Source of the DNA: a virus
Length of the DNA stretch: 35,206 bases
Reading direction: 5' to 3' (one strand)
IMG/VR virus record: IMGVR_UViG_3300048442_000357
Span: 1 to 35,206 of that record
This document shows positions 1-35,206 of the stretch, in pieces; the first letter of the stretch is position 1; each line of letters begins with the position of its first letter. The notes under the pieces are model-generated. The model was not told where the DNA came from. It worked only from the letters and a program-made list of their open reading frames with translations, and ran no database searches. The translations under genes were made by a program, and so were the position numbers.

Positions 1-3000
1 GCATCTGCAGGAACCACAACATTAAACGGATCTACAGGTGGCAGTGATCTTGGATTGACCACTAGTATTGGTGCTGTAGAACCCGGTGATCAGTTTGCTG
101 TAAATCCTGGAGATATTTTAAGTGTTCCTTTATCATTCTCTGGTGTAGATAGTGCAACTTTCTATCTAAGCGGTATCAATAATGGAACTTTCTATGATGC
201 AGGAAATTTAATTGCTGGCAACAAATTATATCTTCAGGAAGAAGTTAGTGAATACGTTTATGCAAATTATGCTCTTCAATCTAGCGATAAAGCAAAATGC
301 TATCGTGATCTTGGATTTTTAATTGATAATATTGTATATCACTTAAAATTTGGTGGTAATGAAAGGGTGGTTAATTTTGCTCAACTTTATTATACTAATA
401 GAGGATATCCTTATGGTGAAGAGTTAACATATATCAACAGATCTTCCACAGAAACCGCAGCTGCTATTGCTGCATGGGATCAATTGGCGATTCTGATGAA
501 TTCTGCAATGAGAAATACTCTTGGTGCTGGAACATATACTAGTATTACACCTTTTGTAGATGCAACTGTTGCTGCAGATACTCAGTTCCCGTATTGCCAA
601 GAAGTTGAATCATCGATCAATACATTCGTTAGTATCGTAAAAGATATTATTGCTAATGGATCTGGTGTTGTAGAGTCTATCAAGCAGAATGAAAATAAAT
701 CTGGATATTGGTCCGTGACTCCAACATATTCAAATTACAATATTATTGGAGACCCACTGTTAACTGCCGAAGAATGCAATGATGTTATATCGTCTGTAAA
801 TTCTTTATATGAAAATTTAGATGATGTATTAAATTCTACTCCTGTAGATAAAACACTTCCTGATTATGTTGATGGTGAAACAAAAGAATTTGAAATGTAC
901 TGGGACGATGGGTCCGCAGTATCCACAGAAAAAGATGAAAATCTTTTAATTACAATTAATGCTGTTTTACAAGAAACCAAGTATAATGCAAATTATCCTG
1001 GCGATGACTCTTATTACATTGATAAAACTGTTGTTCCAAATAAGTTAGTATTTGATGTAGCACCAATTTGGGATCAATATGAAGGTGCTAAAACCCTTGG
1101 AGAACCTACAGCAGTAGAAAAAATTATCGGTATTGGTATTGGTAATTATAAAAGACTCACTATTGATTCCAATTTAATTGATAATATAAGGAGTGGTCCT
1201 TTCTTAATTTTAGATTTGGAAGATCTTACGGTTTTAAATATCGAAGAACCTGATTATCTTCTAGTATTTGTCGATGGAGTATTACAGAAAGAAGGTATTT
1301 CTTATACTGTATCTGGACCAAATATTTTCTTTGAATTTTCTGTTACAGAACAAATGAAAGTTGACATGCGATATCTTTATGGTAGAGATGTCGGTCAAAT
1401 TCTAAATCTATATGATTACAATGTAGATCAATATTATGCAAACTCTGTAGTAGTATTAGAAACTACAAGTGGTCTTCCTGCTTTTGAATTAAGAGCATGG
1501 ATGGGCAATCAAGGCGGATCTCCTATTCAAGCGTTCCAAATTAAACCAGACGGTACTTATAATATTATTGGTCAGATTGTTTCTCCACGTAGTAATGGAT
1601 CTACACTAACATTTGAATGTTTTGGATACAAAGCAGAATTGATTGAAAATATTCCAATGACATTTGCTGTTAAGGGAAGATATACGTTAAACACTGATGT
1701 TTCATTTACAATTGCTGGAAGTAGCATAACGTATGAAAAAAATGAAGATAACAATCTTTTACTAAGGGGTGTTGATCAGAACTGGCGTGGAACTTATTGG
1801 AGAAAAACTTTCAAAAATCCATTTGTTAGTCTTTCTAACGGATCTTCAATTCGAGTAGAAGGAGAATCAAATTTTAGAAAGATTAAGGAACTTCCATCTG
1901 TTCTAACAAGTAAGGAGCAAAGACCACAAGAACAAGTTTCAGATTCTTTCTATGGTCAAGTTAATATCGGACCATATAGTGGTATCACTAGAGGCGAAGG
2001 TCTTAGTATTGTTGCTAAAATTGAAAATGGTATTGTTGTAGATTTGAATTGGAATCAACGTAGTTATGATCCTATTACACAACCGACTGCATATCAATAC
2101 TATACACCACCTGTAATTAATTTCTTATCAGAAGATGGCAATGGTGGTGGTGCAAGAGCACAAGTAATTGTCAGTAAAGGTCAGGTTATTAGTGTAGAAC
2201 TACTTAACGGTGGATCTGGATATACAAAAGCACCAAAAGTTATTGTTGCTAGAAGATATGATGTAATAGAAGATAGTGATATTGGTGTCTCTTTAATTGA
2301 TGTCAAATTAAACTTAAAGCAGTCTTTAGGATTAAATGTAATTTCTACTGTATCTGTTGTTGGTAATCAAGCAATTGATGTAACATCTATTACTTCAACA
2401 TTAATTGATAGTCCTGTTAATATTGACAGAGTTATTACTGCTGAAATATATCCTGCTGCACTAGAAGTTAGTACAGAATTGAGTGGAGGATTGGATGAGA
2501 TTTTAACTCAGCAACACAGAGAAGAGCAAGTAGCACCTATTGATACGTTCTATGGTGGAACACAAATTAATATTAGAATTAACAACAAAATTGTTGATAT
2601 TGAATCTTCTTCTACATTCACCACATCTGCAACTAGGGAGATTACTAGTAAGTTTACAACTATTGTCGAAAATAATTACATCAGTAATGTTAACTACTTT
2701 GCTTCTGGATCTTTCCTACAAGCACCTCTATCTCCAACAGATACTATTATCTACGTTGCTGATACAAGCAAGTTTGATTCCAATGGATACTTGCTGGTTG
2801 GAGGAGAAATTGTTCGTTATCTACGCAAGTTAAATGATCGTTTCTTAATGGTCGAACGTGGTGTTGACAATACAAATGCACAGTCTTGGAATCCTGGCAC
2901 ATTTATCAGACAAGTTCCTGATCCAGTATCTGTCGCTTCTGCTGCTATTGCTATTGTTGAATCTCAGTCTCAACTTGTTACAATTAATGCCGCTTCCGGA

Positions 3001-3867
3001 ATTACTAGTGCTGGACAATCACAGAAACAGATAATCACACCACTTGCTGATGTTAAGACCACCACGAAGCAAATTATTGCGAAAATCCAACCACAACTTA
3101 ATGTTGAATCTGTTTCTAGTGTTAATACTTTTGTAGTTTATAAATTAGAACCAACGTTTAATATTGTATCTTCTTTTACAACTACTTCAGATGTAGAGGT
3201 TGTTAACACATTACAATCGGTTCAAACTCAACTTGATATTCAAAAAGCAGCAACTGAGGTACTTCTAACCCCACCTCCTAGTGGTGTTATTGATGGATAT
3301 CAAGAGAGTGCTTTTATTGATGATCCAATTAATACTAGATTAAATGGGTTTGTAGATTTACTTGATGATTACCAAGTGGTAAAACGTGATGGAACTATAA
3401 TTGACGTTAATAACTCCGTATTTGGTTCTGGTGGAGGTTATGTTGGAAATTACACTAAGACTAATGCTGGTCATACAATCGGACATTTTGAAGGCATATT
3501 TGATGATGGAACAGCAGGTGTTTCTGGATTAACACTTGGAGAACTAGATCTTTACTTTAGATCATTAACACTAAAAGATTTTGAGGAAAGATCGAAGTCT
3601 AGTTATACTTTAGGAGGCGATAAATTTAATTTGATGCCACCATCTATTCAGAATCCAGTTGCAATCAGTTCTTCTATTGGAACTATTGGCGGTTCAATTG
3701 TTGTACAAGATACAACATATTTCCCAGATTCTGGATATTTGTTTACCAGTGGCGGAACAGTAATTCAATATACTGGGAAAACCGAAATTACATTTACAGG
3801 TTGTACTCTTTATAATGGACCAGATTCAATTAACGCCACAGAAGAATTGATTCCGTTTACAATTTAA
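1..3867 (+). CDS. Large virion structural protein, 5' end outside window (gp7 position)
   Basis: The frame is open from base 1, so 1288 residues are the C-terminal part of a longer protein; the TTG at 55 is not a believable start. It lies directly upstream of gp8, where T4 has baseplate wedge gp7, but I see no firm gp7 signature. Visible modules: a helical segment at 190-663 with a Cys pair (KCYRDLG and YCQEVESS) also found in the giant fibre downstream; a DGVLQ...Y..SG beta motif near 1273; a GGSGYTKAPKVIV repeat near 2215; and two copies of a 'T.I.V.DTS.F...GYL..GG..V.Y' motif near 2704 and 3670, common in phage structural proteins. Repetitive beta content and location suggest a baseplate or fibre-attachment role. 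Structural assignment is confident; exact identity is not. Confidence 0.8.
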   Translation, partial: ASAGTTTLNGSTGGSDLGLTTSIGAVEPGDQFAVNPGDILSVPLSFSGVDSATFYLSGINNGTFYDAGNLIAGNKLYLQEEVSEYVYANYALQSSDKAKCYRDLGFLIDNIVYHLKFGGNERVVNFAQLYYTNRGYPYGEELTYINRSSTETAAAIAAWDQLAILMNSAMRNTLGAGTYTSITPFVDATVAADTQFPYCQEVESSINTFVSIVKDIIANGSGVVESIKQNENKSGYWSVTPTYSNYNIIGDPLLTAEECNDVISSVNSLYENLDDVLNSTPVDKTLPDYVDGETKEFEMYWDDGSAVSTEKDENLLITINAVLQETKYNANYPGDDSYYIDKTVVPNKLVFDVAPIWDQYEGAKTLGEPTAVEKIIGIGIGNYKRLTIDSNLIDNIRSGPFLILDLEDLTVLNIEEPDYLLVFVDGVLQKEGISYTVSGPNIFFEFSVTEQMKVDMRYLYGRDVGQILNLYDYNVDQYYANSVVVLETTSGLPAFELRAWMGNQGGSPIQAFQIKPDGTYNIIGQIVSPRSNGSTLTFECFGYKAELIENIPMTFAVKGRYTLNTDVSFTIAGSSITYEKNEDNNLLLRGVDQNWRGTYWRKTFKNPFVSLSNGSSIRVEGESNFRKIKELPSVLTSKEQRPQEQVSDSFYGQVNIGPYSGITRGEGLSIVAKIENGIVVDLNWNQRSYDPITQPTAYQYYTPPVINFLSEDGNGGGARAQVIVSKGQVISVELLNGGSGYTKAPKVIVARRYDVIEDSDIGVSLIDVKLNLKQSLGLNVISTVSVVGNQAIDVTSITSTLIDSPVNIDRVITAEIYPAALEVSTELSGGLDEILTQQHREEQVAPIDTFYGGTQINIRINNKIVDIESSSTFTTSATREITSKFTTIVENNYISNVNYFASGSFLQAPLSPTDTIIYVADTSKFDSNGYLLVGGEIVRYLRKLNDRFLMVERGVDNTNAQSWNPGTFIRQVPDPVSVASAAIAIVESQSQLVTINAASGITSAGQSQKQIITPLADVKTTTKQIIAKIQPQLNVESVSSVNTFVVYKLEPTFNIVSSFTTTSDVEVVNTLQSVQTQLDIQKAATEVLLTPPPSGVIDGYQESAFIDDPINTRLNGFVDLLDDYQVVKRDGTIIDVNNSVFGSGGGYVGNYTKTNAGHTIGHFEGIFDDGTAGVSGLTLGELDLYFRSLTLKDFEERSKSSYTLGGDKFNLMPPSIQNPVAISSSIGTIGGSIVVQDTTYFPDSGYLFTSGGTVIQYTGKTEITFTGCTLYNGPDSINATEELIPFTI
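190..663 (+). repeat. Helical Cys-pair module, copy in the gp7-position protein
   Basis: Pattern: DAGNLIAGNKLYLQEEV, KCYRDLGFLIDNIVYHL, FGGN, aromatic-rich helix, a SAMRN motif, then YCQEVESSINTF and VKDII. The two copies in the 3126-residue fibre keep the same order of motifs, including both cysteines. Confidence 0.72.
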
Positions 3868-3877
3868 TAAATAACGG

Positions 3878-3891
3878 TATAAATATAAATA
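3878..3891 (+). promoter_or_regulatory. Two overlapping T4-type late promoter boxes before gp8
   Basis: The 14 bases contain TATAAATA twice (3878-3885 and 3884-3891), sharing two bases. This is the exact T4 late promoter -10 consensus, recognised in T4 by gp55-loaded host RNA polymerase. The second box begins 44 bases before the gp8 ATG, the same distance as the box before the DUF4815 gene. No -35 element is expected. Confidence 0.75.
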
Positions 3892-3927
3892 ACTCAGGCA
3901 CAAACCCTACGTCGGAACAGAAAACCA

Positions 3928-5739
3928 ATGGCTGCTATTATCTCTGATAAGTTTCGTATTTTTAACGCGAAGCAATTCCTGGAATCCTTGACAGAAGGAC
4001 CCAGTGAAACAAGTGCCGAGCGCACTAGAATGTATTTCTTTGTTGGGCGTCCCCAACCATGGAAAGCATATCTAGAAGTATATGCTAAAGGAAGTACCAA
4101 CTTTACTGTTGGAAATGAAGTATATGTTGGGACATATGGTTCAACTGCTTTCCGTGCCACCGTTGCTGCAGTTTATGATAGTGCCCTTCTTCTTACCGAC
4201 GTTTTTGGCAGCAACGGCACAAATTCCGTTCCCGCCATTGGTTCAAGTTTAAAAGAAACTGCAGATGCTGGTTCGACCGATACTGGTGCTGTAGCAAAAT
4301 CCGGTGTTTATCGCTACTCTACAGAAGACATTCCCCCTCTTCCTTTAGACAACCAGAGAGAGAAACTCAACGTATATGACGAGATCATTGCTGCCAAGCG
4401 TATTACTGATGCATTCGCGAGAACAGTTGTCCGTCGTTATAACTGGGATTTAGTTGCAAACCCTAAGTTTGATATGTGGAAACCTGACTACTCTGCTACT
4501 CCTGGTGGTGGTGGTCAAGTTGGCAAGCAAACTGCAACAAACCAAACAAGCATTTCTGATGCTAAGTTCTACGTAATGAATTCTGATTACGAAGTCTTTA
4601 AGTGCCTTTATAATGGCGAGAATGTTGCTAACGCAACTGGTCAAAATGCTACCGAAGAACCAAAAACCAGTGGTGGCAACTATGCTTCTGGAACGGGTCT
4701 TTATACTGAGACATCTGGTGCTGGATACATCTGGAAGTACATGTACACCATGCCAACCGATGATGTTCTGAGATTCCTTTCTTCGGACTTCATGCCAATC
4801 GTTCTTCCCGCCAACAATACCCGTACTGCTGTTACTGGTGCTGCTGTTGACGGAGCAATTGACGTTGTTCTTATTGAAGATGGTGGTGCTAATCTACCTG
4901 CTTCACAAACACTATTTACTAGCATCAAGGGCGATGGAACTGGTGGAGTAATTGAGTTTGCTACCGATGGTTCTGGCACTATCACTTCTGCTAGTATTCA
5001 AGCAAGAGGTCAAGATTACACCTATGCTAATGTCCTTCTAGGAAATGGCAACCTATTCTCTGACGCTGGTTTAACTACTGCTGTTGGCACAGGTGCTACT
5101 GCTGTTGGTGCTCTTGAAGTTGTGATGCCCCCCGAAGGTGGTCATGGTTTTGACCACGAGCTAGAACTCAATGGTAAGCGCGTGATGACAAACATCCGCC
5201 TAACATATTCCGAAGGTTCTGGAGACTTCCCTGTTGATAACGATTTCCGTCGTATTGGCATCCTCAAAGATCCCGTTCTTGCTGGTACTTCAACATTTGC
5301 TACCCAAGACACACTATCTGGATTGAAATCGGTTAAGATTACTGGAGCAACTGCAGATTTTATTCCAGATGAAGAGATTTCTCAAACTGTAACTGGTGGT
5401 ACTGCAAAAGGAACTGTTGTTTCTTGGGTTCTAGACAGTGGTTCTTCTACAGCAGGTGTTCTTAAGTATATCCAAACCGTTGATGCACACGTTGATCAAG
5501 GTGTAGTTCAAGCATTTGAAAGTAATGGTTCTAATGCTATCTCTGGTGTTCTTTCCGCTGCTGCAGGTAATGTTGATACAACATATGCAAACACACTTCT
5601 AGGTGTAGCATTTACTGCTGGTTTAGCAGGTGCAGAAATTAAGAATAACTCAGGTGATGTTATCTATCAAGAAAACCGTCGTTTGATCACTCGTGCTCCT
5701 GACCAGATTGAAGATATCAAGTTGGTCATCGAATTCTGA
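3928..5739 (+). CDS. 8: Baseplate wedge subunit gp8
   Basis: Homologue of T4 gp8, a wedge protein of the contractile-tail baseplate. The ends and middle match the family: N-terminal DKFRIFNAKQFLES and FFVGRPQPW (T4 has SKFRTEKMLNF and FGRSEPW), RYNWD in the front third, a GYIWKYMYTMP segment (T4 GYVWEYLFEIP), and a C-terminus VIYQENRRLITRAPDQIEDI ending in IEF (T4 ends MIYMENRPPIIMAMDQTEEI plus LFTF). At 603 residues it is far longer than T4 gp8 (about 334). The extra length includes a GxxY-type beta stretch around 4930-5070 (SASIQARGQDYTYANVLL) and a C-terminal beta region. The ATG at 3928 lies 36 bases beyond the late box, and a terminator follows the stop, so it may be transcribed as its own unit. 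Identification rests on recalled T4 sequence. Confidence 0.88.
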   Translation: MAAIISDKFRIFNAKQFLESLTEGPSETSAERTRMYFFVGRPQPWKAYLEVYAKGSTNFTVGNEVYVGTYGSTAFRATVAAVYDSALLLTDVFGSNGTNSVPAIGSSLKETADAGSTDTGAVAKSGVYRYSTEDIPPLPLDNQREKLNVYDEIIAAKRITDAFARTVVRRYNWDLVANPKFDMWKPDYSATPGGGGQVGKQTATNQTSISDAKFYVMNSDYEVFKCLYNGENVANATGQNATEEPKTSGGNYASGTGLYTETSGAGYIWKYMYTMPTDDVLRFLSSDFMPIVLPANNTRTAVTGAAVDGAIDVVLIEDGGANLPASQTLFTSIKGDGTGGVIEFATDGSGTITSASIQARGQDYTYANVLLGNGNLFSDAGLTTAVGTGATAVGALEVVMPPEGGHGFDHELELNGKRVMTNIRLTYSEGSGDFPVDNDFRRIGILKDPVLAGTSTFATQDTLSGLKSVKITGATADFIPDEEISQTVTGGTAKGTVVSWVLDSGSSTAGVLKYIQTVDAHVDQGVVQAFESNGSNAISGVLSAAAGNVDTTYANTLLGVAFTAGLAGAEIKNNSGDVIYQENRRLITRAPDQIEDIKLVIEF

Positions 5740-5758
5740 TCACAAATAAATAACTCCA

Positions 5759-5790
5759 AATCCTCTGAGATATCTCAGGGGATTTTTTTT
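5759..5790 (+). terminator. Rho-independent terminator after gp8
   Basis: AATCCTCTGAGA and TCTCAGGGGATT form a near-perfect 12-bp palindrome with one T-G wobble around a TA centre (the real loop would be about 4 nt). Eight T residues run from 5783 to 5790. It begins 19 bases after the gp8 stop codon. Confidence 0.88.
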
Positions 5791-5795
5791 ATCTC

Positions 5796-5803
5796 TATAA
5801 ATA
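5796..5803 (+). promoter_or_regulatory. Late promoter box before the DUF4815 gene
   Basis: Exact TATAAATA, five bases past the T-tract of the gp8 terminator and 44 bases before the ATG at 5840. The terminator-promoter pair separates the gp8 transcript from the next late unit. The downstream gene has only a weak purine-rich site (GGCGGAAA, 5829-5836) before its ATG. Confidence 0.82.
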
Positions 5804-5839
5804 CTAAGGACAAAGAATGCTAGTATTTGGCGGAAAACG

Positions 5840-8800
5840 ATGCCACAGAAGACAAACCTTAATGTAAATCCTTATTACGAGGACTTCGACGCGAGCAAGA
5901 ATTTCTATAAGATTCTTTTCCGTCCTGGGTATTCTATCCAGACTAGAGAATTAACACAAATACAATCTATTCTACAGAATCAGGTTGAAAGTTTTGGTAA
6001 GTATGCTTTCAAACAAGGAGACCTAGTTGTCCCTGGGGAAGTGGGACTTAACACCAAACTAGATTATGTGAAGTTGTCTTCTGTATCAGAAGTTGCTGTT
6101 GAAGAAGATGGCAATATCGTATACAAAAAATATGATATCAGTCAACTAATTGGCAGACAATTGCGAGGATTAAATTCTGGAGTGATTTCTACTGTTTTAG
6201 AAACAAAGTTAGCAACAGAAACTACTGCTGACACTGTTTATGTAAATTATTTGAATAGTGGTAATTCTAACAACGAATCAAAGTTTCGTCAAGGAGAAAC
6301 TTTAGAAGTTGTTGATGGTATCAATACTCCATTATTAGTTGTTGGAACTGACGGTAGTGTACTTCCTACTAGTATTCAACTTACAAATCCAGATACTGGA
6401 GACGTAACTTCGATTGAAAGTCCAGCAATGGGATTTGCTTCTGCTGTAGAAGTAGAAGAAGGAATATATTTTGTAAATGGATATTTTGTAAGATGCAACA
6501 AAGAAATTCTAGTAATTGATGATTACTATGATAGTCCTTCTTCAAAAGTAGGATTTAAAATCCAAGAAGAAATTATCACTCCAGAAGAAGATGCCAGTCT
6601 TTATGACAATTCTATTGGATCTTCCAATTACACTGCTCCAGGAGCACATAGATTAAAAATTTCATTGAAATTAGTTAAGTTTGAATTCAATCAAACTACA
6701 GATAAAAATTTCATTCAGTTGCTTACCACACTAAGAGGTGCAGTACAGAGAAAGGTATCACCAACTAATTATAGTTTGATTGAGCAAACTCTTGCACGTA
6801 GAACGTTTGACGAAAGTGGAGACTATGTTGTTGGCAACTTTGATATTGATGTCAGAGAGTATGCACAAAAAAATAAAAATGGCGGACTGTATAAAGCAGA
6901 TGCGTTTGGACTTTACAATGGTCTAACTGAAGGAGAAGCATCAAGAAAGATGTTAGCTAGTGTCAGCACAGGCAAAGCATACATCAAAGGATACGAAATT
7001 GTCAATAAAGAGACTAAGTATCTAGAAATCAATAAGGCGAGAGCAAGTCTTACTAGTGATAATATTAGATTAAAAACTAAATCCCTCCCAACTTTAAATA
7101 TCACTAACGTATATGGTAGTGTTCCTCTTAACAAAGAAGGAGCAGATCTTACTGCGTATCCATACATTAACTTATATTCTACATTCAATGATGGATCTGT
7201 AGGATTAGGAAATTCTGAACTTCCTACTGATCACAGACAAACAACAGATAGAAGAGGACAAGTTTTTGGTTCAGATGATGCCACAAAGACTATTGTTGTT
7301 GAAGTAACTAACACAACACAACCTCTCTCAAGTATCACAGATGCAAACTTTGATACTTTATTTGGAGAAATTCATTTCATTAAAACCAGAAATGATGCAG
7401 GTACTGCAACCTCCACTTCAACAGTAAAAGGAATCGCTTTTGCAAAAGTCAACAAACCATTAATCAATGCAAATGATTCTGTTAAATTTTTGGAATTGAC
7501 AATTCTTGGCAAGAAAGATGATTTAGATTTATTGTTTGTAGAGTTTGATTTAGGAGATTCAAATTATCAAAGAAAAATTTTCCTTACTAGTGCAGATGCA
7601 TCTACAGATGCTAACGAAATAGGTTTCATTGTAGATTACAGTGAAACAATTACACCTGTTATTGGTAGAGCAAAACCAAATAATTTCGCTCTCAAGAAAA
7701 AAGGATCTGGATTTAATAGCGACTCTGACATTATTTTATCGCAAGGTCGTCAAGCTGATGGATCTGCAACTTACAATGCTACTTTTGGATTGTCTTATTT
7801 TGATCCAGAATTCTTTACTAAAATTTTATTAGATACTGTCCCTACACAAGGAGCATTTGGAATTGGCAAATACATATTTGGTTTAAAATCTGGAGCATAT
7901 GGAGTTGTTGAAGGTAGTCCTTCCGGAGTATATTCCGTAGGAAAACTGTTGTTCATAAAAACTCTATCTGGTAGATTTCAATCCGGAGAATCCATCAAGG
8001 ATGAAGGTGGAAATGTAGTTAAAATTGCAAAGGATAATACAGTATCTCATTTTATTGTAACTAATCCTGGTCTTGGATATGCAGAAAATTCAAACATTGT
8101 AATCAATGGTGTTGAATATGACAATTCTGTTGTTGATCTGGCAAGATTGAACAGCGGTGCTTTTTATAGAGCAGAGATTAAAAATAAGTCTGCTTTATCT
8201 ACAGAATATGCACAACCACCAGCAGTAACTGTAAAGCAACCTGATGGTTCTGCGACACCAGCTCAAGGTGCAGTTATTTTAGCAGTTCTAACTAGAAATG
8301 CAATAACAACATATACTCCGCAAAATGTAAAATCAGTTTCTGCCAAGTATGGATCTGCTGGAGAAAATGTATTCACTGCAGATGTTGTAGTTGATGATGC
8401 AGAATTTGCAGAAATTAAATCTATTACCGATTTTACTTTCTTTGGAGATAAAGGATATAACTTTATTGAATCTACTAGTTTTAATGCAGATGCTAGTAAT
8501 GTGCTTCAACAGGGCGACATCATTCAATTCTCTGATACGGATAATAATCTAGTACGTTCTACTATACAGTATGCAACGATAAAACAAGGAGCATTCAAGA
8601 CCAGAATCTATCTAGATACAATGCTTCCTGGTGATGTTGTTAATACTAGCATTGTACGTTTGCGTCCTAGAGTTGGAAATGCAAATCAAGGAACTCTGAT
8701 TTATCCAACCGGAAGTAATCAAATTAAACAGATTTCTTCAACACCAGAAGAAACTAAAATTAAATATTTTTTCCGTAGAGATTTTGTAACTACTGCGGCT

Positions 8801-11800
8801 ACTTCCGGTGGTGTAATTACATTTGCTGCACAATTGCCATTTGGAACACAAAGATTCGCTGCTTTTACAGAAGAAAATTACATCATTACTGTTCTAGATC
8901 CAGGTGATTCTCCTAATGTACATACAGGAGATATTGTTTATATCGATAAAGATGCAGTAGAAATTAGTTCATCTACTGATACCAGTAGTGGACTTATTGC
9001 CGGAAGCATTAGTCTGAAATTGCCAACAACATATTTTGGAACAATTCCATCAAATGGAACTTATCCAAAGTTAAAACTGACTGCCACATTAGAAGTAGAG
9101 AATGCAAAACCAAGATTAAAAACTTCTGTAGAAAATAGAAGAATTGTAATTACTTCCAGTGGTGATAGAGTAATTCCATTTAGAGGTATTAATTACGACA
9201 CTGAAGTTGTTGAAACACTTTCATATTCTGATGCTTATAAACTTAGATATGTTTATGAAGGTAGTGCTACTCAACCACCTCAAGCAGATTCTGCAGGAAG
9301 TTTAATTTCTGGTTCTGATGTTACAGATAGATTCACATTCGATAATGGTCAAAGAGACACTGTTTATGATGTTTCTAGATTAGTTTTAAAACCAGGATAT
9401 GAACAGACTACTGGACAACTTCTAATTGCTTTCGATTACTTTGAGCATTCTGCTGGAGATTTTTGTACCGTCGATAGTTATATTCACGAAGCGGGAGTAA
9501 CTGAAGATGAAATCCCATCGTTTAATTCATCTGTTTATGGTATTATTAATCTTAAAAATATTCTAGATTTTAGACCTAAAGTAGATACTACCGCATCTAT
9601 TGCTGGTTTCCAAGATACTGCATCTTTAGCATCATCAATTGGTCCATTTGCTGGTGCTGGTGCCATTATTTCTTCTAGTCCTGCATCAGATACGAATTTA
9701 GAGTATACATTATCGTTCAGTCAAATTCAATACCTAGACAGAATCGACGGTGTATTTCTTAACAAGAATGGTAAATTTATTATTAAAGAAGGCAATTCCT
9801 CACTCAATCCATCAAAACCAGATCCTGTTGATGATGCGATTCCTTTATTCTATGCATATATTCCTGCATTCACACAAAATAGTAAAGATGTAAGAATTAC
9901 TCCTGTTGATAATCGTCGTTATACAATGCGTGATATCGGCAAACTAGAAAAACGTATTGAGAGACTTGAATACTATACCACGCTTAGTGTTCTAGAACAA
10001 CAGGCATTGAATATGCAAGTTAAAGATGAGATTGGATTTGATAGATTTAAGTCTGGTTTCTTAGTAGACAATTTTGAATCACACAGAACAGGAAATCTAA
10101 CTTCATTAGATTATCAGTGTTCTATTGATTCTCAGCAATCAGTCTTACGTCCACAATCAAAAGAAGATTCTTTTATACTTAAAGAAGTAAATACTAGAGA
10201 AGATCAAAGAGTTGTTTCTGGATACAAAAAATCCGGAGATATAGTTACTCTGCCATATTCCAATTTAGAATTTATTGGTAATAATTTTGCATCAAAAACA
10301 CTAAATCCAAATCCATTTGTTGTTCTTCAATATGTTGGAGATTCTGTTTTATCACCAAGCATTGATCAATGGTATGATACCACAGAAGAACCACTAGTTG
10401 TCGATACTAATACTGATCTATACAAAATTTTCTTATCTAAAGAAAATGTAAAAGAAAGTTTTTCTAGTTTGTATAATTCTTTTGTAATTAACTGGGTTGG
10501 TTCATCACCATCTTTCTCTTCGATTAATTCTCTTGGTAGTATTAACAGTCAAGATTCACAGTCAAAAGTAAAACTAGCGTCCACTGCTAGTTCTTCAAAC
10601 ATCAGTCCGAAAAATAATGATGTTGCGAAAGGAGTTCAAACTAAGACTATAAGAGGAAATTCTGTATCTTCTGCTTTGCAGTTCTTTGCTAGAAGTATTC
10701 CAGTTAAGTTTGTTGTTAGAAGACTGAAACCAAATACTACTATTTCTGTCTTTTTGGAAGGTAGGAATATTAGTCGTTGGGTAAATCCAGATCTCAGATT
10801 TACTGGGATCGCTGGTAATTCTCCATCTGCTTTTAATGGACCAGTAACTACAGATGATGATGGAAATGCTAGTGGTATTATTGTTATTCCTGCTGGTCTT
10901 CCACCAGAAGAAAATACAACTTGGACTGGAGATGTAGATACCTTATCATATGATTCTTCTGGAGAAGAAGTAAAAATTGCAGCAGGTATCAAAACATTTA
11001 GATTTACTTCTAGTTCTACAGATGAAGAGAAGTCCACTGTAGCTACCTATGCAGAAGTTAAATATTATGCAACTGGTATTTTGCCAGAAAATCCAGGAAC
11101 AATTGTTTCAACGAAACCATCTTTCTTTAAAGCAAATGAAGGTGTTCAATTCATAGATAGCAATACCGATAATCCTGTAAGACCAAATCCACTTGCTCAG
11201 ACATTTAAAGTTGAAAACTATGAGGGAGGTATATTTACAACTGGTCTTGATCTATACTTTAATAAAAAAAGTAATAAAATTCCAGTTAAAGTATATTTGA
11301 CAAATGTAGACTCAGATAAACCAGGAAAAAATATTATTCCTGGCACAGAAAAAGTTATATCCCCATTTACTTTCCTTAAAATTTTTACTAACGGAAATGT
11401 TTACTTGACTCAGGGAGAATCAATTACTGGTTCTACTTCTGCTGCAAGTGGTCCTCTTGCCAAAATTATTGATAAAAATGGCGTTGACCTGGTGCCTTCC
11501 TCTTCAGGAAGATATCTACTGACAAATGAACAAGTTTACACCATGGTTCTAGATAACCATAATGGTCGTTCTTTCAATCAAAATGAAAGTTTGATTATAC
11601 CATCAGTAATCTTATCAAATAATACCCAAGGAACAAATTCGGTATTGACTATTGCAAAAGATAGTGGAAAAGTTTCTGCTGTTAAAATTCTAAACCCTGG
11701 ATTAAATTATGATAGTGCCATCATTTCAATTGAGAGTCCACAACTTCCAGGAGGATCAGTTGCAACTGCACGAGTAGAAGTTTCTGGTGGTAAAATTTAT

Positions 11801-13960
11801 AACACAGAAATTTCATTGACTGGTTTTGGATACACAGAACCACCATCAGTAGTCGTCAGAGGCGTTGGAAATGGCGCTGGAGGATGTGTTATTGAAACTG
11901 ACATAGAGATTGATACCCCTGCCGTTAGAATGGGCGTAGCAATTGATTCCGAGGGTCTCACAAACTCTACTACACCCACACATTTCTCTTTCGATCATCC
12001 TGTTTATTTACAAAATGATACTGAATATGCTCTTGCTGTTGAAACAGATTCGATAGATTATGAACTATGGGTATCAAGACTTGGCGAAACAGATATTGCC
12101 ACAAGCACAGTTATCACCACACAACCCTCGCTTGGTTCTGTTTACAGATCTCAGAACACTGAGAATTGGACGGAAGATAATTTTGAAGATATCAAATTTA
12201 AGATGTATAGAGCAGAGTTTGATATTACAAGAACTGCAGAGTTAGTTCTGACGAATGAAGATTTGGGATATGAACTTCTCGAAAAAAATCCATTCCAAAC
12301 CAGTGCTACAGCAAACACAAATGCAACTTCGTTATTGTTTAGAAACAATAACAATATTGTACGTGTTAATCACAGAGATCATGGATTTGAAACTCTTGGA
12401 GATTCTTATGTTTTCTATAGAACAGCACTAGAAACCGGTGGTATAACATCTGATATTTTAAACAACACATTATTCCAGATTTCTAATAGTGGAGTTGATA
12501 CGTATGATATCACATCATCTATTTCTGCTTCTGGAAATATTATAGGTGGGGGAGATAAAGTTTATGCTTCTTATAACAGGAAATACGAAACTTTATATCC
12601 ACAAATGCAATATCTAACTTTTACTGGAACTAAGTTAGAATCTACGGTAAAAACTACGAATGTCATTGCAGTAGATGCTTCCAAAATTAATTATGATTCT
12701 TATGATCAGTCTGATTATGAAAAAACTTTCTTAAATGAACCTCATTACTTTACTAATCAAAAATTTGTTTCTTCGAGTATTAATGAAATATTAAATGATT
12801 TAACAAATTCTCTATCATATAAGTTAGAACTATCTTCTACAGTATCACATCTTTCACCTGTTGTGGATCTCTCAACCTCCAGTGTGAAGACATCTACTAA
12901 CAGAATAGAAAAAGCATATGGACAGGAAGATCGTTATGGAAGAAGAGATCAAGTTATTGAATTTTATCCAATCTACTCGTTTACTGTTTCTAACATTACT
13001 GGAGTTACTATCCAAAATGATCAAGCAATTGAAGGATACAACTCTAAAGCAGTTGGTAAGATTGCAAAAGTTAGTGGAAATACAATTTGGGTAAAACTAA
13101 AAACTTCACAGTTCTTCCAGAAAGGAGAAAGAGTTACTTTAGGAAACCAACCAACACTAATTGAAACTGTCAATAGTGTAGATGTTCCAAGAGCAATTGT
13201 TGATACCAATCCAATTCAAGATTTCCAGGAAATTCCTGATGCTGCCACAATTACAGCAAGAAATCCAGCTACACCAGTAGAAACTTATGACAATATTATT
13301 ACTGGTAAAGCAGTAATTTGGAATGATAGAACACAAGAATTGACATTGAGGACTGACACTCAACCTATTGCTGGAGATTTTAATGGAAGAATCCAAGACA
13401 ATGATGCATATGCTAGAAAAGCACAATTAGTTGACCAAGTTTCTGATATCTTCCGTGTGGGTGATATTGTATCATATCCAAATCAACCTGCTGATGAAGT
13501 TCTTTTCTTGGAAGTTGGCACTATGACATATAGCAATGGTTCTGAATTCGTTTCAGAACTTACTTCTAGAAATAGTTCTTCTATTGCCAAATATATTACA
13601 AAGGAAGTTGCTATTTCAAATCCAGCTACCGCAATTGATGTTCATTTAACTTTGAATATTAGAGATCTTTCTGATATTGAAGTTTTATACAAATTCAAAA
13701 AAGCATCCAGTAATGAAAATTTTGAGGATATTGATTGGGAATACTTCAATGGCACCGGTCAACCAAATTCTCTAGAAATTGCTACCCCTGAAAATAGCAT
13801 TTCGAGTGTAATTGAGAAACAAGAATCTTATCAGGATATTACTTACAGCGTAGCAGATCTTCCAGAGTTCTCGTCATTTGCTGTTAAGATTGTCATGAAA
13901 GGAAATGATCCTGCATATGTTCCGAAGATTCAAGATATTCGTGCAGTTGCTGCATTCTAA
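5840..13960 (+). CDS. Giant DUF4815-family tail/baseplate structural protein
   Basis: This 2706-residue protein opens with the DUF4815 signature (NLNVNPYYEDFDASKNFYKI, FRPGYSIQTRELTQIQ, QVESFGKYAFKQGD), found in large tail proteins of marine phages. Around residues 1360-1410 a charged, coiled-coil-like stretch (YTMRDIGKLEKRIERLEYYT) is followed by DRFKSGFLVDNF, typical of the family. Later come RSIPVKFVVRRLKPNT, NPLAQTFKVENYEGG (about residue 1787) and FDHPVYLQNDTEYALAVETD (about 2046), then SLGSVYRSQN and DIKFKMYRAEF. GxGY beta repeats lie near residues 736 and 1944-2010. It probably links baseplate and fibres; T4 gp10 is a positional comparison only. It heads a late unit from the 5796 promoter, with nine bases to the next gene. 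No frameshift was seen. Confidence 0.87.
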   Translation: MPQKTNLNVNPYYEDFDASKNFYKILFRPGYSIQTRELTQIQSILQNQVESFGKYAFKQGDLVVPGEVGLNTKLDYVKLSSVSEVAVEEDGNIVYKKYDISQLIGRQLRGLNSGVISTVLETKLATETTADTVYVNYLNSGNSNNESKFRQGETLEVVDGINTPLLVVGTDGSVLPTSIQLTNPDTGDVTSIESPAMGFASAVEVEEGIYFVNGYFVRCNKEILVIDDYYDSPSSKVGFKIQEEIITPEEDASLYDNSIGSSNYTAPGAHRLKISLKLVKFEFNQTTDKNFIQLLTTLRGAVQRKVSPTNYSLIEQTLARRTFDESGDYVVGNFDIDVREYAQKNKNGGLYKADAFGLYNGLTEGEASRKMLASVSTGKAYIKGYEIVNKETKYLEINKARASLTSDNIRLKTKSLPTLNITNVYGSVPLNKEGADLTAYPYINLYSTFNDGSVGLGNSELPTDHRQTTDRRGQVFGSDDATKTIVVEVTNTTQPLSSITDANFDTLFGEIHFIKTRNDAGTATSTSTVKGIAFAKVNKPLINANDSVKFLELTILGKKDDLDLLFVEFDLGDSNYQRKIFLTSADASTDANEIGFIVDYSETITPVIGRAKPNNFALKKKGSGFNSDSDIILSQGRQADGSATYNATFGLSYFDPEFFTKILLDTVPTQGAFGIGKYIFGLKSGAYGVVEGSPSGVYSVGKLLFIKTLSGRFQSGESIKDEGGNVVKIAKDNTVSHFIVTNPGLGYAENSNIVINGVEYDNSVVDLARLNSGAFYRAEIKNKSALSTEYAQPPAVTVKQPDGSATPAQGAVILAVLTRNAITTYTPQNVKSVSAKYGSAGENVFTADVVVDDAEFAEIKSITDFTFFGDKGYNFIESTSFNADASNVLQQGDIIQFSDTDNNLVRSTIQYATIKQGAFKTRIYLDTMLPGDVVNTSIVRLRPRVGNANQGTLIYPTGSNQIKQISSTPEETKIKYFFRRDFVTTAATSGGVITFAAQLPFGTQRFAAFTEENYIITVLDPGDSPNVHTGDIVYIDKDAVEISSSTDTSSGLIAGSISLKLPTTYFGTIPSNGTYPKLKLTATLEVENAKPRLKTSVENRRIVITSSGDRVIPFRGINYDTEVVETLSYSDAYKLRYVYEGSATQPPQADSAGSLISGSDVTDRFTFDNGQRDTVYDVSRLVLKPGYEQTTGQLLIAFDYFEHSAGDFCTVDSYIHEAGVTEDEIPSFNSSVYGIINLKNILDFRPKVDTTASIAGFQDTASLASSIGPFAGAGAIISSSPASDTNLEYTLSFSQIQYLDRIDGVFLNKNGKFIIKEGNSSLNPSKPDPVDDAIPLFYAYIPAFTQNSKDVRITPVDNRRYTMRDIGKLEKRIERLEYYTTLSVLEQQALNMQVKDEIGFDRFKSGFLVDNFESHRTGNLTSLDYQCSIDSQQSVLRPQSKEDSFILKEVNTREDQRVVSGYKKSGDIVTLPYSNLEFIGNNFASKTLNPNPFVVLQYVGDSVLSPSIDQWYDTTEEPLVVDTNTDLYKIFLSKENVKESFSSLYNSFVINWVGSSPSFSSINSLGSINSQDSQSKVKLASTASSSNISPKNNDVAKGVQTKTIRGNSVSSALQFFARSIPVKFVVRRLKPNTTISVFLEGRNISRWVNPDLRFTGIAGNSPSAFNGPVTTDDDGNASGIIVIPAGLPPEENTTWTGDVDTLSYDSSGEEVKIAAGIKTFRFTSSSTDEEKSTVATYAEVKYYATGILPENPGTIVSTKPSFFKANEGVQFIDSNTDNPVRPNPLAQTFKVENYEGGIFTTGLDLYFNKKSNKIPVKVYLTNVDSDKPGKNIIPGTEKVISPFTFLKIFTNGNVYLTQGESITGSTSAASGPLAKIIDKNGVDLVPSSSGRYLLTNEQVYTMVLDNHNGRSFNQNESLIIPSVILSNNTQGTNSVLTIAKDSGKVSAVKILNPGLNYDSAIISIESPQLPGGSVATARVEVSGGKIYNTEISLTGFGYTEPPSVVVRGVGNGAGGCVIETDIEIDTPAVRMGVAIDSEGLTNSTTPTHFSFDHPVYLQNDTEYALAVETDSIDYELWVSRLGETDIATSTVITTQPSLGSVYRSQNTENWTEDNFEDIKFKMYRAEFDITRTAELVLTNEDLGYELLEKNPFQTSATANTNATSLLFRNNNNIVRVNHRDHGFETLGDSYVFYRTALETGGITSDILNNTLFQISNSGVDTYDITSSISASGNIIGGGDKVYASYNRKYETLYPQMQYLTFTGTKLESTVKTTNVIAVDASKINYDSYDQSDYEKTFLNEPHYFTNQKFVSSSINEILNDLTNSLSYKLELSSTVSHLSPVVDLSTSSVKTSTNRIEKAYGQEDRYGRRDQVIEFYPIYSFTVSNITGVTIQNDQAIEGYNSKAVGKIAKVSGNTIWVKLKTSQFFQKGERVTLGNQPTLIETVNSVDVPRAIVDTNPIQDFQEIPDAATITARNPATPVETYDNIITGKAVIWNDRTQELTLRTDTQPIAGDFNGRIQDNDAYARKAQLVDQVSDIFRVGDIVSYPNQPADEVLFLEVGTMTYSNGSEFVSELTSRNSSSIAKYITKEVAISNPATAIDVHLTLNIRDLSDIEVLYKFKKASSNENFEDIDWEYFNGTGQPNSLEIATPENSISSVIEKQESYQDITYSVADLPEFSSFAVKIVMKGNDPAYVPKIQDIRAVAAF

Positions 13961-13969
13961 CTTCCGCGT

Positions 13970-14176
13970 ATGGGTTATATTAAAGTTAAAGGGCATGATG
14001 GTCTTGTCAGAGACGAGACCTCAGGTGCCATAGTCAATCACAGCGATTCTGCTATCCAGGCAAGACGCAAGCAGCGACAGTTAAATTCCGCGTTGGACGA
14101 CATAAATATGTTGAAGGATGAAGTCTCTGAAATCAAATCCCTACTTAGAGAGTTAATAAAAAATGCCAGCAATTAA
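13970..14176 (+). CDS. Small coiled-coil protein of the tail region
   Basis: A 68-residue protein starting MGYIKVKGHDGLVRDETSGA, an N-terminus I recognise from short uncharacterised proteins beside tail genes in marine T4-like phages. Residues 1-25 look like a small folded head (KVKGHDGLVRD, GAIVN). Residues 35-66 have heptad-like spacing (LNSALDDINMLKDEVSEIKS, then LLRELI), which suggests a coiled coil. The start is nine bases after the DUF4815 stop and the 3' end overlaps the next gene by 14 bases, so it is probably translationally coupled to both. It may be a minor tail component or an assembly partner of the fibre; neither role is shown by the sequence. Confidence 0.75.
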   Translation: MGYIKVKGHDGLVRDETSGAIVNHSDSAIQARRKQRQLNSALDDINMLKDEVSEIKSLLRELIKNASN

Positions 14177-17100
14177 TGTCGCTAGAACTGATACCTTTGA
14201 AAAACAAAGGATCAAAATTAATCAAATTGGTGATCAAATTTTTAACGTTACTGCTGGCGGTAGTGATCTCGCTACAGGCAACTTGAGGTTAGGTGATGGC
14301 ACTATAGGTTTGCCATCATTAGCTTTTATTAATGACAGTTCTTTGGGTTTGTTTAAATCTGATATTAAAACTGTGGGATTTGTATCAGGAGATAAAAAAA
14401 TCTTTGAATACAATAATTCTAGTATTAGTATTTTTTCTTTCTTAGATTTTAAGAAAAAATCATTAATAACTTCTGGATTATCGATATCTAGTGTTGGTTC
14501 AAACTATGATAGAGGTTCGTATACAGACATTTTACTAACTGGTGGTTCTGGTACTGCGGCAACTGTAGATGTTGATATTACTGCTCATGCAGGAGATATT
14601 AACGCATATAGTGTAGATTATATTGGTGGAAGTTTTCAAAATGTTAATCTCTCTGGTGGCAATGGAACTGGGGCAACTGTAAATTTTAGTGTATCCTCAA
14701 TTAGTGGTTCTGTGACAAATGCAGGAACTCTGTATACACAAGGAATTTATAATGATGTTGCTTTATTAGGAGGAAATGGATCTAATGCAACTGGCACTAT
14801 CACTATTGGTGCGATTGGAAATGTTGTCGGGTTAACATTTACAAACCAAGGTAGCGGTTATCAAATTGGAGATGTTCTATCAGTTAATAATGCTGATGTT
14901 GGAGGTACTGGATCTGGATTTGAATATACTGTTGATGCAGAATCTGGATCAATTATAAATTTACAATGGACAGATAGAGGAAATAATTATCAACTAGGAG
15001 ATGTTTTAACACTACCAGGACAAATTACTGGACAATCCGCTGCGTTAAAATCATCAATTTCCAATGTATCTGTTACTTTAAGTACTGTAGATGCAACTGT
15101 ATCTGTTCCGAGCACGGCAGGAATAGTTGTAGGAATGTTTATCACTGTTGAAGATGGGTCAACAGGAACTTTATTCCCCGGAACAGAAGTTCAATCAGTA
15201 GACAGTGTTAATAGTACAATTACACTAGACCAAAATCCAACTGGAGATGGTTCGGCAAATTTAACAATTTCCTCTCAAGGAACTTTGGAGGAAACAACAA
15301 TTAGTACTGGTCTTGCAATTTCAGATGGTGATATTGTAACCACATCAGCTGGTCCTGGAACTCTCACATCAAACACAACTGTTGTATCATATAATTCATC
15401 CAACGGTCTTCTTACATTAAATCAATCGCCGTCATTAGCAGGATCTGCAACACTAACATTTACTCCAGCATTTGGTTATAACACAAATACTCCATGGACT
15501 TATACAATTAATGCTCTCGGAATTACCGATTCTGTATCTGTAAATAATCCAGGATTTGGATATATTAAAGGAGACGTATTATCAGTATCACCTTTTGATT
15601 TAGTACAACCAACATCACTAGCAGTAACTGTTAATCCTGTAACAGAATTAGTGTTTTCAGGAACAATTTCTGCTGGATCTATTTTAGCATCAGATACATT
15701 TGAATTCAACCCAGGTGGACTACCACAACCACTTACAATTAGTATCTTCAAAGTAAATGAAAGTGGTGGTAATATTACATCAGTGTTCATAGAACAAGGA
15801 TCATACGTAAATGGAGATGTATTAACATTAGCAAGAACATCTGTTGACTACACTGTAGATACTTCTGTTAATAGTAATAAATTTTTTATTGATGGAAATC
15901 TAACTCCAGATTTAACATTATACTCAGGAAACACATACATCTTTGACTATTCTACTGTAACTGGACATCCATTTATTTTTAGTCAATTTCCAGATGGACC
16001 TAATACACCAAGTTTAATATCTACTAGTGCTACTCTATCAACATCATCTAAGACAATTACATTAGCAGATACTTCCGGTATTCTTGCTGGAATGAGTGTA
16101 GAATCTGGAGTAAGTGATGCTGGTCAAGTAGCGAGTAATACTTTTGTAGATACTGTTGTTGATGCTACCACTTTAACAATAACAGAGTTTCCTGCTAGTA
16201 ATGGATCTTCTACATTATCATTCGCGGGTGTCCCATATACAGATGGTGTGGTAAGTGGTTCCAATACAAAAACTATAAAAATATCAGATTTAACTCCAAA
16301 TTTATATTACTATTGTGGTATTCACCCAAATATGGGAGGTGAAGATGGGGAAGAAGGTTTACTTACGATTGACACAAACAATCCAAAAGTATTTGGAAGC
16401 GGTCTTTCTATTAATGTAAATCAAATTACAGAGGTAGAAAACATTAAATTTGATATTGTAGAAGGAAGAAATACTCTAACTGACATTATTTCCACAACTG
16501 CCACTGTAGGAGATTTAACAGTTTCTAATGTTATTAATGCAGCAACAATAACATCAACCGCAAGTGTAAACACTCCAGTTGTTTCTAGCAATAATCAACT
16601 ATTACTAACTGGTACTGATATTAAATCACAATCAAATTTTTTAGTAGGTAACTTTTTTACTGTGGCATCTTCTGATGGAGATGTATCTACATCAGGATCA
16701 GTAAAAGCATTAGGGGGATTTAATTCTAACGATCAAATTATTGTTGAAAATAATCAAATTAAAACATTATCTGGTTATGATCTTGTATTGCAACCATACT
16801 CAACTAGATGTATATCAATTGATTCTTCAACTTCACTAAACATTCCTTCTGGAACTACTCTAGAAAGACCTCCAGCTGGCATTCGTGCCAATGGTTCTAT
16901 TAGATTCAATACCGATTCTGGTCAGTATGAAGGATACAATGATTCAACACAATCATGGTCATCATTAGGTGGAGTTCGTGATATTGATGGTAATACTTAT
17001 ATTCTAGCAGAGCTTACTACAGGGGCAAATGATAATACTTTGTATTTTTATAATGATAGTATCAATACATTAAAATTAACTAAAAATCAGTTACGTTTTG

Positions 17101-18374
17101 AAGGTGTAAAAGAACTTGCATCACCTAGACTTGGGATTCCGGCATATACAGAATGGGCGGCAAATACTCCAATAACAACTGGTCAGTATATTAAGTACAG
17201 AAATAATTTATATGAAGTAACTTCTGATGGAACTACAGCAACATCTGGTAGTGAACCTGTGCATATTACTGGTACTCAAAATAATGGAACAGCACAGTTA
17301 ACTTGGAGTCAAATTGCAGTTTCTCCAATTATCTTTAATGAAGCAGAAGAAGTTAGAGTTGGTCCCAATAAAGACTGTCCTCTAATTGTTAACTCTGAAA
17401 TTAAAATTAGTTCTAATGAAATTTCTTCTCTTATTGAAGATTTAATTTTTAAACCAAATCCAGGAAAACAAACTATTGTTGATTCCAATACTCATTTTAG
17501 AATTCCTGCAGGTGATAATAATGCAAAAAATCTTGCGCCAGCTGGTCCTGGTTCTATTAGATTCAATACAGAAATTTTACAATTTGAAGGATATAGTGGT
17601 ACTAACTGGTCTTCCCTTGGTGGTGTAAGAGATGTCGATGGAAATACATACATTATTCCTGAAACTGCTCCTGCAGCAAACGAGAATATTTTATATTTTT
17701 ATAATAATAATGTAAACACTTTACAACTTTCTGTAAGTTCATTAGATTTTACAAACATTGATACTATCACAACCGGAGGAAATAGTTTAGAACTTACTGC
17801 GGAAATTGTAACATTAAATGCTGGTGATACTACTGTTGATAACACTAGTGCCGACCGTACATTTATTAGTAGCACAAAACAATATCTTGATTTTGGTTTG
17901 TCTTCTGGATTAAATGTAGATCCTATTTTAAGATTGGATGATCAAGGTGATGTTTTCTTAAACACAACTTTTGGAAGTGGATCTTTTAACGGTGTTAAAG
18001 TTCTTGACGGAGCACTAAAAGAATTTGAATTAGCAGATTATAAAATTAGCACAGCAACATTTGCGTTAATTAAAGGTGGAGTAGAATCTTCCGCTGTTAT
18101 TTTATATCCAAGTGGAAGTAGTAAAGGATGTAAGGTATCAGTAGTTTCTAAATCTGCATCTGGTAAAAGATCTATGACAGAATATTCAGTTATAGATAAT
18201 GGCACAGACATCTTCCATAATGAATATGCATCTTTGAATACCTCTGCTGATCAATACACATCTGCTTTTGATTTTACTGCTTCAACAGAACCCAGAATAA
18301 CTTTGACTTTATCGGATGATCATGACACTGGTGATATTGTTAACTTCACCGTACTAATACAGGAAATTAAGTAA
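14163..18374 (+). CDS. Tail fibre-like protein with cupredoxin-like domain
   Basis: This 1403-residue protein begins MPAINVARTDTFEKQRIKIN, then LRLGDGTIGLPSLAF, the usual N-terminal attachment region of cyanophage fibres. Residues about 105-300 hold GxGY-type beta repeats. About 302-369 and 374-434 are two copies of a 'GM.V....G......T.V.......T.L' repeat. A cupredoxin-like domain spans about 570-736, with H602, C718, H721 and M724, and holds a third copy of that repeat. About 990-1055 is an aromatic module (EWAANTPITTGQYIKYRNNL) shared with the 3126-residue fibre. Two copies of a SIRFNT...SSLGGVRD.DGNTYI block follow (about 910 and 1130). The C-terminus is beta-rich with no S74 chaperone motif seen. 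It overlaps the upstream gene by 14 bases; the next ATG is one base past its stop. Confidence 0.83.
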   Translation: MPAINVARTDTFEKQRIKINQIGDQIFNVTAGGSDLATGNLRLGDGTIGLPSLAFINDSSLGLFKSDIKTVGFVSGDKKIFEYNNSSISIFSFLDFKKKSLITSGLSISSVGSNYDRGSYTDILLTGGSGTAATVDVDITAHAGDINAYSVDYIGGSFQNVNLSGGNGTGATVNFSVSSISGSVTNAGTLYTQGIYNDVALLGGNGSNATGTITIGAIGNVVGLTFTNQGSGYQIGDVLSVNNADVGGTGSGFEYTVDAESGSIINLQWTDRGNNYQLGDVLTLPGQITGQSAALKSSISNVSVTLSTVDATVSVPSTAGIVVGMFITVEDGSTGTLFPGTEVQSVDSVNSTITLDQNPTGDGSANLTISSQGTLEETTISTGLAISDGDIVTTSAGPGTLTSNTTVVSYNSSNGLLTLNQSPSLAGSATLTFTPAFGYNTNTPWTYTINALGITDSVSVNNPGFGYIKGDVLSVSPFDLVQPTSLAVTVNPVTELVFSGTISAGSILASDTFEFNPGGLPQPLTISIFKVNESGGNITSVFIEQGSYVNGDVLTLARTSVDYTVDTSVNSNKFFIDGNLTPDLTLYSGNTYIFDYSTVTGHPFIFSQFPDGPNTPSLISTSATLSTSSKTITLADTSGILAGMSVESGVSDAGQVASNTFVDTVVDATTLTITEFPASNGSSTLSFAGVPYTDGVVSGSNTKTIKISDLTPNLYYYCGIHPNMGGEDGEEGLLTIDTNNPKVFGSGLSINVNQITEVENIKFDIVEGRNTLTDIISTTATVGDLTVSNVINAATITSTASVNTPVVSSNNQLLLTGTDIKSQSNFLVGNFFTVASSDGDVSTSGSVKALGGFNSNDQIIVENNQIKTLSGYDLVLQPYSTRCISIDSSTSLNIPSGTTLERPPAGIRANGSIRFNTDSGQYEGYNDSTQSWSSLGGVRDIDGNTYILAELTTGANDNTLYFYNDSINTLKLTKNQLRFEGVKELASPRLGIPAYTEWAANTPITTGQYIKYRNNLYEVTSDGTTATSGSEPVHITGTQNNGTAQLTWSQIAVSPIIFNEAEEVRVGPNKDCPLIVNSEIKISSNEISSLIEDLIFKPNPGKQTIVDSNTHFRIPAGDNNAKNLAPAGPGSIRFNTEILQFEGYSGTNWSSLGGVRDVDGNTYIIPETAPAANENILYFYNNNVNTLQLSVSSLDFTNIDTITTGGNSLELTAEIVTLNAGDTTVDNTSADRTFISSTKQYLDFGLSSGLNVDPILRLDDQGDVFLNTTFGSGSFNGVKVLDGALKEFELADYKISTATFALIKGGVESSAVILYPSGSSKGCKVSVVSKSASGKRSMTEYSVIDNGTDIFHNEYASLNTSADQYTSAFDFTASTEPRITLTLSDDHDTGDIVNFTVLIQEIK
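15066..15270 (+). repeat. Beta repeat copy 1 in the 1403-residue fibre
   Basis: About 68 residues: SVTLSTVDATVSVPSTAGIV, GMFITVEDG, an extended strand with PGTEVQSVDS, then TITLDQNPTGDGSANLTIS. It matches two later copies in the order 'short strand - GM.V - turn - T.V - T.L - G...L.F/I'. Confidence 0.65.
15283..15465 (+). repeat. Beta repeat copy 2 in the 1403-residue fibre
   Basis: About 61 residues directly after copy 1: TTISTGLAISDGDIVTTSAG, TSNTTVVSYNSSNGLLTLNQ, SPSLAGSATLTF. It follows the same pattern as copies 1 and 3, but GDIV replaces the GM.V element. Confidence 0.6.
15870..16370 (+). other. Cupredoxin-like domain with type-1 copper ligand set
   Basis: Within the 1403-residue fibre, residues 570-736. 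The N-terminal part reads FFIDGNLTPDLTLYSGNTYI, then STVTGHPFIFSQFPDG; the C-terminal part reads NLYYYCGIHPNMGG. Candidate copper ligands are H602 (GHPF), C718, H721 and M724. C-x2-H-x2-M is the spacing of amicyanin (plastocyanin has C-x2-H-x4-M). About 70 residues of a separate beta repeat interrupt the domain between the first His and the Cys loop. Copper binding is inferred from ligand pattern only. Confidence 0.68.
16021..16230 (+). repeat. Beta repeat copy 3, nested inside the cupredoxin-like domain
   Basis: About 70 residues: ATLSTSSKTITLADTSGILA, GMSVESGVSD, NTFVDTVVDATTLTITEFPA, NGSSTLSF. Closest to copy 1 (TLST..AT..., AGI..GM.V). It falls between copper-ligand candidates H602 and C718 of the fibre. 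Confidence 0.62.
16892..16912 (+). repeat. 21-nt exact direct repeat, copy 1
   Basis: Identical over 21 bases to 17549-17569. It encodes the start of the SIRFNT block, which is followed in both copies by EGY, SSLGGVRD and DGNTYI. It marks an internal duplication in the 1403-residue fibre gene. Confidence 0.8.
17549..17569 (+). repeat. 21-nt exact direct repeat, copy 2
   Basis: Second exact copy, 657 bases (219 codons) from the first and in the same frame. Protein similarity extends well beyond the exact DNA identity, to LYFYN and NTL.L in both copies. Confidence 0.8.
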
Positions 18375-18375
18375 A

Positions 18376-18876
18376 ATGACAACAAATTTAAAAGAATTTG
18401 AATCTCTTGGAGGATTCTCTATTGGTGATGTTTCTATTGTTGATAAGGATAAAAATGCGAAAGATTTTAATACCTTAGGAATCAGAAATTCTTTTCATCC
18501 AGATAGCAATGTAGTAAGATATATTTTAAGAGGTCTCAATACTTCTACGCTTGAGTTAGATGATGTTGGAACTAACATCACACTTTCAAATAACACAATG
18601 AATTTTATTACAGGACATTATATTGCGGTAAATCCATCTGGAGTTGTGTATTCAGGAAAATTAGAAAGTTCTGTATATACTGCAGGTGATGGTGCTACCA
18701 CAGTCCTTTCTACTATGGAAACAGTTATTAAACATGACGTTCCTGTTGGTGAATCTTGGACTATAGAACCATTCACTGCAACCAATCGTTTTAGTTATTC
18801 AACCATAAGATCAGGAACGGTACAAACTATTAAATGGGCGGTATCTACAGAAGTTATAAGTATTGATTGGGCTTAG
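18376..18876 (+). CDS. Uncharacterised virion-associated protein
   Basis: A 166-residue protein, MTTNLKEFESLGGFSIGDVS, that I do not recognise by family name. It is predicted to be soluble and beta-rich, with no signal peptide, no membrane segment and no cysteine. Notable stretches are DFNTLGIRNSFHPDSNVVRY, a YTAGDGATTVLSTMETVIKH segment, and an aromatic C-terminus (TIKWAVSTEVISIDWA). The ATG is one base past the stop of the 1403-residue fibre gene, with AGGA about 11 bases upstream, so the two are probably co-translated. A late promoter follows immediately, making it the last gene of the unit that began at 5796. It may be a fibre partner or hinge protein; this rests on position only. Confidence 0.72.
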   Translation: MTTNLKEFESLGGFSIGDVSIVDKDKNAKDFNTLGIRNSFHPDSNVVRYILRGLNTSTLELDDVGTNITLSNNTMNFITGHYIAVNPSGVVYSGKLESSVYTAGDGATTVLSTMETVIKHDVPVGESWTIEPFTATNRFSYSTIRSGTVQTIKWAVSTEVISIDWA

Positions 18877-18877
18877 T

Positions 18878-18885
18878 GCTAAATA
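18878..18885 (+). promoter_or_regulatory. Late promoter box before the 3126-residue fibre gene
   Basis: GCTAAATA, differing from TATAAATA only at its first two bases and containing CTAAATA, a variant used in cyanophages. It starts 43 bases before the ATG at 18921, matching the 44-base distance at the two exact boxes. It begins two bases after the preceding stop codon. Confidence 0.65.
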
Positions 18886-18920
18886 TAATATAGGAAAAAA
18901 GTCAAGGATACGACAGCGCC

Positions 18921-21900
18921 ATGAGTTTTCATATTAATTCCGATAAAGAAAAAATTAGGGGCGTAAACCCTAAACTCATCGGTGATAATGAAGCTACAAT
19001 TAGGGTAGGCACTGGGGCAAATGAACAAGAAATCATGCGCCTACAGAAAGATCCTGTTAGTGGTCTTCCTCGTGTAGGTATCAACAGAACAGGTCAAAGA
19101 GTCAATAATGTTAATATTGATCAGGGAGGGTCTGGATATAATCAAGTTCCATTAGTTGTAATTAGTTCTCCACCATCTGGTGGAGTTCAAGCTCAAGCGT
19201 CTGCTTCCGTTTTTAATGGTAGAGTTGTTTCAGTTTCTGTTAATGATCCCGGTAATGGATATACATCTGCACCATCTGTTAGTTTTACTGGAGGAAATGG
19301 TTCTGGTGCTGCAGCAACTGCTTTTCTTGATACTGTCGAGTTTGAACTTGACATCAATGGCGCTATCAGAACATCAACATCTATCATTTCTGATACAGCA
19401 AGAATTTTAAATCTGGATATTGAGAACTTTATTACTCCAGATTTGAACCTGAGGGCACCAAACCTCAAAACATATATGAATGGCACTGGTACGCCATGGG
19501 CTGCCAATGTTATTGTACAAAAAGATCAATATAGATATTCTGTTGCTAACGTATATCAAGCAGTTAGTACAGGAACTACAGGATCTTTAGCACCAGAACA
19601 TAAGGATGGTATTGAAGCAAATGGAACTGTAAACTTTAAACATATTGGTTTTAGGGTAACCACGCCAACAGAATTTCAGTATTTAGAAACCGGAGAAGCA
19701 GGAGCATTCCCGCGTTCTATTACTCCTCTACTTGGTGATAGATCAGACAAAATTGCCACCACAGAATACGTCCTCAACCTAGCAACGAATGACGTTGGTG
19801 GTCGTATCTATGTTTCACAACAGATTGGTTCTGACCTAAACGATGGTCGTTCTGCTGTGAACCCTGTCAGAACAATTAAGAAGGCAGCACAAGAGGCATG
19901 GAAAACTCCTGGTGTCAAAGAAACACTAATTGTTTCTGGTGGTAATTACGTAGAAGATAACCCAATCTCACTACCACCTGATTGTTCTGTTGTTGGTGAT
20001 AACCTTCGTTTGGTAATTATCAGACCTGGTAATGTTGGTAAGCACATCTTCAAGTTTGGTGATAAAAATTATGTTACTGGCGTAACTTATAGAGATAAAG
20101 TTGACTCCAATGGAGATGCCACTGGAACATGGGACTTTGCTATGGTCTTTGATGACAAGCAAAGAATCATTGTTGACAATGAAGTCAATGGAGATTTTGG
20201 TATTGAGTTCCCAGTTGGACATCAAATTTTTGGACCAGCTAGATTTCGTATCTCTTTCCAAAATAACACAGGATTAGCATTACTACAATCAGGAGTTCAA
20301 CTTTTAGGTTTGAACACTGGTGCTAGAGCGAATAGTTCTGGTGTATCTTTTACCTCATCAACTGGAGCAAATGCGTTTGTTGCAGGCACAATTGATGTAA
20401 CATTAGCATCTGGTTCTTTTATTGAAGGAGACCAGTATAGTTATATTACATCAGCTGCGGTTGGTGGCGCACTCTCACAAACAATTAGTGGAACTTCTGG
20501 AGAAAATAGTTTAAGGTTTACTACAGATCCATCAACAGATCTTCCAGTAAACAATGTTGTTTTCTTAGACGATACTGATAACTCATCATTTAGTTCAGGT
20601 TTTTACCAAGTTTCGGTTGTTAATAATGGTAATGCACCCACGTATTGGGATGTTACTTTTGTTCCTATTTTAGGTGCAGTGGGATGGGACAGCACTTTAT
20701 CTGATACAACAATCACGATTAACTCTGCATCACCAACATCAAATACTCTTGACAGCACAAATCTTAAGTCGATTAGAGCTGAAGGTGAGGTTGTTTCTTA
20801 TGACGAAGATATTATATCAACTCTGCCAATCACTAGGTTAGATTTCTCTCTACAGGGAGATCCTAGTATTGCTACTGGTGGTTTCCAATCTGATATTTAT
20901 GGAGACGCAGAAGATATTGGCGGTGTTGTTGTTTATACTAGTGCTCTTGTAGGTAGAACTAACTTCCACGAATTTAAAGAAGGTCAAGAAATTATTCTTG
21001 AAAACCTCCCAACTTCTGGACCAGACTTATCTTTCTTAAATGGAAAGCAAAGAATTTACAAAGTCTTAGAAGATGCTGATGGTCGCGCACGACGTTTTGT
21101 TATTCCAAAAAAAGTCCCCTCACTGACAACTGCCAACTTTGCCGTAAGTGAATTTGCTGTAGTAAAATCGTATTCTAAGTCGGTCACACTTTCATTACTA
21201 AACTCACCAAACAAATTTGCTGTAGCAACTCCTGCTGAAAGAAGATATCAGGATGCTTGTCAGTTAATTAGAAATAATAGAGACTACATCGCAGAAGAAG
21301 TAGTTGGTATTATTAACGATCAATTCAAATCAGATTACTATTCTGTATACAATTTAGATACAGGTAATAATACATTTGACATTTATCTAGGTCCACTGGA
21401 TCATGCAAACACATATGTCAGTGGTGGTACAGTAACGTTTGGGGGAACTTCTTATGCCATTAGTGGATTTGTATATGATACTGCAGTAACTGGTGTAGCT
21501 ACTATTACAACAACTGCAGTTGCCATTGCTGCATTGTCTGAAGATGATACTGTTCAGTTAGCAGATATTTTGATCTCTTGCACTGCCGGTGAGAAAATTT
21601 ATCCATCATATAGTTCACCAACAAACGCAAATACTGGGTCTAACGGTGATGAGCAATGTAAGCAAGACGTTATTCATTTCCTAAATGCTCTTGTAAGAGA
21701 CCTTGAGTTTGGATCTAACCACAACATTATCGAAGCTGCTTCCAAGTATATTGTAGGTGGAAAGATTGCTTTTATTGAAGATGAAATTATTCAAAATGTA
21801 CGTGCAATTGAATATGCTAGAGAGTTAGCAATTTATGCAATGTGTAATTGGAGGATTAAGAATAGAACAATTTCGGATCCTTTATACACAACAAAGTATG

Positions 21901-24900
21901 CTACATCACTAAGGTATACTGATACAACTATTGTTAATACAACAGCAGGAACTCCTGCTTGTGATGATGTAAGATCTGCTATTGATACACTAGCATACCT
22001 TTGGGCCGATGTTATTACTAATGATGCATCTGGAACATATCTTGATGCTGCTTATCTAATTGCCAAGAATGCTGATCTAATTGCAGACCAAGCACTTATT
22101 GATACCGAGGTAGCATATCCAACTTTAGGTCTTTCAAATATTCGCCAAAGAAAATGTCTTAGAGACATTAGACTTGTAATTGAAGGTCTTGTAAGAGACT
22201 TAGTTCTTGGAGGAAACCATGGTATTGTTTCTGCTGCAGAATCGTATTTTAGTGGAACTGTTCTTTCTGGAATTCCAGAAGCGCAATTGGATGAAACCAG
22301 ATATGCATTCCAGCAAGTAAAAGATCTTGCTATTGCGGCAATGCGTAATTGGACAGATGGAGATGTTTTAGCTACGACACCATCCACTGCTACGTATGCT
22401 CCAAACACTGGAGTATTTACAGTAACATTCCCAAATCCAGCAACACCTCCAGTAGCAAATCAAGATAGAATTGCTTTTGCGGAAGGAGCAATTACATTCA
22501 GTTGCGCCCATGATGGTGGTGGTAATGATGCAAGTCCATATAGAACAGACGCAAATTTCGGACAAAGTTTCTTAATTACCAATGTTTCAAATAATGGTGG
22601 AAATACTATTGTTACTGCCAACGTTGGTGTAGGTGGAAGCAATACGGACGCACACACGTTTGCAAGTGCATTAGCAAATGGAACTAAAATTATCTATGCT
22701 CCATTCGCAACAACTTCACTTATTCCAAAATTTGAAGATTGGAGTATTCTAGAAGATAGTGCAAACCCATCATGTGCTGCTATTGCTTCTGCTATCACAA
22801 CAGCACTAGCAACCTTTGATAGTATTTTAGAGTATGCTTCTGATGCTGTTAATGGTGCTGCTCCTGGATCTATTACTCAAACTTTCGGAACTTTATATGA
22901 AACAAATAGTCTTCTAACTTATCCTACTAGTTTCATCAATGACTTCAATAATAATAGGATGGCAGTTCGTGGTATATATGATGATTTGCCAATTATCGAA
23001 GCATCTCCATATACACAGAATGCTTCTGTTATCTCCTTTAGAGGTGGCGGTGGTGCAGAAATTGATGGTGATAAGGTCAAGCAACCTAACTGCCCCTTCC
23101 CTGGTCTAGAACCAGACGGAACAGCATCGTTCCCCAATCAGGGTAAGTCGATGGTTGCTGCGGCATTCACGATTGTCTCCTTTGGTGGCACAGGATATAA
23201 AGTTATCAACGATGGTTATACCCAGTTAGTTTCTGTCTTCGTTATTTTCTGCCAAGATGGTGTTCTTTGTGAGACTGGTGGTTATGCTTCTATCACCAAC
23301 TCTGCTACTAACTTTGGAACCTTTGCTCTAAGAGGAACAGGTTTCCGTAAAGATCCATATGAATTTGACGCTGGCACAGTTAATGTTGTTTCTCAAACAC
23401 CAACTGGTAGAACTATCCTTACTGTTGGCAATATCGGAAGAGAGCCACTAGAACATTACATTGTTAAAATTGATGGTTATAGAAATGCAGATCCAGATAA
23501 AGAATTCTTTATTGAATCTGTAAGTGGAGTTACTGTTGGTCCTCCTTTTACAGCAACAATTACTATTGACGATGGTATTGGAAATGGTCTAACTCTAATT
23601 AGAGAGTCTGATGGTGCAACTGTTTCTGGTCTAACAGCACTACAGCAAGCATTGACACCATCTAATTCAGCAAATGCTACCATTAGATTACACAGACCAT
23701 CTATCGTTAACTCTTCCTCACATACCTGGGAATTTGCAGGTTCTGGAACTAACTACTTAGCTCTCCCTGAGAACGGTGGAACTAAAGTTGAGGCAAACGA
23801 GCAGGTATCTGAAAACTATGGTCGTGTATATGTCTCAGGTACTGATGAACTAGGAGACTTTAAAGTTGGTACGTTTGCGAGAATTGAGAACAGAACTGGT
23901 AATATCACCTTTACTGGCACGGTTACAATTTCAGAAGTTGAATTCTTGAAACTGAAAGGTGGCGACGTTGTTGTTACCGGATTTGATAACTCGAATACTC
24001 TTGGTGGTGCTAATGCCACTGACTCCAAACTACCTACACAGAAGGCAGTTAAAGATTATATCACAAACTCTCTTGGTCCATATATTAACAAACCATATTC
24101 TACGAACGCTGTTCCTAGAGCACTGGTTGAACTTACAGATTCTGGTAAGATCTCTCTCGATCAGATCCCGGCATTAAGACCATTTAGTATTTTTACTGTC
24201 GTAAATGAAGCAGAAAGACTTTCTATCGACGGAGCACTTGCTGGAGATATTGCTATTCAAGATAATAGTGATATTGTAGATGGATCACCACAATCATTCA
24301 TTTTGAATAATGATTTAACCAGTCTGTTCCTTGGATTTGCTGTTGATGCATCATTATCATTTACTATCGGTAATGTATTTACTGGTTCTCCTTCTACTGG
24401 CAGAATTCAATCTACCGAGTATAGAGAAGGCGTATTATATAAAATCAATATTACAGATGGTGGTTCTGGATATACTGTTGCTCCAACGGTAACAATTTCT
24501 GGCGGTAATCCATCAGCAGGTTCTGTTCCTGCTACAGCAACTTGTACTATTGCTAATGGTGAAGTTGTTACTATTACTGTTACAGAAAACGCAAGTTATG
24601 TTGGCGGTTTTGGATACACAACACAACCAGTAGTTACTATTGCGGCACCTCCTGGAGCTGGCACACAAGCAACTGCTACTCCACTAATTGAAAGTAGATT
24701 GTATGGCAATATTGTCAATGCTATCAAGATGCTTGATACTGATACATTTGATGATAACAGTACTCCTGCAAATTCAGTTAATATTCTTAGGGTTGTCAAT
24801 ACATCTTCATCTCTTATTAGCAACTGGGTATCACTAAGTAGTGAAGCAGTTGGTGTTGGATCTCTTACTGGTCCTGGTGTTATTTCCACAACTTTATTGG

Positions 24901-27900
24901 GTTCAGAAGCGGCAAACTCCTTCTCCTTCTTAAGAGGAGACCAGAGATATGCAAAAACCGTTCAATCTTTAAAAGGAGCAGAAACAAGATACTTTGCGAG
25001 ATTATTTGCACAAGCATCCATAGGTGCAAGTTCGTTTATTTTCCAAGGATTATCTGGAGTTCTCAAAGGAAATACAATTTCTGATACCGTGGCTGGAGTA
25101 GTATCAGATACTACTGTAAATGGTGTTACTGTAGTTGGTGGTTTAACAACGGTTTCTTTTAACAATCCCATTGATGCCACTATTGCAGCAGGAACTGTTA
25201 TTGAATTTGGTCGTGGTGCTTCACCACTTGTTTTTGATTCTACAAATACAGGAGGAGACTTTATTGATTCTGTTGTAATTGCAAATCCAGGAACTGGATT
25301 TACTGATGGTCAGTACTTTGATGTGGCATTAGACGCACCTGCAGGAATTAATGGTAATGATCTGCGAGTAAATATTATTGTTGGAGAGAACGGACGATCT
25401 GGTGAAGTCACAACAGTTACTGTAACAAACGCTGGTGAGGGATATACCCAAGATTTCCAAGTTACTCCAAACCCATCAGTAGTTGGTTCTGGTTCTAATT
25501 TAGTTTTACTAGCAAAAGTAGCTACCACACAAAAACAATTTGCTAATATCGCATTAGATATCCAAAGAGTTTCTGATTTAACAATCTCCCAGGATCTCTT
25601 TGGTACTATTGGTGTTGCTAGATTTAAGAAGTCTCAGTTTAATATTGGTGATGAAGGAAACGGATCTATTTCTATTAAGATGGGTCCTGATAGTGGATTG
25701 GATGCTGACTTGCTAGATGGTCAGCAAGGTAATTACTACCTCAATGGTGCTTTCTTCGTTGATAGTAGTATCAATCCAGATAAACTTGCTAGTGGAACAT
25801 ACGGAATTGATATTAGTGGTAAATCTACTAACACACTTCGTCTTGATACTGGTATTAGCAACCCCAATGCAAACCCTGCTCCAAGTGATGCTGTTCAGGG
25901 TATAACACTACAAACATTGTTTAATAGTTCTAACGGTCTATTAACAGCATATCCAAGTGTAGATACTGGAAACCAGAACTCATCTAAGCATTTAGTAATG
26001 ACTCTCCGTAATGGAGAAACTGGTGGAGATGCTACATTTGGTGGCGTAAGACAACTTGCATTTGCTAATGACGATAGAATCTACTTCCGTGGATCTGGTG
26101 ATGGCGTATCAAATTATAATTCTTGGTTTGAACTTTGGACTTCTGGAAACCAAGGCGTTAGTTCTGGAATGGATTCTGATAAACTAGATAATAAAGAAGG
26201 TGTCTGGTATCAAGATGGTTGGAACATTAAAGACAATACAATTTTTGAAACTAGACTTCCAACATGGAGAAGTTCTACTAAATTCAGAGATAAGATTGAA
26301 GTTGCTTCGTATGGAGGAACAGATACTTTCTACAGAATTTTTGTAAGACAAAACCTTGATATTTCTATTGGCGGAGATTTTGAATCTACTAAGACAATTG
26401 ATCTTTACAATATTAATAAGTTAAGTGTTGGTGATTTTACAATTACAGCAACAGGACAAAATGTTGACTTAACTGATTCTTCTAATACTTATACAATGCT
26501 TACCGGAAGACTTGCTTCTGGTGGTAATATTGAATCTGCAGTTTATCTTGGATATGCCGGAGATGAAAGAGAGTTTGAACAGTATGAAATTTTTGATGAT
26601 AACACAGTTCAATATGCAGAATTAGGTAATAATTCTGGAACTGGTTATGTAAGACTTGGTAGGTATGATGGTCTTGCGGCAACTCAACCATACATCCATT
26701 TCAACTCTTCTCAAGCACAAGCAGTAGATAATAATGGAGATCCTACTTATAACTCTGCTATTATCGCTGATGGTGGCAATGCAAACGAAGGATCTGGTAG
26801 TCTTGAGTTTAAAGTTCTTAACGAAAATGAACTTAAAGTTAATAGCAATATTATTTGGAACGCAGGTAATGTCGCATTTAATAGTGCTAATGTAGCTTCC
26901 ACAACATCACTCAAGTCTGCTGTGATGAGAGATACCTCTGGTAATTTTACTGCCGGAACAATTACCGCTGGTATTATTGGTGCTGCTTCTCTCAACGTAT
27001 TGAAAACTGGTGATACCATGACTGGATCACTCAGTATTACTGGTGCCAGCAATGGATTAACTATTCAAACTGGAAATATTGCAATCAATGGTGGAGCAGG
27101 AACTGGAACTACTGGAAATCTAACAGTTAGCGGAAATCTTTTAGTTGATGAAGGAACTCTATATGTAAACAAAACAAATAATAGAGTAAGTGTTAGAGCA
27201 TATGATGATCCTCTAAATGCAGGAACACCATTTGAACCAAATCCTATTACTGGATTCAATGTTTATTCACAGTCAGGAAGTTTGAATATTCAAACTAATA
27301 CTGATCTTCGACAGAATACCATTTATCAGCAGCAAATTTGGAATTATGTTGATGGTGGTGAAACTGGTTTACTACTTACTCATGGTGCAACTGTAACTAC
27401 ACAGGCACAGTGGGGTATTTCTTGCCATAGAACTACTTCTAATTCTGGTGAACTTATCTTTAGAACAAGAACAGCATCTGCAGAAAATAAAAATAGATTG
27501 GTAATTGATAATAGTGGCAATTTAATTCCTGGTGCTGATAGTTCTCAAGATTTTGGAACTAGTGCTAAGAGATGGCAAAATTCTTATGTTGATATAGGAA
27601 TTTTTACAGACAGTGTAAGAATTGCCGATGGTTCTGCAAACAAAGAAGCAGATATTCATTTCAGAGGTGGTGGAACTGGTAATTCAGGAGGTAAAAATTT
27701 CCGTATTGGTTCTAATATTGGCGGTGGTATTGATACTTGGAGCATATATGCATCAGAAACAAATGGTAGCAGTGATTGGAAGAGTTTAGCAAGTCCTGCA
27801 CAAGCTCCTGCACTTTCAATCCAAGGAACAAACAATAGAGTTGCAATTAACACAACCCAATTCTCCGGCACAGACAACACTGATCCAAACAACCCAGAGA

Positions 27901-28301
27901 ATCGTAATTATATTCTGAATGTTCAGGGTGATATGAACCTCAATGGTATTTTATATCAAGATAATGCGGAGTTTGTTACTTCCAGATGGACAGAAGCATC
28001 CACAACTAATATCAATGCCAACATCAAAGATATCTACAGGTTATCTGCAGTAGGCATAAATAATTCGAGTCCTACATATGCACTAGATGTTGATGGAGAC
28101 ATTAACCTAACTGGAGCATTCCGTGTAGGAGGAACTGCACAATGGATTGATTCAGCAGGTATTATTAGAGTATCCAATACGGTAATTAGTGAGAATGTTA
28201 CTATTCCTGGTAGTACAATTGCATCTAGTCAAGGTCCAATTACAATAACAAACACATTTACCGTTGTAATTAACTCTGGTGCGGAATGGAGTATCAATTA
28301 A
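18921..28301 (+). CDS. Giant tail fibre protein with beta-helix and helical modules
   Basis: This 3126-residue protein has the N-terminus MSFHINSDKEKIRGVNPKLI, then VGTGANEQEIMRLQKDPVSG, typical of cyanophage fibres. In order: GxGY repeats (about 53-145); an aromatic module (WAANVIVQKDQYRY, about 190-245); FPRSITPLLGDRSDKIATTEYV split around 265-290; a beta-helix start (GRIYVSQQIGSDLNDGRSAV, then RTIKKAAQEA, from 292); helical modules with paired cysteines (about 773-1310); more beta-helix (VISFRGGGGAEIDGDKVKQP to ALRGTGFRKDP, about 1350-1480); TDSKLPTQKAVKDYI (about 1698); GxGY repeats (about 1840-1925 and 2110-2200); and TMTGSLSI and SSQDFGTSAKRWQNS fibre motifs. It ends in VINSGAEWSIN. Probably a trimeric long fibre for host binding. 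It has its own late promoter. Which end meets the host is not shown. Confidence 0.86.
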   Translation: MSFHINSDKEKIRGVNPKLIGDNEATIRVGTGANEQEIMRLQKDPVSGLPRVGINRTGQRVNNVNIDQGGSGYNQVPLVVISSPPSGGVQAQASASVFNGRVVSVSVNDPGNGYTSAPSVSFTGGNGSGAAATAFLDTVEFELDINGAIRTSTSIISDTARILNLDIENFITPDLNLRAPNLKTYMNGTGTPWAANVIVQKDQYRYSVANVYQAVSTGTTGSLAPEHKDGIEANGTVNFKHIGFRVTTPTEFQYLETGEAGAFPRSITPLLGDRSDKIATTEYVLNLATNDVGGRIYVSQQIGSDLNDGRSAVNPVRTIKKAAQEAWKTPGVKETLIVSGGNYVEDNPISLPPDCSVVGDNLRLVIIRPGNVGKHIFKFGDKNYVTGVTYRDKVDSNGDATGTWDFAMVFDDKQRIIVDNEVNGDFGIEFPVGHQIFGPARFRISFQNNTGLALLQSGVQLLGLNTGARANSSGVSFTSSTGANAFVAGTIDVTLASGSFIEGDQYSYITSAAVGGALSQTISGTSGENSLRFTTDPSTDLPVNNVVFLDDTDNSSFSSGFYQVSVVNNGNAPTYWDVTFVPILGAVGWDSTLSDTTITINSASPTSNTLDSTNLKSIRAEGEVVSYDEDIISTLPITRLDFSLQGDPSIATGGFQSDIYGDAEDIGGVVVYTSALVGRTNFHEFKEGQEIILENLPTSGPDLSFLNGKQRIYKVLEDADGRARRFVIPKKVPSLTTANFAVSEFAVVKSYSKSVTLSLLNSPNKFAVATPAERRYQDACQLIRNNRDYIAEEVVGIINDQFKSDYYSVYNLDTGNNTFDIYLGPLDHANTYVSGGTVTFGGTSYAISGFVYDTAVTGVATITTTAVAIAALSEDDTVQLADILISCTAGEKIYPSYSSPTNANTGSNGDEQCKQDVIHFLNALVRDLEFGSNHNIIEAASKYIVGGKIAFIEDEIIQNVRAIEYARELAIYAMCNWRIKNRTISDPLYTTKYATSLRYTDTTIVNTTAGTPACDDVRSAIDTLAYLWADVITNDASGTYLDAAYLIAKNADLIADQALIDTEVAYPTLGLSNIRQRKCLRDIRLVIEGLVRDLVLGGNHGIVSAAESYFSGTVLSGIPEAQLDETRYAFQQVKDLAIAAMRNWTDGDVLATTPSTATYAPNTGVFTVTFPNPATPPVANQDRIAFAEGAITFSCAHDGGGNDASPYRTDANFGQSFLITNVSNNGGNTIVTANVGVGGSNTDAHTFASALANGTKIIYAPFATTSLIPKFEDWSILEDSANPSCAAIASAITTALATFDSILEYASDAVNGAAPGSITQTFGTLYETNSLLTYPTSFINDFNNNRMAVRGIYDDLPIIEASPYTQNASVISFRGGGGAEIDGDKVKQPNCPFPGLEPDGTASFPNQGKSMVAAAFTIVSFGGTGYKVINDGYTQLVSVFVIFCQDGVLCETGGYASITNSATNFGTFALRGTGFRKDPYEFDAGTVNVVSQTPTGRTILTVGNIGREPLEHYIVKIDGYRNADPDKEFFIESVSGVTVGPPFTATITIDDGIGNGLTLIRESDGATVSGLTALQQALTPSNSANATIRLHRPSIVNSSSHTWEFAGSGTNYLALPENGGTKVEANEQVSENYGRVYVSGTDELGDFKVGTFARIENRTGNITFTGTVTISEVEFLKLKGGDVVVTGFDNSNTLGGANATDSKLPTQKAVKDYITNSLGPYINKPYSTNAVPRALVELTDSGKISLDQIPALRPFSIFTVVNEAERLSIDGALAGDIAIQDNSDIVDGSPQSFILNNDLTSLFLGFAVDASLSFTIGNVFTGSPSTGRIQSTEYREGVLYKINITDGGSGYTVAPTVTISGGNPSAGSVPATATCTIANGEVVTITVTENASYVGGFGYTTQPVVTIAAPPGAGTQATATPLIESRLYGNIVNAIKMLDTDTFDDNSTPANSVNILRVVNTSSSLISNWVSLSSEAVGVGSLTGPGVISTTLLGSEAANSFSFLRGDQRYAKTVQSLKGAETRYFARLFAQASIGASSFIFQGLSGVLKGNTISDTVAGVVSDTTVNGVTVVGGLTTVSFNNPIDATIAAGTVIEFGRGASPLVFDSTNTGGDFIDSVVIANPGTGFTDGQYFDVALDAPAGINGNDLRVNIIVGENGRSGEVTTVTVTNAGEGYTQDFQVTPNPSVVGSGSNLVLLAKVATTQKQFANIALDIQRVSDLTISQDLFGTIGVARFKKSQFNIGDEGNGSISIKMGPDSGLDADLLDGQQGNYYLNGAFFVDSSINPDKLASGTYGIDISGKSTNTLRLDTGISNPNANPAPSDAVQGITLQTLFNSSNGLLTAYPSVDTGNQNSSKHLVMTLRNGETGGDATFGGVRQLAFANDDRIYFRGSGDGVSNYNSWFELWTSGNQGVSSGMDSDKLDNKEGVWYQDGWNIKDNTIFETRLPTWRSSTKFRDKIEVASYGGTDTFYRIFVRQNLDISIGGDFESTKTIDLYNINKLSVGDFTITATGQNVDLTDSSNTYTMLTGRLASGGNIESAVYLGYAGDEREFEQYEIFDDNTVQYAELGNNSGTGYVRLGRYDGLAATQPYIHFNSSQAQAVDNNGDPTYNSAIIADGGNANEGSGSLEFKVLNENELKVNSNIIWNAGNVAFNSANVASTTSLKSAVMRDTSGNFTAGTITAGIIGAASLNVLKTGDTMTGSLSITGASNGLTIQTGNIAINGGAGTGTTGNLTVSGNLLVDEGTLYVNKTNNRVSVRAYDDPLNAGTPFEPNPITGFNVYSQSGSLNIQTNTDLRQNTIYQQQIWNYVDGGETGLLLTHGATVTTQAQWGISCHRTTSNSGELIFRTRTASAENKNRLVIDNSGNLIPGADSSQDFGTSAKRWQNSYVDIGIFTDSVRIADGSANKEADIHFRGGGTGNSGGKNFRIGSNIGGGIDTWSIYASETNGSSDWKSLASPAQAPALSIQGTNNRVAINTTQFSGTDNTDPNNPENRNYILNVQGDMNLNGILYQDNAEFVTSRWTEASTTNINANIKDIYRLSAVGINNSSPTYALDVDGDINLTGAFRVGGTAQWIDSAGIIRVSNTVISENVTIPGSTIASSQGPITITNTFTVVINSGAEWSIN
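21247..22020 (+). repeat. Helical Cys-pair module, fibre copy A
   Basis: DACQLIRNNRDYIAEEV, then a beta insertion (about 21340-21640), then QCKQDVIHFLNALVRDLEFG, SNHNIIEAASKYI, a LAIYAMCNW motif and ACDDVRSAIDTL. It aligns by motif order with the copy at 190-663. Confidence 0.72.
22045..22850 (+). repeat. Helical Cys-pair module, fibre copy B
   Basis: DAAYLIAKNADLIADQAL, KCLRDIRLVIEGLVRDLVLG, GNHGIVSAAESYF, LAIAAMRNW, a beta insertion (about 22370-22760), then SCAAIASAITTALATFDSIL. The closest partner is copy A, which it follows directly. Confidence 0.72.
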
Positions 28302-28318
28302 TTAGGAGATAAATAACA

Positions 28319-28525
28319 ATGTCGGAAATACAAGTCGGCACCTTAAATATGGAGTATGGAACAAAGGGAGGATTGCAACTCCCTAAATACTCTTTGAGTG
28401 CCACAGGAGCTCCAGCATTACCCAGTACTGGAGTTGCAACTGGAGATATCTGTTTTGAAATTGACGAAAAAATTGTAATGATTTACGTCACTAACCAATG
28501 GATAGAAATATCAGATATTCTATAA
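28319..28525 (+). CDS. Small fibre-head-module protein
   Basis: A 68-residue protein, MSEIQVGTLNMEYGTKGGLQ, then LPKYSLSATG, GDICFEIDEK and YVTNQWIEISDIL. It matches the first 60 residues of the next protein in layout (VG.L.....G..LP.....P..G...G......V.I......W...S). It therefore looks like an isolated copy of a fibre N-terminal module rather than a fragment. A clear Shine-Dalgarno AGGAG (28304-28308) lies 10 bases before the ATG. It follows the giant fibre by 17 bases, so it may be co-transcribed with it and could cap or connect a fibre. The function is not otherwise visible. Confidence 0.72.
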   Translation: MSEIQVGTLNMEYGTKGGLQLPKYSLSATGAPALPSTGVATGDICFEIDEKIVMIYVTNQWIEISDIL

Positions 28526-28550
28526 GTATAAAACCACTGTTTTAAAAAAA

Positions 28551-29636
28551 ATGTCTAGATTAAATGTAGGAAAATTAATTGCATCTGTTGGTATCAGATT
28601 GCCTGGATTTACTGATTCTACCAGACCTGGCGGAGAGCAAGGTTTGATGATCTATAATTCACAAAGTGGAATTGTAGAAATTTTTGATGGTAGTGAATGG
28701 AACAATGTATCAACCGGTTCTTTTACATTGAATGCAGTTGGTGGTTCTGAATATGAATCAAATGGTTATAAGTATCATGTATTTGTTGGTCCAGGAACTT
28801 TTAGTGTAACAGAAGCAAAAGCAGGAGCAACAATTGATGTCCTTGTAGTTGCTGGCGGTGGTGGTGCTGGAAACTACTATTACTGTGGCGGTTCTGGTGC
28901 TGGTGGTGTAGTTAATGTTCAAAACTATCCCGTGCAGGCGATTGGTAATTCTGCTCCAGTCACAGTTGGTGCGGGTGGCGCATATCCATATGGTGATGGA
29001 ATCGATTCATCTTTTGCCGGAGTACTAACTGCTAAGGGTGGTGGTTCTGGCGGAGGTTATCCATATGGTTATAGCGGAAAACCCGGTGGTTCTGGTGGAG
29101 GTGGAAGTCTCTACGTATCCGGCAGTGGAACAGCATCTCAATCAAGCATCAGTCAATCAACTGGATCTGGTCAATTAGTCAACAACGCTGGAAATCCTGG
29201 CGGTCCAGGACCAGGATGGCCAGGCACCCCAACTGGTGGTGGCGGTGGTGGCGGTGCCGGTGCTTCAGGTCAACCATGGGGCCCGGGTAAATGTGGTGAT
29301 GGTGGTGTAGGTTTACAAATTAATGGATTCAGTGCAGCAGATCATCCACAACTAGCTACAGCAGGAAAATATGGTGGCGGTGGTGGCGGTGGAACATATT
29401 CACCAAATGATCCAAGTCGTAAAGGATATGGTGGTATCAACCCAGGAGGATCCGCTGGAGATCCACAAGGGCAACGTTATGGTGGTGGTAATGGAGGAAC
29501 TAGTGGTCCATCGGGCAATGGTTATGCTTCTGAAGCTGGAATGGAAAGAACTGGTGGTGGCGCTGGCGGACCAGATTATCCGCATTCCATTGGCGGTGGA
29601 TCTGGCGTTGTAGCAATACGTTATTTAACTAATTAG
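28551..29636 (+). CDS. Glycine/tyrosine-rich tail adhesin-like protein
   Basis: A 361-residue protein. Residues 1-55 are a fibre-head module (MSRLNVGKLIASVGIRLPGF, IVEIFDGSEWNNVS). From about residue 70, YKYHVFVGPGTFSV and IDVLVVAGGGGAG start a glycine-rich domain of the type found in phage and bacterial surface proteins. The rest is dominated by runs of Gly with Tyr, Pro and Ser (NYYYCGGSGAGG, GGYPYGYSGKPGGSGGGG, GGGGGGGAGASGQPWG, GGKYGGGGGGGTYSP-like stretches), ending GGGSGVVAIRYLTN. Glycine-rich tips built of packed polyglycine helices are known in T-even-type adhesins (gp38 class), which is a reasonable structural analogue, not a proven homologue. The two Cys lie in loop-like Gly stretches. 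A weak late-like box (TATAAGTA, 28521) sits 30 bases upstream. The reading frame is intact. Confidence 0.8.
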   Translation: MSRLNVGKLIASVGIRLPGFTDSTRPGGEQGLMIYNSQSGIVEIFDGSEWNNVSTGSFTLNAVGGSEYESNGYKYHVFVGPGTFSVTEAKAGATIDVLVVAGGGGAGNYYYCGGSGAGGVVNVQNYPVQAIGNSAPVTVGAGGAYPYGDGIDSSFAGVLTAKGGGSGGGYPYGYSGKPGGSGGGGSLYVSGSGTASQSSISQSTGSGQLVNNAGNPGGPGPGWPGTPTGGGGGGGAGASGQPWGPGKCGDGGVGLQINGFSAADHPQLATAGKYGGGGGGGTYSPNDPSRKGYGGINPGGSAGDPQGQRYGGGNGGTSGPSGNGYASEAGMERTGGGAGGPDYPHSIGGGSGVVAIRYLTN

Positions 29637-29647
29637 GATATTTTCAA

Positions 29648-30055
29648 ATGGCACATTTTGCACAATTAAATGAAGATGATGTAGTGGTATTTGTAACACC
29701 ACTAGATAATAAACTTTTACTAGATTCAACTGGATCAGAACAGGAAAGTAAAGGAATAGATTATTTAAAAAACCAATTTGGATCGAATACCAAATGGGTA
29801 CAAACTTCATATCACCATAAATTTAGGGGAATTTATGCTGGTCTTGGATTTCAATACAATAGAGAAACTGATAGATTTGAAGCGCCAAAACCTAGACAAT
29901 TTCCTTCATGGGTTTGGGATGAAGGTAGACACGTATGGAGACCACCAGTACCAAGACCCGGATTATCTCCAGAACAATATGATCAAGGATTCATGCCACA
30001 ATGGGATGAAGAAACAATTTCTTGGAAAATTATTCAAGGACCACCAACTTTCTGA
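29648..30055 (+). CDS. Trp-rich conserved phage protein
   Basis: A 135-residue protein starting MAHFAQLNEDDVVVFVTPLD. It belongs to a group of uncharacterised proteins common in marine phages, recognisable by MAHFA, a central KWVQTSYHHKFRGIYAGLGF stretch and a C-terminal FPSWVWDE...W..P block. It carries six Trp (KWV, PSW, VWD, HVW, PQW, SWK), an unusual density, and a proline-rich segment (RPPVPRPGLSPEQY). No signal peptide or membrane segment was seen. It sits 11 bases after the adhesin stop and 8 bases before the sulfotransferase, bridging the adhesin genes and the enzyme cassette. It may be a fibre-associated protein or a substrate of the cassette; both are inference. Related proteins often sit next to tail fibre genes. 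Confidence 0.75.
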   Translation: MAHFAQLNEDDVVVFVTPLDNKLLLDSTGSEQESKGIDYLKNQFGSNTKWVQTSYHHKFRGIYAGLGFQYNRETDRFEAPKPRQFPSWVWDEGRHVWRPPVPRPGLSPEQYDQGFMPQWDEETISWKIIQGPPTF

Positions 30056-30063
30056 TATATTAA

Positions 30064-30840
30064 ATGAGTGAAAAAACATATTACTTTCTTACTGGGTTTC
30101 CCAGGAGTGGTAATACTTTATTATCTTCTTTGTTAAATCAAAATCCAGAAATCCTTGTATATGCAAATAGTATGCTCCCAGAGATGCTGTTTGATTTGCA
30201 TATAAAAAAAGATTCAAATCCAACATTTAACAATTTTCCGGATCATAGACCTATTGAAAATATATCTAAAAATTTATTTGACAACTATTATAGTCATTTA
30301 AATTCAAAGTATATTTTTGATAGGTCTTCTTGGTCTTCAGAAATAATGACAGAGTTGCTACGTGAGTATTGTCCCAATCAAACTAAAATATTATTTTTAC
30401 ATCGTGATCCTATAGAAATTTTAGCATCATTCATAAAATGGTCAACAGAAAACAAAACTTTTTTAGATAATTTTGATACATTAGAAAGTAAATGCAATCA
30501 TTTGATGAGACATGATGGTCCTATTATGAGGCATTTTACATCAATACACAATATTATCTCTAATGATATTCCATGTATGTTTGTTTCTTACGATAATATC
30601 GTTAAAGATACGCACATAACTATAGAAAAAATTTACAAATTTTTTGGCATCATGTTATACGAGCATGACTATATTAAAGTAGAAGAGTTTAGTGTAGATG
30701 GTATCTCATACAACGATACTGTCTATGGTAATAACTTACATAAGGTAAGACAAACAATTTCCAGAGATGTATATTCTCCAGAAAAATACTTATCTGACAG
30801 TATAATTTTAAAATGGCAGCATCTAAAAATACCAGTTTAA
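30064..30840 (+). CDS. Sulfotransferase family protein (PAPS-dependent)
   Basis: This 258-residue protein is likely to transfer a sulfuryl group from PAPS to a hydroxyl or amine acceptor in the infected cell. Near the N-terminus, TGFPRSGNTLLSSLLNQNP (residues 10-28) is the 5'-phosphosulfate-binding loop (PRSGTTLL type, with Asn where Thr is more usual). The 3'-phosphate site is RDPIEILAS, with R114 and S122 at the usual spacing after a hydrophobic strand (KILFLHRDP). Later, PCMFVSYDNIVKD and EKIYKFFGI fit the fold's C-terminal helices. The length suits small soluble sulfotransferases. The acceptor cannot be read from sequence. It lies eight bases after the Trp-rich gene, with a 44-base AT-rich gap after it. 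Possible acceptors include Tyr on virion proteins, glycans and metabolites. Confidence 0.82.
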   Translation: MSEKTYYFLTGFPRSGNTLLSSLLNQNPEILVYANSMLPEMLFDLHIKKDSNPTFNNFPDHRPIENISKNLFDNYYSHLNSKYIFDRSSWSSEIMTELLREYCPNQTKILFLHRDPIEILASFIKWSTENKTFLDNFDTLESKCNHLMRHDGPIMRHFTSIHNIISNDIPCMFVSYDNIVKDTHITIEKIYKFFGIMLYEHDYIKVEEFSVDGISYNDTVYGNNLHKVRQTISRDVYSPEKYLSDSIILKWQHLKIPV

Positions 30841-30853
30841 AACTAGAATATAT

Positions 30854-30863
30854 AGTATATACT
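30854..30863 (+). promoter_or_regulatory. AT-rich palindrome before the first oxygenase (weak promoter candidate)
   Basis: AGTATATACT is a perfect 10-base palindrome in the gap between the sulfotransferase and the first oxygenase, within a run of alternating A/T. It could include a -10-like TATACT, but no convincing -35 or late box is present. A GGAG at 30868-30871 lies 13 bases before the ATG. Confidence 0.25.
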
Positions 30864-30884
30864 TAATGGAGTTTTTGGATTATT

Positions 30885-31511
30885 ATGGCATTTCAAACAA
30901 TGTGGTATTTCACAGATTTACCGGGAGATGTTATTGATTGCATTGAAAAAGACTTAACAAATCAATTTGATCAACAATTAGAAGAATCAAAACTTTCGGG
31001 TGATGTGGTAGATGTTGACAGAAGATCTTCTACAAATGCTTGGGTTCCAACTACCCATTGGGTTTCTGGATTTGTTTGGCATTATATATCAAAAGCAAAT
31101 AGAGAAAATTTTTTATATGATTTGACACATGTTGATGGTGAAACTATGCAATACACCAGATACAAAGAAGGAGATTATTACAAATGGCATACTGATGCTG
31201 GTATTGGAACGTCATATAAACCACAAGCATCAGACAATTATGGTAACAAAGATATAGAAGTACAAGATTTTCTTACAACTAGCGTTGAAAATATAAGAAA
31301 ATTATCTTTTATTCTTCAACTCTCAGATGCAGAAGATTATGAAGGAGGAAACGTTCAATTTTTAGATGACAATCGAAAATCATTTTTTGCTCCTAGGAAA
31401 AAAGGAACTATGATTCTTTTTGATTCTAGAACACAACATAGAGTTTTAAAAGTGACAAAAGGAATTAGAAAATCATTGGTTGGATGGACCAGTGGACCTA
31501 GGTGGAAATAA
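30885..31511 (+). CDS. 2OG-Fe(II) oxygenase (prolyl 4-hydroxylase-like / PKHD type)
   Basis: A 208-residue non-haem iron oxygenase that would use 2-oxoglutarate and O2 to hydroxylate a substrate. The jelly-roll core carries H102-x-D104 (YKWHTDAG), distal H185 (FDSRTQHRV) and R195 for 2-oxoglutarate (KGIRKSLVGW). YEGGNVQFLD and KKGTMILFDS are the expected strands before the distal His. The layout matches the PKHD/prolyl 4-hydroxylase group, common in cyanophages. It is the first of four oxygenase-like genes in a row. The stop is two bases before the next ATG, and that gene's Shine-Dalgarno (AGGTGG) lies inside this gene, so coupling is likely. Substrate unknown: peptidyl Pro or Lys, or a metabolite, would be normal for the family. 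Confidence 0.87.
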   Translation: MAFQTMWYFTDLPGDVIDCIEKDLTNQFDQQLEESKLSGDVVDVDRRSSTNAWVPTTHWVSGFVWHYISKANRENFLYDLTHVDGETMQYTRYKEGDYYKWHTDAGIGTSYKPQASDNYGNKDIEVQDFLTTSVENIRKLSFILQLSDAEDYEGGNVQFLDDNRKSFFAPRKKGTMILFDSRTQHRVLKVTKGIRKSLVGWTSGPRWK

Positions 31512-31513
31512 TC

Positions 31514-32179
31514 ATGAATATTGAAAACGTAGAAAAACTTTTTAACAGTACAGCAGGCAGTAAGACATCAAATCCAGAGTTTGATAAAAGCGGATTTGTT
31601 TTAGTAAAAGGTATTATAGATCCTTCTCGTCTGATATGTGATATCCCAGAAGAGAAAGGTCTTTACCATTACTATGGTAAAGAAGATAAATTTACACACA
31701 TTCCAAATGAAGACCAGGTTCCTGGATCTACATCTAGATATTATTGGCCTCCATATAAAGAAATTCATAATGATCTAAAAAACAAAATCCAAGATATCAT
31801 TGGAAAAAAACTTTACCATACTTATTACTACGATAGATTTTATTTTGACGGTCAGGATTTAAGTCCGCATACAGATAGAGATGCATGTGAAATTTCTATC
31901 TCAGTTCATATTGGTACTAACATTAAAGAACCATGGGGATTTTGGATTGAAAATGGTGATGGAAAACGTGCTCGCATTTACATGGAACCTGGAGACGGAG
32001 TAATCTATAAAGGTTGTGAAAGAATGCACTGGCGAGAAAAAATGCCAGAAAAGAAACAAGGATTTATTAATAGAATCTTTAGAAGAAAAACAAATGATGC
32101 ATACTACCATCAGGCATTTTTCCACTATGTTCTGGCAGATGGCAATAGAGCACATTGTGCTTTTGATGCATCTAGATAA
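31514..32179 (+). CDS. 2OG-Fe(II) oxygenase-like protein (HxD...HWRE type)
   Basis: A 221-residue protein. I place the start at ATG 31514 (MNIENVEKLF), with AGGTGG at 31500-31505, rather than the in-frame GTG at 31502 that overlaps the previous gene. The iron site reads H119-T-D121 (LSPHTDRDACEIS) and H172 (CERMHWREKMP), with GDGVIYKGCE just before the distal His. This 'YKGCE..HWRE' arrangement is known from a group of phage and bacterial prolyl-hydroxylase-like proteins. The C-terminus QAFFHYVLADGNRAHCAFD is also characteristic. FDKSGFVLVKGIID near residue 25 resembles the N-terminal strand of this group. Its stop TAA shares one base with the next ATG (TAATG). The substrate is unknown. Confidence 0.8.
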   Translation: MNIENVEKLFNSTAGSKTSNPEFDKSGFVLVKGIIDPSRLICDIPEEKGLYHYYGKEDKFTHIPNEDQVPGSTSRYYWPPYKEIHNDLKNKIQDIIGKKLYHTYYYDRFYFDGQDLSPHTDRDACEISISVHIGTNIKEPWGFWIENGDGKRARIYMEPGDGVIYKGCERMHWREKMPEKKQGFINRIFRRKTNDAYYHQAFFHYVLADGNRAHCAFDASR

Positions 32180-32733
32180 TGGACTACAATTTAGTTTCTG
32201 ATGACTTAAGGATTCTTTCCATTAAAGAGTTCTTACATCCAAATATAATTGAAAGATTTTTTATCAAAAAAATCTTAGAAGACAACTACCAAAAAGATGC
32301 GATTACAAAAAATACTTTAGGGTATAACTATCTAATAAATTCAGATCACAAATTTTTTACAAATTTATATTCAAAATTTTTAGATGTTAGTAAAAATATT
32401 TTTTCCGGCATAAATATTTCCCCAAATAATTCATCAAAACTTTGGGGTTATAGATCAAATAAGGATGTATGGGCGTCAGTATTTCATGATCATGAAAAAA
32501 CATCAACAATAAATGCTGTATATTATTTTGATTTGAGTCCTAGTGATAGTATTTCATTTCAAAAAAACAATAAAGTATTTACATATTCCCCAGAAAAATA
32601 TGAGTTGCTAATTTTTCCTGGAACGTTAAAACACAAACCAGATAGACCACTAAAAAATAAAATTAGATACTCTATCAATATAGAAATAATTACAACTCAA
32701 TCTGCATATTATTTGTTCTATGAAAAATTATAA
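32179..32733 (+). CDS. Putative 2OG-Fe(II) oxygenase-like protein (HxH type)
   Basis: A 184-residue protein with weaker but readable oxygenase features. H103-D-H105 (VFHDHEKTS) precedes a strand AVYYFDLSP, and FPGTLKHKPDRPLKNKIRYS supplies H152 and a basic residue, followed by SINIEI. The pattern 'H.H......YY......P......FPG.L.H......R.S.N' resembles the putative 2OG-Fe(II) oxygenase family (PF13759 type) also seen in the next gene. HxH stands where classical enzymes have HxD/E, so activity is less certain. The N-terminal 80 residues are Lys/Asn-rich and unrecognised. It starts on the last base of the previous stop and overlaps the next gene by 14 bases. Confidence 0.62.
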   Translation: MDYNLVSDDLRILSIKEFLHPNIIERFFIKKILEDNYQKDAITKNTLGYNYLINSDHKFFTNLYSKFLDVSKNIFSGINISPNNSSKLWGYRSNKDVWASVFHDHEKTSTINAVYYFDLSPSDSISFQKNNKVFTYSPEKYELLIFPGTLKHKPDRPLKNKIRYSINIEIITTQSAYYLFYEKL

Positions 32734-33316
32734 TATTGAGTACATTTATCCAACCCCATTGTATCAAACACATGTTTATAATTTAAATGACATTCAGGAT
32801 GAATTAAAATTAATTGTAGATCATACAGAATTTGTGCAGATTGAACGTTGGAAAAATACTCACTACTTATCTTCAAAGTCATTTGAGGACGATCTTATTA
32901 AAGATAACAATCTTGTTTATTTTTCTGATGAACTTGATTTTCACATTAGAAATTTTTGTAAAGAGATGAACTTTGAGATTAGACCATATAAGACAGAATC
33001 TTGGATATCTCTTTTTAAAAATAAAAATTATGGTCACACCCATTCACATGGACATGTTGATATCTCAGGAGTTTATTATTATCAAACTTCTGGTGATGAT
33101 GGAGATTTATTTTTTGAATGTCCCGTGCCAAACATGTCATCTTCGTTTATGTTTTTTGAATCTATGGCACAGAGATGGAATCACAAACCAGAAGTTGGGA
33201 AATTGCTACTATTTCCTGGATGGTTAAGACATGGTATTTCTACTAATAATACCGACAATACAAGAATTAGTATTTCTTTCAACATAACTTTCGATAGAGG
33301 AGTAATAAAAAAATGA
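32720..33316 (+). CDS. Putative 2OG-Fe(II) oxygenase (PF13759-like)
   Basis: A 198-residue protein starting MKNYNIEYIYPTPLYQTHVY, the 'P..P.Y' opening of this family. The core is ESWISLFKNKNYGHTHSHGH, then VDISGVYYYQT, DLFFECPVP, KLLLFPGWLRHGIS (H171) and TRISISFNITFDRG. The family motif H-x-H.....lSGvyY aligns with H108-S-H110; H112-V-D114 immediately after is an alternative HxD reading, so the iron ligands are ambiguous. Members of this family are common in marine T4-like phages, with substrates mostly unknown. It overlaps the previous gene by 14 bases and the halogenase start by four (ATGA), which suggests coordinated translation with the halogenase. Confidence 0.8.
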   Translation: MKNYNIEYIYPTPLYQTHVYNLNDIQDELKLIVDHTEFVQIERWKNTHYLSSKSFEDDLIKDNNLVYFSDELDFHIRNFCKEMNFEIRPYKTESWISLFKNKNYGHTHSHGHVDISGVYYYQTSGDDGDLFFECPVPNMSSSFMFFESMAQRWNHKPEVGKLLLFPGWLRHGISTNNTDNTRISISFNITFDRGVIKK

Positions 33317-34887
33317 AAATTGTAATTGCTGGAGGTGGATTAACTGGATGGATATCTGCTTTTGTGTTATCCAAAAAATATCCAGACAACCAATTTGTTG
33401 TTATTGATAGCAGTAAAGATCCTACTATTGGTGTTGGAGAAGGAACTACTGGATATTTTGCTAACAAATTTTTGAGAGGGGAAGATTTTACAGTACGAGA
33501 GTTTTTTGAAAAAACTAAAGCTACCCCAAAATTAGGTATTGAATTTAATGATTGGGGAAGAAAAGGAGATTCTTTTTTAAGTCCTATTGATGGATCTGCT
33601 ACAAAACAATGCAATATAGATTTTTCTACATATTTTGACTATACTCAACCAGGACAACTTGGAGAGTCTAGTTTATTAGGAACACTAAGAAAACACAATA
33701 GAGTTCCATTTAAGAGAGGATCTGTAGATAATACGAATGGTATAGAAAACGATTTTATTTGGGAAGACGTAGCAGTTCATTTAGATAATGAATCTACAAT
33801 TAAATTTTTTAAAGAAAAAACTATCAATAGGGAAAACGTAGCGTGTATTGATGATTCTATTGTAAGCGTAGTCAAAAGTAAAAAAGGAGTTGAAAAAGTA
33901 GTATGTGAAAATACTTCTGTATATGGAGACTTGTTTTTAGATTGCACTGGTTTCAAACGATTGTTATCTAAAAATGTAAAATGGATTAGTTATAGTAAAT
34001 ATCTACCAACAAACTCTGTTATCACTTTCCAGACAACAGAAAATCATAGTGGATCACAAGAAAATATTGAGATTGGTATTGATGGAGAAAAAGTAGTAAA
34101 AGGATACTTAACACAAGTTGATTTAGTTACAAAAGCAAATGCCATGAATGATGGTTGGTCTTGGTTAATTCCAACTCAAGAAAGGTATGGTGGTGGGTAT
34201 GTTTATTGTGATTACTTTACAAATGAAGACAAAGCTACTAAAGAATTATTAGAAAAGTATCCTGGAGCTGAGATTGGCAAATCTTTCAAATTTGATTCCG
34301 GCAAACAAAAAACTTCATGGAACGATAACGTTATCTCAATGGGATTAGCATATCAATTCCTAGAACCTTTGCAAGCTACTAGTATTCATTTTACATTAGT
34401 TCAATTAGATTTGATTGAACGATATTGTATTAAAGGAACAAAAGAATTTACTTTGGATTCTAATAGTAGAATTAAATACAACGAACATGTAGATAGAGTT
34501 ATTGAAAACTTTAAAGACATGATTAATATGCATTACTCAGGAAAAAGAAATGATACTAAATTTTGGAAATATATTAGCAAACAATATCATCTAACAGATT
34601 TTACAAAACATATTATTAAAACTTTAAGAACTAGAGGATTGTTTTATTGGGATTTTACTAATGAGTATGGAACAACAGGACAAGAATTATGGATGTATCC
34701 ACTCTTAGGATTAAATCATCTTACTAAAGATGAGTGTTTTGGTTTGTTAATAAATAGTAAGTTGATGCAATATGCTTCAGAAGAATATTACAGACTTAGT
34801 ACAGAGGCGTCAACATTACACAACAAATATTTTTACAAAGAAGAGTTCTTTGTAATCTTAGATAAATATAAGAACACATCAACATAG
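33313..34887 (+). CDS. Flavin-dependent halogenase (tryptophan halogenase family, VirX1-like)
   Basis: A 524-residue enzyme expected to use FADH2, O2 and halide to make a hypohalous species that halogenates an aromatic substrate. FAD binding: IAGGGLTGW (G7, G9, G12) and GVGEGTTG (from residue 40). K73 in TPKLGIEFNDW corresponds to the catalytic lysine of PrnA/RebH. GWSWLIP (281-287) is the WxWxIP halogenase motif that distinguishes the family from monooxygenases. LFLDCTGFKRLL and LAYQFLEPLQATSIHF (E351) are also typical. The length matches PrnA/RebH. The cyanophage Syn10 enzyme VirX1, a family member that prefers iodide, is the natural comparison. The ATG overlaps the previous TGA. No flavin reductase gene is visible, so reduced FAD would come from the host or another phage locus. 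The substrate is not deducible. Confidence 0.9.
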   Translation: MKIVIAGGGLTGWISAFVLSKKYPDNQFVVIDSSKDPTIGVGEGTTGYFANKFLRGEDFTVREFFEKTKATPKLGIEFNDWGRKGDSFLSPIDGSATKQCNIDFSTYFDYTQPGQLGESSLLGTLRKHNRVPFKRGSVDNTNGIENDFIWEDVAVHLDNESTIKFFKEKTINRENVACIDDSIVSVVKSKKGVEKVVCENTSVYGDLFLDCTGFKRLLSKNVKWISYSKYLPTNSVITFQTTENHSGSQENIEIGIDGEKVVKGYLTQVDLVTKANAMNDGWSWLIPTQERYGGGYVYCDYFTNEDKATKELLEKYPGAEIGKSFKFDSGKQKTSWNDNVISMGLAYQFLEPLQATSIHFTLVQLDLIERYCIKGTKEFTLDSNSRIKYNEHVDRVIENFKDMINMHYSGKRNDTKFWKYISKQYHLTDFTKHIIKTLRTRGLFYWDFTNEYGTTGQELWMYPLLGLNHLTKDECFGLLINSKLMQYASEEYYRLSTEASTLHNKYFYKEEFFVILDKYKNTST

Positions 34888-34896
34888 GTGATAACC

Positions 34897-35097
34897 ATGG
34901 ATCCAGCACAACTTAAAACAAATTTTGAAGAGCAAATTGCTACAACCGAAAAGCAAATTGCTGAACTAGAAACAAATCTAGTTAAAGCAAAAGAGTATAA
35001 GATTAAACTAGAAGGAGGTCTAGAAACTCTAGGTCTTCTAGAAGACAAACCTGAAGAGGAAGCAGCAGAAGCAGCGCCAACAGAAGTAGTAGAATAA
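34897..35097 (+). CDS. Small acidic coiled-coil protein
   Basis: A 66-residue protein. I choose ATG 34897 (MDPAQLKTNFEEQIATTEKQ) because AGGTG (34886-34890) sits six bases upstream; an in-frame GTG at 34888 overlaps that site. Residues 4-40 show heptad-like Leu/Ile spacing with alternating charge (IAELETNLVKAKEYKIKLEG), so a coiled coil is likely. The C-terminus is acidic and low-complexity (EDKPEEEAAEAAPTEVVE). Small proteins of this kind occur near structural genes in cyanophages without a known role. It follows the halogenase by nine bases and is the last gene before a strong terminator. Confidence 0.76.
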   Translation: MDPAQLKTNFEEQIATTEKQIAELETNLVKAKEYKIKLEGGLETLGLLEDKPEEEAAEAAPTEVVE

Positions 35098-35104
35098 CTC
35101 TCAG

Positions 35105-35139
35105 ATCCCTTCTTCCTAAATAGGTAAGAAGGGATTTTT
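35105..35139 (+). terminator. Rho-independent terminator after the enzyme cassette
   Basis: ATCCCTTCTT (35105-35114) pairs perfectly with AAGAAGGGAT (35126-35135). An inner CCT/AGG pairing can extend the stem across a single-base bulge. TTTTT closes it at 35135-35139. It begins seven bases after the previous stop and would close the transcript holding the enzymes and the small coiled-coil gene. Confidence 0.88.
35115..35122 (+). promoter_or_regulatory. Late-promoter-like box inside the terminator loop
   Basis: CCTAAATA contains CTAAATA, as at 18879-18885, and lies in the loop of the 35105-35139 hairpin, 32 bases before the next ATG. If used, the leader would start within the 3' arm and include the AAGAAGGGA purine tract as a possible ribosome-binding site. 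It is only a motif match and the spacing is shorter than at the other late promoters. Confidence 0.45.
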
Positions 35140-35146
35140 GTGTGTA

Positions 35147-35206
35147 ATGGCGTCTCCAAATTCAAGAGCTGATCTTATCACATATTGTAAGAGGCAACTT
35201 GGTGAG
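35147..35206 (+). CDS. Start of a neck protein, probably gp13 (3' end outside window)
   Basis: Twenty codons are visible, MASPNSRADLITYCKRQLGE. This resembles the 'R....YC.R.LG.P.IEIN' N-terminus of cyanophage neck protein gp13, which closes the head-tail junction, and the position after the fibre region fits the T4 order (…wac-13-14-15). The same short N-terminal motif occurs in other phage structural proteins, so the identification is tentative. The purine tract in the terminator's 3' arm (AAGAAGGGA) is the only visible ribosome-binding candidate. Confidence 0.6.
   Translation, partial: MASPNSRADLITYCKRQLGE

What the first reader, a model, noticed from the sequence alone, without database searches (positions are those of the whole stretch)
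15870..16370. Virion fibre with an amicyanin-like type-1 copper site
H602, C718, H721 and M724 reproduce the His-Cys-His-Met set, with C-x2-H-x2-M spacing as in amicyanin and hydrophobic strands on both sides. Cupredoxin-like domains with this look recur in marine phage structural proteins, but copper binding on a virion is, to my knowledge, not well described. Possible roles are stabilising the fibre, binding copper proteins on the host surface, or redox sensing.
Basis: partly seen in the sequence, partly recalled or inferred. Interest (0 to 1): 0.72.

Follow-up and report, generated by a model that had tools for sequence, protein, structure and literature searches.

The report
Copper-site domain in phage structural protein
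A large structural protein of a marine T4-like phage carries a plastocyanin-type (cupredoxin) domain whose four putative copper ligands are conserved as a set across relatives, so these virus particles probably carry a metal, most likely copper, although nobody has yet measured it.

Summary
In detail: H602, C718, H721 and M724 lie in the 1403-aa ORF 14163-18374. A confident AlphaFold2 model (pLDDT 95) shows a cupredoxin fold interrupted by a ~72-residue β-domain like a phage decoration protein. The ligands line up with plastocyanin's in a related module. Across 162 distinct relatives the far-apart His and the Cys-His loop stay or go together: all 110 with the loop keep the first His, 38 of 52 without it have lost it, and 12 independent pairs give 10 same-way, 0 opposite (p~0.002). 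Only the axial position varies (Met, Glu, Val here; Gln in domain A), as in known type-1 copper proteins. Relatives whose site is altered or lost nearly always have a second, intact cupredoxin ~600 residues upstream. 136 of 140 complete proteins keep at least one Cys-His site. So a metal site is under selection, usually one short-loop site per chain. No Pfam or NCBIfam model recognises the module, yet it recurs in many marine phage tail proteins and some bacterial lipoprotein-like proteins. Copper itself, blue colour, virion location in this phage and function remain unmeasured. Best guess: a metal-dependent contact module on the tail apparatus.

The parts
14163..18374 (+). 1403-aa virion structural protein (phrog_6005 family) that holds the cupredoxin domain
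   Evidence: phrog_6005, E=0, annotated virion structural protein; same place and order in cyanophages
15849..16406 (+). cupredoxin domain B with its insert (protein residues 563-748)
   Evidence: AlphaFold2 pLDDT 95.4, pTM 0.87; cupredoxins of known structure aligned over model 1..175-181
15849..16010 (+). first part of the cupredoxin sandwich (residues 563-616), ends just after the strand that follows H602
   Evidence: strands; hhalign match of this part to the sister module, 98.6% probability
16011..16226 (+). inserted beta-domain, about 72 residues (617-688), like a phage decoration protein
   Evidence: 8eci_1 (Arthrobacter phage Bridgette; called 'Decoration protein'): Z 8.4, rmsd 1.7, model 55..126
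16227..16406 (+). second part of the cupredoxin sandwich (residues 689-748) with the Cys-His-Met loop
15966..15968 (+). H602, first equatorial His
   Evidence: kept in 110 of 110 relatives that have the Cys-His loop, 14 of 52 that lack it
16314..16316 (+). C718, Cys ligand
16323..16325 (+). H721, second equatorial His
16332..16334 (+). M724, axial Met (Glu or Val in some relatives' domain B)
5840..13960 (+). neighbour: 2706-aa giant structural-cluster protein (relatives annotated gp7-like / virulence-associated)
   Evidence: phrog_358
18376..18876 (+). neighbour: 166-aa virion structural protein, next in the cluster in relatives too
   Evidence: phrog_5449
18921..28301 (+). neighbour: 3126-aa tail fibre protein
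   Evidence: phrog_5342 tail fiber protein

Best explanation
The region encodes a genuine cupredoxin domain with a type-1-like His-Cys-His-Met metal site, carried by a large virion structural protein of a marine T4-like phage (nearest cultured relatives: Synechococcus phages). SHOWN: sequence, fold prediction, coupled conservation of the ligands, an inserted decoration-like domain, and an inverse relation with a second cupredoxin domain of the same chain. INFERRED: the site binds copper (others such as zinc not excluded); it fills during or after virion assembly. Because the good site can sit in either of two domains some 600 residues apart, while nearly every chain keeps at least one, what matters is probably the metal chemistry per chain rather than local bracing of one domain. 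The most likely use is a metal-dependent contact: the solvent-exposed His edge of a loaded cupredoxin, held on the tail/baseplate apparatus by beta-domains, docks on a host envelope partner (receptor, surface polymer, or copper/electron-transfer protein). The role step is a guess at about 0.35; a functional metal site is put at about 0.8 and copper at about 0.7.
For: Ligands exact. AF2 pLDDT 95.4, matches to copper proteins over the outer domain (rusticyanin Z 8.0, Hyphomicrobium NiR N-terminal domain Z 7.8). Sister module: pLDDT 94.4, all 50 listed entries are copper proteins, best Z 9.2, all four ligands aligned with plastocyanin's (sub-threshold E 0.038). First His kept in 110/110 with the Cys-His loop, 14/52 without; independent pairs 9.9 same: 0 opposite, median p 0.002. 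Axial residue Met/Glu/Val in B and Gln in some copies of A. Domain B short loop versus functional domain A: 46 B-only, 5 both, 82 A-only, 7 neither; independent pairs 0.1 same: 8.8 opposite, median p 0.004; 136 of 140 chains keep at least one Cys-His site. The module recurs in other phage tail proteins and in putative bacterial lipoproteins.
Against: No metal measured; no coordinates, so ligand geometry was not measured. Z of about 8 for domain B alone is within the range of chance-like matches (note). Four complete relatives have no site at all, and 52 of 162 lost it in domain B. The inverse relation with domain A was noticed on the first phage set, and the later test includes those rows; its first run gave median p 0.07, and the reversed test on the larger set spans p 0.001-0.11. 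Nothing tests the contact role directly.
Confidence: 0.66

Rival explanations
1. Local structural metal site: copper or zinc only stiffens this one beta-sandwich of the virion protein; no partner outside the particle.
For: The chain is cysteine-poor, so disulfides are hardly an option; beta-sandwich modules are common in fibres; other phage fibres use bound metal (T4 gp37 iron, as told in PMC11705849).
Against: Domain B persists as a recognisable domain after losing the whole site (52 of 162), so the fold does not need it; a local brace would not be replaced by a site in another domain far away.
Confidence: 0.25
2. Redox or electron-transfer function: the cupredoxin exchanges electrons with host envelope proteins or senses redox state.
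For: Type-1-like ligand set and short loop as in electron carriers; the axial residue varies as in electron carriers tuned to different potentials.
Against: No partner or electron acceptor in the chain was seen; no spectroscopic data; the long-loop Glu form common in domain B would be an unusual electron-transfer site.
Confidence: 0.15
3. Metal decoy or metal piracy: the loaded tail is recognised by a host metal-uptake or copper-handling protein (a copper analogue of the Ferrojan horse idea for iron).
For: Iron version proposed for marine phages and tail fibres (PMC11705849); the module is common in marine viral contigs.
Against: No host receptor identified; the same module sits in several different protein types.
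Confidence: 0.15
4. Vestigial site: the ligands are a leftover of an ancestral copper protein and bind nothing now.
For: The site is lost in about a third of domain B copies and absent altogether in 4 of 140 chains.
Against: First His and the Cys-His loop disappear together on independent branches, 10 versus 0, and losses concentrate where a second site exists; domain A has all four ligands invariant in 48 diverse copies, though those were profile-selected.
Confidence: 0.1

Closest known systems
Plastocyanin / amicyanin (small blue copper proteins, Pfam PF00127)
   Same: Cupredoxin sandwich; His...Cys-x2-His...Met ligands in the same order; sister-module profile aligns H, C, H and M on plastocyanin's; C-x2-H-x2-M spacing as in amicyanin (own knowledge).
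   Different: No match to PF00127 in the window; embedded in a 1403-aa virion protein, not a free periplasmic carrier; ~72-residue domain inserted between the first His strand and the Cys strand.
Rusticyanin and the N-terminal cupredoxin domain of Hyphomicrobium nitrite reductase
   Same: Best structural matches of the cupredoxin part (Z 8.0 and 7.8 for B; NiR Z 9.2 for A).
   Different: Longer Cys-His-Met loop in rusticyanin (own knowledge), different context, sequence identity about 20%.
Cyanophage PetE plastocyanin (auxiliary metabolic gene)
   Same: Cupredoxin encoded by marine T4-like cyanophages (Sullivan 2010, PMC3037559).
   Different: PetE is a separate small photosynthetic protein thought to act in the host; this is a domain of a virion structural protein.
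Phage decoration protein of Arthrobacter phage Bridgette (8eci)
   Same: Fold of the inserted domain (Z 8.4, rmsd 1.7, 66 residues).
   Different: Here it is spliced into a cupredoxin, not a free capsid decoration protein.
Iron-bearing HxH tail fibres (T4 gp37; Ferrojan horse hypothesis)
   Same: Metal carried in a phage tail protein (told in PMC11705849).
   Different: HxH octahedral iron sites in a trimeric fibre, versus a His-Cys-His-Met cupredoxin site within one chain.
Nitrosocyanin (red copper, His2-Cys-Glu; own knowledge)
   Same: The long-loop relatives have His, Cys, His and a Glu at the axial position.
   Different: The loop and the origin of the Glu differ; relation is by ligand set only and was not tested.

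Membership tests
Cupredoxin fold | Greek-key beta-sandwich matching known cupredoxins over the whole domain | tested here: met
   outer part of domain B; sister domain A, Foldseek best E 1.3e-4. For B alone Z about 8 is borderline; the case rests on A and B together with the ligands.
Type-1 copper site | His, Cys, His equatorial ligands in the canonical order and strands | tested here: met
   alignment of the sister module with plastocyanin
Type-1 copper site | Ligands coordinated to copper with trigonal geometry; intense Cys-Cu(II) absorption near 600 nm | not testable with these tools
   no coordinates and no experiment; needs protein
Amicyanin | C-x2-H-x2-M ligand loop | tested here: met
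   (CGIHPNM)
Amicyanin | Sequence membership of the copper-bind family (PF00127) and context with methylamine dehydrogenase genes | tested here: not met
   no PF00127 match in the window; neighbours are phage structural genes. It is not an amicyanin, only amicyanin-like in its loop.
Virion structural protein phrog_6005 | Sequence match and conserved place in the T4-like cyanophage structural cluster | tested here: met
   (E=0)
Virion structural protein phrog_6005 | Presence in purified particles | not testable with these tools
   Proteomics of S-SM1, S-PM2 and Syn9 virions exists (PMC3037559), but the table for this gene was not readable here

The most novel reading that the evidence does not exclude
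Marine phage tails carry an unrecognised family of cupredoxins, with one functional metal centre maintained per chain but movable between domains, and with a second site type (His, C-x5/6-H-x2-Glu, probably a different coordination or metal) arising in domain B, used to engage host envelope metal or electron-transfer proteins: copper-dependent infection.
Probability: 0.2. Interest if true: 0.85.

Novelty: new variant of a known kind. Interest (0 to 1): 0.62.

Why it matters
If copper is confirmed, abundant marine phages would be copper-bearing particles, extending the iron (Ferrojan) idea to a second scarce metal and giving a simple test of metal-dependent adsorption. It also exposes a cupredoxin family that Pfam and NCBIfam do not recognise, spread over many marine phage tail proteins and some putative bacterial surface proteins, and an evolutionary pattern (one site maintained, position interchangeable) that helps to separate 'the metal matters' from 'the fold matters' without an experiment.

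Tried and rejected
Pfam on the whole protein and on the domain: only sub-threshold chance hits; NCBIfam: none for the window protein. phmmer and domain-B profile against PDB sequences: no significant hit, only a plastocyanin (1b3i) at E 0.33, so the cupredoxin assignment rests on fold and on the sister module. Foldseek on the whole domain B gave no match under E 0.001, probably because the insert splits the fold. Alignments A1 and A2 were too diverse for a collection scan. I considered that the ligand pattern is a by-product of sampling with the motif, and therefore sampled by the protein's C-terminus, which knows nothing of the site. I considered domain A copies ending CSVHPLQGG as dead: they keep the C-x2-H pair with Gln at the axial place and were counted as sites (this choice, and counting two C-x2-H-x2-Val loops as short-loop B, was made after the first run of the test). 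Literature: no paper in the open-access library was found that joins cupredoxins with virions or tail fibres; most subscription papers and preprints are not covered.

Full report
WHAT IS THERE. The window is a 35,206-base virus record with the structural gene cluster of a T4-like marine phage; the nearest annotated relatives are Kyanoviridae that infect Synechococcus (best match 48% to Synechococcus phage ACG-2014e over the domain). The finding lies in ORF 14163-18374, 1403 aa, phrog_6005 'virion structural protein'. In cultured relatives the same gene stands in the same order: giant gp7-like/'virulence-associated' gene, a ~68-aa gene (not annotated in every record), this gene, a ~166-aa virion structural gene, and a giant tail-fibre-like gene (window neighbours).

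FOLD. An alignment of residues 563-748 with 65 relatives (A6) gave an AlphaFold2 model of mean pLDDT 95.4, pTM 0.87. Realignment to PDB chains splits it into two: model residues 55-126 match a phage decoration protein (8eci_1, Z 8.4, rmsd 1.7 A over 66 residues), while the remainder (1-54 plus 127-181) matches cupredoxins: rusticyanin (Z 8.0, 90 residues, 2.6 A), the N-terminal domain of the three-domain nitrite reductase of Hyphomicrobium (Z 7.8) and two-domain laccases (Z about 7). So a β-domain is inserted between the strand that follows H602 and the strand that ends in C718. Z of about 8 alone is not proof. The sister domain A, which has no insert, is clearer: pLDDT 94.4, best Z 9.2, every one of the 50 listed entries a copper protein, Foldseek E 1.3e-4 to the same nitrite reductase. 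A profile of domain A aligns His, Cys, His and Met with the copper ligands of plastocyanin, though below significance on its own (E 0.038). Domains A and B are homologous in their first 40 residues (hhalign 98.6%) and share the Y-x-C-x2-H-x2-M-G end.

ARE THE LIGANDS UNDER SELECTION? Relatives were collected with the domain and, to avoid choosing by the motif, with the C-terminal 150 residues of the protein. In 162 distinct family members with a domain B the Cys-His loop is C-x2-H-x2-M in 58, C-x5 or x6-H in 48 (axial place counted as Glu in 38, Met in 6), C-x10-H-x2-M in 2, C-x2-H-x2-V in 2, and lost in 52. The first His, some 110 residues away, is present in 110 of 110 that have the loop but in only 14 of 52 that lack it. 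On a tree of the part of the protein after domain B, 12 independent pairs that differ in the loop gave 9.9 same-way, 0 opposite, median p 0.002. The axial position is the variable ligand: Met, Glu or Val here, and Gln in several domain A copies (CSVHPLQGG), much as type-1 copper proteins vary (own knowledge).

ONE SITE PER CHAIN. Many relatives have a second cupredoxin (domain A, residues ~260-365) upstream. Of 140 N-terminally complete proteins, 46 have a short-loop domain B and no functional A, 82 have A and a long-loop or lost B, 5 have both and 7 neither; 136 keep at least one Cys-His site when long loops are counted. Independent pairs: 0.1 same, 8.8 opposite, median p 0.004. In the two chains whose A is degenerate without Cys-x2-His (L056, L318), B is intact. 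Caveats: the idea came from the first phages and these are in the test; the first run (109 rows) gave median p 0.07; the reversed test on the larger set spans p 0.001 to 0.11; phage genes recombine, so a tree of one part need not fit another. Four related proteins without a recognisable domain B (L164, L171, L173, L174) were looked at: the three printed have a C-x2-H-x2-M cupredoxin motif at about residue 370 and a single Cys in the whole protein.

WIDER FAMILY. One domain A query found 416 relatives in viral contigs, of which 80 were kept. Few of these 80 are in this protein family; the rest sit in other ORFs, among them ~2380-aa proteins and short proteins, several of which match tail-fibre and baseplate PHROGs. 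Thirteen loci in bacterial and archaeal genome assemblies include likely phage contigs and also lipoprotein-like proteins, some with cadherin or collagen repeats (signal peptides read by eye). No Pfam or NCBIfam model recognises the module in any tested protein. Cyanophage-encoded plastocyanin (PetE) is known as a metabolic gene (PMC3037559), but I found no paper on cupredoxins in virions.

HOW IT PROBABLY WORKS. Shown: fold prediction, ligand coupling, insert, inverse relation with domain A. Inferred: copper as the metal, loading at or after assembly, surface exposure. Because domain B survives as a domain without the site, and because a site elsewhere in the chain seems to substitute, I prefer a role of the metal chemistry for the whole chain, such as docking on a host envelope partner, over local bracing (25%), electron transfer (15%), metal decoy (15%) or a dead remnant (10%). 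Docking and decoy overlap, since they differ only in the partner.

VERDICT. Observation confirmed; interpretation partly supported; a cupredoxin in an unusual place with an unusual insert and an informative evolutionary pattern. New variant of a known kind; interest 0.62.

Noticed in passing
L006, L008, L016 and many viral contigs (domain B): A second site type: first His kept, C-x5/6-H-x2-Glu (38 of 48 long-loop forms counted with Glu). The ligand set His-Cys-His-Glu resembles nitrosocyanin's by composition only; it may bind copper differently or another metal.
   Followed up: partly
L177-L256 (domain A query), e.g. L219:3473-4249, L243:3144-4289, L183:2053-9183: The same cupredoxin module without insert recurs in many unrelated marine phage tail-type proteins, nearly always with C-x2-H-x2-MG, yet has no Pfam model.
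   Followed up: partly
L264, L265, L266, L267, L268 (genome contigs): Lipoprotein-like bacterial or archaeal proteins (SAR86 and others) carry the module, some beside cadherin or collagen repeats.
   Followed up: partly
L023:1687-5811: gp7-annotated protein of Synechococcus phage S-CAM22 has a cupredoxin-type loop (CLNHPNM) and a YHYH domain (PF14240, E 9e-16) in one chain.
   Followed up: no
window 33313-34887: Tryptophan-halogenase-like protein (phrog_2928) near the structural genes.
   Followed up: no
window 30064-30840: N-terminus FLTGFPRSGNTLLSSLLNQ looks like a sulfotransferase P-loop (read by eye only).
   Followed up: no
window 15054-15461: Two stretches of the same protein (residues 298-370 and 355-433) weakly resemble the decoration-like insert (about 30% identity), and clearer copies occur in relatives: the insert is probably one of a family of repeated modules in the chain.
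   Followed up: partly

Follow-up and report, generated by a model that had tools for sequence, protein, structure and literature searches.

What do the enzymes encoded between the adhesin-type genes and the neck gene of this marine bacteriophage act on? For more than a decade, the 2OG oxygenases of cyanophages, the "ferrochelatases" of phages and the tryptophan halogenases of viruses have been treated as auxiliary metabolic genes of unsettled function. Genes of these three families lie here in one cassette, within a stretch of 35,206 nt that was analysed as a whole and is called the window below. We propose, with a probability of roughly 0.6 and on correlational grounds, that the cassette may hydroxylate the receptor-binding adhesin and, in many relatives, may also halogenate it.

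Gene organization of the locus

Six co-oriented genes for a sulfotransferase, four oxygenase-like proteins and a halogenase occupy positions 30064 to 34887, with a glycine-rich adhesin pair upstream and the neck gene downstream. This arrangement, with the coordinates given in the earlier note, is confirmed. All features given here are on the + strand. Pfam and PHROG profiles identify a tail fibre, a Gly_rich_2 adhesin and phrog_7759 upstream of the cassette. The long tail-fibre protein of 3126 aa (18921 to 28301; phrog_5342 tail fiber protein, 4636 bits) is followed by a small ORF in the fibre/adhesin interval without a Pfam or PHROG match (28319 to 28525). Next come the Gly-rich adhesin that is the proposed substrate (28551 to 29636; PF21722 Gly_rich_2, 4e-7, and composition) and its partner (29648 to 30055; phrog_7759, 1e-31). 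The sulfotransferase gene (30064 to 30840) is the only cassette gene set apart, ending 44 nt before the gene that starts at 30885. The four junctions from there to 34887 are overlaps of 10, 1, 14 and 4 nt, in gene order, a slightly tighter linkage than the overlaps or 2-nt gap first claimed. When ORF6 is read from the ATG at 31514, its 10-nt overlap with ORF5 becomes a 2-nt gap.

Downstream of the cassette are a gene for a small coiled-coil-like phrog_580 protein (34888 to 35097; 5e-21), a terminator-like hairpin (about 35102 to 35138; -20.8 kcal/mol, z -4.8) with CTAAATA in its loop, and the start of the neck gene gp13 (35147 to 35206), which is cut by the window end. The near-identical contig L010 has the same six genes and a complete neck gene, which encodes the head-tail adaptor Ad2 (phrog_211, 8e-44). 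The late-promoter motif CTAAATA occurs 4 times in the window, against 9.9 expected; this is no enrichment, and therefore no promoter is claimed.

The adhesin and its partner

The window adhesin resembles T-even gp38, a receptor-binding adhesin, in being a short Gly-rich protein whose gene follows the fibre gene and in which variable loops are set apart by Gly-rich blocks. It has a Gly_rich_2 domain. By this profile and the fibre-adjacent position it is a candidate gp38-like PGII adhesin. The excerpts of PMC12892980 present T-even gp38 as a polyglycine-II sandwich with hypervariable loops, and describe no hydroxylation or halogenation of coliphage gp38. The Gly-rich part of the window adhesin contains 6.3% Tyr, 7.3% Pro and 2.8 Pro-Gly per 100 residues.

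The phrog_7759 protein is a probable assembly partner or chaperone of such adhesins. A Gly-rich ORF lies within 5 kb of it in 39 of 41 loci. It is modelled as a compact fold (AF2 pLDDT 93) with no confident PDB match. The earlier note had suggested that the enzymes modify both the adhesin and this six-Trp protein. The aromatic residues of phrog_7759, however, are conserved across a family in which halogenases are mostly absent, and its Trp positions show no or almost no variation. They are probably structural, and the protein is probably not a substrate. The other half of the suggestion is supported, in that the composition of the adhesin follows the type of enzyme encoded nearby.

The oxygenases and the sulfotransferase

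Four cassette genes encode members of the 2OG-Fe(II) oxygenase superfamily, which is defined by the DSBH fold, HxD/E...H ligands and a 2OG-binding Arg. ORF5 (30885 to 31511) is an Oxy_3 protein (PF13640 2OG-FeII_Oxy_3, 1e-14), and its H102xD104, H185 and R195 are invariant in 7 sequences. ORF8 (32720 to 33316) is an Oxy_5 protein (PF13759, 4e-19; phrog_81, 4e-31). ORF7 (32179 to 32733; phrog_81, 9e-10) is a divergent Oxy_5 relative with the family's H.H...H...R columns retained. Both ORF6 and ORF7 score under the Pfam cut-offs but are nonetheless superfamily members. ORFs 7 and 8 are the weaker ones because they have H.H...H...R and not HxD, ORF7 also because of its low Pfam score.

ORF6 (31502 to 32179, or from the alternative ATG at 31514; phrog_2954, 2e-58) carries the PHROG/RefSeq family name ferrochelatase. 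Its HxD...H is invariant in 37 sequences. In Foldseek searches, the best PDB matches of its AlphaFold model are prolyl-4-hydroxylases (E 7e-9), with the P. putida enzyme, human PHD2 and the PBCV-1 collagen P4H at the top. No ferrochelatase, which would have the chelatase fold, is among the 50 PDB matches listed, the top ones being prolyl hydroxylases and other 2OG oxygenases. As modelled, the fold of ORF6 is prolyl-hydroxylase-like, which contradicts a ferrochelatase identity. ORF6 shares the double-stranded beta-helix and the HxD...H ligands with the three named enzymes at approximately 10-15% identity. The known P4Hs are linked to collagen, HIF or EF-Tu, whereas ORF6 is linked to a Gly-rich phage adhesin.

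The first protein of the cassette is a PAPS sulfotransferase by profile (PF13469, 2e-14; PF00685, 4e-12), by its 5'-PSB loop (PRSGNT) and by its 3'-PB motif (RDP...S). The motifs FPRSGNT and R-x-P...S are mostly conserved in its relatives.

The halogenase

The last enzyme (33313 to 34887; PF04820 Trp_halogenase, 2e-77) is a flavin-dependent halogenase of the PrnA/VirX1 superfamily. It has the GxGxxG (GGGLTG) and WxWxIP (GWSWLIP) motifs and the invariant catalytic Lys, K73. The catalytic Glu is replaced by Gln, giving EPLQAT instead of EPLE(S/A)T. This replacement is found in 14 of 180 halogenase ORFs, the window and its copies counted, and the Gln-bearing enzymes form a supported subclade that includes S-RIM44. 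A Glu-to-Gln change inactivated another halogenase, according to the excerpts of PMC8407142. Because of EPLQAT and that inactivation, we do not classify the window enzyme as a tryptophan halogenase with a PrnA-type catalytic Glu.

VirX1 of cyanophage Syn10, an iodinating flavin-dependent halogenase of the same superfamily (PDB 6qgm), ranks second among the PDB matches to the window halogenase (5e-39). A relative, syn9 gp42, is identical to VirX1 over the aligned stretches seen. Its gene directly follows Gly-rich adhesins and is itself followed by a run of 2OG genes. The window enzyme and gp42 are about 26% identical and differ in having EPLQ and EPLE, respectively.

Such enzymes raise the question of whether the cassette serves a small-molecule or host-surface pathway. 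Its product, diffusible or a glycan, would be halogenated, sulfated or carbamoylated and would aid infection or block competitors; linkage to the adhesin would then stem from joint selection for a role at the surface. The classical substrate of PrnA-like enzymes is free tryptophan. In vitro, many small aromatic compounds serve as VirX1 substrates, but the active site of VirX1 is large and accessible, which fits a bulky substrate (both from excerpts of PMC8407142).

Recurrence beside adhesins in other phages

Comparison of gene neighbourhoods, a check proposed in the earlier note, finds the grouping of Gly-rich adhesin, partner and tailoring enzymes again in unrelated phages. Among 58 VirX1-type viral halogenase loci, 53 have a Gly-rich ORF within 5 kb, 51 have 2OG genes, and 37 have phrog_580 within 5 kb of the halogenase (in-house profile). 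In syn9-type cassettes, a small phrog_580-like gene comes after the halogenase, and the syn9 cassette also encodes a JmjC_2 protein-hydroxylase-type domain. The linkage is seen in P-TIM40 and S-WAM1, as well as in syn9 itself, and in cpn60-bearing contigs. Bellamy and S-CAM8 have 2OG genes, but a halogenase was not found in either. Homologues lying mostly away from fibre genes had been named as evidence against virion modification, and on this point the lineages divide. The closest relatives of the window halogenase, the EPLQ clade, are away from adhesins in seven of nine cases, some of them on short contigs, whereas VirX1-type enzymes almost always adjoin them.

The non-T4 contig L011 has the order Gly-rich, phrog_7759, 2OG, carbamoyltransferase, sulfotransferase, 2OGs, sulfotransferase and halogenase. 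This combination of enzymes resembles natural-product tailoring sets. However, no scaffold-forming enzyme or precursor peptide was recognised in the window cassette, in L011 or in the annotated regions of syn9, P-TIM40 and S-WAM1; a natural-product biosynthetic cluster would have a synthase, a ligase or a RiPP precursor, along with export. We consider a small-molecule product quite improbable.

Linkage was also measured genome-wide in the 10 phage genomes that carry Gly_rich_2. Within 8 kb of this domain lie 34 of 108 2OG genes (11.0 expected, rotation p<=0.0002) and 7 of 12 halogenases (1.1 expected, rotation p 0.0008). Approximately two thirds of the 2OG genes in these genomes are away from adhesins. 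A rival reading is a late-gene hot spot, in which the recombination-prone, late-expressed 3' end of the fibre operon gathers auxiliary metabolic genes. The enzymes would then act on host metabolites, through 2OG consumption and NtcA signalling, tetrapyrrole or iron, or halogenated indoles. In its favour, such genes have been published as auxiliary metabolic genes (PMC3037559, PMC9599517, PMC11561400, PMC10452541), other parts of the genome, close to nrd, hli and talC, hold many 2OG genes and also some halogenases, and the fibre 3' region varies. Against this, the genes at the site represent a narrow range of chemistry (2OG, halogenase, sulfotransferase, carbamoyltransferase), and the "ferrochelatase" ORF6 is not one by fold.

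Covariation of adhesin residues with enzyme type

The number of 2OG genes is correlated with the Pro-Gly content of the adhesin (rho 0.66, n=126), and fresh scans replicated this (0.54, n=132). The correlation is 0.61 when partial on GC and background Pro, and 0.53-0.56 at the level of adhesin clusters, for which Gly-rich adhesins were grouped by shared k-mers. Independent contrasts gave r=0.36 (p=6e-7), and sister pairs were divided 17 to 3. Pro-Gly ranks first of 120 dipeptides both before and after phylogenetic correction; Pro alone is weaker after correction (r=0.18). In the A11 subset, Pro is flat and Pro-Gly reaches only 0.29. No single 2OG family suffices as the sole driver of Pro-Gly after phylogenetic correction.

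The halogenase is associated with other residues. Tyr, His and Trp together make up 10.5% of adhesins with a VirX1-type halogenase, 6.1% of those with other halogenase lineages (n=24) and 3.5% of those without a halogenase. At the cluster level all three residues are still enriched (p=3e-7 for the sum), and no enrichment is seen for Phe or Pro. Other ORFs barely differ in Tyr/His/Trp content. In single-residue tests, Tyr enrichment with 2OG genes is absent or negative. The presence of a sulfotransferase does not track adhesin Tyr, so the earlier idea that adhesin Tyr is sulfated finds no support here; a sulfotransferase without a residue signal in the adhesin counts in favour of a small-molecule product.

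Pro-Gly tracks the 2OG genes and Tyr/Trp/His track the halogenase, a pattern that protein modification predicts. A hot spot predicts neither match, including the sparing of Phe, and we regard it as unlikely. A small-molecule pathway likewise leaves the covariation of adhesin residues unexplained. The modified protein could also be another one, such as the fibre shaft, the baseplate, phrog_7759 or a ribosomal or EF-Tu-like protein, with adhesin composition differing for independent structural reasons. Action on EF-Tu is in fact known for bacterial 2OG hydroxylases, for example P. putida P4H (complex 4iw3), and Pro-Gly could merely stiffen polyglycine-II helices. Structure alone, however, hardly accounts for a double dissociation in the adhesin that is specific to enzyme type, and we give this possibility very little weight. 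The covariation could stem from shared ancestry, habitat or host, though several controls were passed.

Proposed modification of the adhesin

We infer that the substrate is the adhesin. Late in infection, the gp38-like Gly-rich adhesin and its dedicated partner phrog_7759 would be made, and enzymes of the cassette would act on the adhesin ahead of assembly or while it proceeds. Hydroxylation by the 2OG oxygenases, ORF6 among them, may fall on loop residues, mainly the Pro of X-Pro-Gly, a site suggested by the covariation of 2OG genes with Pro-Gly. In phages bearing a halogenase, this enzyme may halogenate Tyr/Trp/His side chains of the same loops. Modification would alter loop rigidity, hydrogen bonding or affinity for the host receptor. 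The likeness to hydroxylated and halogenated animal adhesives drawn in the earlier note is an analogy only.

Virus-encoded enzymes act on the surface proteins of the virus itself in collagen hydroxylation and glycosylation by mimivirus and in tail glycosylation of mycobacteriophages. Here, by comparison, the reactions would be hydroxylation and halogenation of a phage receptor-binding adhesin. A limited literature search found nothing on fibre hydroxylation or a phage adhesin prolyl hydroxylase. The 2OG oxygenase and "ferrochelatase" auxiliary genes of cyanophages and pelagiphages belong to the same families as those in the window and are often co-located (PMC9599517, PMC3037559). Their published reading is host metabolism, whereas we propose tailoring of the adhesin.

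More tentatively, and at somewhat less than even odds, many aquatic tailed phages may share a mobile module of an adhesin and its tailoring enzymes. The linked enzymes would give the receptor-binding tip hydroxyproline together with Tyr/Trp/His that carry a halogen, possibly iodine or bromine, and the VirX1-type viral halogenases would be protein halogenases. The tip would thus have a chemistry beyond the 20 amino acids. If these enzymes do act on the adhesin, a large and abundant group of presumed metabolic genes would move to host recognition, and VirX1 would gain a physiological substrate. Phage host range would then be set by enzymes as well as by adhesin sequence.

Organization of the cassette

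The 35.2-kb window contains the tail region of a relative of T4-like cyanophages, with baseplate and fibre genes, including one for a 3126-aa fibre, in its upstream part. Genes for a Gly_rich_2 adhesin (28551-29636) and a phrog_7759 protein (29648-30055) are followed by six co-oriented enzyme genes (30064-34887), encoding a sulfotransferase, four 2OG-Fe(II) (2OG) oxygenase-type proteins and a flavin-dependent halogenase. Then come a phrog_580 gene, a strong terminator-like hairpin and the neck gene. The hairpin (35102-35138), immediately 5' of the neck gene, has CTAAATA in its loop and might serve both as a stop and as a late promoter. The block is present again in a near-identical contig (L010), which also has the full neck gene.

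Pfam matches above cut-off support the sulfotransferase, the halogenase and two of the oxygenases; the remaining two oxygenases are assigned from PHROG families and conserved ligand columns. The 30885-31511 2OG protein keeps HxD, H and R across all aligned relatives. The 31502-32179 product is a "ferrochelatase" by database name. Its structure model, built from 37 sequences with pLDDT > 90 over most of the core, best matches Pseudomonas putida prolyl-4-hydroxylase (E 7e-9), PHD2 and a viral collagen prolyl hydroxylase in the PDB. In the halogenase, the flavin motif, GWxWxIP and the catalytic Lys are all present. The enzyme is closest in the PDB to a tryptophan halogenase and to VirX1, the iodinating enzyme of cyanophage Syn10. 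Gln occupies the catalytic Glu position (EPLQAT), which is not a private mutation since it is common to a supported subclade. Because Glu-to-Gln abolished the activity of another halogenase (PMC8407142), the chemistry of the window enzyme is uncertain.

Recurrence beside adhesins

Similar cassettes are found in other phages. Syn9, P-TIM40 and S-WAM1 share the order fibre, Gly-rich adhesins, small gene, halogenase(s), phrog_580-like small gene and several 2OG genes, as does S-RIM44, judged from domain positions. The adhesin-linked cassette of syn9 also encodes gp49 (L002:15105-15815), with a JmjC_2 domain (PF08007), a fold that includes protein hydroxylases. A phage outside the T4 group (L011) has Gly-rich, phrog_7759, 2OG, carbamoyltransferase, sulfotransferase, 2OG genes, sulfotransferase, halogenase and 2OG, in that order. 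An extreme form of the cassette is in large phages (contigs L032, L030, L043 and L063), with 3-5 halogenases, 8-10 2OG genes and Gly_rich_2 adhesins per contig; cpn60 (GroEL) is shown for L032 and L063. A NodU-like carbamoyltransferase lies on the opposite strand between the Gly-rich adhesin and 2OG genes in S-SSM5 (L018, 5157-6821) and S-CAM8 (L023, 3178-4788).

Of 41 IMG/VR loci with phrog_7759 and enough flank, 39 contain a Gly-rich ORF no more than 5 kb away from it. Of 36 sulfotransferase loci, 33 contain 2OG genes and 18 a Gly-rich or phrog_7759 gene; examples lacking the latter adjoin other repetitive probable adhesins. VirX1-type halogenases have Gly-rich genes nearby in 53 of 58 loci and 2OG genes in 51. 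For the nearest relatives of the window halogenase, the counts are 38/47 for 2OG genes and only 5/47 for Gly-rich genes. Other arrangements are also seen. In L178 (3433-13571) and L112, possibly phages of SAR11, sulfotransferase and 2OG genes have tandem repetitive propeller-like proteins (phrog_27227) on one side and a virion structural gene on the other. The S-SRM01 halogenase (L005, 11995-14576) is flanked by a tail-fibre gene and by one that carries the annotation adhesin tip complex. Nine loci (L046, L047, L051, L053, L055, L057, L061, L065 and L071) share a gene order with tandem halogenases and without 2OG genes; in L057 these come after a T4 gp15-type tail-sheath stabiliser.

Across ten phage genomes with Gly_rich_2, the stretches up to 8 kb either side of this domain contain 34 of the 108 2OG genes versus 11.0 expected (rotation p<=0.0002), the other 74 lying elsewhere, and 7 of the 12 halogenases versus 1.1 expected (p=0.0008). 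These p-values overstate independence, since the genomes are related and were found via enzyme or phrog_7759 searches.

Covariation of enzymes and adhesin residues

An adhesin modified by these enzymes would be expected to vary in composition with them. In a first locus set, the Pro content of the Gly-rich segment correlates with how many 2OG genes lie within 4 kb. Pro-Gly, picked out after this result, was then tested on a replicate from two fresh scans (n=132), giving rho 0.55 for Pro and 0.54 for Pro-Gly, with a dose response. Pooled values (n=258) are 0.63 and 0.64, and 0.59 and 0.61 as partial correlations on GC and other-ORF Pro. The 2OG labels come from iterated in-house profiles at the superfamily level, and the counts are minimum values owing to contig ends. 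In independent contrasts on a phrog_7759 tree, Pro-Gly reaches r=0.36 (p=6e-7) and Pro 0.18. Where sister pairs differ in 2OG number, the richer side has more Pro-Gly 17 times and less 3 times. Pro-Gly ranks top of 120 dipeptides scanned, corrected or uncorrected, and no single 2OG family explains the signal. The marine A11 subset is weakly positive for Pro-Gly and flat for Pro. X-Pro-Gly is the classical prolyl-4-hydroxylase context of collagen-like substrates.

Next to a halogenase, adhesins are richer in the residues that electrophilic halogenation can target. Tyr+His+Trp, with His included post hoc after the data had been seen, makes up 10.5% at VirX1-type loci, 6.1% at 24 loci of other lineages and 3.5% without a halogenase; in other ORFs the contrast is slight (6.4-7.0% versus 6.1%). 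At the 24 loci, Trp and His rank as the top two of the 20 residues by enrichment, and that of Tyr is also significant. After clustering of the adhesins, the enrichment holds for Tyr, His and Trp, not for Phe or Pro; the earlier note had predicted Tyr and Trp. The window adhesin carries both signatures, with 6.3% Tyr and 2.8 Pro-Gly per 100.

Tyr content of the adhesin does not track sulfotransferase presence. The six-Trp phrog_7759 protein, also proposed earlier as a substrate, fares poorly in that role. An assembly partner is the more probable identity, because the protein has a compact, well-predicted fold and its Trp residues are invariant or nearly so in phages mostly without halogenases.

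Tailoring or metabolism

The literature covered by our searches reads these genes as auxiliary metabolism (PMC3037559, PMC10452541, PMC9599517, PMC11561400), and it yielded no previous suggestion of an adhesin-tailoring role for them. A metabolic hot spot would be in line with that reading, but it makes no prediction of enzyme-matched residue changes, and we consider it unlikely. Of the two, the sequence evidence favours a cassette that would tailor the adhesin, since residue changes matched to particular enzymes are expected under that proposal alone.

Follow-up and report, generated by a model that had tools for sequence, protein, structure and literature searches.

What the active-site Glu does in flavin-dependent halogenases is a matter of debate, and experiments to date have relied on mutants. 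In PrnA, the E346Q mutant is approximately 100-fold slower and the K79A mutant is dead (PMC5727139). In MalA, the change from Glu to Gln abolishes activity, and phenol halogenases have been described that operate without an active-site Glu (PMC8407142). According to published gene tables, 14 of 16 cyanophages have 2OG oxygenases and far fewer have a halogenase (PMC3037559). Here, we analyzed a halogenase gene in 35,206 nucleotides of viral DNA (IMG/VR record IMGVR_UViG_3300048442_000357, positions 1 to 35,206), hereafter the window. The family and its viral members are known, and the genomic site is known to be variable; the new element is a natural subgroup that carries Gln at the position of this Glu. 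The open-access library that we searched contained no account of a natural Gln at the Glu346 site, which is weak evidence of novelty.

The tail-fiber cassette

We assign the window to a marine Chalconvirus-like cyanophage, as two of its structural proteins share 92-99% identity with their counterparts in Synechococcus phage ACG-2014e (genus Chalconvirus). DNA homology to ACG-2014e/i (85-94%) ends at base 27991 inside the tail fiber and resumes at 34889, at phrog_580. ACG-2014e/i have no island at this site and contain approximately 1.5 kb there, compared with a 6.9-kb cassette in the window, and no PF04820 gene is present in either complete genome. The cassette contains the fiber tip, a Gly-rich protein, a sulfotransferase, oxygenases and the halogenase. 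The features discussed below are as follows.

18921-28301, + strand: tail fiber, 3126 aa; homology to ACG-2014e/i reaches about base 27991, and the tip has diverged
27992-34888, + strand: cassette exchanged relative to Synechococcus phage ACG-2014e/i, from the fiber tip to the halogenase
28551-29636, + strand: Gly/Tyr-rich protein (PF21722), probable tail-fiber adhesin
29648-30055, + strand: phrog_7759 protein, function not assigned
30064-30840, + strand: sulfotransferase (PF13469/PF00685)
30885-31511, + strand: 2OG-Fe(II) oxygenase, PKHD-like (PF13640)
31502-32179, + strand: phrog_2954 protein, labeled ferrochelatase in PHROGs, with a weak 2OG oxygenase match in Pfam
32179-32733, + strand: 2OG-Fe(II) oxygenase-like protein (weak PF13759, phrog_81)
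32720-33316, + strand: 2OG-Fe(II) oxygenase-like protein (PF13759, E 3.8e-19; TIGR02466), overlapping the halogenase gene by ATGA
33313-34887, + strand: Gln-type variant A flavin-dependent halogenase, 524 aa, with GGGLTGW at 7-13, K73, WSWLIP at 282-287 and FLEPLQATSIH at 349-359
34372-34374, + strand: codon CAA for Gln354, at the position of PrnA Glu346
34888-35097, + strand: phrog_580 protein, the conserved border on the right; contig L001 continues from here into the neck gene region

The GC content is 25-34% in the enzyme genes compared with 35-38% in the flanking structural genes. A second contig, L001, agrees with the window at 7893 of 7894 positions and may come from the same population; it spans the right-hand border into the neck gene region (88-95% identity) and extends leftward into the fiber. 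The equivalent region of marine myophages has been described as the "host recognition cluster" (PMC7029224), and the sequence places the halogenase in a host-recognition cassette that is exchangeable and located at the tail fiber. Three phages have VirX1-type halogenases at the same site: Syn10 with VirX1 and its neighbor, S-RIM44 with two genes and Sf-FR1 with a single one. In all three, Gly-rich PF21722 proteins precede these halogenases. Most loci reached through phrog_580 contain no halogenase. An association between halogenases and Gly-rich proteins at the phrog_580 site (p about 0.02-0.03) was discarded because two of the counted loci lack the EPL motif and the remaining loci are few. 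These two loci (L204:6040-7533 and L228:5518-7011, both on the minus strand) encode 498-aa halogenase-profile matches in a tail-fiber island.

Active site and spread of the Gln subgroup

The halogenase ORF begins with ATG and is complete, with no internal stop. A profile search matched residues 2-448 to PF04820 (E 2.1e-77; 261 bits against a cut-off of 21), and the product matched phrog_2928, "tryptophan halogenase", with E 2.4e-101. Among solved halogenases, 9luq was the best sequence match, followed by VirX1 and MibH. An AlphaFold model, calculated from a 34-row alignment of the window enzyme and IMG/VR proteins, had a mean pLDDT of 88.5 and a pTM of 0.89. VIA-align superimposed it on PyrH with a Z of 40.5 and 2.3 Å over 474 aligned residues; Z was about 40 for PyrH and SttH, 37.8 for PrnA and 34.1 for VirX1. 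By profile and full-length predicted fold, the product is a variant A flavin-dependent halogenase, in agreement with the original prediction of a phage enzyme of a known family.

The three motifs that the original prediction had called intact are all present: GGGLTGW conforms to the GxGxxG dinucleotide motif, WSWLIP conforms to WxWxIP, and K73 aligns with the catalytic lysine (PrnA K79) and is invariant in the alignment. However, the "full catalytic signature" claimed from them does not hold. The active-site loop reads FLEPLQATSIH compared with FLEPLESTGIY in PrnA, and the phmmer alignment places Gln354 on PrnA Glu346, so that the active-site Glu of the tryptophan/indole subgroup is absent. 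This column was confirmed in two ways: the deposited PrnA E346D mutant (2jkc) departs from the wild type exactly where Gln354 aligns, and residue counting also gives PrnA number 346. In addition, PrnA Ser347 is replaced by Ala355, and the halide-binding loop T348-G349 of PrnA, which makes backbone contacts, corresponds at the sequence level to T356-S357. The CAA codon is identical in the second contig, and this contig together with the many divergent Gln relatives rules out a sequencing error or a lone decayed copy. The earlier reading passed over this site and concluded that the enzyme should be active, which is unsupported because the catalytic Glu is Gln. Considering the 100-fold loss in PrnA E346Q and the inactive MalA mutant, activity of the window enzyme cannot be deduced from its motifs. 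Judging from these substitutions, its chemistry probably differs from that of the studied relatives.

The Gln is shared by a group of viral enzymes. A scan of viral contigs, using patterns that do not involve the site, together with phage records fetched earlier, yielded 149 homologous ORFs. The Glu346 column of the 146 aligned rows contained Glu in 120, Gln in 22 (the window and three copies included) and Gly in 4. Thinning to 90% identity and full length left 9 Gln representatives and 75 others (72 Glu and 3 Gly). The nine have a mean pairwise identity of 0.41 and only 56 invariant columns, among which are Gln354 and the lysine. A further viral scan, with patterns containing the Gln motif and thus biased toward this type, provided 48 Gln-type ORFs, counting copies but not the window, the closest being 46-48% identical; the FAD motif and the K73 lysine are kept wherever the region is covered. 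The distinct viral Gln sequences number 30 and fall nearly all in one assemblage, and almost all other viral homologues carry Glu. In bacteria, a pattern that admitted Glu or Gln retrieved 139 ORFs from 80 loci; 129 of these have Glu at this column and none has Gln. The Gln-type relatives are under purifying selection: most pairs gave dN/dS values of approximately 0.06-0.23, although many dS values are saturated.

In a first tree, all Gln sequences lay on one branch (support 92). In a wider tree of 145 rows with the Glu/Gln site masked, all 30 distinct Gln sequences fell inside one 44-row group (support 98), with 5 Glu sequences among them at weakly supported nodes and 3 changes by parsimony. 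A strict single origin of Gln was therefore dropped, and the trees indicate one to a few Glu/Gln switches, nearly confined to one viral assemblage. The two types also coexist: S-RIM44 has two Glu-type halogenases at the tail-fiber site and one Gln-type elsewhere in its genome, and contig L282 has both types in overlapping genes, which suggests a division of labor. Separately, a Gly variant in four contigs of about 3.5-5.0 kb (L047, L058, L061 and L071) reads FLEPLGSGGHT, with Gly at the Glu346 position; IIAGES replaces IGVGES, and GWRFNIDL stands where the WxWxIP motif would be. Up to four tandem halogenase genes, often overlapping and interspersed with 2OG oxygenases, occur in large marine phage contigs (L032, L043, L062, L093, L282 and L264).

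These data bear on whether the window enzyme is a conventional indole-type halogenase in which Gln is tolerated, being slower or compensated by another residue. Its fold is nearest to the Trp-5/6 halogenases PyrH and SttH, it retains K73 and WxWxIP, and the equivalent PrnA mutant is slowed rather than dead (PMC5727139). Nevertheless, Gln is invariant over nine divergent representatives with Glu only one base away, and a hampered enzyme should revert; we consider this explanation rather unlikely. A loss of halogenation, leaving a flavin monooxygenase or oxidase or a generator of free hypohalite, would fit the disappearance of a transfer-step residue while the FAD site stays. We regard this as improbable, because the transfer lysine, whose replacement kills PrnA, is invariant in the Gln set and would be pointless without halogenation.

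Neighboring oxygenases and a putative mechanism

The original prediction noted a four-base overlap with a PF13759-type oxygenase gene, which we confirmed, and proposed the oxygenase as a candidate partner. We compared gene positions in records of at least 60 kb with positions rotated within each record: 39 of 90 PF13759 genes lay within 5 kb of a halogenase, compared with 9.8 expected (0/2000), in a set whose large contigs had been chosen because they contain a halogenase. Restricted to the nine complete phages, the count was 10 of 52 compared with 3.3 expected (11/2000). Thus, viral halogenases in general have more 2OG oxygenases nearby than expected. However, among distinct loci with room on both sides of the halogenase, an oxygenase abuts the Gln type in only 6 of 26 (7 of 27 with the window counted) and the Glu type in 14 of 35. 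We therefore rejected the oxygenase as an obligate partner: the adjacent gene is absent in most relatives, and what survives of the proposal is the general clustering.

In a small alignment, the presumed first iron-ligand motif of both PF13759-like proteins of the window (32179-33316) reads HxH instead of HxD. Six other loci (L050, L053, L068, L070, L076 and L077) carry the gene set of the window island (phrog_7759, oxygenases, sulfotransferase and halogenase), but there the halogenase is of the Glu type and belongs to another branch, a pattern resembling an exchange of this gene within the cassette.

The clustering of halogenases and 2OG oxygenases in viral genomes is what would be expected if the halogenase, oxygenases and sulfotransferase formed a small-molecule or surface-polysaccharide pathway. 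Such a role has been proposed for the related cluster of cyanophage S-SSM6a, with a halogenated metabolite or a decorated polysaccharide as the predicted product (PMC7824862). For the window, we think it has a low probability: among the cassette genes scanned, we identified neither a carbamoyltransferase or methylase nor any other gene of core biosynthesis, and at the same site in contig L023 a Gln-type halogenase lies between a fiber-like protein and phrog_580 without any oxygenase.

We tentatively favor, as a possibility somewhat short of probable, an intact two-component-type halogenase of the Gln subgroup that directs HOX through K73 onto an aromatic substrate needing no base, the substrate being plausibly fiber-related. 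A host reductase would supply FADH2, HOX would be made at the flavin/halide site and pass to K73, and an electron-rich aromatic that requires no carboxylate base, such as a phenol, would be halogenated. As the original prediction had noted, no reductase is in view: PF01613, the flavin reductase family that we searched, is absent from the window, which is a genome fragment, and from 24 other halogenase-bearing records (0 of 25 in total, nine being complete phage genomes), and was detected in 13 of 14 control genomes, including Synechococcus elongatus. The host may supply the reductase. A carboxylate-free mechanism is proposed because the PrnA mutants and the phenol halogenases point to it; the inactive MalA mutant counts against activity of a Gln-type enzyme.

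The location at the tail fiber suggests a substrate that would be made for, or recognized by, the fibers. Most Gln-type relatives of known place, such as that of S-PM2 and the third S-RIM44 halogenase, lie far from the tail-fiber site, beside tRNA and hli genes, and a tail-fiber substrate therefore cannot be general. A more specific proposal is that the Glu to Gln change suits phenolic side chains and that the tail-cassette enzyme, with the 2OG oxygenases and the sulfotransferase, halogenates tyrosines of the Gly/Tyr-rich fiber protein. If true, this would represent enzymatic decoration of receptor-binding proteins. We consider it very unlikely, and the open-access library contained no report of halogenases that modify tail fibers.

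The roughly 30 distinct viral enzymes with a natural, selected Gln offer a direct test of the role of the Glu and could be a source of halogenases that act on a different class of substrate. That the window gene lies in a host-recognition cassette provides a concrete lead on the purpose of phage halogenases.

Comparison with described halogenases

The window enzyme shares the full-length fold, GxGxxG, the catalytic Lys and WxWxIP with PrnA, RebH, PyrH and Thal. It differs in the catalytic Glu-Ser pair (346-347 in PrnA), which is Gln354-Ala355 in the window enzyme. The phenol halogenases RadH/Rdc2 also have no active-site Glu (PMC8407142) but belong to another family branch.

The Gln-type halogenases of S-PM2 and S-RIM44 (T4-GC 212) belong to the same assemblage as the window enzyme and share FLEPLQATSIH. 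They differ in that they are 36% identical to it, lie near tRNA, hli and talC genes and have no adjacent oxygenase. In this subgroup, the start of the halogenase gene is overlapped by a conserved protein of 94-110 aa that carries NDVISFG toward its end; the S-PM2 copy has no Pfam match. It was located as follows.

L003:7720-8004 and L004:7714-8001, also in L017, L020, L027 and L035: 94-110-aa NDVISFG protein

The halogenase is split into two ORFs in the S-PM2 genome in IMG/VR (196280 bases) and is intact in the record of an S-PM2 deletion mutant (L022:4986-6473 compared with L003:7986-9473).

VirX1, which the original prediction had named as a relative, is indeed a viral PF04820 flavin-dependent halogenase (cyanophage Syn10, PDB 6QGM), and it occupies the same genomic site between the genes for the tail fiber and those for the neck, where Gly-rich proteins and 2OG oxygenases are also encoded. 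However, the relationship is distant: the two enzymes are approximately 25% identical and lie on separate tree branches, and the model is closer to PyrH than to VirX1 (Z 40 compared with 34). Moreover, VirX1 retains the catalytic Glu where the window enzyme has Gln. From its branch and its Gln, we conclude that the window halogenase falls outside the VirX1 subgroup and is not a VirX1 ortholog.
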